Source: Sideroxydans sp.
GTDB lineage: Bacteria; Pseudomonadota; Gammaproteobacteria; Burkholderiales; Gallionellaceae
Length of the DNA: 64,000 nt
NCBI GenBank assembly: GCA_024636935.1
Contig: JAGXGC010000017.1
Location: 1 to 64,000 of the forward strand
Direction of reading: 5' to 3'
The notes beneath the pieces are model-generated. The model made no database searches. It had not been told where the DNA came from and saw only the letters and a program-made list of their open reading frames with translations. The translations under genes and the position numbers were made by a program. Below are positions 1 through 64,000 of the stretch, piece by piece (the stretch's first letter is position 1; every line of letters begins with the position of its first letter).

Positions 1-1065
1 GACCAGTTGCGCGACCATAGGATCGAGGCCGGTGGTTTCGGTGTCTATGCTCACCAGCGGTGCGGCCCTCAGTTTGCTCAGCAAAGCATCGAGCTGGGCT
101 TCGGTGAGGATGGCTTCGTAATTGGAGGTGTCGTTTTGGAACAGGTCTTGCGGAGGTTCTGGCTGTGAGAAGTCGCGCTGTGCGACGTTGCTTGTGGCGC
201 GCTCTTTCTTCGGCGCTGCCTCCCCCGTAAGTTCACGCATCAGGCTGCGGAATCCGAAGCGTTCGTACATGGCTTTCAGCTTCTCGGTGTCGGTAGCGGG
301 GGCGACCAGTTCGTCGAAGCGTTTATCCAGCGGCACATCGCATTTCACGGTGACCAACTGCTTGCCCATCGGCAACCATTCCAGTGCATCGCGCAGATTG
401 TTGCCGACTGCGCCTTTCACTTCATCGGCATGCGCGATGAGGTTGTCCAGCGAACCGTATTCGGTGAGCCATTTGACGGCGGTCTTGGGGCCGCACTTAG
501 TGACGCCGGGCACGTTGTCCACGGTGTCGCCGACCAGCGCGAGATAGTCGATGATGCGCTCGGGCGGCACGCCGAACTTGGCGGTGACGCCGGCGATGTC
601 CAGCTTCTCTTCGCTCATGGTGTTGACCCACATCACATGCTCGTCGACCAGCTGCGTGAGGTCTTTGTCGCCGGTGGAGATGATGCAGCGATTGCCCTGC
701 TGCGATGCTTGGCGTGCCAGCGTGCCGATCACGTCGTCGGCTTCCACGCCGCCCACCATGATGATGTTCCAACCGGCTGCGGCCACCACTTCGTGCAGCG
801 GTTCTACCTGTGCACGCAGGTCGTCCGGCATGGAGGGCCGGTTGGCTTTGTATTCGGGGAACCAGTCGTCGCGGAACGTCTTGCCCTTCGCGTCGAACAC
901 ACAGGCGCTATAATCGGCTGGGTAGTCGGCTCGCAGACGTCGCAACATGTTGAGCACGCCTTGGATGGCGCCGGTGGGTTCGCCCTGCGGGCTGCGCAGA
1001 TCGGGCATGGCGTGGAAAGCGCGATAGAGATAGGACGAGCCGTCCACCAACAACAGGGTTTTCAT
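1..1065 (-). CDS. polA: DNA polymerase I, N-terminal part (runs off the window)
   Basis: Reading leftward from an ATG at 1065, 355 codons stay open to the window edge. The product begins MKTLLLVDGSSYLYRAFHAM, the classic start of bacterial DNA polymerase I. Residues 1 to about 290 are the 5'-3' exonuclease (flap nuclease) domain, with acidic metal-binding stretches such as CVFDAKG, EADDVIGT and STGDKDLTQLV and the helix-hairpin-helix region around GDTVDNVPGV. The last visible residues (SIDTETTGLDPM) open the DEDD-type 3'-5' exonuclease domain with its metal-binding Asp and Glu, so proofreading is probably retained. The polymerase domain lies outside. It repairs DNA and removes Okazaki primers. 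Its start is 15 bp from the divergent start of the LOG-family gene, so the two promoters must overlap or lie inside the neighbouring gene. Confidence 0.96.
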   Translation of the reverse strand, partial: MKTLLLVDGSSYLYRAFHAMPDLRSPQGEPTGAIQGVLNMLRRLRADYPADYSACVFDAKGKTFRDDWFPEYKANRPSMPDDLRAQVEPLHEVVAAAGWNIIMVGGVEADDVIGTLARQASQQGNRCIISTGDKDLTQLVDEHVMWVNTMSEEKLDIAGVTAKFGVPPERIIDYLALVGDTVDNVPGVTKCGPKTAVKWLTEYGSLDNLIAHADEVKGAVGNNLRDALEWLPMGKQLVTVKCDVPLDKRFDELVAPATDTEKLKAMYERFGFRSLMRELTGEAAPKKERATSNVAQRDFSQPEPPQDLFQNDTSNYEAILTEAQLDALLSKLRAAPLVSIDTETTGLDPMVAQLV

Positions 1066-1080
1066 AATTAGGGATCCGCA

Positions 1081-1797
1081 ATGAACAACGATATGAAACT
1101 ACCGCCGGCACAATCGCCCGAATTGATGCAATCGAAGGAGTCCTGGCGGGTGTTCGGCATTATGTCAGAATTCGTGTCAGCGACCGAACGCCTGCGCGAC
1201 ATCCACCCGGCGGTCAGCATCTTCGGCAGTGCGCGCACGCCGCACGAACACCATTATTACCAGCTAACGGAAGAGATCTCGCGCCTGTTGTCGGACGCAG
1301 GTTTCTCGGTAATCTCCGGCGGTGGGCCCGGCATCATGGAAGCAGCCAACAAGGGCGCTTTCTACGGCAAGTCACCCAGCGTCGGCCTCAATATCCAGTT
1401 GCCCCACGAGCAGCACAACAACCCCTATCAGAACATCAGCCAGACCTTCCATCACTTCTTCACACGCAAGGTGATGTTCGTGAAGTTCGCCAGTGCTTAT
1501 GTGGTGATGCCGGGCGGATTCGGCACACTGGACGAGTTGATGGAAGCGCTGACACTGGTGCAGACCGGCAAGACACGGCGCATGCCTATCATCCTTGTTG
1601 GCAGCAAGTTCTGGGGCGGGCTGGTGGAATGGATCAAGAACAGCCTACTGGAAGAGAAGATGGTCGGCCCCAATGATCTTGATTTGATCCAGGTCATCGA
1701 CGAGCCGGAAGAGGTCGTGGCCGCCATTTTCAAACATTACGAGACACGCGGATTCGAGCCTTCACAGGCGGAACTCGAGATGCAGCTCAATCTTTGA
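1081..1797 (+). CDS. LOG-family (TIGR00730) Rossmann-fold protein, putative nucleotide phosphoribohydrolase
   Basis: This 238-residue protein carries the two LOG-family signatures: SGGGPGIMEAANKGA for nucleotide binding and PGGFGTLDELMEAL, where the Glu/Arg-type active site sits. Characterised relatives release the base from nucleoside 5'-monophosphates (cytokinin riboside monophosphate phosphoribohydrolase, or AMP/purine nucleosidase). It is at the longer end for the family, with about 45 extra N-terminal residues before HPAVSIFGSAR, as in many betaproteobacterial members. The ATG at 1081 lies 15 bp from the divergent polA start and has only a weak ribosome site. The exact substrate cannot be read from the sequence. 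A repeat pair follows the gene. Confidence 0.88.
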   Translation: MNNDMKLPPAQSPELMQSKESWRVFGIMSEFVSATERLRDIHPAVSIFGSARTPHEHHYYQLTEEISRLLSDAGFSVISGGGPGIMEAANKGAFYGKSPSVGLNIQLPHEQHNNPYQNISQTFHHFFTRKVMFVKFASAYVVMPGGFGTLDELMEALTLVQTGKTRRMPIILVGSKFWGGLVEWIKNSLLEEKMVGPNDLDLIQVIDEPEEVVAAIFKHYETRGFEPSQAELEMQLNL

Positions 1798-1817
1798 CCC
1801 GAATCATCCATTAAGCC

Positions 1818-1944
1818 GTCATACCGGCGAAGGCCGGTATCCAGCAATGAAAGATACGCCGCGAAGCGGACAAAACCTTGACGCGGTCCCACTTGCGTGG
1901 GGAATTTTCAAACGATCTGGATTCCGGCCTGCGCCGGAATGACG
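1818..1944. repeat. REP/BIME-like inverted-repeat pair
   Basis: Two near-identical 27-28 bp arms face each other. The left arm (1818-1844) starts GTCATACCGGCGAAGGCC and the right arm (1917-1944) ends GGCCTGCGCCGGAATGACG. Each arm is itself a palindrome (CCGG..GGCCGG) that would fold into a short hairpin, and together they bracket about 70 bp. Arms of this GTCATTCCGGC...GGAATCCAG type are dispersed extragenic elements in many proteobacteria, often linked to REP-associated transposases. No transposase is present here. The pair lies between the LOG gene and the DUF2782 gene and may also act as a transcription barrier. Confidence 0.75.
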
Positions 1945-2009
1945 TGGTTTTTCTAATGGACGATTGGGGTTTAACGTAGAATCGCACCCCTCATAGAATG
2001 GAGCCCATC

Positions 2010-2279
2010 ATGCGCATCCTTACCCTGCTTGTCCTGCTCTTCATCGGGCTGAACGTACACGCTGAAACCGACACCACGCCCGAGGTGACCATCACCCCGC
2101 AGAGCGACACGCTGATCGAGGAATATCGCTCGCACGGCAAACTTTACATGATCAAAATCACTCCTAAATACGGTGCGCCCTACTATCTGATCGATGATCG
2201 CGGCGACGGCAAGTTCGCCCGCCAGGACAATCTGGATTCCGGCCTGCGCGTACCGCAGTGGATCATCAAAACTTTTTGA
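2010..2279 (+). CDS. DUF2782 secreted small protein
   Basis: An 89-residue protein of the DUF2782 family. It starts with a typical signal peptide (MRILTLLVLLFIGLNVHA) followed by a mature domain with the family pattern EEYRSHGKLYMIKITP, YYLIDDRGDGKF and LDSGLRVPQWIIKTF. An upstream ATG at 1998 is in frame, but GGAG at 2000-2003 is well spaced only for the ATG at 2010, which also gives a clean signal peptide. The family usually sits next to polA and homoserine kinase in betaproteobacteria, as here. Its function is unknown; the export signal suggests a periplasmic role. A 20-bp stretch at 2230-2249 is identical to part of the upstream repeat. Confidence 0.85.
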   Translation: MRILTLLVLLFIGLNVHAETDTTPEVTITPQSDTLIEEYRSHGKLYMIKITPKYGAPYYLIDDRGDGKFARQDNLDSGLRVPQWIIKTF

Positions 2280-2291
2280 CAGGACGCATGC

Positions 2292-3233
2292 ATGGCAGTC
2301 TTTACCAGCGTCTCTGAAGCAGACATCACGCATTGGCTTTCGCATTATTCGCTGGGCACCTTGCAGGAACTGCAGGGCATCCCGGCAGGCATCGAGAACA
2401 CCAACTACTTCGTCACCACCGGCAATGGCCGTTTCGTGCTGACGCTGTTCGAGAAGCTCACGCCCGGCGAATTGCCTTTCTATCTCAATCTGATGTCGCA
2501 TCTGGCTCGCCACGGCATCCCCTGCCCTGCCCCGGTCGCTGATCGTGACAATCAATTCCTAGGGGAACTGAACGGCAAACCGGCATGCATCGTCAGCCGC
2601 CTGTCGGGCAAGTCCGTCACGCAACCGAGTGCGGCACAATGTGCTGCGGTAGGCGCGATGCTTGGACAGCTGCATATCGCCGGACAGAGCTTCGGCGAAC
2701 CCATGGAGAATCCGCGCGGCACGGCATGGCGCGCATCCGCCTCGCAACGGGTCACCCGCTTCCTGCCTCAAGAGGCGGCGCAACTGCTGGCTGATGAAGT
2801 CTTATTGCATGCGGCACGTGATACCAGCGCCTTGCCGCGCGGCGTGATCCACGCCGATCTGTTCCGCGACAACGTACTGATGGAAGACGACCGTGTCGGC
2901 GGTCTGATCGATTTCTATTTCGCCTGCACCGACATACTGCTGTACGACGTGGCGATCACACTCAATGACTGGTGCATGCAAGCTGACGGCCATCTGGATG
3001 CTGTGCACGCCAGCGAATTTTTGCAGTCCTACCATGCGGTGCGTCCGTTCACTGCAGCTGAGGCGACTGCTTGGCCGATGACACTGCGACTGGCCGCGTT
3101 GCGCTTTTGGATCTCGCGTTTGTACGACTTGCACCTGCCCCGCGACGGTGAGATGGTCAATGCCCATGACCCTGCCGTGTTCGAACGCATTCTGCGTAAT
3201 CACATCGCGACCGATAAGCCGGTCTGGTTATAG
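2292..3233 (+). CDS. thrB: Homoserine kinase (APH-fold type)
   Basis: This 313-residue protein matches the ThrB of pseudomonads and betaproteobacteria, which has the aminoglycoside-phosphotransferase fold rather than the GHMP fold of E. coli ThrB. It begins MAVFTSVSEADITHWL and has an N-lobe ATP-binding segment (IENTNYFVTTGNGRFVLTLF), the catalytic loop VIHADLFRDNVLME (Brenner motif HxDxxxxN) and the metal-binding GGLIDFYFAC (Asp after the Ile). It phosphorylates L-homoserine on the path to threonine in the cytoplasm. It follows the DUF2782 gene by 12 bp and is followed by a membrane protein gene 9 bp later, so the group is probably one operon. Confidence 0.93.
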   Translation: MAVFTSVSEADITHWLSHYSLGTLQELQGIPAGIENTNYFVTTGNGRFVLTLFEKLTPGELPFYLNLMSHLARHGIPCPAPVADRDNQFLGELNGKPACIVSRLSGKSVTQPSAAQCAAVGAMLGQLHIAGQSFGEPMENPRGTAWRASASQRVTRFLPQEAAQLLADEVLLHAARDTSALPRGVIHADLFRDNVLMEDDRVGGLIDFYFACTDILLYDVAITLNDWCMQADGHLDAVHASEFLQSYHAVRPFTAAEATAWPMTLRLAALRFWISRLYDLHLPRDGEMVNAHDPAVFERILRNHIATDKPVWL

Positions 3234-3242
3234 GAGACAACA

Positions 3243-4019
3243 ATGGAGATACGCAAACTCGAAGCCGCGCGCGGCTGGACCTGGATCAAACAAGGTTATC
3301 AGTTGCTGATGCGCAATCCGCTGCTCAGCATCAGTAGCGCGATCTTGTCTGTACTTTCTGTGTTTGTAGCACTGATGCTGCCCGCGATCGGGCCGTTGCT
3401 GGCTGTGGCACTGATGCCCATCATGCTGGCCGGTTACATGAACATCTGCCGTGCATTGGAAGAGAACGAAAAGGTGACACCTGCCATGTTGCTGGCAGGT
3501 TTCAAGAAACATACTTCCAGCTTGGTTGCGCTGGGCGCTTTTCTGATGCTGGGCATGTTGTTTGCCTCGACAGTGATGGTGACCGTGGGCGGCGAATCGT
3601 TCGCCACACTGATGTCTCAGATGCACAGTGCCCAAGATTCACAACTGGTGATGCAAGCTATCGCTGGCGGAGACAGTCGCATCTCGCTTGCCATGCTGGT
3701 CGGCCTGACCATGATGCTGGCGCTGGTGGTGGCATGGCAATATGCACCGATACTGGTGTTCTTCAGTGGTATCTCACCGTGGCTCGCCTTGCGCGCGAGC
3801 TTCGCCGGTACGCTACGCAACGTGATTCCCTACACCGTATACAGCCTGATCATGCAGGTGCTGACCATGCTGCTCGGCATTCTGCCTTTCGGCATCGGCA
3901 TGCTGTTATTGCTGCCGCTTGGTCTGACTTCGTTATATGTCAGCTATCGCAATATCTTCCCTTGGCTGGATGAAACCAACCCAGCAATCGCAGCCTATGA
4001 GACGGAATCCACTCGATGA
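3243..4019 (+). CDS. BPSS1780-family membrane protein
   Basis: This 258-residue integral membrane protein opens with a short soluble N-terminus (MEIRKLEAARGWTWIKQGYQ) typical of the BPSS1780 family. Several hydrophobic segments follow, around residues 30-65, 95-120, 140-175 and 195-240. It contains the recognisable family stretch GPLLAVALMPIMLAGYMN. The function is unknown. A ribosome site (AGGAGACAACA) precedes the ATG. Its stop overlaps the next start by four bases (ATGA), which suggests translational coupling with the following small membrane protein. Confidence 0.75.
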   Translation: MEIRKLEAARGWTWIKQGYQLLMRNPLLSISSAILSVLSVFVALMLPAIGPLLAVALMPIMLAGYMNICRALEENEKVTPAMLLAGFKKHTSSLVALGAFLMLGMLFASTVMVTVGGESFATLMSQMHSAQDSQLVMQAIAGGDSRISLAMLVGLTMMLALVVAWQYAPILVFFSGISPWLALRASFAGTLRNVIPYTVYSLIMQVLTMLLGILPFGIGMLLLLPLGLTSLYVSYRNIFPWLDETNPAIAAYETESTR

Positions 4020-4525
4020 ATTTCAATCCCAGCCCTGAAGCCAGAAGACTGGCGCGGTCGCCGCACAACCTGTTCATCATCGGCCTGTTCGCCTTCGACC
4101 TATTCATGACGCCAGCTGTGCTGGGCCTGAAGCTGGGCATGATCAGTCTGCTGATCCCGCTGTTCTTCTCTGGGTCATTGATGGTCTACATCAACTGGCG
4201 CAGCAAACAAGAAACTGTGTGGTTCGTACAGATGCACTGGCGACTGGCGTGGACGCGTTGCCGCATATTGATCATCGGTTATGCCGTCTCGGCGACGCTG
4301 ATCCTGATCGCTTGGCTGATCAGTCAGATCGCTAGCGATCCGCACATGGCGAGCATCGTATGGACGGCACTCACCCGTATCGCGCTGATGCCGACACTGA
4401 TCATCGTGCTGGTCACTTCAGTGATGGCTTTCTCCGCCGACTCCATGGCCGACAAGGGCGAACTACCGGACAAGCTGGTGGCTAAGTTTCCGCCGCCAGA
4501 AAAAGGCGAAGCCGTTCAGGCCTGA
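4016..4525 (+). CDS. Hypothetical membrane protein
   Basis: A 169-residue protein I cannot assign to a named family. It has about four hydrophobic helices: around residues 20-35, 42-58, 85-105 and 120-145. The C-terminal tail is charged (MADKGELPDKLVAKFPPPEK). The start codon overlaps the stop of the preceding BPSS1780-family gene, so the two are very likely co-translated and may work together in the membrane. Its last 10 bp overlap the 3' end of the convergent AhpD-like gene. Confidence 0.65.
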   Translation: MNFNPSPEARRLARSPHNLFIIGLFAFDLFMTPAVLGLKLGMISLLIPLFFSGSLMVYINWRSKQETVWFVQMHWRLAWTRCRILIIGYAVSATLILIAWLISQIASDPHMASIVWTALTRIALMPTLIIVLVTSVMAFSADSMADKGELPDKLVAKFPPPEKGEAVQA

Positions 4526-4860
4526 GAGAACTCTTCGTATGCGGCCAACACCTCCGCCGCATACATCAACGACGGGCCACCGCCCATATACACCGCGACC
4601 GCCAGCATCTCGTTGATCTGCTCGCGCGTCGCGCCCAGCTTCACCAATCCCCGCACATGAAATCCGATGCAACCTTCGCAGCGGGTAGATACGGCGATCG
4701 CGGTCGCGATCAGTTCTTTTTGCAGCGCGCTCAGCACACCTTCCGACATCGCAGATATTGCCATCGAATCGAATCCTGCCATCGGTGTCTGTGCTTCTTT
4801 GCGGAAGGTCGTCAGCTCTTTGCTGATACCTCGTGTGATCTCTTTGTACGATTTGCTCAT
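4516..4860 (-). CDS. Carboxymuconolactone decarboxylase (AhpD-like) family protein
   Basis: This small all-helical protein carries the AhpD signature RCEGCIGFHVRG: a CxxC pair followed four residues later by His, as in thiol-dependent peroxidase partners and CMD-family enzymes. Two in-frame starts exist. The strong ribosome site GAGGAG touches the outer ATG (4866) but is six bases from the ATG at 4860, so I choose 4860 (114 residues, MSKSYKEITRG). The MAISAMSEGVLSALQKELI and GATREQINEMLAVAVYMGGG segments are typical of the family. A role in peroxide or alkylhydroperoxide reduction is likely but not proven. It lies 30 bp downstream of the MEKHLA gene on the same strand. Confidence 0.85.
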   Translation of the reverse strand: MSKSYKEITRGISKELTTFRKEAQTPMAGFDSMAISAMSEGVLSALQKELIATAIAVSTRCEGCIGFHVRGLVKLGATREQINEMLAVAVYMGGGPSLMYAAEVLAAYEEFSQA

Positions 4861-4890
4861 CACCATCTCCTCGGTTGAATCATCTGTCTA

Positions 4891-5343
4891 TCAATCTTGC
4901 TTCACGAATACGGCTGCTTGTCCCTTATACATGCCTTCCGCATCCAACAAATTCCATATCGTGCAATCGGTGATCATGAAGCGGCACCCGCTCTTCGCCA
5001 CACGCATACCTGAGTAGCCTTCAATGTAGCCTTGCTGTGCAACCTTGGCCAAAGCCTGCTCGCGCGCTTCCTGAGCAACAGGTTCCGCCGACGAGCGCGA
5101 AGGCAACTGCACGAACTCTTCGAAGCTCATCTCAAAGTGCTGCAAAGCATAAAGATTGCCATAGAAGAAGATGGGGTCGGTTTCAGTGCCATGCGCAACG
5201 ATGGCGAACGGCGCGTTCCACATTGCTTCACGCAGTTCATCTGCATCCTGCGGTATCTCTGGCAGCAGGGGTTTACCCGTCAAACGCTGAAAGCTCTCAG
5301 CGATCAAACGCAGTCGTGCATCAGATGGGCGTGAGCTTTGCAT
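4891..5343 (-). CDS. MEKHLA domain protein (PAS-like)
   Basis: This 150-residue protein starts at the ATG at 5343 (MQSSRPSDARLRLIAESFQRLTG). A longer reading to 5418 is possible but would run deep inside the helicase gene. The body matches the MEKHLA/PAS-like fold: WNAPFAIVAHGTETDPIFFY, then YALQHFEMSFEEFVQLPSR, then the C-terminal ITDCTIWNLLDAEG. Such stand-alone domains are thought to sense small ligands, but no ligand is known for this one. The gene overlaps the 3' end of the upstream helicase gene by 23 bp, indicating a shared transcript. Confidence 0.8.
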   Translation of the reverse strand: MQSSRPSDARLRLIAESFQRLTGKPLLPEIPQDADELREAMWNAPFAIVAHGTETDPIFFYGNLYALQHFEMSFEEFVQLPSRSSAEPVAQEAREQALAKVAQQGYIEGYSGMRVAKSGCRFMITDCTIWNLLDAEGMYKGQAAVFVKQD

Positions 5344-8266
5344 ATTCGAGCGCCAGCCATTTGCTGCCGGCACGTTTGAAATTGACCTGCACACGACCTT
5401 CGTTGCCGCTGCCTTCACTATCCGTCACTACGCCCTCACCGAACTTCTGGTGGAACACGGCTTGTCCGATACGCCATGTCGATTTAGGTGAAGGCGGTGC
5501 AGGTATGCTGGGCGTGCCGCCGAACGCAGACACATAACTCTCCGTCTCGCGTCGGCCATTATCGAAGGTCTTGCGCGCAGTGAAACGTGGTGTGATCCAG
5601 TGCAACAATGCTTCGGGCAACTCGCGCAAGAAGCTGGATACCGCGCTGTAGTTCGTCTTGCCGTGCAACATGCGGCTCTGCGCGCAAGTGAGATACAAAC
5701 GGCGACGTGCGCGCGTGATCGCCACGTACATCAGACGGCGCTCTTCATCCAGATCGCCGTTGTCGATGCTGTTCTGATGCGGAAACAGACCTTCCTCCAC
5801 GCCAGTGATGAACACAGTGTGAAATTCCAAACCTTTAGCCGCATGCACCGTCATCAGGTGCAGCGCATCTTCGCTGTCGCCTGCCTGATGTTCGCCCGAT
5901 TCCAGTGAGGCATGGGTGAGGAAAGAGGTGAGGCTGTCGTCTTCGTTCTCGTGCACGAACAGGGTGGCCGAGTTGATCAGTTCATTCAGGTTCTCCAGCC
6001 GCTCCTGCGCCTCGCGTTTCTTGGCACCCGTTTCATTCTGATAGTGCGGCACCAAGCCACTGTGCTCCAGCACGTGCTCCATGATCTCCGGCAACGGCAG
6101 ATCTTTGGTCGCACTACGCAAGGCTTCAATGATGCCGACGAAGGCGGTTATCTTGCCACCCGCGCGTGCCGCCGCATCCCACAGCGTGGTGTTGTATTGC
6201 TTGGCTGCTTCCTGCAACTGTTCGATGCTGCGCGCACCGATGCCGCGCGTGGGGAAATTGATGATGCGCAGCAATGCGTTGTCGTCGTCGGTGTTCTCCA
6301 TCAGACGCAGATAGGCCAGCGCGTGTTTGATCTCTTGGCGTTCAAAGAAGCGCAGGCCGCCGTACACGCGATACGACAAACCCGCCGACACCAGCGCATG
6401 TTCCAGCACGCGCGATTGTGCGTTGGAGCGATACAGCAAAGCCATCTCGGTGAGATGCACGCCCTCGCGATTGAGCTGCTTGATCTCTTCCACGATGAAG
6501 GCGGCTTCGTCCACATCGGTGCCCGCTTCGTACACGCGAATCTGTTCGCCCTTGTCGGCATCCGTCCACAGGTTCTTGCCCAGACGTTCGCGGTTGTTGG
6601 CGATCAGCGCATTCGCCGCATCGAGGATATTGCCGTGCGAGCGATAGTTCTGCTCCAGCTTGATCACACTCTCCACATGGAAGTCGCGCAACAACTCCTG
6701 CATGTTGCCCACGTTTGCGCCCCGGAAAGCGTAGATGGACTGGTCATCGTCACCCACCGCGAACAGAGCATTGCTCTGTCCTGCCAGTAACTTCAGCCAG
6801 CGATATTGCAGCGGATTGGTGTCTTGGAACTCGTCCACCAGAATGTGTTTGAAGCGCTCCTGATAGTGCTCGCGCAAAGCCTGATTCCGCGCCAGCAACT
6901 CATAGCAACGCAACAGCAACTCGGAGAAATCCACCACGCCTTCGCGCTGGCATTGCGTGTCGTATTCGGCGAACACTTCGATCTTGCGCCGCGTGTAGGG
7001 ATCGTAAGCTTCCACTTCATGCGCGCGCAGCCCCTGCTCCTTGTTGCCGCTGATGAAATGCTGCATCTCGCGCGGCGGGTACTTCTCGTCGTCCACGTTC
7101 ATCGCCTTCATCAGACGCTTGATGGCGGAGAGCTGATCGCCCGAGTCGAGGATCTGGAAGGTCTGCGGCAGATTCGCTTCGCGATGATGCGCGCGCAGCA
7201 TACGATTACACAAGCCGTGGAAAGTGCCGATCCACATACCGCGCGTGTTGATCGGCAACATCGCGGACAAGCGCGTCACCATCTCCTTGGCGGCTTTGTT
7301 GGTGAAGGTCACCGCCAGCAGACCATGCGGTGAGACTTGCCCGTTGCTGATGAGATAGGCGATGCGTGTGGTCAGCACGCGCGTCTTGCCGCTGCCCGCG
7401 CCCGCTAGGATCAGGGCGGATTGGGCAGGAAGTTCGACGGCGGCACGTTGTTCGGGATTGAGGCCGTGTAGTAAACCTGACTGCTCTTTCCCTATAATTA
7501 ATGGCATCTCTCCCTGAAAACTCTGCCTTATAAAGGCTTCGCCAGACGAAAAGGATGTTTCCTTGACCTTAGTCTTCTCTAGCGCTTTTATTCGCTCTAT
7601 TTCTTCATCAATTTGTCTATCAAGTTCGGCGCTTCTTGAATGGAATACCCACTCCTTACTTCCGCCATCCTCAAGCAAGAGCCTTCTCAGGCCATCCCAA
7701 TTCAAACTTTCCCCATGCTTAAAAGCATCACGCAATGATCGCAAGTCAATCTCAACACAGGAAATCCCATTTTTCTTGTAGAAGTTCCTTTTGTCTGTGC
7801 CAACTGGATTCGCAACTACAATTTCTATTGCAAGTGGATCATCTCCAATACTGGCCATCACATCAGGACGAATATATTTTTCCTCGCTGAAGATCGTCTT
7901 TTCAGCCTCAACAATTCCGAACTTGACCAGACTACCTGCAATGGTGCGCGACACATCCTCCTTGGAACGAATCAAGTCTGGAATATATAAACCACCTTCA
8001 GTTTCAAGGAGTTGCTTGGCCGCAGCATGAATGGCGCTTTCAAGTGCTCCGACACAGCCCGTTAGATTGCCTGCATTCCCAGAATCAGCTGGTTTGTGTG
8101 AAAAGTGATGGGCATTTATCTCACCTTTCCTTGCAAGCAACGCTCCACCGCACTGTATGCAGAAGCATTGGCAAGCATCCCCTCTTGGCACTTGCTCAAT
8201 ATCAACTATTTGACCTGATATATTTCTTGCGAAAGGCGCATGACTGCTTTTGCTATGTTCCGGCAT
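5321..8266 (-). CDS. uvrD: CoiA-like nuclease domain fused to UvrD/Rep-type DNA helicase
   Basis: The 981-residue product combines two modules. Residues 1-253 resemble CoiA-like competence/restriction-type proteins: a zinc-binding CxxC (Cys36, Cys39), HHFSH at 53-57, then a PD-(D/E)xK-type core with RPDV (Asp135), AIEIVVA (Glu148) and a later Lys159. Residues 254-981 are a full-length (728 aa) superfamily 1A helicase: Walker A AGAGSGKT (288-295), VDEFQDTN (Walker B), GDDDQSIYAFRGA, EQNYRS, and motif VI YVAITRARRRLY. The start at 8266 has a GAGGGA site at short spacing; an in-frame codon at 8356 is less likely. An internal ATG at 7507 (MPLIIGKEQSG) is preceded by AGGGAG and would give an ordinary UvrD. 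The N-terminal module is visibly AT-richer than the helicase half, suggesting recent acquisition. Ordinary UvrD acts in mismatch and excision repair. Confidence 0.88.
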   Translation of the reverse strand: MPEHSKSSHAPFARNISGQIVDIEQVPRGDACQCFCIQCGGALLARKGEINAHHFSHKPADSGNAGNLTGCVGALESAIHAAAKQLLETEGGLYIPDLIRSKEDVSRTIAGSLVKFGIVEAEKTIFSEEKYIRPDVMASIGDDPLAIEIVVANPVGTDKRNFYKKNGISCVEIDLRSLRDAFKHGESLNWDGLRRLLLEDGGSKEWVFHSRSAELDRQIDEEIERIKALEKTKVKETSFSSGEAFIRQSFQGEMPLIIGKEQSGLLHGLNPEQRAAVELPAQSALILAGAGSGKTRVLTTRIAYLISNGQVSPHGLLAVTFTNKAAKEMVTRLSAMLPINTRGMWIGTFHGLCNRMLRAHHREANLPQTFQILDSGDQLSAIKRLMKAMNVDDEKYPPREMQHFISGNKEQGLRAHEVEAYDPYTRRKIEVFAEYDTQCQREGVVDFSELLLRCYELLARNQALREHYQERFKHILVDEFQDTNPLQYRWLKLLAGQSNALFAVGDDDQSIYAFRGANVGNMQELLRDFHVESVIKLEQNYRSHGNILDAANALIANNRERLGKNLWTDADKGEQIRVYEAGTDVDEAAFIVEEIKQLNREGVHLTEMALLYRSNAQSRVLEHALVSAGLSYRVYGGLRFFERQEIKHALAYLRLMENTDDDNALLRIINFPTRGIGARSIEQLQEAAKQYNTTLWDAAARAGGKITAFVGIIEALRSATKDLPLPEIMEHVLEHSGLVPHYQNETGAKKREAQERLENLNELINSATLFVHENEDDSLTSFLTHASLESGEHQAGDSEDALHLMTVHAAKGLEFHTVFITGVEEGLFPHQNSIDNGDLDEERRLMYVAITRARRRLYLTCAQSRMLHGKTNYSAVSSFLRELPEALLHWITPRFTARKTFDNGRRETESYVSAFGGTPSIPAPPSPKSTWRIGQAVFHQKFGEGVVTDSEGSGNEGRVQVNFKRAGSKWLALEYAKLTPI

Positions 8267-8274
8267 ACTTCCCT

Positions 8275-8314
8275 CAAAATAAAACGGGGAATCAAGCAGA
8301 GCCTGATTCCCCGT
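8275..8314 (-). terminator. Intrinsic terminator of the phosphoribulokinase gene
   Basis: A perfect 11-bp stem (8284-8294 with 8304-8314; arms ACGGGGAATCA and TGATTCCCCGT, loop AGCAGAGCC) is followed, reading leftward, by a TTTTATTTT tract. It sits just after the prk stop codon and just before the helicase start, so it should separate the two transcripts and forces the helicase gene to have its own promoter or to rely on read-through. Confidence 0.88.
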
Positions 8315-8333
8315 TCGTATATCACATCGATAC

Positions 8334-9233
8334 TTACTTCTTGTTCTTCTTCTCAATCATCTCGTGCATGATCGGCGAGAGGATGATCTCCATCGCGTGG
8401 CTCATCTTGCCGCCGGGCACCACCATGGTGTTGGCACGGGACATGAATGAGTTGGGGATCATGGACAGGTAGTAAGGGAAGTCCACGCCTTTCGGATTGC
8501 GGAAACGGATGACCACGAAGCTTTCGTCCGGAGTCGGGATGTCGCGCGCGATGAAAGGATTGGATGTATCCACGGTCGCCACACGCTGGAAGTTGATGTC
8601 AGTGTGTGTGAACTGCGGGGTGATGTATTTGATGTAGTCCGGCATGCGACGCATGATGGTGTCCACAGTCGCTTCTGCTGAATAGCCGCGCTCAGCCTTG
8701 TCGCGATGGATCTTCTGGATCCACTCGAGGTTGACCACTGGCACCACGCCGATGCCGAGGTCGACATACTTACCAGCGTCGACGCCCTTGGCTTCATCTT
8801 TGGCCAGACCGTGCAGACCTTCGTAGAACAACAGGTCGGAACCAGCGTCGATGTCTTCCCAAGGTGTAAACACACCAGGAGTCAGATCGGTCAGACCGAA
8901 GTGCTTGTTGTGCTCAACGGCCTCTGGCTCGCTGTGCACGTAGTAGCGACGTTTGCACATGCCGGTATCGCCGTATTGCTTGAACATCTCTTCGATCTTC
9001 TCGAAGTGGTTAGCTTCGGGGCCGAAATGACTGAAGCTGTGGTTGCCTGCCTTGGTCGCTTCGGCTGCCGCTGCGCGGAAGGCCATGCGATCCAGACTGT
9101 GCAGGCTGTCGCCTTCGATCACGGCGGCGCTGATCTTTTCTCTGCGGAAAATGTTCTCAAACGCGCGCTTGACTGTGGTTGTGCCTGCGCCGGACGAACC
9201 GGTTACGGCGATTACGGGGTGCTTGACGGACAT
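8334..9233 (-). CDS. prk: Phosphoribulokinase, class I
   Basis: A 299-residue proteobacterial-type phosphoribulokinase. It has the P-loop GSSGAGTTT (residues 12-20) in MSVKHPVIAVTGSSGAG, then the ribulose-5-phosphate region (EGDSLHSLDR, FSHFGPEANH), then LFYEGLHGL and the C-terminal VVPGGKMSHAMEIILSPIM. It uses ATP to make ribulose-1,5-bisphosphate, the CO2 acceptor of Rubisco, so its presence is direct evidence of a Calvin cycle. No Rubisco gene is in this window. It is monocistronic by context: a strong terminator follows and leuS is divergent across 147 bp. The start has a ribosome site (GGAGAGA) upstream. Confidence 0.96.
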   Translation of the reverse strand: MSVKHPVIAVTGSSGAGTTTVKRAFENIFRREKISAAVIEGDSLHSLDRMAFRAAAAEATKAGNHSFSHFGPEANHFEKIEEMFKQYGDTGMCKRRYYVHSEPEAVEHNKHFGLTDLTPGVFTPWEDIDAGSDLLFYEGLHGLAKDEAKGVDAGKYVDLGIGVVPVVNLEWIQKIHRDKAERGYSAEATVDTIMRRMPDYIKYITPQFTHTDINFQRVATVDTSNPFIARDIPTPDESFVVIRFRNPKGVDFPYYLSMIPNSFMSRANTMVVPGGKMSHAMEIILSPIMHEMIEKKNKK

Positions 9234-9336
9234 AGGTTCTCTCTCCTGAAAACGATATGGATAAAATTTTTGGAAGCGGATTCTACCTTGTTTCGGTTCT
9301 GGTAGCGAGGTGCGGGCGGCGCACCTTCGATGTCGC

Positions 9337-11948
<2,612 letters not shown>

Positions 11949-11950
11949 AT

Positions 11951-12460
11951 ATGAAAACGATGCGCAACTTTCTGTTGTTACTCTCCGCGTTGACGCTGGC
12001 AGCTTGCGGCTTCCACTTGCGTGGCAGCGATCTACAGGACGTGCGCTTCGGTTTTAAATCGCTCTATATCAAGACACCGGGCGAGACTCCTTTCGTCGCC
12101 GAATTGCGTCGCACCCTTGGCAAGAGCAAGATGGATCCAGTCGCAACAGCGGATCAAGCCGAGTTGATACTGGAGATCGTTTCCGAGAACACCACCAAGC
12201 AGATCCTCTCGCTTTCAGGCAGCGGACGTGTACGCGAGTATCAACTGGGCTATCGCGTCTCCATGCGCGCCTACGACCTGCAACAAGCCGAATGGCTGCC
12301 GCCGGACGACATACGACTGAATCGCATTCTGGCTTATGACGATGCGCTGATCCTGGCTAAACAACAAGAAGAAGCACAGCTGTACAAGGACATGCGTACC
12401 GATGCCGTAGCCCAGACTGTGCGCCGCCTGATGCGCGCCAAGCCACAAGCACAGGAATAA
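11951..12460 (+). CDS. lptE: LPS-assembly lipoprotein LptE
   Basis: This 169-residue lipoprotein has a signal peptide with lipobox LTLAACGFHLRG (lipidated Cys19). GFHLRG right after the Cys is the hallmark of LptE (RlpB). LptE plugs the LptD barrel and helps deliver lipopolysaccharide to the outer leaflet of the outer membrane. I choose the ATG at 11951; a GTG two codons upstream overlaps the leuS stop but is unnecessary. Its place between leuS and holA is the conserved one. Confidence 0.93.
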   Translation: MKTMRNFLLLLSALTLAACGFHLRGSDLQDVRFGFKSLYIKTPGETPFVAELRRTLGKSKMDPVATADQAELILEIVSENTTKQILSLSGSGRVREYQLGYRVSMRAYDLQQAEWLPPDDIRLNRILAYDDALILAKQQEEAQLYKDMRTDAVAQTVRRLMRAKPQAQE

Positions 12461-12461
12461 G

Positions 12462-13475
12462 ATGAACATCACCAGCGAAGACTTGCCGCGTCATCTGGCC
12501 AAGGGCTTGGGTTCGCTGTATGTGATCCAAGGCGAAGCTTTGCTGCTCGCCATCGAGGCGGCCGATGCCATCCGCGCTGCCGCACGTGCGGCGGGCTACG
12601 ATGAGCGCGAAACATTGATTGCCGATCAAGGCTTCAAATGGTCTACGTTGCGCAATAGTGCCCAGAGCATGTCGCTGTTCTCGGCACGCAAGGTGATCGA
12701 CCTGCGCATCCCAACCGGCAAGCCGGGCGTGGAAGGTGCGCAAGCGCTGCAAGAACATTGCGAGAATCTGAACGCTGACACACTGACACTTATCTCGCTG
12801 CCCAAGCTCGACGGCACGGCCATGAAGAGCAAATGGTTCACTGCATTGGCACAACACGCCACGGTGATCAGCGCAGACGAAGTGGCGATCAATGCACTAC
12901 CTCTTTGGATCGCCGGACGACTGAAGCGTCAGGAACAAAGCGCCGATGCCGACACACTGGCCTTTCTCGCGCAAAAGGTCGAAGGCAATCTGCTGGCCGC
13001 ATTTCAAGAGATTCAGAAGCTGGCCTTGTTGTTTCCCGCCGGACCGCTCACCTTCGAACAGGTGAAGGACTCGGTGATGGATGTGGCGCGCTACGACGTG
13101 TTCAAGTTGTCCGAGGCGATGCTGGCAGGCGATGCGGAACGTTATGTGCGTATCCTCGAAGGTCTGCGCGCCGAAGGCACGGCAACTGTGTTGATTTTGT
13201 GGGCGGTGGCTGAAGATATCCGTGCGCTGGCCAAAGTGTCGCGTGCGGTACAGCAGGGCAGCAACCTCTCCAGCGCTTTACGCGAGGCGCGAGTGTGGGG
13301 CATTCGCCAGAAACTGGTGGAACGTGCCGCACGCCGTTTCAATCCGACTTTCGCCGAGCGCGCTTTGAAACAGGCGGCACTGATCGACCGTCTGGTGAAA
13401 GGTCTGCGCCAAGGCGATGTGTGGGATGAGCTGCTGCAGCTCGGCGTGCGTTGCGCCCGTGCAGGTGCGCGATGA
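12462..13475 (+). CDS. holA: DNA polymerase III subunit delta
   Basis: This 337-residue protein fits the clamp-loader delta subunit: the N-terminal segment GLGSLYVIQGEALLLAIEAA, the central ITLP-like LTLISLPKLDGTAMKSKWF and the conserved VEGNLLAAFQEIQKLALLFP and DVFKLSEAMLAGD stretches. Delta opens the beta sliding clamp during loading. It starts one base after the lptE stop and its stop overlaps the next start (ATGA), so it is translated within the leuS run. Confidence 0.93.
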   Translation: MNITSEDLPRHLAKGLGSLYVIQGEALLLAIEAADAIRAAARAAGYDERETLIADQGFKWSTLRNSAQSMSLFSARKVIDLRIPTGKPGVEGAQALQEHCENLNADTLTLISLPKLDGTAMKSKWFTALAQHATVISADEVAINALPLWIAGRLKRQEQSADADTLAFLAQKVEGNLLAAFQEIQKLALLFPAGPLTFEQVKDSVMDVARYDVFKLSEAMLAGDAERYVRILEGLRAEGTATVLILWAVAEDIRALAKVSRAVQQGSNLSSALREARVWGIRQKLVERAARRFNPTFAERALKQAALIDRLVKGLRQGDVWDELLQLGVRCARAGAR

Positions 13476-13804
13476 GCGAGGTGTTGCTGGTGGTCACCAC
13501 ACTGCCAGATCGCGCCACGGCGGAACGTATTGCTGAAGCGCTGGTCACAGCCCGCGTTGCTGCCTGCGTCAACGTACTGGCCGAATGCACTTCGGTCTAT
13601 CGCTGGCAGGGGAAGATAGAGAGAGCGGGTGAAGTACCCATGCTAATCAAGACCACCCGCGATACCTATGCGAAGTTGGAAGAGATTTTACGCAGCATGC
13701 ATCCCTATGATGTGCCAGAGATCGTCGCCCTACCGGTGACGGCAGGCTTGCCGCCCTATCTGGATTGGGTGACACAGGAAACCAAGGATAAAGGACACCT
13801 CTAA
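13472..13804 (+). CDS. cutA: Divalent-ion tolerance protein CutA
   Basis: The 110-residue product from the ATG at 13472 (MSEVLLVVTTLPDRATAERI) is a normal CutA1-type trimeric ferredoxin-like protein, with AACVNVLAECTSVYRWQGKI and MLIKTTRDTYAKLEEIL. Family members bind copper and were linked to divalent metal tolerance, though the molecular role is unsettled. The start overlaps the holA stop by four bases. The dsbD gene follows three bases later; a cutA-dsbD pairing is well known in proteobacteria. Confidence 0.9.
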   Translation: MSEVLLVVTTLPDRATAERIAEALVTARVAACVNVLAECTSVYRWQGKIERAGEVPMLIKTTRDTYAKLEEILRSMHPYDVPEIVALPVTAGLPPYLDWVTQETKDKGHL

Positions 13805-13806
13805 GA

Positions 13807-15588
13807 ATGATACGTCGTCTGTTTTTGATCGCTCTGCTATGCATTGCACCACTGGCGCAAGCCGATCTGCTCTCGTTCGGTAGCAAACCCAAGTTCCTGC
13901 CGCCCGATCAGGCATTTTCACTGGAGGTGCGCGCACTCGATCAGCGCACCTTGATTGCCAGCTTCAACATCACACCCGGTTATTACCTGTATCGCGACAA
14001 AACCACTTTCAGCCTGGGTGAAGGTCCTGCCAAGATCGCGCAAGTGTCACTGCCGGAAGGTGAGACCAAGAACGACCCAAACTTCGGTGTGATGAAAGTG
14101 TTCCATAACAGCTTTCAGGCCGAGATCGCACTGGAAGGTGTCGATCCCAAGTTGCCCTTGGTGCTTAATGCCAGCTATCAAGGATGCAGTGATGACGGCT
14201 TATGTTACCCGCCGATAGAAAAGACGCTCACCCTTGATCTGGTGACCACTGCCAGTAGCCCCTCCCCTACCATTGCTCCAGCAACCGAGGATGAGAACTC
14301 TCAGATCGCCCGCCTGTTCAAGGATGGAAACTTCTGGTTGATCGTCGTCAGCTTCTTCGGTTTTGGTCTGCTGCTCTCACTTACGCCCTGCGTGTTCCCG
14401 ATGATCCCCATCCTGTCTGGCATCATCGTCGGCCGTGGACACAAGATCACCCACACCCACGCCTTCCTGCTGTCGTTGGCTTATGTGCTGGGCATGGCCA
14501 TCACCTATGCGGCGGCAGGCGTGGCGGCAGGCTATTCCGGCGAATTGATCTCTAATGCACTACAAACCCCTTGGGCGCTGGGTGGCTTCGCGGCCATCTT
14601 CGTCGTGCTGTCGCTGTCCATGTTCGGCCTGTATGAATTACAGTTGCCTGCTGCGCTGCAAAGCAAACTGACTGACACCAGCAACAAGCTGCATGGCGGC
14701 CACCTCACCGGCGTATTCGCCATGGGCGCCTTGTCCGCCATCATCATGGGACCGTGCGTTGCCGCGCCGCTGGCGGGTGCCTTGCTATATATCAGTCAGA
14801 CGCATGACGCCGTGTTGGGTGGTAGCGCCTTATTCACGATGGGGCTGGGTATGGGCGTGCCGTTACTGATCATCGGTACTTCCGCAGGCACCTTGCTACC
14901 CAAAGCTGGGCCGTGGATGGAATCGGTGAAGCGCTTCTTCGGTGTATTGATGCTGGCGCTGGCAATCTGGATCGTCGCGCCGGTCATCCCAGTCGCTGCA
15001 CAGATGCTGGCTTGGACTGCACTGCTAATCTTCTGCGCTATCCATCTGCATGCACTAGACCCGCTGCCGACCAATGCGCGTGGGCTTAAGAAACTGGGCA
15101 AGGCGCTAGGCATCATTGCCTTGCTGCTGGGTGTTGCCTATCTGATCGGCGCACTGTCTGGAGCACGCGACATCCTACGTCCGCTGGGCACGCTGCAAAC
15201 CAGCCCAGGTATGGCTGCGCCCGCTGAGATCCATCGTTTCGAGCGTGTAAAGGGACTGGCCGCGCTGGAAGCTCGTATCGCACAAGCAAAAGGCAAAGTG
15301 GTGATGTTGGACTTCTATGCTGATTGGTGCATCTCATGCAAGGAGATGGAGCGCTTCACCTTCAGTGACCCAGCCATCCAGTCACGCATGAATAAGGCCG
15401 TGCTGTTGCAAGCTGATGTAACCGCCAACGATGCAGATGATAAAGCCCTGCTACAGCACTTCCAATTATTCGGCCCGCCGGCCATCCTGTTCTTTGACAA
15501 ACAAGGGCGCGAGCAAGGCGATCTTCGGGTGATTGGTTATCAGAATGCACAACAATTCGGCAGCTCGCTCTCCCGAGCAGGCCTATAA
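13807..15588 (+). CDS. dsbD: Thiol:disulfide interchange protein DsbD
   Basis: This 593-residue inner-membrane protein has all three DsbD parts: an N-terminal signal peptide ([19 protein letters not shown]) and periplasmic alpha domain with the Cys pair in [13 protein letters not shown]; a central eight-helix membrane domain with the functional cysteines in [10 protein letters not shown] and [11 protein letters not shown]; and a C-terminal thioredoxin-like gamma domain with [14 protein letters not shown]. It carries electrons from cytoplasmic thioredoxin to periplasmic disulfide isomerases and cytochrome c maturation. The latter matters for an organism relying on c-type cytochromes such as the Cyc2-like protein in this window. 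Confidence 0.95.
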
Positions 15589-15655
15589 CTCTGATTACAC
15601 TCAACTTCATCGAACTGATGGACAAAGTTCCCCATTTTGCGGCAAACTGCGCGCC

Positions 15656-16099
15656 ATGAAACACGTTCTCGTCCTGCACGGCCCCAACTTGAACTTGCTC
15701 GGCACTCGCGAGCCGGAAGTATATGGTCGCGTCACGTTGAGTGAAATTAACGTCAAATTGACGGCACAAGCCGAAAAGAGCGATGCCAAGCTGGACTATT
15801 TCCAGAGCAACACCGAAGGTATGCTGGTCGACCGCGTGCAGCAAGCTCGTATCGATGGTGTCGACTTCATCATCATCAACCCGGCCGCATTCACCCATAC
15901 CAGCGTCGCCTTGCGCGATGCGCTGGCAGCGGTCGCCATTCCTTTCGTCGAGGTTCACCTTTCCAACGTGTTCGCCCGTGAGGCCTTCCGCAAGGAATCC
16001 TATTTCTCTGACATCGCCGTCGGCGTCATCAGCGGCTTAGGGGCGACCGGTTACGAACTCGCTTTGCAATTCGCACTACAACATTCTGTAAGGAGCTAA
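15656..16099 (+). CDS. aroQ: 3-dehydroquinate dehydratase, type II
   Basis: The 147-residue product from the ATG at 15656 is a type II dehydroquinase: [20 protein letters not shown] contains the active-site loop with the catalytic Tyr ([10 protein letters not shown]), followed by [16 protein letters not shown] and [16 protein letters not shown] with the catalytic His. It catalyses the third step of the shikimate pathway. An in-frame extension back to 15533 overlaps dsbD and is not credible. It directly precedes accB and accC, a common and conserved linkage. Confidence 0.95.
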
Positions 16100-16102
16100 A
16101 AA

Positions 16103-16552
16103 ATGGATCTGCGCAAACTTAAGACACTGATTGAACTGGTTGAGAACTCGGGCATCGCCGAATTGGAACTGACTGAAGGCGAAGAGCATGTTCGCATCTC
16201 GCGCTCCAGCTCCGTCGCTGCACCGATGCAACATGTATATGCTGCAGCCCCTCAGCACGCCCCTGCACCAGCAGCCGCACCAGTAGCCGCCGCCCCCGCA
16301 GAACCTGCCCAGCCTGAAGGCTATGTAGTCAAATCACCGATGGTCGGCACTTTCTACCGCGCACCATCCCCTGGCGCGAAATCTTTCGTTGATATTGGTT
16401 CCAGCGTGAACGCTGGTGACACCCTGTGCATCATCGAGGCGATGAAACTACTGAACGAGATCGATACCGATAAGGGTGGCGTCATCAAAGCCGTGCTGGT
16501 CGAAAACGGTCAACCGGTCGAATTCGGCCAACCATTGTTCATCGTAGGTTAA
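16103..16552 (+). CDS. accB: Biotin carboxyl carrier protein of acetyl-CoA carboxylase
   Basis: This 149-residue protein has an N-terminal dimerisation segment ([18 protein letters not shown]), an Ala/Pro-rich flexible linker at about residues 48-70 and a C-terminal biotinyl domain. The biotinylated lysine is Lys115 in [12 protein letters not shown]. It carries the carboxyl group between the AccC and AccAD active sites in the first committed step of fatty acid synthesis. It lies 3 bp after aroQ and 57 bp before the chosen accC start. Confidence 0.97.
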
Positions 16553-16609
16553 TAGACCATGGCCGTGTTCGAACGTAAACCCCGAACGACTGCGCCGGAG
16601 AAGCCCGTT

Positions 16610-17965
16610 ATGTTTGAAAAGATCCTTATCGCCAATCGTGGCGAGATCGCGCTGCGTATCCAGCGCGCCTGTCGCGAGATGGGCATAAAAACCGTCGCCG
16701 TTCACTCCGAGGCGGACGCGGAAGCCAAATACGTGAAGCTGGCCGACGAATCGGTATGTATCGGCCCAGCGTCTTCCAGTCTGAGTTATCTAAGTGTCCC
16801 CGCCATCATCAGCGCGGCGGAAGTCACCGACGCGCAGGCCATCCATCCCGGTTACGGCTTCCTGTCCGAGAACGCCGACTTCTCCGAGCGCTGTGAGAAA
16901 TCCGGCTTCGTCTTCATCGGCCCGCGCGCCGAGACCATCCGCCTGATGGGCGACAAGGTCTCTGCCAAGAACGCGATGAAGAAAGCCGGCGTGCCCTGCG
17001 TGCCCGGCGTGGACGGTGCGCTACCAGACGATCCGGCTGAAATCATCAAGATCGCCAAGTTCATCGGCTATCCAGTCATCATCAAAGCGTCAGGTGGTGG
17101 TGGTGGTCGCGGTATGCGCGTGGTGCACACTGAAGCGGCGCTGCTGAATGCGGTAACCATGACCAAAACCGAAGCACAGGCTGCCTTCAACAATCCCGTG
17201 GTGTACATGGAGAAGTTTCTGGAGAACCCGCGCCACATCGAGATCCAGGTGCTGGCCGACCAGCACGGCTGCGCGGTATACCTTGGCGAACGCGACTGCT
17301 CCATGCAGCGCCGTCACCAGAAGGTGATCGAGGAAGCGCCCGCACCGGGCGTCGACCGCAAGCTGATCGCCAAGATCGGCGAGCGTTGCGCCGAAGCCTG
17401 CCGCAAGATCAACTACCGCGGCGCCGGCACGTTCGAATTCCTGTACGAGAACGGCGAGTTCTTCTTCATCGAGATGAACACCCGTGTTCAGGTGGAGCAT
17501 CCTGTCACCGAGATGATCACCGGCGTCGACATCGTGCAGCAGCAGATCCGTATCGCGGCTGGCGAGAAGCTGCCCTTCCGCCAGAAGGACATCCAGTTCC
17601 GCGGCCACTCGGTGGAGTGCCGCATCAACGCGGAACATCCTTACACCTTCGTTCCGTCGCCGGGCCGCATCAGCAACTGGCACGTACCCGGTGGTCCCGG
17701 CATCCGCGTCGATTCGCACGTGTACAACAACTATTTCATCCCGCCGCATTACGACTCGATGATCGGCAAAGTGATTTCCTATGGCGATACCCGTGATCAG
17801 GCTATCGCGCGCATGCGCACCGCCCTATCCGAAATGGTCGTGGAAGGTATCAATACCAACATCCCGCTGCATCAGGAACTGATGAACGATGCAGCATTCG
17901 TACGCGGTGGTACCAGCATCCATTATCTGGAACACAAGCTGGCGGAACGTACCAAAGGCAAATAA
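16610..17965 (+). CDS. accC: Acetyl-CoA carboxylase, biotin carboxylase subunit
   Basis: The 451-residue protein from the ATG at 16610 starts [17 protein letters not shown], the canonical AccC start, with GGAG about nine bases upstream. An in-frame ATG at 16559 adds 17 poorly conserved residues and is less likely. The ATP-grasp core shows [11 protein letters not shown], the [19 protein letters not shown] region, [19 protein letters not shown] (metal and bicarbonate site) and the C-terminal GFVPSPGRI-like [12 protein letters not shown]. It carboxylates the biotin on AccB using ATP and bicarbonate. Confidence 0.97.
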
Positions 17966-17968
17966 ACC

Positions 17969-18859
17969 ATGTCTTGGCTAACGCTGTCAGTCCGGGCGGA
18001 AGCCAGTCATGCTGAGGCATTGAGCGAATCGCTGCTGGCGCATGGCGCGCTGTCGGTGGACATGCTCGATGCTGATGCCGACACGCCAGATGAGCAAGCC
18101 ATCTTCGGCGAGCCCGGCGAACCAACCTCCAGTGTGTGGCAACACAATCTGATCAATGCCCTGTTCGAGCAGGATGCTGACGTCGAGTCAATCTTGCTCA
18201 CCTGCTACGACGAATTGGGTATCACCGCTCCCGCCGAGCACACTATCGAGACTCTGGAAGAGAACGACTGGGTGCGCCTCACACAGTCACAGTTCGAACC
18301 CATTCGCATCAGTGACCGGCTATGGATCGTACCGACTTGGCATAAAGCCAGTGACCCTTCTGCTATCAATATCGCACTCGACCCCGGACTCGCTTTTGGA
18401 ACCGGCAGTCATCCCACCACACGTTTGTGTCTGCGCTGGCTGGACGGACATATTCAGGGTGGCGAGACGGTATTGGATTACGGCTGCGGTTCCGGCATCC
18501 TCGCTATCGCCGCCATGAAGCTGGGTGCAAGCAGCACCGTTGGCGTGGACATCGATCCGCAAGCGGTCATCGCCAGCCGCGACAATGCGGATGCGAACCA
18601 TGTCCAAGCCGATTTCTTCACCCCGGATGGCGTCCAACTCACGCAATACGATGTGGTGGTCGCCAACATTCTCACCAACCCGCTGCGCGCACTGGCGCCG
18701 CTGCTGTCTAACGCGGCGAAGTCAGGCGGTCGCATCGTGCTATCTGGCATCCTTGCCGACCAAGCGGATGAAGTGATGCGCATCTACGCACAATGGTTCG
18801 GCTTCGCACCGGCGGTGATAGAAGACGGCTGGTGTTGCCTGTCCGGAGTGAAACGATGA
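17969..18859 (+). CDS. prmA: Ribosomal protein L11 methyltransferase
   Basis: This 296-residue SAM-dependent methyltransferase has PrmA features: an N-terminal substrate-recognition domain (MSWLTLSVRAEASHAEALSE), the linker DPGLAFGTGSHPTTRLCL, SAM motif I VLDYGCGSGILAIAAMKLGA and the NILTNPLRALAPLL (NxxxxP/L-type) motif. It trimethylates amino groups of ribosomal protein L11. It starts 3 bp after accC and overlaps the next gene by ATGA. Confidence 0.95.
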   Translation: MSWLTLSVRAEASHAEALSESLLAHGALSVDMLDADADTPDEQAIFGEPGEPTSSVWQHNLINALFEQDADVESILLTCYDELGITAPAEHTIETLEENDWVRLTQSQFEPIRISDRLWIVPTWHKASDPSAINIALDPGLAFGTGSHPTTRLCLRWLDGHIQGGETVLDYGCGSGILAIAAMKLGASSTVGVDIDPQAVIASRDNADANHVQADFFTPDGVQLTQYDVVVANILTNPLRALAPLLSNAAKSGGRIVLSGILADQADEVMRIYAQWFGFAPAVIEDGWCCLSGVKR

Positions 18860-19833
18860 GTGACACCACACTCTGCCCGCAATGCGCCACCCGCTTCAAA
18901 GTCAGCGATGAGCAACTCGATGCACATGATGGCTTGGTGCGTTGTGGTCGTTGCCAGAACGTATTCAATGCACGTGAACATTTGCAGCAAGATGAGCCTA
19001 GTCCACAACTGAGCTTGCTCATAGATGAAGAGTCTTCGCCTGTAGCGGAGGATTCCGGCGACGATACAATCAAGTTGCCAGCAGCCGAGAGATCCACTTC
19101 TGACGAAGAGAACGCTGTTTCTGAAACAGCCGATATTGCACCCATCAACGCAGATGAACCAGACACCTCCGATGTGTCGAGCGACATCGTCGAGGATACC
19201 CCGTCTAAAGATGCGTCATACCATCCCGATCTGACACCCATTCCGAATTTGACCGAGTTGGAAGATGAACCGACCACGCTGGCTCAACAAGTACAGTTCG
19301 TCGCTGATCCAATAGAAGAAGACAAACCCGCAGTATCAAAATCCAAGCAGAAACTGGGGATCTTTCTCGGCTTGATGCTCTTTTTACTGCTGGCAGCCCA
19401 AGGCACTTATTTCTTCCGCGATACGCTGGCGGTGAAACTCCCTGGACTCAAACCCTTGCTGGTCGAACTTTGCAATCGGTTCGACTGCAGCATCGGTCTA
19501 CCGCACGATGTGGATGCGCTCTCAATCGTATCTTCGGAATTGGAAGCTGATGCCAAGTTGGTGAATGTCATCACCTTGCACGCACTGCTGCATAACCGCG
19601 CCAGATATTCTCAAGCCTGGCCCAGTCTGGAACTCACACTGACCGACTCGCGCGATGATGTCATCGCCCGCCGCACCTTCCATCCTTCTGACTACCTCAA
19701 GAGCAAGGAAGATATGGAACGAGGTATCGGTCATAACCGCGAACAAGAGATCGCTTTGAAACTAGACACCACAGACCTTCGCCCCAGTGGTTACAGGCTC
19801 TTATTGTTCTATCCCCATCAACAGGCGCAGTAA
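18856..19833 (+). CDS. Zinc-ribbon / DUF3426 membrane protein
   Basis: The 325-residue protein starts at the ATG overlapping the prmA stop. Residues 1-38 are an MJ0042-type zinc ribbon with Cys7, Cys10, Cys30 and Cys33. A long acidic, Ser/Asp/Glu-rich and probably disordered stretch (about 50-165) follows, then one membrane helix (GIFLGLMLFLLLAAQGTYFF, about 170-190) and a periplasmic DUF3426 domain. The architecture is conserved next to prmA in betaproteobacteria, but the function is unknown. It ends 6 bp from the convergent ppdK stop. Confidence 0.85.
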   Translation: MSDTTLCPQCATRFKVSDEQLDAHDGLVRCGRCQNVFNAREHLQQDEPSPQLSLLIDEESSPVAEDSGDDTIKLPAAERSTSDEENAVSETADIAPINADEPDTSDVSSDIVEDTPSKDASYHPDLTPIPNLTELEDEPTTLAQQVQFVADPIEEDKPAVSKSKQKLGIFLGLMLFLLLAAQGTYFFRDTLAVKLPGLKPLLVELCNRFDCSIGLPHDVDALSIVSSELEADAKLVNVITLHALLHNRARYSQAWPSLELTLTDSRDDVIARRTFHPSDYLKSKEDMERGIGHNREQEIALKLDTTDLRPSGYRLLLFYPHQQAQ

Positions 19834-19839
19834 CCTGCC

Positions 19840-22590
19840 TCAGTCTTTCAGCGCTGCATGTGCTGATGCCAACCTGGCGATTGGCACGCGAGGTGCCGAA
19901 CACGAGACATATGTCAGACCAATGCGATGACAGAATCGAATTGAGGACGGATGACCACCGTGCTCACCGCATATACCGATCTTCATACCCGGCTTGACAC
20001 CTCTGCCCCAACCGACCGCCAACTCCATCAATTTCCCGACACCATTCTGATCCAGAACCTCGAACGGGTTGTCCTGCAGGATCTTTACTTCGTTGTACAT
20101 CGGAAGGAACTTGTTCTCGGCATCCTCGCGGGAGAACGAAAAGGTCGCCTGCGTCAGATCATTAGTGCCGAAACTGAAGAAATCCGCCTCCTCAGCCAAC
20201 TTGTCTGCACGCATACAGGCTCGAACCACTTCAAGCATGCTGCCGAACTTGAATTTGAGTTTCTGCCCGCTCGACTTTTCTACCTGCACCTTGAGCTCGT
20301 CCACGATGCGCTTGACTGCTTTCAGCTCTGCTGCCGTACAAACCTGCGGCACCATGATCTCAGGATGATTCTCGATACCTCGCCGATCACATTCCGCAGA
20401 GGCTTCCAGAATGGCGCGTATCTGCATAGCGTAGATCTCAGGGAATGTGATACCGAGACGCACACCACGATGCCCCAACATGGGATTGACCTCATGCAAG
20501 GCACGCACCTTCTTCAGAATAGCTGTCTTCTTCTCGATGGCAGCCTCGATCACATTCGCATCAGCCAGCGTATGGATCTCATGCATCCCTGCTGAATCGC
20601 TCGGCTGCAGCAGGCGAATAGTGTCGGCCAGAATGTCGATGCCTCGCGCCGCGGTTCGCAGATGTTCCAAGTGCTCTAGTTCAACGACCAGTTGCTGTTC
20701 GGTCGGCAGAAACTCATGGATCGGGGGATCGAGCAACCGGATGGTCACCGGGTGAGGCGACATAACTTCAAGCAGTGCTTGGAAATCGCTGCGCTGGATC
20801 GGCAACAATTTGTCGAGCGCCTCTTGGCGTTGCTCCAATGTGTCGGCTACGATCATCTCTAGCACTATAGGCAAACGATCTGTCGCATTGAACATGCGTT
20901 CAGTGCGACAAAGTCCGATACCCATCGCACCATAACTCAGTGCGCGCTGTGCATCCTTCGGACTATCTGCATTGGCCATCACCTTCAGACGCGACACTTC
21001 ATCCGCCCAAGATAGCAGAGTCTTCAGGTCCTCCGTAAACTCGGCCACAACTGTCGGCACAGACCCCAGATAGATGTTGCCCGAGGTGCCATCGATGGTG
21101 ATGAGGTCACCTTCCTTGATCACCGCCTCGCCGATAATCGCCTTGCGCGCCTGCGTGTCGACATGTATGCCTTCCGCACCAGCCACGCAGGGCTTTCCCA
21201 TACCGCGAGCCACTACCGCAGCATGCGATGTCTTGCCGCCTCGGCTGGTCAAGATGCCCTGCGAAGCGAAGAAGCCGTGGATATCCTCCGGCTTGGTCTC
21301 TTCGCGCACCAAGACCACCAGTTGCCCGCTACGGCCCATGGTTTCGGCCCTGTCCGCATCGAACACGGCGCGTCCGCAAGCGGCTCCCGGTGATGCAGGC
21401 AAGCCCTTAGCCAGTGGAGAAGCTTGGTGTTTGGGATCGAGTCGCGGAAACAGCATCTGCTGCAGACTCTCGGGATCAATACGCAACAAAGCTTGCTGCC
21501 TATCAATTAGGCCGCTCTCAGCCATCTCGACCGAGGTTCGCACCATCGCATGCGCATTCATCTTGCCGTTACGCGTTTGCAGACAATAGAGAATGCCTCG
21601 TTCAATGGTGAACTCGAAATCCTGCACTTCCTTGTAGTGCGCCTCCAGCTTGTCACGCAACTCCACCAGTTGGCGATGCAGGTCGGGCATCTCCTCCGCC
21701 ATGCGTGCAATCGGTTTCGGCGTACGGATACCCGCCACCACATCCTCACCTTGTGCATTCACCAGATATTCGCCGAACATCTGATTCTCTCCTGTGGCGG
21801 GATTGCGCGTGAAACCAACCCCGGTAGCCGAGTCGAATCCACGGTTGCCGAACACCATAGTGCATACATTGACCGCGGTGCCGTTCGCCAGCTCCGGCGT
21901 GATCTTGAATTCGCGACGGTAGTCGACCGCGCGTTTGCCCATCCATGAATTAAAGACCGCCTTGATGGCGATCTCAAGCTGCTCAAAAGGATCCTGTGGA
22001 AAAGGATGACCGGTATGTCCGTGCACGGCGTCGAGGAACAGCTCGGTCACTTCACGCAAATTATCGGCTGACAGTGCGATATCTTCTTTTGCGCCTTCAC
22101 GGTGTTTGATTGCCTCGAACGGCTCGTCAAACAACGCGTCCGGCATGCCCAGCGCCACCTTGCCGAATAACTGAACGAAACGGCGATAGGCATCGTAGGC
22201 GAAGCGTTCGTCTCCGGTTTGCTTGATCAGGCCCTGCAAGGTCGCGCTATTCAGCCCCAGATTGAGGATGGTATCCATCATGCCAGGCATAGACATGGCC
22301 GAACCAGAGCGAACTGACACCAGCAATGGATCGCTCTCGTCACCAAAGCCTTTGCCCGTCGCCTTTTCGAGTTGCACCATATGCTGGCGAACGTCATCCA
22401 TGATCCCGGCAGGCAAACGCCGTTCCGCGCCGAGGTAATCAAGACAGGCTTCTGTTGAAATCGTGAAGCCGGGAGGCACGTTAAGGCCGATCTGTGTCAT
22501 CTCGCACAGATTGGCGCCCTTCCCTCCGAGCAATTTCTTGTTCTTACCATCGCCTTCGGTGAAGGCATAGACGAATTTCTTCTGGCTCAT
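19840..22590 (-). CDS. ppdK: Pyruvate, phosphate dikinase
   Basis: This 916-residue enzyme interconverts pyruvate + ATP + Pi with PEP + AMP + PPi. The ATP-grasp N-terminal domain opens MSQKKFVYAFTEGDGKNKKL and has the GGKGANLCEM and VSVRSGSAMSMPGMMDTILN regions. The phosphohistidine swivel domain has GGKTSHAAVVARGMGKPC with the catalytic His. The C-terminal PEP/pyruvate barrel ends with FGTNDLTQ and the active-site Cys in IGICGEHGG. In autotrophs it supports gluconeogenesis or PPi-based energy saving. A GGAGG site precedes the start. The C-terminal HPSSIRFCHRIG differs slightly from the usual DPSSIEFCHKVG, with no effect on catalytic residues. Confidence 0.95.
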   Translation of the reverse strand: MSQKKFVYAFTEGDGKNKKLLGGKGANLCEMTQIGLNVPPGFTISTEACLDYLGAERRLPAGIMDDVRQHMVQLEKATGKGFGDESDPLLVSVRSGSAMSMPGMMDTILNLGLNSATLQGLIKQTGDERFAYDAYRRFVQLFGKVALGMPDALFDEPFEAIKHREGAKEDIALSADNLREVTELFLDAVHGHTGHPFPQDPFEQLEIAIKAVFNSWMGKRAVDYRREFKITPELANGTAVNVCTMVFGNRGFDSATGVGFTRNPATGENQMFGEYLVNAQGEDVVAGIRTPKPIARMAEEMPDLHRQLVELRDKLEAHYKEVQDFEFTIERGILYCLQTRNGKMNAHAMVRTSVEMAESGLIDRQQALLRIDPESLQQMLFPRLDPKHQASPLAKGLPASPGAACGRAVFDADRAETMGRSGQLVVLVREETKPEDIHGFFASQGILTSRGGKTSHAAVVARGMGKPCVAGAEGIHVDTQARKAIIGEAVIKEGDLITIDGTSGNIYLGSVPTVVAEFTEDLKTLLSWADEVSRLKVMANADSPKDAQRALSYGAMGIGLCRTERMFNATDRLPIVLEMIVADTLEQRQEALDKLLPIQRSDFQALLEVMSPHPVTIRLLDPPIHEFLPTEQQLVVELEHLEHLRTAARGIDILADTIRLLQPSDSAGMHEIHTLADANVIEAAIEKKTAILKKVRALHEVNPMLGHRGVRLGITFPEIYAMQIRAILEASAECDRRGIENHPEIMVPQVCTAAELKAVKRIVDELKVQVEKSSGQKLKFKFGSMLEVVRACMRADKLAEEADFFSFGTNDLTQATFSFSREDAENKFLPMYNEVKILQDNPFEVLDQNGVGKLMELAVGWGRGVKPGMKIGICGEHGGHPSSIRFCHRIGLTYVSCSAPRVPIARLASAHAALKD

Positions 22591-22780
22591 GACACCCTCC
22601 GCAAATGATTAACAGGACACATTCAACCCATACCGTCATGGATAAGGAGCTCATGAAGCAATGACCTGATTGACCATTGGTGCATGGATGGCATGGATCA
22701 TCATGCAGTCATTCTACGCTTGTCGATGCAAGGCCAATAGTCACCCCAAAACCAATTATTTTATTCAGAAAACTGGCCAG
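22591..22780 (-). promoter_or_regulatory. Upstream region of ppdK
   Basis: About 190 bp without a gene lie between the ppdK start and the terminator of the Cyc2-like gene. It holds the ppdK ribosome site and must contain the ppdK promoter, since the upstream terminator isolates it. A short tandem GCATGGAT repeat (22682-22689 and 22691-22698), with a related TCATGGAT at 22637, could be a regulator site. I see no convincing -35/-10 pair. Confidence 0.35.
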
Positions 22781-22783
22781 CAT

Positions 22784-22813
22784 AAAAAAGGGGAGACCGA
22801 AGTCTCCCCTTTT
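22784..22813 (-). terminator. Intrinsic terminator of the Cyc2-like gene
   Basis: A perfect 12-bp stem (22786-22797 with 22802-22813; arm AAAAGGGGAGAC) closes, on the minus strand, around a UUCG tetraloop in the extra-stable C(UUCG)G context, and runs into TTTTTT. It lies about 65 bp after the stop codon of the Cyc2-like gene, so that gene ends its transcript here. The A-tract on the other side could let it work in both directions. Confidence 0.92.
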
Positions 22814-22876
22814 AATTGGTGCTTGTGCTTTGTTTAAGGGGCTGGCGAACCAGCCACCTCTTACGTCAGCTCAAAC

Positions 22877-24136
22877 TTACCATGCGGACTCAAGCATCAG
22901 AGTCAGCAGGCTCGTTCCTGTCTTACCTGCGGCATTTTTATCAAGTGAAGCACCCGCATCGTAGGCAGTACCAGAGTTCTGTGTGTATGCAGCGTGCAAT
23001 GCCACGTTCTGGAACAGGTCATAGATGGCAGAAACTGTGATTGCATTATCAGTCTCGGCAGCACCATTTTTGGCGTTACGATATGCAGCGCCAATCGACA
23101 AGGCGTGAGGGATCACAGTAAAGTCAGCGCCCAGAGTCCACGCCTTTTTGGCATTGGTGGTGGAGTCGTTGTAGGCGTTAGGCAGGGCTGCTGTACCAGC
23201 TGGGATATTCACGTATGTACCATACAAGCCCGCTTCCATGCCTGCGATTTCGCCGTGAGCCTGTGCGTTCATAGCAGTAGCTTTAGTTGCAACTTTGGTT
23301 GTTGCAGCTGCTTCGTAGTTTTCTCCGCTAATCATATCCACACCAGCTACAACTGCCATGTCGGCAATCGTTGGTGTCACGTTCAAGCTGACTGTAGTTG
23401 AGGCCAACTGACGACCTGCCGACCCGCCCATCAGGAACGCCGGTGCGAAACGAGACACGTTGATATAGCCCATGTCGGTTTTCGCAACGAAGGCAATACC
23501 CGTCGCATCAGCCTTTGCCAATTGTGACCAGATATATGCTGAGATGCCCTCACCAGCCTCAGACCAACGCATCGCGCTGTTCACACCATTGCTAGACTCT
23601 GTATAACCAGAGATCGGGCCTTGACCTGTAGCGAAGACGATTGCGGAAAGCTTAGCAGAGTCCATGTCGTAAACGACTGGAAGACGCAAGCCTGCGACTT
23701 TGTTTCCTGTCCAGTCGTATTCGATCAGAGTGCCAATTTTGACTGCATCGCTTTCAGCGATGCGGCCAGCAACGAAAAGAGAGAATTCGTCAGGGATCTG
23801 CCACTGACCGCCATTCTTAGTAGTGCCGCTAATCGCAGCGTTTGCTGCAGTGTCAACACCATTTGTCTTCTGGTAACGGGCCTTGATCAAAATGGCTTGA
23901 TTGAGGGTGGAAGGTATTGACAGGTGCTCGCCTTCAACCTTTTCTTGAGCCCCCATCATGGTGTAACCGCCGGCCTTGAATGCGCGACCGAAACCGTTCA
24001 GAACTGGAAAGTGCTGTGCGTGGCAAGCAGAGCAAGCCATGCCAGTTTGACGCGCGAACGCGGGAATAGCGGATGCTTCTGGAGCGAAGGCTGCTGCAGC
24101 CAGAACGCCAGCCAGAGAGAGAGCGATTTTCTTCAT
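22877..24136 (-). CDS. cyc2: Cyc2-like fused cytochrome c-porin, candidate outer-membrane Fe(II) oxidase
   Basis: The 419-residue product has a signal peptide (MKKIALSLAGVLAAAAFAPE, cleavage near ASA-IP at 23/24), one c-type heme motif CSACH at residues 35-39 inside PAFARQTGMACSACHAQHFP, then LNGFGRAFKAGGYTMMG and about 360 residues of alternating polar/aromatic beta-strand pattern ending in an aromatic residue (ESAW), as in outer-membrane barrels. FARQTGxxCxxCH plus a porin-sized barrel is the established signature of Cyc2 of neutrophilic and acidophilic iron oxidizers. Cyc2 is thought to take electrons from Fe(II) at the cell surface. A strong ribosome site (GAGGAGAAAC) precedes the ATG. 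It has its own terminator. A two-component system lies just upstream on the same strand. I see no other cytochrome gene in the window. Confidence 0.85.
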   Translation of the reverse strand: MKKIALSLAGVLAAAAFAPEASAIPAFARQTGMACSACHAQHFPVLNGFGRAFKAGGYTMMGAQEKVEGEHLSIPSTLNQAILIKARYQKTNGVDTAANAAISGTTKNGGQWQIPDEFSLFVAGRIAESDAVKIGTLIEYDWTGNKVAGLRLPVVYDMDSAKLSAIVFATGQGPISGYTESSNGVNSAMRWSEAGEGISAYIWSQLAKADATGIAFVAKTDMGYINVSRFAPAFLMGGSAGRQLASTTVSLNVTPTIADMAVVAGVDMISGENYEAAATTKVATKATAMNAQAHGEIAGMEAGLYGTYVNIPAGTAALPNAYNDSTTNAKKAWTLGADFTVIPHALSIGAAYRNAKNGAAETDNAITVSAIYDLFQNVALHAAYTQNSGTAYDAGASLDKNAAGKTGTSLLTLMLESAW

Positions 24137-24302
24137 TTATGTTTCTCCTCGTTGATTTGGATATTTACTCTTTAAGATGGGCGAAAGGCTTCCGCCTTGC
24201 AACCACGGCGAGAATCCTAACAACGGGTTCGTGAGCAAATCGTCAACGAAAAGTGAAGGATTTGTTAAATGTGATTTTTTTACAACAAGTGCTGTGAGTA
24301 TT
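24137..24302 (-). promoter_or_regulatory. Upstream region of the Cyc2-like gene
   Basis: 166 bp separate the histidine-kinase stop and the Cyc2-like start. The distal part is AT-rich and holds an imperfect inverted repeat (TTGTTAAA at 24262-24269 facing TTTACAACAA at 24279-24288). A TTGACG hexamer (minus strand, 24246-24241) is a possible -35, but the spacing to the nearest TAGGAT is too long (about 21 bp). The near-start AACGAGGAGAAACATAA carries the ribosome site. The gap is long enough for independent control of this gene. Confidence 0.4.
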
Positions 24303-25577
24303 TCAGAATGAAGTGCTGCGAAAATCGAGTGTGACAGTAGTGCCTTCGCCGGGATGGCTGTCGATCTGTACCTGCCATCCATAACGATCAGAGATACGCC
24401 TGACCAAGGACAGGCCGACGCCAAAACCTGCACTGGCCCTACCTTTGTAATGACGGTCAAAGGCCCTCGCCAATTCTTCCGGCGTCATACCCGTACCGGT
24501 ATCACTGACCTCGATCCGGCCTTCTTCCAGCTTCAGTCTGATATGCCCCTGAGTCGTATGGAAGGCGGCGTTTCGCAGCAGATTGTCCACCGCGATATAG
24601 ATCAACGAACGCTCAACGACCAGCGCTGGTGCAGCCTGCACTGACAGTTCCAGCACAACGGCAGAATCCCGCAGCAAAGCGCGATGTCTGTCCACTGCCT
24701 CCTGTACTACTGGTGCGATTTGGCACAGCGGCTCATCGTCACCCACAGTTCGTTCGCGGGCCATCAACAGCAAGGAGCGCATCATCTCCACCATCTCCAG
24801 TCCGGAACGCTTGATGCGTGCCAGCCGCTCGCGCTGCTTGTCGTTCAGCCTCTCATCCTGCTCAAGAACTTCGACAGCGCCCAAAATCACCGCCAGCGGT
24901 GTTCGCAACTCATGGCTGACATCGCCGGCGAAGTTCTTCTCGCGCTCGATGAAATCGTCCAAACGTTGTACATAACGCTCGAAGGCACGTGCCAGTTCGC
25001 CCACTTCATCGTTACGTATCAATTTGGCTGGTGGCATATGTTTAACGCCCGGCTCGGCGTCTCCCACCCAATTCGCTAGGCGAGTGACTGGCGAGACGAT
25101 GCGCCGCGCAAGCAAGAACCCACCGATCGCCGAACCTAGGATCACGAAAACCGAGAACAAGATTAGCTCGCCCATGAAAAACTCTTCACGTGCACGCTGA
25201 CGCTCTGCGTTATAGATCATAAAATAGCGTGCTTCGCTACGATCAGCGACCAGCACGTGATATTTGGAGCCCTCTATATCGACGCTATGCCATCCCGGTT
25301 GCAGATGATGCAACTGATTGGGAACGATCTCCTCCGGCTCCCCTGGCGACAGCACATAGCCTCTGAAGGCGATCGTGTTCGGCGGCACGAACACCTGATC
25401 GCGCTCATGGCGCGCCACGGTATCATCCAATTCGGCTTGCAACGTCTCTTGCATCAATTTGCTGCCGGCATCCTTGACCGTCCAATACAGGACGCCCGAC
25501 AGGACTACGCTGATCAATGCACCAAACAGCGCGAAGGCAACCGCCGCCTGAAAACGTAAGCTATTCTTGTGCAGCAT
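24303..25577 (-). CDS. Two-component sensor histidine kinase
   Basis: From the ATG at 25577 the 424-residue protein has a first membrane helix (FQAAVAFALFGALISVVLSG), a periplasmic domain of roughly 100 residues, a second helix (LILFSVFVILGSAIGGFLLA), a HAMP-like linker, the HisKA dimerisation box FAGDVSHELRTPLAVI with the phospho-accepting His, and a HATPase domain with NLLRNAAFH (N box), VSDTGTGM (G1) and GFGVGLSLVRRI (G2). The periplasmic part shows no family I recognise. A longer reading to 25706 lies inside the regulator gene. It overlaps the regulator by 17 bp. Signal unknown. Confidence 0.9.
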   Translation of the reverse strand: MLHKNSLRFQAAVAFALFGALISVVLSGVLYWTVKDAGSKLMQETLQAELDDTVARHERDQVFVPPNTIAFRGYVLSPGEPEEIVPNQLHHLQPGWHSVDIEGSKYHVLVADRSEARYFMIYNAERQRAREEFFMGELILFSVFVILGSAIGGFLLARRIVSPVTRLANWVGDAEPGVKHMPPAKLIRNDEVGELARAFERYVQRLDDFIEREKNFAGDVSHELRTPLAVILGAVEVLEQDERLNDKQRERLARIKRSGLEMVEMMRSLLLMARERTVGDDEPLCQIAPVVQEAVDRHRALLRDSAVVLELSVQAAPALVVERSLIYIAVDNLLRNAAFHTTQGHIRLKLEEGRIEVSDTGTGMTPEELARAFDRHYKGRASAGFGVGLSLVRRISDRYGWQVQIDSHPGEGTTVTLDFRSTSF

Positions 25578-26253
25578 CCTGTCCTGCCAGTTGATAGCCG
25601 AATCCACGCAAAGTACGTAGCAGTTTGCGCTCGAACGGCTTGTCCACCAGTTCGCGCAACATGTACATATGCGCCCGCAGCGAATCGCTGTCCGGTCGAC
25701 CTTCACCCCACACGGCCCGCTCTATGTCATCGCGACTGACTACTTGGGGCGAACGCGACATCAGCACCTCTAGGATCTTATACGGGATAGGCGGAAGCTC
25801 GATGAGCTTGCCACCGCGCCGCACGGAATAGATTTGTGTGTCCAGCATGAGGTCTTCCACCGTCAAAACCTTCTGCCGTTGCGTGCGCTCGCCTACCCGA
25901 CGTGTCAGCACACGTAACCGCATCTCGATCTCACGCAGCTCGGCAGGCTTCACCAAGTAATCATCAGCTCCCGCTTCCAGCCCGCTGATCTTGTCCTCCA
26001 GCGCATCCCGCGCCGTCACCATCAGAATTGGCGTTTCCTTACCCGCATCCTCGCGCAGCCTGCGGCACAGGGTCAGGCCGTCCATGCCAGGCAGGGTGAG
26101 ATCGAGCACGATAGCATCGTATACATTGACCACCGCCAAATGGAGACCGGTCACGCCATCCCCCGCTGCATCCACGATATGACCCTTGGATTCGAGGAAA
26201 TCGAACATATCGGACGCAAGGTCCCGGTTGTCTTCGATGATCAGTACATGCAT
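25561..26253 (-). CDS. OmpR/PhoP-family response regulator
   Basis: This 230-residue protein has a receiver domain (MHVLIIEDNRDLASDMFDFL with acidic pocket; phospho-acceptor Asp in AIVLDLTLPGMDGL; LMVTARDA; conserved Lys in DDYLVKPAEL) and a C-terminal winged-helix DNA-binding domain (RAHMYMLRELVDKPFERKLL, then TLRGFGYQL). The ATG at 26253 follows an AGGGCGGACGAACC leader. An apparent extension to 26433 crosses the glycine riboswitch on the opposite strand and is not real. It is co-transcribed with the kinase; the Cyc2-like gene next in line is an obvious target candidate, though this is only inferred from position. Confidence 0.92.
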   Translation of the reverse strand: MHVLIIEDNRDLASDMFDFLESKGHIVDAAGDGVTGLHLAVVNVYDAIVLDLTLPGMDGLTLCRRLREDAGKETPILMVTARDALEDKISGLEAGADDYLVKPAELREIEMRLRVLTRRVGERTQRQKVLTVEDLMLDTQIYSVRRGGKLIELPPIPYKILEVLMSRSPQVVSRDDIERAVWGEGRPDSDSLRAHMYMLRELVDKPFERKLLRTLRGFGYQLAGQDAAQE

Positions 26254-26361
26254 GGTTCGTCCGCCCTGATTGATTAATTGCTCTGAAGCTGAAGCGCGCA
26301 CCATACCATTACAAATAATGTGAGGGCTAGCAGGCTTGTCATTACAAAGACAAACTTCCGG

Positions 26362-26367
26362 TATAAT
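26362..26367 (+). promoter_or_regulatory. -10 box of the glycine cleavage operon
   Basis: TATAAT lies about 20 bp before the first riboswitch aptamer, so the transcript would start just ahead of it. TTGTCA at 26336-26341 is the closest -35 match, but the spacer is about 20 bp, longer than ideal. The opposite-strand response regulator starts about 110 bp away, so the interval is a divergent promoter region. Confidence 0.55.
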
Positions 26368-26385
26368 CCTCCCGCCGTTCAAACC

Positions 26386-26547
26386 GATGGGAGAGTGTGC
26401 TGAAAAGCACCGCCGAAGGCGTAACACCCGCAACCGCTCAGGCTAAAGGAACTATCGGGACAGGCAAATCTGGAGAGCGCTGTTAAGTCAGCCACCGAAG
26501 GGGCACGCGACGTAAGTTGCAATCTCTCAGGTACCAAGGACAGATGG
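26386..26547 (+). ncRNA. Tandem glycine riboswitch
   Basis: Two consecutive glycine aptamers are recognisable. The first (about 26387-26463) has GGGAGAGTG, CGCCGAAGGCG, CTCAGGCTAAAGG and GGGACAGG. The second (about 26470-26546) has CTGGAGAGCG, CCACCGAAGGGG, CTCTCAGGTACCAAGG and GGACAGATGG. The repeated pattern of GGAGAG, CCGAAGG, CTCAGG and GGACAG is diagnostic of gcvT-type riboswitches, which bind glycine and switch on the glycine cleavage genes. It is placed directly ahead of gcvT on the same strand, and its 3' edge runs into an intrinsic terminator that forms the likely expression platform. Confidence 0.95.
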
Positions 26548-26577
26548 GGGCGAGGCTATGTGGCCTCGCCCTTTTTT
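26548..26577 (+). terminator. Terminator arm of the glycine riboswitch
   Basis: A 9-bp perfect stem (26548-26556 GGGCGAGGC with 26563-26571 GCCTCGCCC, loop TATGTG) is followed by six T residues. It sits between the second aptamer and the gcvT start. Without glycine it should stop transcription; glycine binding to the second aptamer would compete with the 5' arm, which overlaps the last aptamer bases (GGGGG). Confidence 0.88.
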
Positions 26578-26595
26578 ATCGCCCGGAAAACCAAC

Positions 26596-27678
26596 ATGAC
26601 TCTCAAAACGACTCCTTTGAATGCAGCCCACCGCGCTATGGGCGCCAAGATGGTGGATTTCGGCGGCTGGGATATGCCGGTGAACTACGGTTCGCAGATC
26701 GACGAACACCACCAGGTGCGCAACGACAGCGGCATGTTCGACGTGTGCCACATGCGCGTGGTCGATGCCAAAGGCGACGGCGTGCGTGCCTTCTTGCGTT
26801 ACCTGCTGGCGAACAACGCCGACAAGATCACCGTCCCCGGCAAAGCACTCTATTCCGCCATGCTGCGTCCCGAAGGCGGCGTGATCGACGACCTCATCAT
26901 CTATTTCATGACCGAGCAGTGGTTCCGCATCGTGGTCAACGCAGGTACTGCAGACAAAGACATCGCGTGGATGAAAGAACAAGCCGCCACGCACGCGCCG
27001 AAACTCACCATCACTTCGCGTGACGATCTGGCGATGGTCGCCATCCAAGGCCCGAATGCCCGCACCAAAGTATGGCAAGTCTTGCCGCAGACCAAAGCTG
27101 CGACTGAGAATCTGGTGAACTTCCAAGCCGCCGATTGCGGTGAATATTTCATAGCGCGCACCGGTTACACCGGCGAAGACGGCTTTGAAGTGATGCTGCC
27201 GAAAGAGAAGGTCGAAGCGTTCTGGTATGACTTGAACAAAGCGGGCGTGAAACCCATCGGTCTCGGCGCACGCGACACACTGCGCTTGGAAGCGGGCATG
27301 AACCTGTACGGACAGGACATGGACGAGACGATCGGCCCGCTGGAATCCGGCTTGGCTTGGACAGTCGATCTGAAGAGTGAACGCGACTTCATCGGCAAGG
27401 CCGCCTTGCTGGCCAACCCGCCGAGCAAGAAGCTGGTCGGCCTCGTGCTGCTGGATCGCGGCGTGTTGCGCGGTCACCAGAAAGTCGTCACGCCACAGGG
27501 TGAAGGCGAGATCACCAGCGGCACCTTCTCTCCGACATTGGAGAAGTCCATCGCGCTGGCGCGCGTGCCAAAAGATGTGCAGATCGGCGACAACGTACAA
27601 GTCGTGATCCGCGATAAGATGCTAGCTGCGCAAGTTGTGAAATATCCGTTTGCCCGCAACGGCAAAGGCCTGATTTAA
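26596..27678 (+). CDS. gcvT: Glycine cleavage system T protein (aminomethyltransferase)
   Basis: The 360-residue product from the ATG at 26596 ([20 protein letters not shown]) is a normal GcvT, with [51 protein letters not shown] and C-terminal KSIALARVP. It passes the methylene of the lipoyl-bound intermediate to tetrahydrofolate and releases ammonia. The apparent longer reading from 26560 starts inside the terminator hairpin and is wrong. [13 protein letters not shown] has Cys where most relatives have Ser, a small variation. It is the first gene of gcvTHP under riboswitch control. Confidence 0.96.
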
Positions 27679-27698
27679 TTTTCTTTGAGGACTAGACC

Positions 27699-28088
27699 AT
27701 GAGCAACCCAACCGACCTGAAATACACCGCCTCCCACGAATGGGTGAAGACTGAAGCTGACGGCAGCATCACCATTGGCATCACCGAACACGCACAGGAA
27801 CTGCTGGGCGATATGGTGTTCGTCGAAGCACCCGCTGCCGGCCGCAAGCTGAATGCCGGAGAAGAATGTGCTGTGGTGGAATCGGTGAAAGCCGCCGCTG
27901 ACGTATATGCACCAGTCACTGGTGAAGTCATCGCAGGCAACCCTGATCTGGAAAACTCCCCAGAGAACATCAACAGCGATCCGTACGGTGCTTGGCTGTT
28001 CAAAATGAAGCCGGACAATGCCGCCGATGTTGCCGCACTGATGGATGCAACTGCCTATCAGGCACATGTAGACAGCGAAGCGCACTAA
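27699..28088 (+). CDS. gcvH: Glycine cleavage system H protein
   Basis: This 129-residue lipoyl carrier has the lipoylated lysine at Lys64 in [16 protein letters not shown] and the standard start [19 protein letters not shown]. It shuttles the aminomethyl group between GcvP, GcvT and the L protein. TTGAGGACTAGACC before the ATG serves as ribosome site. It lies 20 bp after gcvT and is followed by a hairpin before gcvP. Confidence 0.97.
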
Positions 28089-28099
28089 ACAAGAACCAT

Positions 28100-28142
28100 C
28101 GCCACTGGTGGCACAGACTCTCTGTGCTCACAGTGGCGTTTT
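28100..28142 (+). terminator. Hairpin between gcvH and gcvP
   Basis: A long interrupted stem (CGCCACTG at 28100-28107 with CAGTGGCG at 28131-28138, plus inner GCACAGA/TCTGTGC at 28111-28117/28121-28127) ends in GTTTTC. It looks like a leaky intrinsic terminator or an RNA-processing/stability hairpin within the operon and could lower gcvP expression relative to gcvT and gcvH. The T-run is short, so full termination is doubtful. Confidence 0.55.
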
Positions 28143-28170
28143 CAATCACTCCCAACATCCCGAGCTCACC

Positions 28171-31023
28171 ATGAATACCGACCATTTCGTTACACGCCAC
28201 AACGGTTCCAACGCACAAGACGTGCAAGCCATGCTGAACAAGATCGCTGTGCCATCGCTGGATGCGCTGATAGATCAGACCGTGCCTGCGGCCATCCGTT
28301 TTCAGCAGCCGTTGAATCTGGCGGACGGGATGTCCGAGCATGAGTTCCTCGAACATCTGCGCGGCATCGCGGCGAAGAACAAGCTGTTCAAGAGTTATAT
28401 CGGTCTCGGCTATTACGGCACCGTGCTGCCTGCCGTGATCCAACGCAACGTGCTGGAGAATCCGGGCTGGTACACCGCTTACACGCCTTATCAGGCCGAG
28501 ATCGCACAGGGACGTTTAGAGGCATTGCTAAACTATCAGACCATGGTGATGGATCTGACCGGCATGGAGATCGCCAACGCTTCTCTGCTGGACGAAGCTA
28601 CGGCCGCTGCCGAAGCGATGACCATGTTGCACGGGCTGCGTTCGCGCGCCGATGCAGCTGCCAGCAAGAACAGCTTCTTCGTGTCGCATGAGTGCTATCC
28701 GCAGACCATCGAGTTGCTAAAGACGCGCGCCAAGCCGCTGGGTATCGAACTGGTGATCGGTGACTTCAAGACCGTCACGCTGAACGACCAGTTGTATGGC
28801 GCATTGCTGCAATACCCGACTGCCGACGGTACCGTGCATGACTACGCCGATTTCGTTGCGCGCGCCAAAGCCAACAATATGAGTATCGCCGTCGCGGCCG
28901 ACATCCTCAGCTTGGTGTTGCTGACGCCGCCGGGCGAATGGGGTGCAGACGTGGTGTTCGGTTCCACGCAACGCTTCGGCGTGCCGATGGGCTACGGTGG
29001 TCCGCACGCCGCCTACTTCGCCTGCCGCGATGCGCACAAGCGTTCGATGCCGGGTCGCATCATCGGCGTGTCGGTGGATGCCGACGGCAACCCAGCCTTG
29101 CGCATGGCCTTGCAGACTCGCGAGCAACACATCCGCCGCGAGAAGGCGACTTCCAACATCTGTACCGCGCAAGCACTGCTGGCGATCATGGCTGGCATGT
29201 ATGCGGTGTATCACGGTGCGGAAGGTCTGCGCGGTATCGCGCGCCGCGTGCATCAGGCGACGGCCGTTCTCGCGGATGAATTGAAAGCGCTGGGTTATCA
29301 GCTCGCCGACGGCGAGTTCTTCGACACCCTGCATCTGCTGCATGCCGACAATGTGAAGATCCACGCGCTGGCTGAAGCTGCACAGATCAACTTCCGCTAC
29401 ACCGCCGATGGCATCACGCTGTCGCTGGATGAGACCGCATCAGTCGCCGACCTGAACGCCATCCTCGCCGTGTTCGCACAGGCTGCAGACAAAGCTGCTC
29501 CGTCCGTCACGCGCGAACAAGTCATCGACCATGCGCTGATGTTCACACCGCGTAGCTCGGCCATCCTCGCGCATGATGTGTTCAACGTGTATCACACCGA
29601 GACCGAGATGATGCGTTACATCAAGCGACTGGAGAACAAAGACCTGTCGCTCACGCACTCGATGATCTCGCTCGGCTCCTGCACCATGAAGCTGAACGCT
29701 GCTTCCGAGATGCTGGGCCTGACCTGGCCGGAGTTCGCCAACCTGCACCCCTTCGTGCCGTTGGAACAGGCAGCCGGATACCAAGAGCTGATCGCCGGAC
29801 TGGATGCCGATCTGTCCGAGATCACCGGCTTCGCACAGATGAGCTTCCAGCCGAACAGCGGCGCGTCTGGCGAATACGCCGGTCTGCTGGTGATCCAGGC
29901 TTATCACCGTTCGCGCGGCGAAGCTCAGCGCAACGTGGTGCTGATTCCCTCCTCCGCGCACGGCACCAATCCGGCCAGTGCCGCGATGTGTGGCATGAAG
30001 ATCGTAATCGTGAAGTGCGATGCGCGCGGCAACATCGACGTGGACGATCTGCGCGCCAAAGCGGAAGAGCACAAAGACGATCTGTCCTGTCTGATGGTGA
30101 CCTACCCCAGCACGCACGGCGTGTATGAAGAATCCATCAAGGACATCACCTCCATCATCCACGCCAACGGCGGCCAGGTGTACATGGACGGCGCGAACAT
30201 GAACGCGCAGGTCGGCCTCACCAGCCCCGGCAACATCGGCGCGGATGTGTGCCACCTCAATCTGCATAAGACCTTCGCCATCCCGCACGGCGGCGGCGGG
30301 CCGGGCGCCGGCCCCATCGGTGTGGCGGCACACCTCGCACCGTTCCTACCTTCGCACCCAGTGGTGAAAGTAGGCGGCACGCAAGGCATCCATGCGGTGT
30401 CCGCTGCGCCTTACGGCAGCGCACTGATCCTGTTGATCTCTTACGGCTACATCAAGATGATGGGCGGCAAGGGACTGACTGAAGCGACCAAGATGGCGAT
30501 CCTCAATGCGAACTACATCAAGGAATCGCTGAAGGATCACTACGCCACCTTATATAGCGGCAGCAACGGTCGCTGCGCACACGAAATGATTCTGGACTGC
30601 CGCGAGTGGAAGAAAGAAGGAGTAGAAGTCTCTGACATCGCCAAGCGCCTGATGGACTTTGGCTTCCACGCACCGACCACCTCCTTCCCGGTAGTGGACA
30701 CACTGATGGTGGAACCGACCGAGAGTGAATCCAAGGCCGAGTTGGATCGCTTCTGCGCCGCGATGATCGCCATCCGCAAAGAGATCGAAGAAGTGATAAG
30801 CGGCAAGGTCGACAAGAAGGACAACATCCTCAAACACGCACCGCATACTGCGAAGAACGTTTGTGCCAATGAGTGGACACGTCCTTACTCGCGCGAGCAG
30901 GCGGCCTATCCGCTGTCTTACGTGCGCGAGAATAAGTTCTGGCCTGCCGTGGCACGGGTGGATAATGTATATGGCGACAAGAACCTGATCTGCGCCTGCC
31001 CGCCCATCGCTTCATACATTTAA
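28171..31023 (+). CDS. gcvP: Glycine dehydrogenase (decarboxylating), P protein
   Basis: The 950-residue single-chain GcvP has two homologous halves. The N-terminal half contains [20 protein letters not shown] and [15 protein letters not shown]; the C-terminal half contains the PLP-binding lysine in [19 protein letters not shown]. It decarboxylates glycine with PLP and loads the remainder on GcvH. I use the ATG at 28171 ([14 protein letters not shown]); an in-frame GTG at 28108 lies within the intergenic hairpin. The thiol peroxidase gene follows 10 bp later. Confidence 0.96.
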
Positions 31024-31033
31024 GGAAACCATC

Positions 31034-31555
31034 ATGGCTAAAGACCCCAGCAACAAGACTGCCGTCACTCTGGAGGGGGCACCCGTCACCCTGTTCGGCA
31101 CCTTCCCCGTCGTCGGCCAACTCGCACCGGATTTCTCGCTGGTGGATAAAGACCTGAAGGATGTCTCGCTCAAGGATTTCGCCGGCAAACGCAAGGTGCT
31201 CAACATCGTGCCCAGCTTGGATACTGCCGTGTGCGCCACTTCAACGCGCAAGTTCAACGAGGCCGCCGGCAAGCTGAACAACACCGTGGTGTTTGTGATC
31301 TCGGCAGATCTGCCTTTTGCGATGAGCCGTTTCTGCGTAGCGGAAGGGCTGGAGAATGTGGTCACCCTGTCGCTGATGCGCGGTCGAGACTTCATGCGCA
31401 ACTACGGCGTGAAGATCGCCGACACTGCACTGGCCGGTGTCACGGCACGCGCGGTGCTGGTATTAGATGACAAGGACAAGATCATCCACGCCGAGCTGGT
31501 GGACGACATCACGCATGAGCCAAACTACGACGCGGCGCTGACTGTGCTGCGCTAA
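31034..31555 (+). CDS. tpx: Thiol peroxidase (atypical 2-Cys peroxiredoxin)
   Basis: A 173-residue Tpx, with the peroxidatic Cys in [15 protein letters not shown] and the resolving Cys in [31 protein letters not shown] is the typical N-terminal hairpin. It reduces lipid and alkyl hydroperoxides with thioredoxin. AAGGA precedes the ATG. An organism oxidising Fe(II) near oxygen would face Fenton chemistry, so the enzyme fits, but it is common in all proteobacteria. It probably reads through from gcvP. Confidence 0.93.
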
Positions 31556-31564
31556 GGGCCACAG

Positions 31565-31864
31565 ATGTCAGCAGGTATGAACATCCACAAGCGCATCATC
31601 GGGGTCTGCTGGGTCTTGTTCGGTGTGCTGATCCTGTCGCTGCTGGCAGTGAACTTCAGCCACACCGATCAACGCATCACCATCGTCGGCGCACTAGTCG
31701 GACTGGTCTATGCGGCAGCGGGCTTCGCACTGCTGGCTAATCTGCCGCGCTCTTGGCGTATCGGTCTGCCATGTGCCGCGTTGTCGATTTTCTCTTTCCC
31801 GATTGGCACAGCGATCGGCTTCTACTATCTCTGGTATTACTTCCGTCGCGAAAAACTGAACTGA
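31565..31864 (+). CDS. Small hypothetical membrane protein
   Basis: A 99-residue protein with three hydrophobic helices (about residues 12-28, 41-58 and 66-88) and a basic C-terminus (YYFRREKLN). I do not recognise a named family. It begins 9 bp after tpx and is probably in the same transcript. A second possible start is the Met at residue 5 (MNIHKRIIG). Confidence 0.6.
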   Translation: MSAGMNIHKRIIGVCWVLFGVLILSLLAVNFSHTDQRITIVGALVGLVYAAAGFALLANLPRSWRIGLPCAALSIFSFPIGTAIGFYYLWYYFRREKLN

Positions 31865-31874
31865 TGCGTACATG

Positions 31875-31905
31875 AGTAGACTGCTTTGCGCAGCTTCTAC
31901 TTTTG
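31875..31905 (+). terminator. Probable terminator after the gcv-tpx group
   Basis: An imperfect stem (AGTAGACTGC at 31875-31884 with GCAGCTTCTACT at 31890-31901, two unpaired bases) leads into TTTTGCTT. It sits 11 bp after the small membrane protein gene and before the convergent amylosucrase gene, where a terminator is expected. Confidence 0.55.
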
Positions 31906-31941
31906 CTTCATGTAGCCAGACCTTCTGTCTGCCAGTGGTGT

Positions 31942-33894
31942 TTATTCCCCCAGCCAGCAACAGGTCAATGCTGGAATGTTGATAGCTTCGTTCTCGACTT
32001 CGATGCGCATGCCGCTGCACAATTCTTTCGCCGATCCATGTCCGAAAAATCCATAAGGGCGTAGCACTGCCATATCAAGCGACTGCTCCTCGTTATTGAA
32101 GTTCGCCACTACCAGCACACGATTGCGCGGCGACACCGGATCACTGCGAACGTACACCAGCAGATTCGGATTCTCCACAAACACTTGTTGCCGGTTATCG
32201 AAATCAGCAAAGGCCGACAGTTCTTTGCGCAGCTCGATCATCTTCTTTAGCCCGCTGAAGATGCGCTGCTCCACCGTTCCGCTCTTGTGGCGTAACTCCG
32301 CCTTGTGCCAATCAAAGCTGGAACGATGCGACCAACGCGAGTCGTCACGTTTAGAAGGATCGGCCAGATATTCCACGCTGTTGAGCATGCCAATACCATC
32401 GCCGTAATACAGTAGCGGGATACCTCCAAACGACAGGATGATGCTATGCAAGAGCAGAATGGTGCGAACGGCCTCGTCAATAGCCACTTCATTACCGGAT
32501 TCGATGGCGGTTCCAAGACCGGCCAGCGATGCGAGTGAGCCGGAGATGCGCGCATCTCCGGTCTTGGGATTCTCGCCGAAGGGCAATCCGCGTGCGGGCG
32601 AGCCTTCGAAGTGTCCGGTGAAGTAATCGATCAAGAAGCGGCGATGACTATAGGGGTCGTATCCCGCCAGTACCGCGTCTTTATCATCAAAACCAAGACC
32701 GATGTCGTCATGGCAACGTGCATAGTTAAGCCATGTGGCGCGTTCCAGTTTGACCGGCAGATGCTGCACGCCCAAATTGAGAAGCTTGGCATTCTTTGTG
32801 GCTACTGCATCCCACAGCAATGCCATCAATGTAGCGTTGTAGGCGATCTCGCATTCCTTGGCCATGATCGCGTCATCACCGAAATACTTGGTGATCTCAC
32901 CGGGGGCGACGATGGCTTCGGCGATGAACAGCACACCGGGGGCGGTGACCTGACAACAATCCTTCATCAGCTGTAACAACAAGTGCGCCTCGCGTTCATT
33001 CTGGCAGGGGCTGCCGATCTTCTTCCACAGAAAAGCCACTGCATCCATGCGCAGGATATCCACCCCTTTATTGGCCCAGAACAAAATGATGTCCACCATC
33101 TCAATGAACACGGCCGGATTGCGGTAGTTGAGATCCCACTGATAGTTGTTGAAGACCGTCATCACCCACTTACCCATCTCCTCGTCCCAAGTGAAGTTGC
33201 CGGGCGCAGTAGCGGGGAATATCTCCGGCATCCCTTCCTCGAAGGCATCAGGTGTTTCGCGGTCGTCGTACACGTAGTAGTAGTCTTGGAACTTCTTGTC
33301 GCCCGCACGTGCCAGCTTGGCCCACACGTGTTCGTCCGAGGTGTGATTCACCACCACATCCAGCACCAGCAACATCTCGCGCTTCTTCAGCGTTGCTGCC
33401 AGTGCCTCCAAATCTGCGTTCGTGCCGAAACGTGCGTCCACCTTGTGGAAATCGCGCACCGCATAACCACCGTCGCTGGCGCCTTCAGGGCAATCGAGGA
33501 TGGGCATCACATGCACCAGATTCACACCCAGTTCCTGCAAATAGGGGAGCTTCGCACGTAAGCCTTTCAGGTCACCAGCGAAGCGGTCGCAATACAGCGC
33601 CATACCCACCCACTTCTGGCTGAGGAACCAGTTGTAATCGCGTTCACGCGCCAGATCGGATTTGCGCAAGTGCGCCGCACGTTCGATGTAACGCTGTGCC
33701 AGCGTCTCCACCAGACTCACCATCTGTGACTTGAAGTCTGGACGGTCCCCATACAGACGATGGAACAGGCTGTGGATGTTGTAGAAGTTCGCGCCAAGGC
33801 GGGTATAGAAATGGCGCAGGCGCAGCTTGCCGATCTCCGGATTCAATTCGATTAGGATCTCGTTCAACATCGCATGTGAAGCTTGTTCGTACAT
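31942..33894 (-). CDS. ams: Amylosucrase (GH13 alpha-glucan-forming enzyme)
   Basis: This 650-residue protein has the amylosucrase layout: a helical N-terminal domain (MYEQASHAMLNEILIELNPE), then a (beta/alpha)8 barrel with LDVVVNHTSDEHVWA, the nucleophile Asp in VDILRMDAVAFLWKK, the acid/base Glu in GVLFIAEAIVAPGE and ARCHDDIG near the transition-state Asp. GYDPYSHRRFLIDYFTG matches the B' region of amylosucrases. It uses sucrose to build alpha-1,4-glucan and frees fructose, or hydrolyses sucrose. No signal peptide is seen, so it should be cytoplasmic. It is the last gene of the sucrose operon, 12 bp after the phosphatase gene. Confidence 0.9.
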   Translation of the reverse strand: MYEQASHAMLNEILIELNPEIGKLRLRHFYTRLGANFYNIHSLFHRLYGDRPDFKSQMVSLVETLAQRYIERAAHLRKSDLARERDYNWFLSQKWVGMALYCDRFAGDLKGLRAKLPYLQELGVNLVHVMPILDCPEGASDGGYAVRDFHKVDARFGTNADLEALAATLKKREMLLVLDVVVNHTSDEHVWAKLARAGDKKFQDYYYVYDDRETPDAFEEGMPEIFPATAPGNFTWDEEMGKWVMTVFNNYQWDLNYRNPAVFIEMVDIILFWANKGVDILRMDAVAFLWKKIGSPCQNEREAHLLLQLMKDCCQVTAPGVLFIAEAIVAPGEITKYFGDDAIMAKECEIAYNATLMALLWDAVATKNAKLLNLGVQHLPVKLERATWLNYARCHDDIGLGFDDKDAVLAGYDPYSHRRFLIDYFTGHFEGSPARGLPFGENPKTGDARISGSLASLAGLGTAIESGNEVAIDEAVRTILLLHSIILSFGGIPLLYYGDGIGMLNSVEYLADPSKRDDSRWSHRSSFDWHKAELRHKSGTVEQRIFSGLKKMIELRKELSAFADFDNRQQVFVENPNLLVYVRSDPVSPRNRVLVVANFNNEEQSLDMAVLRPYGFFGHGSAKELCSGMRIEVENEAINIPALTCCWLGE

Positions 33895-33906
33895 CTTTTC
33901 CTCGTA

Positions 33907-34737
33907 TCAGTTGGTTTGCAACAGCCAGTCTTCGATCTCCGGCCAATGATACGCCGCGCCCTCTAAGATGCCGGCACTGTAATTGCCGTTCATGCCGAGG
34001 AATCCGCCGCGCGCGACGATCAAGGCCGCCTTGTGTATATGCGACACCTGTTGCTTCAGCCCTTGCGCAGCATTAGCGACCATCACCGCCGGAACATCGC
34101 TCTGCAACACATCCAAATCGTTGCCGCTATCCCCTGCAAAAACGGTATCAAGTCGGCCAAATCCTTCTTGATGCATCAAAAACTCGATGGCATGCAGCTT
34201 GTTGGCAGATGCGGGCAACACATCAAGCAGTCCGACATGCTCAGCTTCATCCACACTCCAGATCAGGTTCGCCTTGATGTCATGCTCGACCAACAGTCTC
34301 CGTATCTGTTCCTGTAGCGAATTTTCGTCCGCTCCCAGATCGACATAGAAGCTCAGTTTGTGACGATTCTGTTTGGCCGCCTCCTGCAGTTTCAGATCAC
34401 TAAAGACATGCAACAACCCCGCTAGCTCGTCATGCGAGAGACCACGCCAGTCGGGTGCGATCTGCGCATCCCAAGCCTCACTTCTTTGCCATACTCCAGC
34501 ACGAATACTGTAAATGGTAGAACCGACATCGGCGACAGCGAAATCTGGCTGCGGCAGGTCGTATTCCGTGATGGCTTGTTGTATGAGTTCCCTATGCCGC
34601 CCGCTAACGTAGGCCAGCGTCACATCGTCGCGCGCCACCAAGCGGGCAAAGGTCGCGCGCGCGCCATGTGATTCAGGCTGCGCACCATTCGGGATCAGTG
34701 TGCGATCAAGATCGGTGCATAACAGATAGCGACTCAC
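33907..34737 (-). CDS. spp: Sucrose-phosphate phosphatase (HAD family)
   Basis: The 276-residue HAD-IIB protein has an intact nucleophile motif CTDLDRTLIPNG (DxD), motif II VSGRHRELI, the Lys-containing SANKLHAIEF and motif IV FAGDSGNDLDVL. This is the S6PP-type arrangement. It would dephosphorylate sucrose-6-phosphate to sucrose. Its start overlaps the SPS stop by four bases, so the two are translationally coupled, consistent with direct pathway partners. It lies just upstream of amylosucrase. Confidence 0.88.
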   Translation of the reverse strand: MSRYLLCTDLDRTLIPNGAQPESHGARATFARLVARDDVTLAYVSGRHRELIQQAITEYDLPQPDFAVADVGSTIYSIRAGVWQRSEAWDAQIAPDWRGLSHDELAGLLHVFSDLKLQEAAKQNRHKLSFYVDLGADENSLQEQIRRLLVEHDIKANLIWSVDEAEHVGLLDVLPASANKLHAIEFLMHQEGFGRLDTVFAGDSGNDLDVLQSDVPAVMVANAAQGLKQQVSHIHKAALIVARGGFLGMNGNYSAGILEGAAYHWPEIEDWLLQTN

Positions 34738-36872
34738 GCCCCGCCCCTTCCTTTGGCGAAGAAATCATAGTGCGCGATCGCTTCCAACACGCCTGCCGCA
34801 TGTTGTTGCTGCGTCTGATAGATGCTGTCGATGGCAGCGACTTCGGCCAGCTCATCCAGGTGGCGATTGCTCACCACCGCCCCAAGCGTATTGCCCATCA
34901 GCATGTCGGTGTCGGCTGCGGTCGCGCCACACACAAGCGTATTTTCCAATGAGAAGCCAAGCTGCTCCGCGCACCAGCGCATAGCCAACCCCTTGGACGC
35001 GCGCACCGGCACTACATCGAGGAATTGGCCAAATGAGAACACCGCATTCACGGCCTGCTCGTTGCGCAACAAGGTCTGACGAATTTCCTTCACACTGACT
35101 TGCGTGTGGTCCATGTAATAGCTGATCTTGAACGTGCTCTGATTGACCTTGGGTTGCAGTTCCAGTCCGGGTATCTCGGCCAAGATGTCTCGTACCGCCT
35201 GCGGATTCCACTGATAGTTGATGTGGCGCACCCATATCTCGGAGCGCGTCAATCCAGGTGCATAGTGAATCTCAGTGCCTTGTCCGGTGATCAGCAAGTC
35301 TGGCTTGGGGATGTTGTACTGGCGCAATCTAGCCAGTGCATCATCCAGTCGACGGCCTGTAGCGATACCAAATATGGTCGTTTTCCGATTCTCCTGCATG
35401 AGCTGTAGGAATTCTTTTAGTGCTTCGTCATCGCCGATCAGATTGAGATCGATGCTGGTAAAGATGGCACGCTTGCGGAACACCTCAGGTCGGCGAATGC
35501 TGGTGATCGGCACTACAGGCTCCGATTTCTCCACCAGAGGGCGAATCACTTTCAGGTACTTCTCCACATGCGCCTGCCAGGAATAATGGCGTGTCACGCC
35601 AGCTATGCCGTTCTTGGCCAACCGTCGCCAGGCAACTTTATCCGAGAGCGTATCGAGCAGCGTCTGTGCCATCGTCTTGCGATCCAGCGGGTTGATCAGA
35701 TGGCCGTTGTTACAGTTGCCGATGATGTCGGTGGGCCCACCATCTTCAGTCGCCACAATGGGCAGGCCGCACGCCGCTGCTTCGATCAAAGTCAGACCGA
35801 ACGGTTCGGTCAGGGCTGGATTGACGAACACCCCGCGCGTTGCAGCTGCCAGCCGATACAGCACGGCCACTTCTTCCTGTGCATGATGTTTGGGATAAGC
35901 GACTTTGCCGTACAGATCATATTTATCAATGGCGAGCAGGATGCTGTTGAGCACACCCGCCGAGGTATCTTCCATCTCGTGGATGTCTTCTCGATTACCA
36001 GCCACAATCACCAGATTGGCGACCTCCTGCAATTCTGTCGACTGCCCATAGGCTTCGATCAGCGCCACGATGTTCTTGCGCGGGTCGGGGCGCGACAGGG
36101 CGAGGATGATCGGCTTGCCCGGCTCTTTCAAGAAACGCTTGAGTTGCTGAGCGATGGCGCTTTGCTTCTCGCCGCCTTGCGGTGGGAAGAACTGCGTCAG
36201 ATCGGTGCCAGGGGGCACCACGCGCATACGCTCTGGCTGGTAGAAGTCATACAAGCCATATTGCTGCTCTACTTCCTGCCGGGTACTGGTGATCACCCGC
36301 TCGGCTGCACACAACGTACCCTCCTCAGCCTCGATGCGACGTGAGATGTGATAGGTGCTTTCGATCTCGCCGCGCGTGACGCCGCTGGCCAGCAGTTGCT
36401 TGCGCTTGCTGCGTCCCAGCGAATGGCCGGTGAATACCAGCGGGATACCGAGTTGGTGTGACAGGCGCGAACCTACATATCCCGCATCGGCATAGTGTCC
36501 GTGGAGCACATCCGGCAAGCGCGGCTGCGCTTTGAGGAAAGCCAGTGCGTTGTCTGAAAAGTTCTCCAGCGTGTCCCACAACATCTCCTTGCGCAGATAC
36601 GCAGGTTCGCCGCAATCGATTCGCACGATACTGGCTTTTTCTGACAAGACTTCAAGCGGCTCTGCATAATCAGCACTGACGTTCACGTCAGGCACCCGAC
36701 GTGTCAGCAAAATCACGCGCTCCACGTCCGGTCGTTGCCCCAAAGCGCGCGCCAGTTCCACTACATACTTGGTCTGACCACCTGTATCGGCATCGCGTCC
36801 CAGTTCCAGATCGTGACCGCGGATCAATCCGTGCACGCTGACCAGAACGATGAACAATGGCGGCTTGTTCAT
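34734..36872 (-). CDS. sps: Sucrose-phosphate synthase with degenerate C-terminal HAD domain
   Basis: From the ATG at 36872 the product is 712 residues. Residues 1 to about 460 are a GT4 glycosyltransferase: FIVLVSVHGLIRGHDLELGRDADTGGQTKYV is the SPS/sucrose-synthase opening, HGHYADAGYVG and FTGHSLGRSKRKQLL follow, and the EX7E region is EPFGLTLIEAAACGLPIVA. It joins UDP- or ADP-glucose to fructose-6-phosphate. Residues about 480-712 are an SPP-like HAD domain, but the nucleophile motif reads FTSIDLNLIGD: the first Asp of DxD is Ser, so phosphatase activity is probably lost. That fits the presence of a separate intact phosphatase gene next door. It overlaps fructokinase by ATGA. Confidence 0.92.
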   Translation of the reverse strand: MNKPPLFIVLVSVHGLIRGHDLELGRDADTGGQTKYVVELARALGQRPDVERVILLTRRVPDVNVSADYAEPLEVLSEKASIVRIDCGEPAYLRKEMLWDTLENFSDNALAFLKAQPRLPDVLHGHYADAGYVGSRLSHQLGIPLVFTGHSLGRSKRKQLLASGVTRGEIESTYHISRRIEAEEGTLCAAERVITSTRQEVEQQYGLYDFYQPERMRVVPPGTDLTQFFPPQGGEKQSAIAQQLKRFLKEPGKPIILALSRPDPRKNIVALIEAYGQSTELQEVANLVIVAGNREDIHEMEDTSAGVLNSILLAIDKYDLYGKVAYPKHHAQEEVAVLYRLAAATRGVFVNPALTEPFGLTLIEAAACGLPIVATEDGGPTDIIGNCNNGHLINPLDRKTMAQTLLDTLSDKVAWRRLAKNGIAGVTRHYSWQAHVEKYLKVIRPLVEKSEPVVPITSIRRPEVFRKRAIFTSIDLNLIGDDEALKEFLQLMQENRKTTIFGIATGRRLDDALARLRQYNIPKPDLLITGQGTEIHYAPGLTRSEIWVRHINYQWNPQAVRDILAEIPGLELQPKVNQSTFKISYYMDHTQVSVKEIRQTLLRNEQAVNAVFSFGQFLDVVPVRASKGLAMRWCAEQLGFSLENTLVCGATAADTDMLMGNTLGAVVSNRHLDELAEVAAIDSIYQTQQQHAAGVLEAIAHYDFFAKGRGGA

Positions 36873-37831
36873 AGCTGCCACTCTTGCAGAAAGGGCGTGT
36901 AAAAATCTGTCCGGTCGGGGATGGCGCCTCGGATGGTGCAAATCGCTGCAGCAAAAGCATGCGCACGGGCCAAGCTTACGTCCACTGGCCACCCTTGCAG
37001 ATGTCCCAGCATGAACACGGCGGAAAAGCCATCGCCCGCACCGACGGTGTCCACCACCGTTATCGTCGCCCCATTTGGTGTCATGCTTACTTCAGTCCCA
37101 TCGCGCTTTATCAACCAAGCGCCCTCAGGCCCGCAAGTGACCAACACTTGTCCGATCTCGAACGTCTGCATGAAAGCGCGTGCATGCCCTGCCAGCGTAT
37201 CCCCCGGCAAGGCGAACAACTCTGCCAACAGCGCCAGTTCTTCATGGTTCACCTTGACCGTATCCGCTTGACGTAATGATCGGCGAAATATTTGCGCCTC
37301 ATACCAAGGTGCGCGCAGGTTCACATCAAAGAAGGTTGGCACGCTGGAGTGGTTCAACAACATCTTTAGTGCACTTCTTGATGCAGCATGTCGCTGGGCC
37401 AATGTGCCAAAGTAGATCAACTCAGGATGAATGGACAAAGCGACCTTGCGTGCGACCGAGGCATGGATATGGTCGTAAGCCTGTTCCGGCAATATCTCGA
37501 AGCGATGAGTACCGCCTTCAAAGTGGACTTTTACTTGCCCAGTCGGATAGATCTGATCGCATTGCACTCCCACCGTCTCCATACCGCAAGCGGCCATCGT
37601 CTCCAACAATTCGGTGCGTAGCGCATCATTGCCGGTACGAGTGATGAGGACGGGATTCAGGCCAAAAGCCTTGAGGTGCCTTGCGACATTGAAGGGGGCG
37701 CCGCCAAGAACACTACGGTCTGGAAATACATCGGCTAGAACCTCGCCGAATAGCGCAACAGTAGCTCCACTACGCTGAGAAGATAAGGAGGAATCTGGAA
37801 TTGAGCGTGCTTGGTCTACTGTTTCTTTCAT
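36869..37831 (-). CDS. fruK: Fructokinase (PfkB family)
   Basis: The 320-residue protein from the ATG at 37831 (MKETVDQARSIPDS) is a ribokinase/PfkB-type sugar kinase, with LGGAPFNVARHLKAFGLNPV, GNDALRTELLETM and the ATP-site motif VDTVGAGDGFSAVFMLGHL with the catalytic Asp. A GTG at 37855 is an alternative start. In this setting it would phosphorylate fructose released by amylosucrase, feeding it back to fructose-6-phosphate. It is the first gene of a fruK-sps-spp-ams operon, the same gene set known from methanotrophs. The symbol follows that usage. Confidence 0.85.
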   Translation of the reverse strand: MKETVDQARSIPDSSLSSQRSGATVALFGEVLADVFPDRSVLGGAPFNVARHLKAFGLNPVLITRTGNDALRTELLETMAACGMETVGVQCDQIYPTGQVKVHFEGGTHRFEILPEQAYDHIHASVARKVALSIHPELIYFGTLAQRHAASRSALKMLLNHSSVPTFFDVNLRAPWYEAQIFRRSLRQADTVKVNHEELALLAELFALPGDTLAGHARAFMQTFEIGQVLVTCGPEGAWLIKRDGTEVSMTPNGATITVVDTVGAGDGFSAVFMLGHLQGWPVDVSLARAHAFAAAICTIRGAIPDRTDFYTPFLQEWQL

Positions 37832-38047
37832 TGGCCTGTGGATACATGCCGCCACATTGGTTCTGCGACGAACTAAATGATGAGCGATGCAGGCATTTTA
37901 CAGCTTATTGAGCATTCGTTGCCGCAAATGCAACCTATTCCGCGAATTAATCATCCAATCTCCGGCAACTGCCGCCATTCTGCTCGGTTTGGAGCCGCCG
38001 CCGGCTCTGTGATATAAACGCCGCCCCACCCCAATTCGAGAAACACG
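37832..38047. promoter_or_regulatory. Divergent promoter region between the sucrose operon and the KamA-like gene
   Basis: About 215 bp hold promoters for both directions. Toward the KamA-like gene, TATAAA at 38013-38018 with TTTGGA about 19 bp upstream is a candidate. Toward fructokinase, TAAAAT (37900-37895, minus strand) is a candidate -10. No clear operator symmetry was found. Confidence 0.4.
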
Positions 38048-38095
38048 ATGCTGCATGCATCGATGCTTCCATCCAATCGCACAGGAGCAGCCACC

Positions 38096-39481
38096 GTGAC
38101 CGACACACGACAGACCCTTATTCCCATCTATTCGGCGAGCAAACCGCAGTTCCGCTCATACAACCTGAACAACTTCCGCGACATTCCACAGATCGCCCAG
38201 CTCAGCGAACAACAGCAATTGGATATCGAGATCGTCGGTAATGTACTGCCATTTAAAGTGAACAACTATGTTGTGGACCAGTTGATCGACTGGAGCAAAG
38301 TGCCCAACGATCCGATCTTCGCACTCACCTTCCCGCAGCGCGACATGCTGAGCACAGAACACTTCGACGAGATGGCTGCGCTGTTACAGCGCGGCGCGGA
38401 CAAGGCCGAGGTCAAAGAAGTCGCGAACCGCATCCGCATGCAACTCAACCCCCATCCGGCCGGCCAAGCCGACCACAATGTGCCCGAGATGGACGGCGAG
38501 CGCCTGCACGGCATGCAACATAAATACCGGCAGACCATCTTGTTCTTCCCCAGTCAGGGCCAAACCTGCCACGCCTATTGCACCTTCTGCTTCCGCTGGC
38601 CGCAGTTCGTCGGCATGACCGACATCAAGTTCGCCAGCCGCGAAGTGGAGAAGCTGGTGGAGTACGTGAAACGCAACCCGGAGATCACCGACATCCTATT
38701 CACCGGCGGTGATCCGATGATCATGTCGGCGAAGAACCTCGCTGCGTATATCGAACCACTGCTGTCCGCCGACCTGCCCAACTTGGTCAACATCCGTATC
38801 GGCACCAAAGTGCTGGGGTACTGGCCGCACAAGTTCGTGGACGACGATGACACACAGGAGATGCTGGCGCTGTTCCGCAAGGTGACCGACAGTGACAAAC
38901 AGCTGGCACTGATGGCGCACTTCAACCATCCGCGCGAACTGGAGAACGACACCGTACGCCAAGCCATCCGCAACCTGCGCGAAGCGAACGTGATGATCCG
39001 CACCCAGTCGCCGGTGATGCGCCACATCAACGACGACCCGGCACTGTGGGCGCGCATGTGGGAAGAACAGGTCAAGCTCGGCTGTGTGCCGTATTACATG
39101 TTCCTCGCGCGTGACACTGGTGCACAGCATTACTTCTCGGTGCCATTGGTGCGCGCTTGGCAGATCTTCCGCGAGGCGTATCAACAGGTATCCGGCTTGG
39201 CACGTACGGTGCGCGGCCCCAGTATGTCAGCCAACCCCGGCAAGATCCAAATGCTGGGCGTAGCAGAGGCTGGCGGACAAAAAGTGATGGTGATGCGATT
39301 CCTGCAAGGTCGCGACCCGGACTGGGTACAACGTCCCTTCTTCGCTGAATACGACGAGACCGCCACTTGGATAGATGAACTCAAGCCCGCATTCGGCGAG
39401 CAAAAATTCTTCTTCGAAGAAGAGCTGGAACAGCTATTCCACGAGCGCAACGACACCAGCACAGCGGACGATTTCGAGTAG
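38096..39481 (+). CDS. KamA-family radical SAM protein (lysine 2,3-aminomutase-like)
   Basis: The 461-residue protein carries the radical SAM cluster motif CHAYCTFCFRWPQF (CxxxCxxC), preceded by LFFPSQGQT, then DILFTGGDPMIMS (SAM-binding GGDP). Its C-terminal SANPGKIQM resembles the PLP-lysine region of aminomutases (PGGGGK). I prefer the GTG at 38096, which has AGGAG eight bases upstream; an ATG at 38048 would add 16 residues. Classical lysine 2,3-aminomutase makes beta-lysine; EpmB modifies EF-P. The long N-terminus (residues 1-140) and C-terminal tail (RPFFAEYDETATWIDELKPA) differ from both, so the substrate is unknown. No EF-P or lysine-degradation gene is nearby. It seems to stand alone. 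Confidence 0.8.
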   Translation: MTDTRQTLIPIYSASKPQFRSYNLNNFRDIPQIAQLSEQQQLDIEIVGNVLPFKVNNYVVDQLIDWSKVPNDPIFALTFPQRDMLSTEHFDEMAALLQRGADKAEVKEVANRIRMQLNPHPAGQADHNVPEMDGERLHGMQHKYRQTILFFPSQGQTCHAYCTFCFRWPQFVGMTDIKFASREVEKLVEYVKRNPEITDILFTGGDPMIMSAKNLAAYIEPLLSADLPNLVNIRIGTKVLGYWPHKFVDDDDTQEMLALFRKVTDSDKQLALMAHFNHPRELENDTVRQAIRNLREANVMIRTQSPVMRHINDDPALWARMWEEQVKLGCVPYYMFLARDTGAQHYFSVPLVRAWQIFREAYQQVSGLARTVRGPSMSANPGKIQMLGVAEAGGQKVMVMRFLQGRDPDWVQRPFFAEYDETATWIDELKPAFGEQKFFFEEELEQLFHERNDTSTADDFE

Positions 39482-39514
39482 GAATTTCGCCCGTTAGCAG
39501 AGGGAGTGCGCAGC

Positions 39515-39814
39515 TTATTCCGGCTCACACTCCTGCTTGAAGATTTCCAGATTAGAGACGTTCGAGACGCCTTGCATGAAAGGAGCCCAGAACCTAGCGC
39601 CGCAGTGCACGGTCTCGATGCAGCGGGTTTTGGGAATCGGGTCATCTTCGACGAAAAGTCGCGACAGACAGGCTTGGTAAAGTCCATGGCATGCCTGACC
39701 TTCCGCCAAGCCGTATTGCATCAATACGACTTGCTCAAGGAATCTGCAGTGACCCGTTTGTGCATGCGCCTGACCCACCATCAGCAAACCCAAGATAAAG
39801 AATGCGGTACGCAT
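39515..39814 (-). CDS. Small secreted Cys-rich hypothetical protein
   Basis: The 99-residue product from the ATG at 39814 starts with a signal peptide (MRTAFFILGLLMVGQAHA). The mature part of about 80 residues holds six cysteines (HCRF, QACHG, QACLS, TRCIE, HCGAR, ECEPE), an even number that suggests three disulfides in the periplasm. No family is recognised. It starts 14 bases after the stop of the MscS-type gene on the same strand, so the two are likely co-transcribed. A longer in-frame reading to 39928 overlaps the channel gene and lacks a signal peptide at its start. Confidence 0.65.
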   Translation of the reverse strand: MRTAFFILGLLMVGQAHAQTGHCRFLEQVVLMQYGLAEGQACHGLYQACLSRLFVEDDPIPKTRCIETVHCGARFWAPFMQGVSNVSNLEIFKQECEPE

Positions 39815-39827
39815 TTTGCGTGGCCTG

Positions 39828-40712
39828 TTATTTTTCAGGCTGCTGCATGATGCGCAGCGCGGGTGCTTTGCCCTGCTTATCCTGTCCCGCATAGAGTGTG
39901 AGGTGGGGATAAGGGATCTCGATGCCATGTGCGTCGAAAGCTTTTTTCAGTTTGCCGAGAAAGGCGCGACGCACATCCCATTGCTCCAGCGCCTCGGTCT
40001 TGAATCTGCTGCGAATGAGCACTGAGGAATCCGCCCAACTCTGTACACCTTGTATCTCAAGATCTTCAAGTATCTTCGGGCCGATCACGGGGTCATTGCG
40101 CAACTCGGCAGCTGTCTCGCGCGTAACACGATAGACCTCGTCGAGATCTTCGCGGTAGGCGACGCCGAATTCGATCAGTGCATAAGCATAGCCGCGAGAT
40201 TTGTTGGTCAGGATGGTGATCTGCCCGTTGGGGATGTAATGCACATTGCCTTCGATATCGCGCAAGGCGACATACCGCAACGTGATGTCTTCCACTACAC
40301 CGATCTTGCCGGATATCTCGACTGCATCGCCCTGCCTTATCTGATTCTCAAGCAGCAAAAAGATGCCGGTGAAATAATCTTGGATCAGACTCTTGGCGGC
40401 AAAACCAACCGCGATACCGACCACCCCGGCTGCTCCAAGTATGGGTGTGACCGAGACGCCAAGCTCGCTCAACAGCAAAATTGCAGCGACAACCAGAATA
40501 ACCACGTTGAATATGTAGCGCAGCATTCTGGCCAGCGTCTCGACGCGGCGCCCTTCCTCTGCGGATTCGATACCCTGACGGGCATAATCACTAAACACAC
40601 GGATCAGCTTGCGGCTCACGATGATGAGAACCCAGGCGACCACCAGCGTAAGGATCACGCGCAGTATCTCCATAGGCACATGCAGATGATCGATGAAGGA
40701 TGTGTTTTCCAT
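39828..40712 (-). CDS. MscS-family mechanosensitive ion channel
   Basis: A 294-residue small-conductance channel protein with three membrane helices. The pore helix TM3 is in ILGAAGVVGIAVGFAAKSLI, followed by QDYFTGIFLLLENQIRQGD and the beta domain (VEISGKIGVVEDITLRYVAL, HYIPNGQI). It releases solutes and ions on osmotic downshift across the inner membrane. It is divergent from the antiporter gene at 40818. The fit is to the compact MscS class (about 290 residues). Confidence 0.9.
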   Translation of the reverse strand: MENTSFIDHLHVPMEILRVILTLVVAWVLIIVSRKLIRVFSDYARQGIESAEEGRRVETLARMLRYIFNVVILVVAAILLLSELGVSVTPILGAAGVVGIAVGFAAKSLIQDYFTGIFLLLENQIRQGDAVEISGKIGVVEDITLRYVALRDIEGNVHYIPNGQITILTNKSRGYAYALIEFGVAYREDLDEVYRVTRETAAELRNDPVIGPKILEDLEIQGVQSWADSSVLIRSRFKTEALEQWDVRRAFLGKLKKAFDAHGIEIPYPHLTLYAGQDKQGKAPALRIMQQPEK

Positions 40713-40784
40713 ACTGGGCTCCGGTGCTTAATGGGTTATCGATTCTAACGCATGGTGCTCGAAGAACTGTCATGATGGCTCGGG

Positions 40785-40790
40785 TATAAT
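40785..40790 (+). promoter_or_regulatory. -10 box ahead of the ion-transport block
   Basis: TATAAT in the context GGGTATAATCGCGCC lies 27 bp before the antiporter start. No strong -35 hexamer is seen at 16-18 bp upstream. It is the likely promoter of the first antiporter gene. Confidence 0.5.
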
Positions 40791-40817
40791 CGCGCCCCAT
40801 TCATTGCAGGAGCATTC

Positions 40818-42086
40818 ATGTCCACCACCGTACTTGTCATCGGCTTGATGGTGTTCTTTGCGCACTTTCTGTCGCTGCAATTCAGCCGCACCAACATTCC
40901 AGACGTCCTCGTCTTGATGATGATCGGCATATTGCTCGGCCCTTTGATGGGAATAGTGTCGCCTGACGACTTCGGCAAAGTCGGTTCTTTGTTGGCCACT
41001 ATCGCGCTGGTTGTGATCCTGTTCGAGAGCGGGACCTCGCTCAACCTCGATGTGCTGGGACATTCCATCGGCACGACCGGTTTTCTGTCTATCGCTTGCT
41101 TCGCGCTCACCACAACAGTGATCTCGGCGGTCGGCATGTCTATGCTGGATCTGAATTTCACTTCTGCGCTACTTCTTGGGTTGACGCTTGGCGGCACCTC
41201 TTCCGCCGTTGTGATTCCGATGGTGAGTGCACTGAAACTGTCCGATAAGCCTTCCACTGTGCTGGTACTCGAATCCGCACTGACCGATGTGCTGTGTATC
41301 GTGGGCGTGTTTGCAATGCTACAGATCCTGACGCAAGGTGACGTGGCTGCCGGAAAGGTCGTAGGCGGCGTCATGGCAGCCTTGGTGTTCGCAGCCGTGT
41401 TCGGCGTGGTGGGTGGCATCGGCTGGTTGCTGGTGCTAGGCAAGGTGCGCGACTTCCCCAACACTATCTCGTCCACACTGGCCTATGTATTCATCGTCTA
41501 CGGTGCGACCGAAGTGTTGGGCTTCTCCGGCGCCATCGCCGCACTGGCACTGGGCGTCACGCTAACCAATTTCCAAAAATTCGGGCTGCATCGCATCCCA
41601 CATCTAGACAAGAACATCGAACCGTTGAACGAGGTCGATCTGATCTTCTATCGTGAAGCAGTGTTTCTGCTGAAGACCTACTTCTTTGTGTATCTTGGCA
41701 TCTCCATCCATTTCGGTGCCGTACTGCCGGCCACAGTCGCGATCGTGATGGTGCTGATCGTCTATGTGTTGCGTCTGCTGCTGACACGCGTGGTGTTCCG
41801 CGACCCCACCTATACGCTACGCGACACTGCTGTCACCTCCATGATGGCGCCTAAAGGACTGGCGGCGGCGGTACTCGCCGCGCTGCCATTGCAATACGGT
41901 ATCGCAGGCGGCGAATTGATACGCGACACGACTTACATGGTTGTGCTATTCAGTATCTCGCTTACCGCTGTGCTCGTGATGGCCTACCCAGCTCCCGCAG
42001 TACGCTCTTTCTACTCACGTGCGCTAGGCAAACCACCCGGCGACACCATGAAAGTTCCGGCCTTCGTCCCGCCAACCAAATCCTGA
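40818..42086 (+). CDS. Cation:proton antiporter (CPA superfamily)
   Basis: This 422-residue protein has about 12 membrane helices. The family is visible in NIPDVLVLMMIGILLGPLMG, ALVVILFESGTSLNL, LLGLTLGGTSSAVVIPMVSA and LESALTDVLCIVG, where the ion-binding Thr/Asp pair lies. It exchanges Na+ or K+ for H+ across the inner membrane. There is no C-terminal TrkA/RCK regulatory domain, unlike KefB/C. It is followed 74 bp later by a second, different antiporter gene. Confidence 0.87.
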   Translation: MSTTVLVIGLMVFFAHFLSLQFSRTNIPDVLVLMMIGILLGPLMGIVSPDDFGKVGSLLATIALVVILFESGTSLNLDVLGHSIGTTGFLSIACFALTTTVISAVGMSMLDLNFTSALLLGLTLGGTSSAVVIPMVSALKLSDKPSTVLVLESALTDVLCIVGVFAMLQILTQGDVAAGKVVGGVMAALVFAAVFGVVGGIGWLLVLGKVRDFPNTISSTLAYVFIVYGATEVLGFSGAIAALALGVTLTNFQKFGLHRIPHLDKNIEPLNEVDLIFYREAVFLLKTYFFVYLGISIHFGAVLPATVAIVMVLIVYVLRLLLTRVVFRDPTYTLRDTAVTSMMAPKGLAAAVLAALPLQYGIAGGELIRDTTYMVVLFSISLTAVLVMAYPAPAVRSFYSRALGKPPGDTMKVPAFVPPTKS

Positions 42087-42160
42087 GCCGGTATCGATCA
42101 AAACCAGAACGGCATCAACCACACGTACGATGCCTTGAATCAATTTGATAGGAAGCATGC

Positions 42161-43543
42161 ATGATTACGACACTGTTGATGATAGCCACCATTCTTTTCC
42201 TCGCGCTGCAACTGGAGGAGAAACTGCGCGTGCCATCGCCATTGGGCTTGATCCTGCTTTCCTTCATCGCACACTATGCATTCAAACAAGTACCGGTACT
42301 CACCGGCGACGCCGAACATTTCGCCACCCTAGTCATCTTCCTGCTTCCGGTGTTGCTGATCTCCGATTCACTTGAACTCAAGGTCGCGGATCTAAAGGAG
42401 CATGCATGGAGCCTGCTCCATCTGGCGGTGGTTTCCATCATCTTGTCGGTGTTGACCGCGCTGGCCATTTCGGACTGGCTGTTCGGTGAATATCAATTAT
42501 CTGCAGCAGCAGTGATCGTGTTGTTCGCCATGGTGCTGGCGACCGATCCAGTATCTGTGGTGAGCATCTTCTCCAAATTCGAGTTACCGCACCGCCTGAA
42601 GATCCTAGCCGAGGGCGAAAGCCTACTGAACGATGCCACAGCGCTGATCGCTTTCGTTTTTGTCGGCCTTTATGCGCTGGGCGGCAACGAGATCACAACG
42701 GGCTATGTGCTGGGCATCAGTGCGGAAGTGATCCTAGGCTCGGTCGCGGTTGGCATGATGGTCGGCTTCCTCGGTCTGATGCTGATGAAATCCACACATA
42801 ACCGCTTCGCCGAGATGATGGTGCTGATCATCGCCGGGTACGGCGCATTCGAGATCGCCGAACATTTCTACGTGTTCCTCAATCTTTTGGGGGGCCATTC
42901 TCACCTGCATCTGTCCGGCATCCTTGCTGTAATCTTCGCTGTGATCACGGTCAATCACGTGATGATGCAGGCGGTAGAAAAAGAAGAGCAGCGCATCCAC
43001 GAAGACGAAGCAGCCTTGCACTCGATGAATCAAAGTACGCCCGCCGGCTTGTTGGGCAAGACGCTAGGCCGACTACGTGCCACCCTTGCCGAACGAGATC
43101 GCCATCTGCGCACCAAGGAAGACATCCAGTTGCTAGCACTGGTCGCCAACACCATCCTGTTCATCGCCATGGCGGAGATGATTGATCTCAAACTATTGTG
43201 GCAGTACAAGACCGAGATCCTAGTGATGTTCCTCGCCACGACGGTGATACGCGGCGTGATGATGGGTTTGTTCGCTGCCGTTGCCAACCGCACAGAGAAG
43301 ATGGTCGACATCAGCCTGCGCTGGTGGAGTGTGTTGACCTTCGCCGGCATCAAGGGCGGCTTGTCCATCGTGATGATCACCATGATCCCCGCCGACTTCC
43401 CACATTTGGAGATGTTCAAGGCAGTGGTCATCGGCGTTATCATGTTGTCCACCTTCCTCTATTCCGGCGCGTTGCTACTCATCATCGGGCGTAACAAGGA
43501 GATATTCCGCAGCGAGAAACTAGCTGAGGAAGCACACCACTGA
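42161..43543 (+). CDS. Na+/H+ antiporter, NhaP/CPA1 type
   Basis: This 460-residue antiporter shows the CPA1 motifs VLFAMVLATDPVSVVSIF (TDP motif) and ILAEGESLLNDATALIAFV (ND motif with the transport Asp). An acidic/charged cytoplasmic loop (KEEQRIHEDEAALHSM) lies near residues 268-290. It ends KLAEEAHH. It would export Na+ in exchange for H+. It precedes an MscS-type channel gene by 17 bp and may share a transcript with it. Confidence 0.9.
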   Translation: MITTLLMIATILFLALQLEEKLRVPSPLGLILLSFIAHYAFKQVPVLTGDAEHFATLVIFLLPVLLISDSLELKVADLKEHAWSLLHLAVVSIILSVLTALAISDWLFGEYQLSAAAVIVLFAMVLATDPVSVVSIFSKFELPHRLKILAEGESLLNDATALIAFVFVGLYALGGNEITTGYVLGISAEVILGSVAVGMMVGFLGLMLMKSTHNRFAEMMVLIIAGYGAFEIAEHFYVFLNLLGGHSHLHLSGILAVIFAVITVNHVMMQAVEKEEQRIHEDEAALHSMNQSTPAGLLGKTLGRLRATLAERDRHLRTKEDIQLLALVANTILFIAMAEMIDLKLLWQYKTEILVMFLATTVIRGVMMGLFAAVANRTEKMVDISLRWWSVLTFAGIKGGLSIVMITMIPADFPHLEMFKAVVIGVIMLSTFLYSGALLLIIGRNKEIFRSEKLAEEAHH

Positions 43544-43560
43544 CATTCGGCACAACGACT

Positions 43561-44457
43561 ATGATCGAGACCTTCCATAATCTGACTGCGCATCCGATGT
43601 TCGGCAAGTTGCTGGGCTTGATGCTGAGCCTGCTCTTCATCCTGTTGTTGGTGCGCTTCGCACAGATGCTCGCCACCAACAACATCCTGAACAAGGACCT
43701 GCGCTACAAGACACGCAAAGCTCTCAGTCTGGCCGGCTACGTGTTGGGCTTGTTGGCCGCGATCGCCATCTTCAGCAACCAACTCTCCAATCTGCCGGTA
43801 CTTATCGGTCTGCTCGGCGTCGGTATCGGCTTCGCACTACGCGAACTGATCCAGAGTCTGTTCGGCTGGCTGGTGGTCACCTTCGGCAATCTGTACAAAC
43901 CGGGCGACCGCATCAAGCTGGGCGGGATCATGGGCGACGTGATGGATGTCGGCCCGCTCACCACCACCCTCATGGAGTGTGGCGACTGGGTGAAATCCGA
44001 TCTCTACAACGGCCGTGTGGTGTATCTACCCAACAACATCGTGTTGCGCGAACAGGTACAGAACTACAGCGTGGACTTCCCCTTCCTTTGGGATGAGATC
44101 GTGGTGCCTGTGCGCACCGATTGCGACCATCGTCTCGCGCGCAGCATCCTGTTCGATGTCACCAAACGAGAGCAGGCAAGCACCATGGCTGATGCGCAAC
44201 AATATTGGTCGAACTTCATGCTGCACCACCGTGCCGAGGACGCGCGCCTGGATGTGGTGGTGACCATGAGCTTCGACGCCAATTGGATCGAATTCACCAC
44301 GCGCTATCTAGTGGACTACAGCCGCCGCCGCACGACCAAGGACAAGCTGTTCTCGGCCATTCTGGATGCATTCGAAAAGACTGAGGGCAAAGTAAAGATC
44401 GCCGCCCCATCTGTGCAAGTGACCGAGTTCCCCTCGGCAATCGGGCCGCAGGCATAA
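43561..44457 (+). CDS. MscS-family mechanosensitive ion channel (second copy)
   Basis: A 298-residue MscS-like protein with helices at about residues 15-40 and 58-80 and the pore helix in PVLIGLLGVGIGFALRELIQ, followed by SLFGWLVVTFGNLYKPGDRI and the beta domain with YLPNNIVLREQVQNYS. It is not a close copy of the channel at 39.8 kb (different TM3 and loop), so it is a paralogue from another subfamily. It likely serves osmotic release. It ends 150 bp before the SulP gene. Confidence 0.87.
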   Translation: MIETFHNLTAHPMFGKLLGLMLSLLFILLLVRFAQMLATNNILNKDLRYKTRKALSLAGYVLGLLAAIAIFSNQLSNLPVLIGLLGVGIGFALRELIQSLFGWLVVTFGNLYKPGDRIKLGGIMGDVMDVGPLTTTLMECGDWVKSDLYNGRVVYLPNNIVLREQVQNYSVDFPFLWDEIVVPVRTDCDHRLARSILFDVTKREQASTMADAQQYWSNFMLHHRAEDARLDVVVTMSFDANWIEFTTRYLVDYSRRRTTKDKLFSAILDAFEKTEGKVKIAAPSVQVTEFPSAIGPQA

Positions 44458-44459
44458 GG

Positions 44460-44465
44460 TATAAT
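44460..44465 (+). promoter_or_regulatory. Candidate -10 box ahead of the SulP gene
   Basis: TATAAT begins 2 bp after the MscS gene stop in the context AAGGTATAATCCG, leaving a leader of about 135 nt before the SulP start. There is no clear -35. The rest of the 44458-44608 gap holds no gene. Confidence 0.4.
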
Positions 44466-44608
44466 CCGCCACACGATTCAATCAGCTTGGCAGTCTTTTA
44501 TGCAACTCGCTTTGCATATGCCGGCCGCATGACAATCACCACATTCATTTCCGAGTAAATATCTTTCCCGTCCAGTTGATGGACGGCGCGATCTTTTGGA
44601 GCAGCACA

Positions 44609-46117
44609 ATGAACATCAAAAATTTCAACGAAGGCAAGACCAACATATTGAGTGGGCTTACCGTCGCCCTCGCACTGGTACCGGAAGCCATCGCCTTCGC
44701 CTTCGTCGCGCAAGTACATCCATTGGTCGGCCTGTATGCCGCCTTCATGGTAAGCCTTATCACATCACTATTCGGTGGTCGTCCAGGCATGATATCTGGC
44801 GCTGCAGGATCACTAGCGGTAGTAATGGTGGCCTTGGTGGTTCAGCACGGCGTGGAATACTTGTTCGCCACCGTGGTGCTGATGGGCGTGCTGCAGATCG
44901 GCTTCGGCCTCGCCAAACTGGGCAAGTTCATTCGCATGGTCCCGCATCCGGTGATGCTGGGCTTCGTCAACGGCCGCGCCATCGTGATCTTTCTGGCGCA
45001 GATGGGGCACTTCAAAACGCCTGAAGGCGAATGGATGCAAGGTACCGCGCTGTACACCATGCTCGGCCTGATCGCGCTGACCATGCTCATCATCTACCTG
45101 CTGCCCAAGCTGACGAATGCCATTCCCTCCACGCTGGCCGCTATCGTCGCCACTTCCGCACTGGTGATCTTCGTCGGTATCGACACCAAGACCGTGGGCG
45201 ACATGGCTTCCATCGCCGGCGGTCTACCGACTTTCCATCTGCCCGAGGTGCCGCTGAACTGGGAGACATTTAAGATCATCCTCCCCTACAGCGTGATCCT
45301 CGCCGCCATCGGCCTGATTGAATCGCTGCTGACACTGAACCTGATCGACACCATGACCGACACACGCGGCAAGCCCAATCGCGCCTCCATAGGTCAGGGC
45401 GTGGCCAATGTAGTCACCGGCTTCTTCGGTGGCATGGGCGGTTGCGCCATGATCGGTCAGAGCATGATCAACGTGACCAACGGTGCGGTGAAGAATCTTT
45501 CCGGTATCGCCGCCGCCCTGTTCCTGCTGTTCTTCATCCTTTTCGCCTCAAGCTGGATCGAAATGATCCCACTCGCCGCACTGATCGGACTGATGTTCGT
45601 GGTGTCGGAGAAGACCTTCGAATGGGGCAGTTTCAACCTGTTCGGCAAAGTGCCCAAGACCGACATCGTGGTCGGCCTCACCGTCGCCGTGGTGACCGTG
45701 CTGACCGACCTCGCCATCGCGGTGATCGTCGGCATCATCATCTCCGCACTGGCTTTCGCTTGGGAGCATGCCAAGAGTATGGAAGTGCACGTGACCACCG
45801 AGGAACACGGCTGGAAGGTCTACGATCTGCACGGTTCGCTGTTCTTCGCCTCGTCACAGAGTTTTCTCAACCTGTTCACCCCGAAGGAAGATCCGCAGGA
45901 GGTGGTGATCGATTTCAAACATGCGCGCGTGAAAGATCATTCCGGACTGGAGGCCATCGACCAGTTGGCCGAACGCTATACCCAGCTCGGCAAAAAACTG
46001 CACCTGCGCCATTTGAGTCCGGACTGTCTGGAACTGCTCGACAAGGCGCGCGGCATGGTCGAAGTGAATGTGCTGGAAGACCCGCATTACCATCCGGCTG
46101 ATAACCGCCTCGGCTGA
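44609..46117 (+). CDS. SulP-family anion transporter (BicA-like) with STAS domain
   Basis: The 502-residue protein from the ATG at 44609 (GGAG seven bases upstream) has 10-14 membrane helices, with LSGLTVALALVPEAIAFAFV (TM1), GRPGMISGAAGSLAVVMVAL (TM3 substrate loop) and FFGGMGGCAMIGQSMINVTN (TM8 region). A cytoplasmic C-terminal STAS domain (VYDLHGSLFFASSQSF, VIDFKHARVKDHSGLEAID) follows. The GGMGGCAMIGQSMINV stretch is typical of the subfamily that includes Na+/bicarbonate symporters such as cyanobacterial BicA; sulfate transport is the alternative. The gene precedes the Mrp operon, which could maintain the Na+ gradient. Confidence 0.87.
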   Translation: MNIKNFNEGKTNILSGLTVALALVPEAIAFAFVAQVHPLVGLYAAFMVSLITSLFGGRPGMISGAAGSLAVVMVALVVQHGVEYLFATVVLMGVLQIGFGLAKLGKFIRMVPHPVMLGFVNGRAIVIFLAQMGHFKTPEGEWMQGTALYTMLGLIALTMLIIYLLPKLTNAIPSTLAAIVATSALVIFVGIDTKTVGDMASIAGGLPTFHLPEVPLNWETFKIILPYSVILAAIGLIESLLTLNLIDTMTDTRGKPNRASIGQGVANVVTGFFGGMGGCAMIGQSMINVTNGAVKNLSGIAAALFLLFFILFASSWIEMIPLAALIGLMFVVSEKTFEWGSFNLFGKVPKTDIVVGLTVAVVTVLTDLAIAVIVGIIISALAFAWEHAKSMEVHVTTEEHGWKVYDLHGSLFFASSQSFLNLFTPKEDPQEVVIDFKHARVKDHSGLEAIDQLAERYTQLGKKLHLRHLSPDCLELLDKARGMVEVNVLEDPHYHPADNRLG

Positions 46118-46214
46118 CAAGATGGTAACGATTGCATCGTCTTTTCGCTGCCCATATCACAACCGCCGTCTCGATTCCACGCACACGTTTTGCCAGCTTG
46201 GATAACATAGTCAT

Positions 46215-49010
46215 ATGGACCCGACTTTTTCCCTGATTGCGATCCTCGTCATTGCCCTCACTGCCAGTCCCCTCCCGCTGCTGATGCAGCGTTTTGGGCG
46301 TGGTCATGCTGCACTGGCCACGGTTCTGGTGATGTCGGCCTGTCTGGCACTGTTGCTTCCGCTGGTGCCTGCCGTGATGAATGGCACGACCTTGCTAGCG
46401 AGTTTCTCCTGGCTTCCTGACTGGGGACTGGCGCTGTCCTTCCGCCTCGATGGTCTGGGCTTGATGTTCTCGTTACTGATCCTTGGCATCGGTCTGCTAG
46501 TCACGCTGTATGCCTATTACTATCTCGACGGCCATGACCACCTCGGTCGCTTCTACACCCTGCTGCTGCTGTTCATGTCCTCCATGCTGGGCGTGGTGCT
46601 GTCGGAGAACCTGCTGCTGCTGGTGGTGTTCTGGGAACTGACCAGCCTGTCGTCTTTCCTGCTCATCTCCTACAAGCGCGAGAGTTATGAATCGCGCCTC
46701 GCCGCGCGCATCGCACTGGCGGTCACCGGCGGCGGTGGATTAGCGCTGTTCGCCGGGGTGTTGCTGCTCGGTCATATCGTCGGCAGTTTCGAACTGACGC
46801 AGGTGCTGGCGGCGGGCGAACAGATCCGCGCCCACGCGCTTTACGAGATCATGCTGATCCTAGTGCTGCTCGGCGTGTTCACCAAGTCAGCCCAGTTCCC
46901 CTTCCATTTCTGGTTGCCGCAGGCGATGGCCGCGCCTACCCCGGTGTCTGCCTATCTGCATTCAGCCACCATGGTGAAGGCGGGGGTGTTCCTGCTGGCA
47001 CGCCTGTATCCGGCGCTGGCCGGTAGCGATCTGTGGTTCTGGCTGGTCAGCGGCACCGGTGCGTTGACCCTGCTGTATGCCGCCTACCTTGCTTTCTACC
47101 GCTACGACTTCAAGGGCCTGCTCGCTTATTCCACCATCAGCCACCTCGGCCTGATCACGCTGCTGTTCGGCTTGGATACCCCGTTGTCGGTGGTGGCGGG
47201 CGTGTTCCACATCATCAATCATGCGATCTTCAAGGCGTCGCTGTTCATGGCAGCCGGCATCGTCGACCATGAGTGCGGCACGCGCGATATGCGCCGCGTC
47301 AACGGCCTGTTCAAGTTCATGCCGATCACCGCCACGCTGGCCATCGTCGCCGCCGGCTCCATGGCGGGTGTGCCGCTGCTCAACGGCTTCCTGAGCAAAG
47401 AGATGTTCTTCGCCGAAACGGTCGGCCATCCGGTGTTCGACGAGATGAGCTGGCTGCTACCCGCCTTCGCCACGCTGGCCGGCATCCTCGCCGTGGCCTA
47501 CTCATCGCGCTTCATCCACGACGTGTTCTTCAATGGCGACCCCGTCAATCTGCCGCGCAAACCGCACGAGCCGCCGCGCTGGATGCGGGCGCCGGTCGAG
47601 GTGCTGGTGGCGATGTGTCTGCTAGTTGGCATCTTCCCGCAATGGAGCATCGCACCCATCCTCAATGTCGCTGCCGGAGCGGTGTTGCAGCAACCACTGC
47701 CCGCATTCCATCTGGCCATCTGGCACGGCTTCAACGCACCGTTCATGATGAGTCTGCTCGCGCTGGCGGGCGGCATCGGTTTATATGTCATGCGCAAACC
47801 GCTGTATGCGTTCTATGACCGACTGCCGACCATCCATGCCAGCATCGTGTTCGAGCGCGCCTATGAGAATCTGGTGACCTTCGCACGCACGCTGCTTGCC
47901 GGGCTGGACAACGGTTCGCTGCAACGCTACCTCGCACTGTTCTTCGCTTTCGTGCTGGCACTGGGCGGCTGGGCGTGGTGGTCTGCCCCATCAGCCGCAC
48001 CAGCTGTGGTAACGCAAACCGCCGATGCTGCCAGCTTGGTCGCACTCGGCATGCTGATGCTGGCCGCTTTCGGCGTGGTGTCGCAGCATCGCAAGCGTCT
48101 CACCGCCATCGTGTTCACCAGTGTGATCGGCCTGATCGTGGCGCTGATCTTCGTGCGTTTCTCCGCACCCGACCTTGCGCTCACGCAACTGGTGGTCGAA
48201 GTGGTCAGCATCGTGCTGTTGCTGCTGGCGCTGTATTACCTGCCGCCTACCTCACCCGCCGAAGAGGATTTGCCGCGCATCGTTCGCGATGCATTGCTGG
48301 CCCTTACCGCCGGTGTCGGACTGGGTGCGGCCAGTTACGTCCTGCTGACTACGCCGTTCGAAACGATCTCTGGCTTCTATCTTGCGCAGGCCGTGCCGGG
48401 TGGTGGCGGCAGCAATGTGGTGAACGTGATCCTGGTGGACTTCCGTGGTTTCGACACGCTGGGCGAGATCACCGTGCTGGCGATGGTGGGACTGGCGGCG
48501 CACGCGCTACTCGACCAGCTGATCCTCAAGGCGCCGACGCATGACAGTGAAGGTCGTCACTGGGCGCGCGAGCGCCACCCGCTGTTCCTTGAGATGCTGA
48601 TGCGTCCACTGCTACCGCTAGCGCTGATGGTGTCGATCTACATCTTTTTACGCGGACATAATTTGCCGGGCGGCGGCTTCGTCGCCGGACTGGTGACCGG
48701 CGTGGCGCTGATCCTGCAATATCTCGCCAGCGGCATCGGCTTCGCCAGCGCGCGCCTGCCACAACGCTTGCCCTTGTTCCTCGCGGCCGGACTCGCTTGT
48801 GCGGGTGGCATCGGTGCGGCGAGCTCGTTACTCGGTTTTCCTTTCCTCACCACCGCACACGGCCACCTCACGCTGCCTTTGCTCGGCGACATCGAACTGG
48901 CCTCCGCCCTGATCTTCGATCTCGGCGTGTATCTGGTAGTGGTCAGTGTGGTACTGATGGTGCTGGCTGACCTTGGCAAGCTGTCTGTGCATGAAGGAGT
49001 GAAAAGCTGA
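46215..49010 (+). CDS. mnhA: Mrp/Mnh Na+/H+ antiporter subunit A, fused to subunit B
   Basis: This 931-residue protein is related to NuoL. It has the NADH-quinone oxidoreductase-like antiporter core (VVFWELTSLSSFLLISYKRE, FWLPQAMAAPTPVSAYLHSA, TMVKAGVFLLARLYP, FKGLLAYSTISHLGL, HIINHAIFKASLFM). The C-terminal third carries the MrpB-like domain (VNVILVDFRGFDTLGEITVL, then RPLLPLALMVSIYIFLRGHN and GGGFVAGLVTGVALI). It forms part of a large membrane complex that exports Na+ in exchange for protons. The separate MnhB gene is absent because it is fused here, as in many Gram-negative operons. The next gene starts with a one-base overlap. Confidence 0.94.
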   Translation: MDPTFSLIAILVIALTASPLPLLMQRFGRGHAALATVLVMSACLALLLPLVPAVMNGTTLLASFSWLPDWGLALSFRLDGLGLMFSLLILGIGLLVTLYAYYYLDGHDHLGRFYTLLLLFMSSMLGVVLSENLLLLVVFWELTSLSSFLLISYKRESYESRLAARIALAVTGGGGLALFAGVLLLGHIVGSFELTQVLAAGEQIRAHALYEIMLILVLLGVFTKSAQFPFHFWLPQAMAAPTPVSAYLHSATMVKAGVFLLARLYPALAGSDLWFWLVSGTGALTLLYAAYLAFYRYDFKGLLAYSTISHLGLITLLFGLDTPLSVVAGVFHIINHAIFKASLFMAAGIVDHECGTRDMRRVNGLFKFMPITATLAIVAAGSMAGVPLLNGFLSKEMFFAETVGHPVFDEMSWLLPAFATLAGILAVAYSSRFIHDVFFNGDPVNLPRKPHEPPRWMRAPVEVLVAMCLLVGIFPQWSIAPILNVAAGAVLQQPLPAFHLAIWHGFNAPFMMSLLALAGGIGLYVMRKPLYAFYDRLPTIHASIVFERAYENLVTFARTLLAGLDNGSLQRYLALFFAFVLALGGWAWWSAPSAAPAVVTQTADAASLVALGMLMLAAFGVVSQHRKRLTAIVFTSVIGLIVALIFVRFSAPDLALTQLVVEVVSIVLLLLALYYLPPTSPAEEDLPRIVRDALLALTAGVGLGAASYVLLTTPFETISGFYLAQAVPGGGGSNVVNVILVDFRGFDTLGEITVLAMVGLAAHALLDQLILKAPTHDSEGRHWARERHPLFLEMLMRPLLPLALMVSIYIFLRGHNLPGGGFVAGLVTGVALILQYLASGIGFASARLPQRLPLFLAAGLACAGGIGAASSLLGFPFLTTAHGHLTLPLLGDIELASALIFDLGVYLVVVSVVLMVLADLGKLSVHEGVKS

Positions 49011-49336
49011 TGGAAGCCTTACTCGCCATTGCCATCGGCCTGCTCACCGCCTGTGGCGTCTTTCTGATGCTGCGTCCGCGCACCTTCTCGCTGGTGCTGG
49101 GACTGACTTTACTGTCCTACGCGGTAAACCTGTTCCTGTTCGCCGGCGGTCGCTTGAAAATGGATGCCCCGCCGTTGATCCGTGATGGTGCGAATTACAC
49201 CGACCCGTTGCCGCAGGCGCTGGTGCTGACCGCCATCGTCATCGGCTTCGGCATGACCGCCTATCTGGTGATGCTGGCGCTGCGCGCACTGGCGGAATCC
49301 GGCGACGACAACGTGGATGCGAAGGAAAAATCTTGA
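49010..49336 (+). CDS. mnhC: Mrp/Mnh antiporter subunit C
   Basis: A 108-residue NuoK-like protein with three membrane helices. FLMLRPRTFSLVLGLTLLSY and the conserved NLFLFAGGRLKMDAPPLI, with DPLPQALVLTAIVIGFGMTA, are the MrpC signature. The start overlaps mnhA by one base, and it overlaps the mnhD start by four. Confidence 0.95.
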   Translation: MEALLAIAIGLLTACGVFLMLRPRTFSLVLGLTLLSYAVNLFLFAGGRLKMDAPPLIRDGANYTDPLPQALVLTAIVIGFGMTAYLVMLALRALAESGDDNVDAKEKS

Positions 49337-50862
49337 CCCAGCACGCCGCCATCCTGCCCATCCTGATTCCCTTCGCCGCCGCCCTGTTGCAATTGGCGGC
49401 GAAGGGTTACGGCATCACTACCCAGCGCAGCATCGGACTGGTCGCCGTGCTGCTCGGCGTGTGCGCCGCGACCTGGCTGGTGTGGCTGGCGGATACGGGC
49501 GGCGTGCTTGTATATGCCTTGGGCAACTGGGCGGCACCGTTCGGCATCGTGCTGGCGGTGGATCGACTGGCTGCGATGATGGTGTTGCTGACTGCTCTGC
49601 TGTCCGCTGCCGCATTGCTGTATGCCAGCGCCGGATTCGACCAACGCGGGCGACATTTCCATCCACTGTTCCAGTTGCAGATTGTCGGCTTGCAGGGCGC
49701 CTTCCTCACCGGCGACCTGTTCAATCTGTTCGTGTTCTTTGAGGTTATGCTGCTCGCTTCCTATGTGCTGCTGGCACACGGTGGCGGCATGGCGCGCACC
49801 CGCGCCGGGCTGGCCTACGTCGTGCTGAACCTCGCCGGATCGGCACTGTTCCTCATCGCGCTGGGTATGTTGTACGGCACGTTGGGCACCTTGAATCTGG
49901 CCGATGTCGCGCTGCGCTTGCAAACGCTGGACGACAACCACGCACTGGCGCGATTGGCCTGCATATTACTGATTGCGGTGTTCGCACTGAAGGCCGCGCT
50001 GCTGCCACTTTCGTTCTGGTTGCCGCACGCCTATGCCGCCGCCGGTGCACCGGTCGCGGCCCTGTTCGTCATCATGACCAAGGTCGGCATCGTCAGCATC
50101 ATGCGTGTGCAGGCCATCGCCTTCGCACCGGCCTCCGCTACGGCCGATCTGCTCGACGGCTGGTTATTACCGCTGGCACTGGCGACAGTGTTGCTCGCCG
50201 CACTGGGCGCACTCGCTGCTCCGCGTCTGCGCGATCTGACGGCTTGGCTGGTACTGGCGTCCGCCGGTACGCTGCTCATCACGCCTGTTTTCCCGCAGGC
50301 ACAAGTCTCGGCTGCGGCGCTGTATTACCTGCTGCAATCCACTTTCGTCGCCGCCGCGCTATTCCTGGTCGCGGCACTGGTGGCCGAGCGGCGCGGCGAG
50401 CTGTCCGACCTGTTCCAGAGCGGACCGCGCCTGCATGCACCCTGGCTGGGCTTTGCCTTTCTGCTGGCTGCCGCCAGTGCGGTCGGATTACCGCCGTTCG
50501 CCGGCTTCCTCGGCAAACTGATGTTGCTGAGCGCACTGCGTGACAGCGGTCAGGCGACGGCGATCTGGTTCGTGCTGCTGTTCGCCGGCCTGCTGTTGAT
50601 GCTGGCACTGGGCAAGAACGGGGGGCGGCTGTTCTGGGAACGCAGTCCACACCATCCACACGCTATCGCAGTTCCCGCCGGCTGGCGTCGTGCCATCGCC
50701 GTTACCCTACTGGTGTCGCCCGCGCTGCTGCTGGCACTGTTCGCGCGACCGGTGGCGGATTACACGGCACGCGCCGCCGCACAGTTACATCAGCCGCAAG
50801 CCTATATCTCAGCCGTGCTCGGTGAGAATCGCGCAACCGTCCAACGGGAGGTCAGACCATGA
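49333..50862 (+). CDS. mnhD: Mrp/Mnh antiporter subunit D
   Basis: A 509-residue NuoM/N-like subunit with FFEVMLLASYVLLAHGGG, the FWLPHAYAAAGAPVAALFVI segment (Pro/His-containing proton path), MTKVGIVSIMR and GLPPFAGFLGKLMLL. The start is a TTG overlapping the mnhC stop, with GAAGGA upstream, which is unusual in this window and may lower its rate. It is the second antiporter-like subunit of the Mrp complex. Confidence 0.94.
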   Translation: MTQHAAILPILIPFAAALLQLAAKGYGITTQRSIGLVAVLLGVCAATWLVWLADTGGVLVYALGNWAAPFGIVLAVDRLAAMMVLLTALLSAAALLYASAGFDQRGRHFHPLFQLQIVGLQGAFLTGDLFNLFVFFEVMLLASYVLLAHGGGMARTRAGLAYVVLNLAGSALFLIALGMLYGTLGTLNLADVALRLQTLDDNHALARLACILLIAVFALKAALLPLSFWLPHAYAAAGAPVAALFVIMTKVGIVSIMRVQAIAFAPASATADLLDGWLLPLALATVLLAALGALAAPRLRDLTAWLVLASAGTLLITPVFPQAQVSAAALYYLLQSTFVAAALFLVAALVAERRGELSDLFQSGPRLHAPWLGFAFLLAAASAVGLPPFAGFLGKLMLLSALRDSGQATAIWFVLLFAGLLLMLALGKNGGRLFWERSPHHPHAIAVPAGWRRAIAVTLLVSPALLLALFARPVADYTARAAAQLHQPQAYISAVLGENRATVQREVRP

Positions 50863-51350
50863 TGCGTCGCCTGCTGCCACGTCCCGCTTTGTCGATCAGT
50901 CTGTTCCTGCTGTGGGCAGCGCTGAGCAATGCCGCTTCCTTCGCCAGCCTGCTGTTGGGCGCGCTGCTGGCGCTGCTATTGCCGTTCATCGTATCGCCGT
51001 TCTGGCCGGATGCGCTGCACATCCAACGCCCCGCGCTTGCGCTGCGATTCGCCGCGCGCATCGGCTGGGACATCCTGCTCGCCAACTGGGCGGTTGCTCG
51101 ACGCGTGGTGGGGCCGGTGGCGGCATTGCATCCAGCCTTCATCGAAGTGCCGCTGGACCTGCGCGACCCGTTCGCCGCCACGGTGCTGGGCAGCGTCGTG
51201 TCGCTGACCCCGGGCACGGTGTCCATCGATGTGGACCGCGAACGTTGGGTATTGCAAGTCCACGCACTCGACGCACCCGATCCGCAGGCACTGATACGCG
51301 AGATCAAGCAACGCTATGAAACGCCCATACGGGAGATATTCGCATGCTGA
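50859..51350 (+). CDS. mnhE: Mrp/Mnh antiporter subunit E
   Basis: A 163-residue subunit with two or three N-terminal membrane helices and a soluble C-terminal domain, DPFAATVLGSVVSLTPGTVS, followed by VDRERWVLQVHALD, which is the MrpE hallmark. It is coupled to mnhD by an ATGA overlap and overlaps mnhF by 7 bases. Confidence 0.94.
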   Translation: MMRRLLPRPALSISLFLLWAALSNAASFASLLLGALLALLLPFIVSPFWPDALHIQRPALALRFAARIGWDILLANWAVARRVVGPVAALHPAFIEVPLDLRDPFAATVLGSVVSLTPGTVSIDVDRERWVLQVHALDAPDPQALIREIKQRYETPIREIFAC

Positions 51351-51613
51351 ACATCGCCATCGAGATCGGTTTCGTGTTGATCGGCCTTGCCATGTTGCTC
51401 AATCTTTGGCGACTGTTGCAAGGGCCGGACATCACTGACCGCATCCTCGCGCTCGACACGCTCAATATCAATGCCATCGCGTTGCTGGTGCTGTACGGCA
51501 TCCGCGAAGCGAGCAGCGCCTACTTTGAAGGCGCGTTGATCCTGGCAGCGATGGGCTTCGTCGCCACCATCGCCTTGTGCAAATACTTGTTGCGCGGAGA
51601 CATCATCGAATGA
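51344..51613 (+). CDS. mnhF: Mrp/Mnh antiporter subunit F
   Basis: An 89-residue subunit with three helices. The signature LLQGPDITDRILALDTLNIN is typical of MrpF. It overlaps mnhE by 7 bases. The next gene, mnhG, is 85 bp away, unlike the tight packing so far; the gap holds a long palindrome. Confidence 0.94.
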   Translation: MLNIAIEIGFVLIGLAMLLNLWRLLQGPDITDRILALDTLNINAIALLVLYGIREASSAYFEGALILAAMGFVATIALCKYLLRGDIIE

Positions 51614-51643
51614 GCCTACAATCTGTTGTCCACGAAATACACG

Positions 51644-51675
51644 GAAAGACACGAACGATTCGTTTCGTGTCTTTC
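51644..51675. repeat. 12-bp perfect palindrome between mnhF and mnhG
   Basis: GAAAGACACGAA (51644-51655) faces TTCGTGTCTTTC (51664-51675) across an 8-base loop. Just before it lies CCACGAAATACACG, so the segment repeats a CACGAAA/GACACGAA-type unit. The palindrome interrupts an otherwise tightly packed operon. It lacks a T-run directly after the stem (CATAG follows), so simple termination is not favoured; an RNA hairpin, processing site or dispersed small repeat are the options. Confidence 0.65.
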
Positions 51676-51698
51676 ATAGACGCATTGAGGTTTATAAA

Positions 51699-52028
51699 AT
51701 GAATCCGGCCATCGAATTCCTTGTCGCAGTTCTTATCCTGCTCGGCGCGCTGTTCGCGCTGCTGGGTTCGGTGGGATTGGCGCGTTTGCCGGACTTTTTC
51801 ACCCGTTTGCACGGTCCGACCAAGGCCACCACGCTGGGCGTGGGTGCGATGGCCTTAGCCTCTGCCATATATTTCACCGCCACGCAGCCAGATTTCAGCC
51901 TACACGAGATCGCGGTGATGATTTTCCTGTTCATCACCGCACCGGTGTCGGCGCATCTGCTGGCCAAGGCGGCGCTGCATCGGCACAGCGCAGAACATGG
52001 CAGGGATGTTAACGATACAAACGAATGA
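51699..52028 (+). CDS. mnhG: Mrp/Mnh antiporter subunit G
   Basis: A 109-residue subunit with three helices. The family core LGSVGLARLPDFFTRLHGPT and KATTLGVGAMALASAIYF is clear, and the C-terminal FLFITAPVSAHLLAKAA ends the last helix. It completes A(B)CDEFG. TGAGG about ten bases upstream serves as ribosome site. Confidence 0.94.
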   Translation: MNPAIEFLVAVLILLGALFALLGSVGLARLPDFFTRLHGPTKATTLGVGAMALASAIYFTATQPDFSLHEIAVMIFLFITAPVSAHLLAKAALHRHSAEHGRDVNDTNE

Positions 52029-52190
52029 ACCCGACAGCGAAAAACCTGTCCACAGCTAACGCTGATTTTCAGACCGCCCTCTATGAGCGAAAAATCACCG
52101 CCAAGACCTACCGATTGTTCGAAGCCATTTGTTTTTGATCTGCGCAATTTGCCGACGAACCACTTCCTCAGGGAGGAATGAGAGATACAC
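52029..52190. other. Gap between mnhG and the P-type ATPase gene
   Basis: About 160 bp without a convincing gene, hairpin or promoter. The last 25 bp hold AGGGAGGAATGAG, a possible ribosome site region for the ATPase start. Confidence 0.4.
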
Positions 52191-54883
<2,693 letters not shown>

Positions 54884-54887
<4 letters not shown>

Positions 54888-56503
54888 ACGATTGGGCGAC
54901 CTACGGGGGTTTACTAGGCGGTATCGGGCTATTCCTGCTCGGCATGAGCCTGATGACGGACGGACTCAAACTCGCCGCAGGCCCCGCACTTGGACGCATC
55001 CTCACTTATTCCACCAAGACGCGGATGCGCGGTCTGGCATCGGGTGCGCTGTTGACGGCATTGGTGCAATCCTCCAGCGCAGTGACTGTCGCAGCCATCG
55101 GCTTCGTCAACGCCGGCCTGCTGACTCTGGGACAGTCCTTGTGGGTGTTGTTCGGCTCCAACGTCGGCACCACTATGACCGGCTGGCTGGTGGCACTGGT
55201 CGGTCTCAAGTTCAAAGTCGATCTGCTCGCACTGCCACTGATCGGCATCGGTATGGCGCTGCGCCTTTCCGGTGAACACAGCAGGCGTGGTGCAGCAGGA
55301 TTGGCGCTTGCCGGATTTGGCGTGTTGTTCCTAGGCATCGATATGCTCAAGGATTCCTTCTCGGGATTCACGAGCGGCTTCACACTGAACGAATTCGAGG
55401 GCATGACAGGCATCGCGCTGATGGTGCTGTCGGGCATCTTGATGACGGTGCTGATGCAGGCTTCCGCCGCTGCGCTGGTATTGGCGTTCACCGCCGCCGA
55501 GAGTGGCATGCTGGGAATAGAAGCTGCCGCTGCCGTGGTGATTGGCGCCAATGTCGGCACCACCGTGACCGCACTGATCGCAGCCATCGGCGCCACGCCG
55601 AATGCCAAACGCGCCGCCAGCGCGCATGTGATGTTCAACGTCTTGACGGGCATCGTCGCCTTGTTGCTGCTACCTCTCTTGCTCATGCTCGTCGCCGAGT
55701 TGCGAGAACTATTGGAACTGGATCCGGCGCCCGCAGCCTTTCTGGCGATGTTCCATACCGTATTCAATCTGCTTGGCGTAGTGCTGATGTGGCCGCTGGT
55801 GAATAGGTTGACCCATTTTCTGGAACGTAGATTCCGCACAGCAGAAGAGGATGATGCGCGACCACAGCATCTGGACACCAATCTGCTGGGGGTGCCGACA
55901 TTGGCACTGGACGCACTACATCAGGAGGTGCGCCGGATAGGTGTGCTGGCCATTCGTATGTTTAGAGATGCAGCAAGCAGTGAGTCGCAAGAAACATTGG
56001 CGCGCGAACATCGTGCCATCGTCGAGCTGAACCATGCCGTCGCTGATTTTGTCATGCAATTGAGTCGCACCGAAATGTCGACCGAAAACGCACAGCGCCT
56101 ACCTGACATCCTACGTATCGCTCGCTATTACGAGACGCTGGCTGAACTGGCAGTAGAACTGGCGAAGACGCTGCGCGAGAACACCACTCCCGTCCCAGTC
56201 GAAGCCGGAAAATTCAACGCACAGGCTGAGGCATTTCTTGATTCTGTCGATCCGGACACCACCATTCAAGACCGGCTTGCTATCAACCAAACTCTCGGTT
56301 CTCTGGAAGAACATTACCAGTCGCTTAAGTCGCATTTTCTAGCGGCAGGTGCGCGCGGCGAGCTGCCGGTGATGGAGATGGAATCGCGCTTGCGCGCGGC
56401 CAGCATGATGCGGCGCGCAATCGAGCAAGCAGTCAAAGCGGCGATCATGCTCGATGGTGAAAAAGCTGCAGTACCGCATGAGGCCGAAAGTACCTCTGCA
56501 TGA
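54884..56503 (+). CDS. Na/Pi cotransporter family protein with PhoU-like domain
   Basis: The 539-residue protein from the ATG at 54884 has the Na/Pi (NptA) repeats with the QSSSA motif (LLTALVQSSSAVTVAAIGFV) and its partner LMQASAAALVLAFT in the second repeat, and GSNVGTTMTGWLVAL with GANVGTTVTALIAAI. After about residue 330 a PhoU-like helical C-terminal domain follows. It should bring in phosphate with Na+, or export it. It is coupled to the ATPase gene before and the DUF2062 gene after by ATGA overlaps, which supports a shared Na+ theme. Confidence 0.9.
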
Positions 56504-57042
56504 AACAGCGATTAAAAAAGCTACTGCCGAATGCCGATTACGTGCGTGACAACCGCTGGTTGCGCTGGCTTGGACCGACGCTGTTTCGTCCGCAACTGTG
56601 GCACATCACCCGGCGCGGTGTGGCACTCGGTGTGGCACTCGGTATCTTTTTCGGCCTACTGATCCCAGTCGCTCAAATTCCGCTGTCTGCCGCCTCGGCA
56701 GTGATTTTGCGCGCCAACCTTCCGGCTGCCATCGCCAGCACGCTTATCACCAATCCCATCACCTTCGCGCCGATCTATTACGGCGCTTACCGCATCGGTA
56801 CGGTATTGATCGGCAATGGTTCGCCTCCGCCTGATTTCGATGTCGCACCGGCGCAGGAGATGAATAGTGGGGAAGCTGGAGGCTGGATCTCGCGCATCAT
56901 GGCGTTGGGCAAACCCTTGCTGCTAGGGTTGCTCATCGTGGCATGTTCGGCGAGCGTACTGTCTTACCTGCTGATCATGGGAGTGTGGCGCCTGAAGATA
57001 GTATCGGCCTGGCGCCGCCGGCAGCGACGACAGGCCGACTAA
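56500..57042 (+). CDS. DUF2062 membrane protein
   Basis: A 180-residue protein with the DUF2062 core GVALGIFFGLLIPVAQIPLS and ANLPAAIASTLITNPITFAP, two or three membrane helices and a basic C-terminus (AWRRRQRRQAD). Members of this family are found near cell-envelope genes, but no activity is established. Its start overlaps the Na/Pi gene stop. Confidence 0.85.
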   Translation: MKQRLKKLLPNADYVRDNRWLRWLGPTLFRPQLWHITRRGVALGVALGIFFGLLIPVAQIPLSAASAVILRANLPAAIASTLITNPITFAPIYYGAYRIGTVLIGNGSPPPDFDVAPAQEMNSGEAGGWISRIMALGKPLLLGLLIVACSASVLSYLLIMGVWRLKIVSAWRRRQRRQAD

Positions 57043-57055
57043 CGAGCATAGCCAT

Positions 57056-57073
57056 CTCCCGCACGCGGGTGAG
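57056..57073. repeat. Short CCCGC-AC-GCGGG hairpin with G-rich flank
   Basis: CTCCCGCACGCGGGTGAG (stem CCCGC/GCGGG) is followed by GGAGGGAGGGGC. It resembles the degenerate CTCTCCCGCACGCGGGAGAG type of dispersed extragenic repeats in proteobacteria. It lies 13 bp after the DUF2062 stop, where it could also weaken read-through. One copy only is seen in this window. Confidence 0.45.
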
Positions 57074-57140
57074 GGAGGGAGGGGCTCCGAGTGCCAATTC
57101 CTGCAATCCTAGCTAGTGCTGTCGTGTAGCGAGGCACTGC

Positions 57141-57146
57141 TATAAT
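57141..57146 (+). promoter_or_regulatory. -10 box of the PfkB-kinase/fructosamine-kinase pair
   Basis: TATAAT in GCTATAATCCGCGC stands 33 bp before the kinase ATG. No clear -35 element. Confidence 0.5.
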
Positions 57147-57179
57147 CCGCGCACCACTCAATAACTCTTGCGGAAAAAC

Positions 57180-58118
57180 ATGAAGACTCTGATCTGCGGT
57201 TCCATGGCTTTCGACACCATCATGGTGTTCAAAGACCACTTTAAAAAACACATCCTGCCCGAGCAGATCCATATTCTGAACGTTGCCTTCCTGGTGCCCG
57301 AGATGCGCCGTGAATACGGTGGCTGTGCCGGCAACATCGCCTACAACCTGCAGATGCTCGGCGGACAGCCAATGATCATGGCGACCGTGGGCGACGACTT
57401 TGGCCCCTACGCAACACGTCTGACGAATCTAGGCTTGCCACAAACGCACATCAAACATGTCGAGGGCAACTTCACCGGTCAGGCATTCATCACCACTGAC
57501 CTGGACGACAACCAGATCACCGCCTTCCACCCGGGCGCGATGAGCATGTCGCACCTGAACCATGTAAAAGATGCCAAGGAAATCACGCTGGCAATCGTTT
57601 CTCCGGACGGACGAGACGGCATGCTCGAGCATTCGCGCGAACTGAACGAGGCGGGTATCCCCTTTCTATTCGATCCGGGCCAAGGCATGCCCATGTTCTC
57701 AGGCGAAGAGTTGCTGGAAATGGTCGAACTTTCCAACTACGTCACGCTCAATGATTACGAAGCCAAGATGTTGCAGGAGAAAACTGGCAAGACACTGGCC
57801 GACATCTCCCAACGCGTCTCCGCGCTCATCGTCACACTAGGCGGGGACGGCTCTATGATCTATGCCGATGGCAAGCAGATCGCCATCCCCACGCCGAAGC
57901 CAAAAGCCATCGTCGATCCGACCGGTTGCGGTGATGCCTATCGCGCCGGCCTGATGTATGGCATCCAAGCAGGCTGGGATTGGGAGACCTCTGGCCGTCT
58001 GGCCTCGCTGATGGGCTCGATCAAGATCGCCAGCCGTGGTGGACAGAACCACAAGCACTCACGCACCGAGATCATGGAGATGTTCGAGAAAAACTTCGGT
58101 TTCACTATCAAGCTTTAA
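57180..58118 (+). CDS. PfkB-family kinase, probably adenosine kinase-like
   Basis: The 312-residue protein from the ATG at 57180 (MKTLICGSMAFDTIMVFKDH) is a ribokinase-fold kinase, with YGGCAGNIAYNLQMLGGQPM (substrate region) and IVDPTGCGDAYRAGLMYGIQ (anion hole and catalytic Asp). Betaproteobacterial proteins with this start (CGSxAFDTIMVF) are usually annotated as adenosine kinase or carbohydrate kinase. An in-frame ATG at 57168 gives four extra residues. It is followed by a fructosamine-kinase-family gene 3 bp later. Confidence 0.85.
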   Translation: MKTLICGSMAFDTIMVFKDHFKKHILPEQIHILNVAFLVPEMRREYGGCAGNIAYNLQMLGGQPMIMATVGDDFGPYATRLTNLGLPQTHIKHVEGNFTGQAFITTDLDDNQITAFHPGAMSMSHLNHVKDAKEITLAIVSPDGRDGMLEHSRELNEAGIPFLFDPGQGMPMFSGEELLEMVELSNYVTLNDYEAKMLQEKTGKTLADISQRVSALIVTLGGDGSMIYADGKQIAIPTPKPKAIVDPTGCGDAYRAGLMYGIQAGWDWETSGRLASLMGSIKIASRGGQNHKHSRTEIMEMFEKNFGFTIKL

Positions 58119-58121
58119 GGC

Positions 58122-59000
58122 ATGAAGATACCGGGCGCTGTTGCATCTGCTATCAGCGATGCGACACAGCGCCCGTTTCAATTACTGCGCGCCACACCTG
58201 TCGGTGGCGGCGATATCAACCAAGCTTGCCGTCTGGAAGGTTCTGATGGCTCGCTGTATTTCCTCAAGCTAAACGCTGCCCGTCACCATGCAATGTTCGC
58301 CGCTGAAGCGATCGGGCTGCAAGCCATTGCTGCAAGCGGCTCGATCCGCGTACCGCATGTCATTGCAAATGGTACGGCGGATGGGCTCTACTTTCTGGTG
58401 CTGGAACATCTGCAGCTAGGTGGGCAAAGCAATGCACAGCAACTCGGTGAACAACTTGCAGCGCTGCACCGCAATACTGCAGATCGATTCGGTTTCGCGC
58501 AGGACAACTTCATCGGCACCACAGCGCAACCCAACACTTGGTCCGAGGAATGGATCGCATTCTGGCGGGACAAGCGTCTTGGCCATCAATTGCATTTGGC
58601 CGACCGGAACGGTCATAACGGTGGGTTACAGACGACCGGCAAGGAATTGATGGGGCAACTCGATGCCTTCTTTGAAGGATACAGTCCCGCGCCTTCACTG
58701 TTACACGGTGATCTGTGGAGCGGCAACCAAGACTATCTTGCTGATGGCACGCCAGCGATCTTCGACCCAGCTTCCTATTACGGCGACCGTGAGTGCGATC
58801 TGGCCATGACCGAGTTGTTCGGAGGCTTCCCCCGTGATTTCTATGCTGCTTATCAGACGGCCTACCCTCTGGATGCGGGATACACCAAGCGGCGAGATCT
58901 CTACAATCTCTATCACATCCTAAACCACGCCAATCTGTTCGGTGGCGGCTATATCGGGCAGGCAGAGCAATTATGTAAGCGCTTGCTCGGGAATCTGTAG
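58122..59000 (+). CDS. Fructosamine/ketosamine-3-kinase family protein
   Basis: A 292-residue APH-fold protein, with VGGGDINQACRLEGSDGSLY (N-lobe), EHLQLGGQ (hinge), LLHGDLWSGNQDYL (catalytic HGDxxxxN) and IFDPASYYGDRECDLAMTEL (metal Asp). Family members phosphorylate ketosamines on glycated proteins or amino compounds so that the sugar falls off, a deglycation step. It is paired with a PfkB-type kinase 3 bp upstream, so both may act on related sugar or nucleoside substrates. A gap of 157 bp follows. Confidence 0.88.
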   Translation: MKIPGAVASAISDATQRPFQLLRATPVGGGDINQACRLEGSDGSLYFLKLNAARHHAMFAAEAIGLQAIAASGSIRVPHVIANGTADGLYFLVLEHLQLGGQSNAQQLGEQLAALHRNTADRFGFAQDNFIGTTAQPNTWSEEWIAFWRDKRLGHQLHLADRNGHNGGLQTTGKELMGQLDAFFEGYSPAPSLLHGDLWSGNQDYLADGTPAIFDPASYYGDRECDLAMTELFGGFPRDFYAAYQTAYPLDAGYTKRRDLYNLYHILNHANLFGGGYIGQAEQLCKRLLGNL

Positions 59001-59157
59001 CTGCTTCACTTCCAAAATCTACCCGCAATTTTGTCAGCTTCGATTCAGGCAACTTATATTGCACGGTGCTAGAATCACTACGTCAGTTTTCGGCTCTTGC
59101 CGTTATCTGAATATCGAGAAGACAATATATTGTCTCAAGTCATTTGGAGGATTGAAT

Positions 59158-59959
59158 ATGCGCATCAGTTCGCTATTGGTATTCTGCACCCTGTCGCTTG
59201 TCCTCCCAGTTCAGTCTACTGCCGAACCGGTCGCCCCCAGCCATCTTGACCGCGTACTCGCCAACAAAGAGGTGCGCGTCTGCATCTGGCCCGACTACTA
59301 CAGCATCACTTATCGCAATCCCAAGACACAACAACTCTCCGGCATCGATATCGACCTCGCCCAAGAGCTTGGCAAAGATCTTGGTGTCTCCGTCCGTTTT
59401 GTGGACAGCTCATTCGCCAAACTGATCGAAGATGTCACTCAGGATCGTTGCGATGTCGCCATGTTCGCCATCGGCGTCACCCCCATCCGATCCAAAAGTC
59501 TGGCATTCACACATCCGCATCTCGCTAGCGACATCTATGCGATCACCAGCAAAGCGAATAGGCACATCAAGCGTTGGGATGACATCGATCGCAAAGGCAG
59601 TATCGTAGCCGTCGCCAAAGGCGACGCTGCATGAGCCGATCATGAAAGCGAAGCTCAAAGCAGCCCAGCTGATGGTCTTGGACACTCCTTTCGCACGTGA
59701 GCAGGAGGTGGCTTCGGGGCGCGCCGATGTGTTCATGACTGACTTTCCCTACAGCCAGCGTTTCCTTGCCAACAATGACTGGGCTAAACTTATTGCTCCG
59801 CCCCATACCTACCATATAACGCCATATGCCTACGCCATGCAGCCGGGTGATGACGCATGGCATGACAGGTTGGAGCGCTTTGTGCGCGACATCAAGCAAG
59901 ATGGCCGGCTGATAAGCGCAGCCAAGCACAACAAGCTCGACACCATCGTTTCACCATGA
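59158..59959 (+). pseudogene. Frameshifted family 3 solute-binding protein gene
   Basis: The gene starts at 59158 with GGAGG upstream and a signal peptide (MRISSLLVFCTLSLVLPVQS), then VRVCIWPDYYSITYRNPKTQ and GIDIDLAQELGKDLGV, a typical periplasmic amino-acid-binding-type protein. The frame stops at a TGA at 59632 after AVAKGDAA. The rest (HEPIMKAKLKAAQL, LDTPFAREQEVASGRADVFM, YPYSQRF-like FPYSQRFLANN) continues without break in the next frame to 59959. One extra base near 59622-59625 (GGCGACGCTG instead of GGC-ACG-CTG) explains it: the restored reading is AVAKGTLHEPIMKAK. The product would otherwise be about 266 residues. It is either a real pseudogene or a sequencing error. Its end overlaps the next start by ATGA. 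Confidence 0.82.
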
Positions 59960-62900
59960 CCTCACGCGAGCAGCAGATACGACAAGGCTTCCTAGCCACC
60001 CTGCTGCTGTTCATCGTCTCCCTTGGCGCGCTTACTGCATTCACGATATGGCAACTCCGTTCTGAAGCCATCGATAACGGTCTGCGCTTTTCAGCGATGC
60101 ATACACGCGGATTCGAGGATTTCCTGACGCAGAACCTGCATGTCGCCGAGCTTATAGCGGCCAATGTCAATGCACATGACGAACCGGGATCTCGGAAGCC
60201 CGTTGCAAACCCGCACTTCATTGAATTTCTGCATCGCGCGCCCTTCCTGCGCTCCATGTCCCTACTCGGTGAGGATGGTCGTATCTTTGCCAGCTCTAAT
60301 CCTGCGAATATCGACATCAAAGTAGATGTACACCGATATCTGCCGCCTGTTTCTCCCCCCTCCGAGATTCTGAGAATCGGCGCCCCGTGGGAGGGCAGGG
60401 ATTACGCTGACGGGAAGGAGACCTCCCATCTCGCGCCGGCCGATCTGGACAGCCATAGCTTCATCCCGGCAGCGCGCTCCATACTTATGAACGGCAAAAG
60501 TGTCACATTGTTGTTCGCCATCAACCCTGACTATTTCATCAACTATGTATTACAGAAGCTCTCACCCGAGCAAGGATCTGCCCAAGTCCTGCTGTATGAC
60601 GGCACCCTCTTACTAGACACAAAACAAACCACGCATGCCGGCTCCCTTATCGGCCCACTGCTGCGTAGCTTTCACTTGCCAGAGAAGGAGTCTGGCGAAT
60701 TCGAATCTTCTGACCGGAAGGGCACGGCTGAACTGACGTCCTTCCGTGCTTCCACTCTGTACCCCTTGGTCGTTGTCACATATCTGAATCGCGATATCGC
60801 CTTGACGCCATGGCGCACAAGTACAAGGACACTGCTCTTTGTGGTCGGGCTGGCGCTAGTCGTTATTTCATTCCTTACGATCGCCTTTTACCGCCGCCAG
60901 ATGCAGATAGCTTCACAGCGCAGCGAGATCGAACAGCAACAGCGACTGAACGCAAAAGTGTTCGAGTCCAGTACAGACGCTATCGCCATCACGGATGCCG
61001 CTTCCCGCATCCTTGCTGTCAATCCTGCTTTTTCGCAGATAACCGGATACACGCCTGAAGAAGTCCGAGGCAAGGATCCTGTCCTTCTCTTATCTGCCGA
61101 ACTGGCAGATAAGGACTCCAACAATGGCATATGGGCGCTTCTACAGCAGAACGGTGTGTGGCAAGGCGAGCTTGTCAATCTGCACAAAGATGGGCACAGC
61201 TATGATCTTGAGCTCTCTGTTTCTGCATCCCGTGATAACAGTGGGATAGCCCAGAATTTCATTGTGATCGGCAACGATATTTCGAAGCGGAAGCGTGCCG
61301 AACAGGCGCTGAAGCTGGAGAATGAGAAAAACCTAGCGCTATTGCGCAATGCCAGTGACGGCATCCATATTCTAGATTCTGGAGGACACGTCATCGAGGC
61401 CAGCGACGCGTTCTGCAACATGTTGGGTTACTCTAGGGATGAGGTGATTGGCATGCATGTTTCGCAGTGGGAGGCGGGCATGGACAGTTCAAGTCAGCAC
61501 TTAGCCCTACGGCACCTGTTCCAACATCCGGGGCGCTCCGAATTCGAATCCAAACATCGCCGCAAGAACGGCGAGGTCTTCGACGTAGAAGTCAGCGGAT
61601 TCCCTTTAATGCTAGAAGGGAAGCCCGCACTGTTCAATTCGTCACGCGATATCACGGCGCGCAAAAAGGCTGAAGCAGAACTACATATCGCAGCCACCGC
61701 TTTTGAAACCCAGGATGGCATCCTAGTTGCGGATGCAGATTCCAACATCCTACGTGTGAACAAGGCATTCACCGAGATCACTGGTTACGAATCGCATGAG
61801 GTGATCGGCCAGAACCCACGCATCTTGAAATCAGGACGTCATGATGCAGTGTTCTATGAATCGATGTGGCACTCAATCAGCTCAACAGGGAGCTGGACCG
61901 GCGAGATCTGGAACCGACGCAAGAGCGGTGACATCTTTCCGGAACGAATCACCATAACGGTGCTTAAGAAGCCAAACGGCGACATTGCCAACTATGTCGC
62001 CTCCATCGCGGATATCTCAGTGCATAAGGCGGCCGAAGAAGAGATCCGAAGCCTAGCATTCTATGACCCACTGACCGGGCTACCGAACCGACGTCTGATG
62101 CTGGATCGCCTGCAACAAGCCTTGGCTAGCTGCAACCGTAGCGAGAAGTTCGGTGCGATCCTTTTCCTTGATCTGGACAATTTCAAGGCACTGAACGACA
62201 CACTGGGACACGACAAAGGGGATTTGCTGCTGCAGCAAGTGGCACACAGACTCGAACTCTGTGTGCGCAAAGGCGACACGGTTGCCAGACTCGGCGGGGA
62301 CGAATTCGTGGTGTTATTGGAAGATCTAAGTAAACACCCGCTGGAAGCTGCATCACAGACCGAAGCCGTGGGTGAAAAGATCTTGGAATTGTTGAACAAG
62401 CCATACCAGCTTGCTTCTCACGAATATCACAACACGCCCAGCATTGGCGCAACACTGTTCAGCCATCTGCAAAATGAGGTCGAAGAATTGCTCAAGCAAG
62501 CTGACATCACCATGTATCAGGCGAAAAAATCTGGGCGAAACCGCATGCAGTTCTTCGATCCTAAGATGCAAGACAGCCTGAACAGCAAAGCCGCAATGGA
62601 AGATGATCTTCGCAAGTCACTGGCTCAGGCCCACTTCACGCTTTACTATCAGGTGCAGGTCGATGAGAACCATCGCGCTTTGGGTGCTGAAGCATTGATT
62701 CGATGGATACATCCCACGCGCGGTCTGGTTTCGCCCGACCAGTTCATTCCGCTTTCTGAAGAGACTGGCCTGATCCTGCCTATCGGTGAATGGGTGTTAA
62801 ACAGTGCCTGTGCACAACTCAAAGAATGGGAAAGAGGTGCGTTGACCCGCGATCTCTTCATTTCCATCAACGTCAGTGCCAAGCAATTCCACCAGCCTGA

Positions 62901-63360
62901 TTTCGTCGCTCAAGTGCAGGAAGCAATACGCAATCATGCGGTCGACCCGACCAAGCTGAAGCTCGAACTGACGGAGAGTATGTTGCTTGAGAATGTCGGG
63001 GAGACGATCGCAACGATGATTGCGCTGAAGCAGATCGGCGTGAAGATATCTCTTGATGATTTCGGGACCGGATATTCTTCGCTGCAATATCTCAAGCGCC
63101 TCCCCCTTGACCAGTTCAAGATCGACAAATCATTTGTACGCGATCTCTCTGTTAGCAGCAGCGACAGGGCGATCGCACAAAGTATCATCGCCATGGCACA
63201 TAGCCTCGAGTTGGACGTCATCGCCGAGGGCGTTGAAACCGAAGCGCAATGTGATTTTCTGATGAAACACGGCTGCGCTCACTATCAAGGTTATCTCTTC
63301 GGAAAACCTGTCCCGATCGCCCAATTCGAATCTGCCCTACAACACTCTGCGGTAGGATGA
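59956..63360 (+). CDS. PAS-GGDEF-EAL transmembrane c-di-GMP signalling protein
   Basis: This 1134-residue protein has a first helix at about 12-32, a periplasmic Cache-like sensor region of about 250 residues, a second helix at 292-313 (FVVGLALVVISFLTIAFYRR), then three PAS domains at about 330-690 (VNPAFSQITGYTPEEVRGKD; YSRDEVIGMHVSQ; VNKAFTEITGYESHEVIGQN). A GGDEF domain follows with intact RLGGDEFVVL (780-784) and an inhibitory RxxD site (RKGD) just before. An EAL domain has GAEALIRWIHP (Glu912), DDFGTGYSSL and KIDKSFVRDL. Both halves look catalytic, so it may make or break c-di-GMP. The upstream binding-protein gene overlaps it, suggesting linked sensing. Confidence 0.94.
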   Translation: MTSREQQIRQGFLATLLLFIVSLGALTAFTIWQLRSEAIDNGLRFSAMHTRGFEDFLTQNLHVAELIAANVNAHDEPGSRKPVANPHFIEFLHRAPFLRSMSLLGEDGRIFASSNPANIDIKVDVHRYLPPVSPPSEILRIGAPWEGRDYADGKETSHLAPADLDSHSFIPAARSILMNGKSVTLLFAINPDYFINYVLQKLSPEQGSAQVLLYDGTLLLDTKQTTHAGSLIGPLLRSFHLPEKESGEFESSDRKGTAELTSFRASTLYPLVVVTYLNRDIALTPWRTSTRTLLFVVGLALVVISFLTIAFYRRQMQIASQRSEIEQQQRLNAKVFESSTDAIAITDAASRILAVNPAFSQITGYTPEEVRGKDPVLLLSAELADKDSNNGIWALLQQNGVWQGELVNLHKDGHSYDLELSVSASRDNSGIAQNFIVIGNDISKRKRAEQALKLENEKNLALLRNASDGIHILDSGGHVIEASDAFCNMLGYSRDEVIGMHVSQWEAGMDSSSQHLALRHLFQHPGRSEFESKHRRKNGEVFDVEVSGFPLMLEGKPALFNSSRDITARKKAEAELHIAATAFETQDGILVADADSNILRVNKAFTEITGYESHEVIGQNPRILKSGRHDAVFYESMWHSISSTGSWTGEIWNRRKSGDIFPERITITVLKKPNGDIANYVASIADISVHKAAEEEIRSLAFYDPLTGLPNRRLMLDRLQQALASCNRSEKFGAILFLDLDNFKALNDTLGHDKGDLLLQQVAHRLELCVRKGDTVARLGGDEFVVLLEDLSKHPLEAASQTEAVGEKILELLNKPYQLASHEYHNTPSIGATLFSHLQNEVEELLKQADITMYQAKKSGRNRMQFFDPKMQDSLNSKAAMEDDLRKSLAQAHFTLYYQVQVDENHRALGAEALIRWIHPTRGLVSPDQFIPLSEETGLILPIGEWVLNSACAQLKEWERGALTRDLFISINVSAKQFHQPDFVAQVQEAIRNHAVDPTKLKLELTESMLLENVGETIATMIALKQIGVKISLDDFGTGYSSLQYLKRLPLDQFKIDKSFVRDLSVSSSDRAIAQSIIAMAHSLELDVIAEGVETEAQCDFLMKHGCAHYQGYLFGKPVPIAQFESALQHSAVG

Positions 63361-63534
63361 TTTTTTATTTGCATTTCTCAGCGATACAGTACATAGTGCG
63401 CCCCGCGATTCAAGTCTGTCGTTGTTGTTTGGTTCTGTACCCGCTTTCCTGCGGTATTTCTCCCTTCATCTGTGTGCCGTCTTGAAGTTCGCTCCCAACA
63501 GGGCGTATGCCCTAAATTTATCAGGAGATTCAAC
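63361..63534 (+). promoter_or_regulatory. Leader region of the cold-shock gene
   Basis: 174 bp without a gene precede the cold-shock ATG. Long leaders are usual for cold-shock mRNAs, where the RNA folds as a thermosensor. A small hairpin AGGGC-GTAT-GCCCT lies just upstream of the ribosome site AGGAG. The promoter position is not clear. Confidence 0.4.
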
Positions 63535-63738
63535 ATGGCAACAGGTACAGTTAAGTGGTTCAACGATTCCAAAGGCTTCGGCTTCATTACGCCTTCTAAC
63601 GGCGGCGATGATCTGTTCGCACACTTTTCCGCAATTCAAAGCTCGGGTTTCAAGACTCTGACCGAAGGTCAGACCGTTGAATTCGACATCGTCGCCGGCC
63701 CTAAAGGTCAGCAGGCGTCTAACATCCGCGCTGCTTAA
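63535..63738 (+). CDS. Cold-shock protein (CspA family)
   Basis: The 67-residue protein has the RNA-binding motifs [14 protein letters not shown] (RNP1) and DLFAHFSAI (RNP2) and ends [13 protein letters not shown]. It binds single-stranded nucleic acid and unwinds mRNA at low temperature. The ATG at 63535 has AGGAG nine bases upstream. A longer reading from 63472 is the leader. infA follows 3 bp later. Confidence 0.95.
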
Positions 63739-63741
63739 TTT

Positions 63742-64000
63742 ATGGCAAAGGAAGAACTGCTCGAAATGAATGGCGTGGTGGATGAGGTCCTACCGGACTC
63801 TCGCTATCGCGTCACACTGGAGAACGGTCACCAGCTCATCGCTTACAGCGCCGGCAAGATGAAGAAGAATCACATCCGAATCATCGCCGGTGACAAGGTG
63901 TCGCTGGAAATGTCGCCCTACGATCTGAGCAAGGGACGAATCACGTTCCGCCATATCGAAGGACGCAGCGCTTTCGTGCCGCAGCAAAAGCGCAGGTTCT
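63742..64000 (+). CDS. infA: Translation initiation factor IF-1 (3' end outside window)
   Basis: The first 86 codons of an IF-1 gene. [20 protein letters not shown], then [20 protein letters not shown], then [20 protein letters not shown] and ITFRHIEG fit an S1-fold IF-1. It is already longer than the usual 72 residues, with a basic C-terminal extension ([10 protein letters not shown]). This matches the second, extended IF-1 found in many betaproteobacteria, which is often next to a cold-shock gene. It has no typical ribosome site, so it may be translated by coupling to the cold-shock gene. Confidence 0.93.

Follow-up and report, generated by a model that had tools for sequence, protein, structure and literature searches.

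A Cyc2-type cytochrome-porin gene of Sideroxydans sp. and its putative control by an adjacent two-component system

Cyc2 is already known as the outer-membrane protein that takes electrons from dissolved iron in rust-forming bacteria. The signal that controls cyc2 in neutrophilic iron oxidizers is left unanswered in the parts of the literature covered here. Judged by titles and opening lines, none of the publications returned by full-text searches treats a Cyc2-linked two-component system in Sideroxydans, Gallionella or Gallionellaceae, and a word search of passages from PMC12442390, PMC10734462, PMC12016527 and PMC5513912 found no regulator mentioned in connection with cyc2. The window, which is the whole 64,000-nucleotide stretch of Sideroxydans sp. 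DNA analyzed here, carries a cyc2 gene and raises the question of what this gene encodes and how it is controlled. Within the locus, the conserved regulator and the putative operator upstream of cyc2 are of more interest than the protein. The gene and its product have the following features:

22877-24136, minus strand: cyc2, encoding a fused monoheme cytochrome-porin of 419 residues, Gallionellaceae Cyc2 clade A
24068-24136, minus strand: signal peptide, residues 1-23, with cleavage after ASA by inspection; relatives are similar
24044-24070, minus strand: Cyc2-defining motif AXPXFAR[Q/K][T/Y], here AIPAFARQT, read from the sequence by the definition in PMC8406198
24020-24034, minus strand: heme c attachment site CSACH, read from the sequence
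23999-24007, minus strand: PXL motif (PVL), four residues past CXXCH, read from the sequence by the definition in PMC8406198
22880-23902, minus strand: predicted β-barrel domain, residues 79-418, with 16 predicted strands and an aromatic C-terminus (AlphaFold2, Foldseek matches to porins, sub-threshold Porin_4)
22792-22809, minus strand: terminator-like stem-loop with a T tail downstream of cyc2, weak

The cyc2 gene is a single open reading frame of 419 codons with an ATG start. Its product begins with MKKIALSLAGVLAAAAFAPEASA-IPAFARQTGMACSACHAQHFPVLNGFGRAFKAGGYT and contains two cysteines in total. The preliminary description of the locus had pointed out a single CSACH behind a signal peptide, and there is indeed one CXXCH in the 419 residues, located inside AIPAFARQTGMACSACHAQHFPVL, after an N-terminus that resembles a signal peptide by inspection. 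Keffer et al. 2021 describe Cyc2 by the motif AXPXFAR[Q/K][T/Y] upstream of CXXCH and by PXL four residues downstream, together with a 365-residue length screen and a fused 16-strand porin (PMC8406198). The window protein has all three motifs, in the order AIPAFARQT-GMA-CSACH-AQHF-PVL, and with its single heme site, signal peptide and 419 residues it also lies above the length screen. The published motif is present in 88 of 90 homologs, which were themselves chosen by a near-identical motif. It is not universal, since variants, FSRQT, YARQV, FARQV and FARQQ among them, occur in 10 of 79 loci from named genomes; neither the protein set nor the tree includes these ten.

Cyc2 profiles built from Gallionellaceae iron oxidizers only score the window protein at 488.9 bits with seven rows, four of which (ES-1 and ES-2) have inferred identities, at 480.8 bits with only three named Cyc2 rows, and at 329.2 bits with only four clade B rows. 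The barrel part alone reaches 151-299 bits, and four distant homologs of the same order reach 39-76 bits. Neither the window's 232 remaining stop-to-stop frames nor 20 shuffles gave a match to the profiles. Pfam places a sub-threshold Porin_4 match at residues 253-389 and a second, chance-level match to cytochrome c'; NCBIfam returned no match, and neither collection provided a Cyc2 model. A sequence search against solved structures gave only E-values of 0.26 and worse, which we take as chance. The gene is not a chance frame, because its nearest relatives align end to end at 58-63% identity. A porin other than Cyc2 was ruled out by the motif and the profile scores. By its sequence, the window protein is a Cyc2 of the type common across iron-oxidizing Gallionellaceae, an ordinary member of the family and not a surprise. 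The Cyc2 identity proposed earlier thus holds on motif and length, and the profile comparison suggested with it gave significant matches (329-489 bits, Gallionellaceae Cyc2 only), not the missing match that had been named as a ground for rejection.

The AlphaFold2 model of the protein, calculated with 11 sequences, has a mean pLDDT of 65.9 and a pTM of 0.68. It contains 16 strands of at least eight residues each between residues 79 and 418, and residues 1-74, including the heme site, have a pLDDT below 50. Porins are the best Foldseek matches among solved structures, with OmpT of V. cholerae (E = 1.6e-11), BpsOmp38, DcaP and OmpF, at TM-scores of about 0.4-0.65. The prediction supports an outer-membrane barrel; this support does not extend to the place of the heme. 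The model agrees with the barrel-like domain of the preliminary description, the C-terminus (...LMLESAW) is aromatic as stated there, and the structure check proposed there returned a 16-strand barrel at pTM 0.68 that best resembles solved outer-membrane porins.

Other elements of the first account have to be narrowed. The terminator ascribed to cyc2 corresponds to a terminator-like stem followed by T at 22809-22792 of the minus strand, but two terminator-like sites were found in 22600-24400 against 1.7 expected, which makes it weak evidence. The gene had also been described as standing without another cytochrome in view. This is correct as far as we looked: among the remaining stop-to-stop frames with 80 codons or more, two contain CXXCH, and we took both as chance frames. 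The notion that the gene stands alone is misleading, because cyc2 follows a two-component system. That system, a second cyc2 copy and soxB are absent from the preliminary description. The window also encodes a DsbD-type protein (PF02683) at 13807-15588.

The physiology of the source organism can be approached through its genome, an assembly of 2.70 Mb in 36 contigs that is 94.94% complete. The window contributes one relevant gene:

8334-9233, minus strand: phosphoribulokinase (PF00485, E = 4e-65)

This gene, reported earlier, is present as described, and the genome also has RuBisCO, the cbb3 oxidase gene ccoN, and soxB. Lithoautotrophy of the source organism is well supported. The earlier proposal of lithoautotrophic growth on Fe(II) is strengthened by RuBisCO, the cbb3 oxidase and phosphoribulokinase, but soxB means that Fe(II) need not be the sole donor; electrons may come from Fe(II), from reduced sulfur, or from both. 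The decaheme family TIGR03508 has no match in the source genome, while control genomes also gave none over the cut-off and the reach of this model for MtoA is unproven.

Matches to cyc2, fragments included, occur in 90 of 120 family genomes, from which a few second copies or fragments were left unfetched. The scan of named genomes, whose two patterns from the signal-peptide region reach close relatives only, yielded the 79 loci with cyc2. Their titles name Gallionella, Sideroxydans, Sideroxyarcus, Ferrigenium, Ferriphaselus, Gallionellaceae, Gallionellales or Nitrosomonadales in 67 cases, broader proteobacterial groups in 11, and Moranbacteria in one. In a tree of 90 Cyc2 proteins, the Gallionellaceae forms fall into two groups. 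Clade A (support 98/97) comprises the window gene, the second cyc2 of the source genome, which lies on another contig and is 58% identical to the window copy, copy 3 of S. lithotrophicus ES-1, and both Ferrigenium cultures. Opposite to it in the tree stand copies 1 and 2 of ES-1, together with ES-2 and Ferriphaselus R-1, on a side that is joined as a whole by a weak fork (85/31). The window protein is nested among the Gallionellaceae Cyc2 proteins and apart from the four homologs of the same order, in a tree drawn without PV-1, Acidithiobacillus and Leptospirillum. Its sequence identity is 46% with copy 3 of ES-1, compared with 39% for the other two copies of that strain and for ES-2.

Expression data from ES-1 bear on the function of clade A. 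The genome that we take as ES-1 (G085) has three cyc2 genes separated by 604 and 437 bp, as stated in PMC8788666. According to that source, expression of cyc2_1 is high on thiosulfate too, and Fe(II) triggers cyc2_2 and cyc2_3. ES-1 copy 3 corresponds to Slit_0265, that is Cyc2_3, one of the two Fe(II)-triggered copies (PMC8788666), and lies in clade A of our tree. This membership and the intact motif of the window protein speak against the view that the protein is a Cyc2 homologue with a role other than iron oxidation here, such as use of another donor, Fe(II) sensing, or an import pore. Ca. Ferrigenium straubiae (G094; L035), the Fe(II) oxidizer of culture KS, points the same way, as its one cyc2 match belongs to clade A; for culture KS and similar cultures, Cyc2 and/or MtoAB are allowed for Fe(II) oxidation (PMC12622760). 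The other role would fit the presence of soxB, the identity of only 39% to ES-1 copies 1 and 2 and ES-2, and the suggestion that Cyc2 is possibly an Fe(II) sensor too (PMC12442390). We consider it unlikely. Iron oxidation by the window Cyc2, to which we return below, would follow by analogy with characterized members of the family.

Two genes of the same orientation precede cyc2:

24303-25577, minus strand: sensor histidine kinase with HAMP, HisKA and HATPase_c, a periplasmic domain, and two long predicted helices taken as transmembrane; start MLHKNS by inspection
25561-26253, minus strand: OmpR-type response regulator with receiver and Trans_reg_C, overlapping the kinase start by 17 bp

All Pfam domains of the two proteins exceed their cut-offs, as expected of an OmpR-type two-component system. 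The regulator-kinase pair precedes cyc2 in many related loci, and the wider surroundings vary. A search of the 120 family genomes, in which at most 14 candidates were scored per genome and incomplete genomes may have lost a kinase, returned 25 kinase orthologs at 398 bits or more, nine kinases at 330-369 bits and one at 217 bits; the rest scored below 98 bits. For 24 of the 25 orthologs, cyc2 lies downstream on the same strand; the distance ranges from 169 to 2530 bp, with a median of 233.5, counted with the stop codon. One of these loci (G005) has two c-type cytochrome frames, recognized by CXXCH, between kinase and cyc2. The exception (G016) has its kinase on a 7-kb contig, where the 1.9 kb from the kinase to the contig end are without cyc2. 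None of the nine next-closest kinases shares a contig with a cyc2; they are 41-45% identical and form a separate subgroup. The presence of soxB does not separate genomes with the kinase (14 of 25, plus one fragment) from other cyc2 genomes (28 of 65, plus one fragment), with no clear difference in a hand count, and the idea that the switch accompanies facultative sulfur oxidation is unsupported.

One genomic site is common to the window and loci L031, L032, L036, L084 and L088, which lies between gcvT and a DUF3426-type gene (Pfam names); in the window and L084, PPDK lies between cyc2 and the DUF3426-type gene. The cyc2 at this site belongs to clade A in the window, L031 and L036. That of L032 is outside the tree owing to its variant motif and is 83% identical to that of L031. 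In L084 and L088, clade B cyc2 genes (37% and 39% identical to the window copy, respectively) stand behind the same kinase and regulator. Judged from these sequences, the regulator-kinase pair has been retained at the gcvT/DUF3426 site while cyc2 changed.

The region between kinase and cyc2 contains a conserved block:

24231-24268, minus strand: putative operator TTAAC-N6-TTCAC-N6-TTGAC-N6-CTCAC, four pentamers in an 11-bp register (pattern scan, conservation)
24214-24219, minus strand: -10-like TAGGAT, 11 bp past the last pentamer (pattern scan)

In general form, the block consists of four YTNAC pentamers in the 11-bp register, followed after 11 bp by TAGNAT. In the window, it is the sole match in 64 kb at one mismatch or fewer, where 0.01 is expected by chance; hence, no second array at this threshold precedes the regulator, where it would point to autoregulation. 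We counted arrays with at least three of the four pentamers in up to 300 bp upstream of 110 cyc2 genes from 86 genomes, a set without upstream sequence from the cyc2 genomes G024, G009, G041 and G100. Of the 43 cyc2 genes from kinase genomes, 30 are preceded by the array, compared with none of the 67 from kinase-less genomes, a contrast for which Fisher values overstate the significance, as the pentamer was defined from some of the promoters later counted and the genomes are related. By genome, the array was found in 23 of 25 with the kinase versus 0 of 61 without it. Within the kinase genomes, it stands before 22 of 24 directly linked cyc2 genes and before 8 of 19 others. Within genus g1, it is present in 21 of 21 genomes with the kinase and 0 of 7 without. 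The within-genus comparison and the absence from all 67 other genes are the safer parts of this evidence.

Chance accounts poorly for these arrays. Exactly three pentamers arose in 0.03% of 9,000 simulated upstream regions, and four in none. The 1.23 Mb of fetched loci and the window, all chosen for cyc2, contain 17 four-pentamer arrays, 16 of them just before cyc2; the remaining one (L073, position 12232) stands before no clear gene. TAGNAT follows all 30 arrays, at 11 bp in 28 cases, including TAGTAT in G020, and at 19 bp in two. The two kinase genomes below the threshold, G042 and G088, keep only pentamers 3 and 4 before their linked genes, together with TAGNAT. All three cyc2 genes of S. 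lithotrophicus ES-1 carry the array.

The promoters without an array have a different character. The mean best score for the sigma-70 consensus, out of 12, is 9.0 for the cyc2 genes of kinase-less genomes versus 5.8 for array-bearing ones, and a dyad TGTTGCA-N4-TGCAACA (two mismatches or fewer) occurs in 27 of 67 kinase-less promoters and in 0 of 30 array-bearing ones. The 13 of 43 cyc2 genes in kinase genomes that lack the array, among them the second copy of the source genome, resemble the kinase-less class, with a sigma-70 score of 8.4 and the dyad in 10 of 13. In the source genome, one cyc2 would be under the switch and the other on an ordinary promoter.

The kinase and regulator might adjoin cyc2 through shared ancestry of the locus, without controlling it, and the repeats might be a general promoter feature of the family. 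This explanation draws on the concentration of the kinase genomes in one genus (21 of 25). It is hard to reconcile with the linkage of kinase and cyc2 in four genera, with the missing array before 67 of 67 kinase-less cyc2 genes, which carry the better sigma-70 consensus, and with the exchange of cyc2 clades at one site behind a retained pair. It also does not account for G016, where the array before cyc2 is kept although the kinase is on another contig. We regard mere shared ancestry as improbable and favor control of cyc2 by the two-component system through the array.

Which signal the kinase would read is a separate matter. The AlphaFold2 model of its sensor part has two long helices and four strands at a pTM of 0.53. 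Foldseek found nothing below E = 0.001 for this part, with a WalK model and chemoreceptor ligand-binding domains as the best matches, and a sequence search of the PDB gave a single match at E 0.52. Near the start of the periplasmic part, 21 of 25 orthologs have an Exx[E/D] motif (ExxE in 11, ExxD in 10; the others have ExxK in three and QxxD in one). We guess that the kinase responds to Fe(II), to redox state, or to the state of inorganic carbon.

It is quite possible, at somewhat less than an even chance, that the system controls cyc2 and responds to a different cue from Fe(II), for instance to pH, redox state or inorganic carbon. The nine next-closest kinases, which have no cyc2 link, share the Exx[E/D] motif in seven cases, as ExxD. 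In four of their loci (L133, L134, L135 and L138), the kinase is followed by a sulfate-permease-family gene confirmed by Pfam; L136 has a DUF599 gene in this place, and L139 an OmpA-family gene. In seven of the nine loci, YTNAC repeats of three pentamers lie after the kinase, a count made without a shuffle control. Given the sulfate-permease-family neighbors and these repeats, the signal need not be iron, but the unlinked relatives are the separate subgroup at 41-45% identity and may have another signal. The high expression of ES-1 cyc2_1 on thiosulfate (PMC8788666) also favors a cue other than Fe(II). Since this gene carries the array, a plain on/off switch by Fe(II) does not fit; the switch may always be partly on, or be tuned by array strength, or answer a wider state.

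Taken together, we consider it probable, at roughly 0.7, that the window Cyc2 oxidizes iron and that its gene is controlled by its own two-component system through the array. By analogy with characterized Cyc2 proteins, dissolved Fe2+ would enter the outer-membrane barrel from outside and reduce the one heme in the plug domain. Periplasmic cytochromes would then pass the electron to the cbb3 oxidase, a downhill path, and to reverse transport for CO2 fixation. The sensor kinase would phosphorylate the response regulator, which, we infer, would bind the four-pentamer array and activate cyc2, with the array standing in for a good -35 box in the manner of PhoB- or BqsR-type activators. The regulator, the operator and the promoter class of each copy would predict which cyc2 copies are regulated and which are on a consensus promoter.

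The window Cyc2 shares with Cyc2 cluster 1 (Mariprofundus PV-1, Sideroxydans, Gallionella) the signal peptide, the AXPXFAR[Q/K][T/Y]-CXXCH-PXL arrangement, the fused 16-strand barrel, predicted here, and a length above 365 residues. A difference within Gallionellaceae is that it groups with ES-1 copy 3 and the two Ferrigenium cultures in one clade, separate from ES-1 copies 1 and 2, ES-2 and Ferriphaselus R-1. The ES-1 cyc2 locus (Slit_0263-0265) has the same order of response regulator, histidine kinase and cyc2 as the window, and its three genes are described as "preceded by transcriptional regulators" (PMC8788666). ES-1 has three cyc2 genes at this locus, whereas the window site has one and the second copy lies elsewhere with a different promoter.

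Two-component control has been reported for Fe(II)-oxidation genes in another iron oxidizer. RegA, the regulator of the RegBA system of Acidithiobacillus ferrooxidans, is not known to be an OmpR-type regulator. RegBA resembles the system described here in being a two-component system, reported to regulate Fe(II)-oxidation genes, and it is called a global redox-responding system in the title of PMC5506826.

The closest parallel to the array is found in BqsRS/CarRS. The binding site of BqsR, an Fe(II)-responsive regulator of P. aeruginosa, is TTAAG-N6-TTAAG. Of the four pentamers in one promoter, numbers 3 and 4 are critical, number 4 also serves RNA polymerase, and numbers 1 and 2 add strength (PMC4682146). 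The array here has the same 6-bp separation and four pentamers in one promoter; G042 and G088, which have kept numbers 3 and 4, also fit the BqsR picture. Solved relatives of the window regulator include the CarR receiver (E = 6.5e-21), behind BasR/PmrA and others. BqsS is stimulated by Fe2+, bound in its periplasmic domain through Glu48 of E45xxE48 (PMC12666569), a motif to be set beside Exx[E/D] in 21 of the 25 kinases here. The spacing agrees with the TTAAG-N6-TTAAG operator, but the pentamer here is YTNAC instead of TTAAG. As the pentamer differs and seven of nine relatives unlinked to cyc2 share the Exx[E/D] motif, we do not file the system as BqsRS. We speculate, tentatively and with more doubt than confidence, that neutrophilic iron oxidizers of the Sideroxydans group have a dedicated donor switch, in which a BqsRS-like system reads Fe(II) in the periplasm, or the status of its oxidation, and activates cyc2 via the operator, and relatives without it use a constitutive promoter. 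If so, the operator would reveal, in any genome with several cyc2 genes, which copies are regulated by the donor. What sets the present system apart from BqsRS is its putative target, the gene of an electron-donor oxidase.

The dyad TGTTGCA-N4-TGCAACA, scored with up to two mismatches, was found in 27 of the 67 cyc2 promoters from Gallionellaceae genomes that lack the sensor histidine kinase, and in 10 of the 13 cyc2 copies of kinase genomes that lack the array, the putative operator of four YTNAC pentamers. None of the 30 array promoters, which retain at least three pentamers, contains the dyad at this threshold. Where present, the dyad is located mostly ~120-150 bp 5' of the cyc2 start codon. 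Examples from kinase-less genomes are G001:C60 and G014:C15, and the second cyc2 copy of the window's own genome (L144) also has the dyad upstream.

The array itself varies in its distance to the -10-like TAGNAT. For the third cyc2 copy at L118 and at L120, both of clade A and found in ES-1 and G004, the spacing is 19 bp versus the usual 11, an extension of 8 bp. An orphan array of four pentamers followed by TAGTAT is positioned at L073:12232, without a clear gene downstream, and is perhaps a remnant of a second cyc2 promoter.

At four loci of kinase relatives (L133, L134, L135, and L138), a sister two-component system lies upstream of sulfate-permease-family genes, and YTNAC repeats occur 3' of the kinase. 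The permease-family genes possibly serve in anion or bicarbonate uptake.

Positions 40818-51350 of the window hold a pair of Na+/H+ exchanger genes; a SulP-type transporter comes next, with Mrp-antiporter-like subunits after it.

In genome G005 (L116), two c-type cytochrome frames of 231 and 234 aa, assigned by CXXCH, lie between the kinase and cyc2; they are possible periplasmic partners.

A contig titled Candidatus Moranbacteria (L075) carries a typical Cyc2, and the label is probably a binning error. Ten Cyc2 relatives (L032, L051, L054, L060, L073, L074, L077, L104, L105, and L107) deviate from the published motif AXPXFAR[Q/K][T/Y], with the variants FSRQT, YARQT/V, FARQV, and FARQQ, and would be overlooked by a strict screen for that motif.
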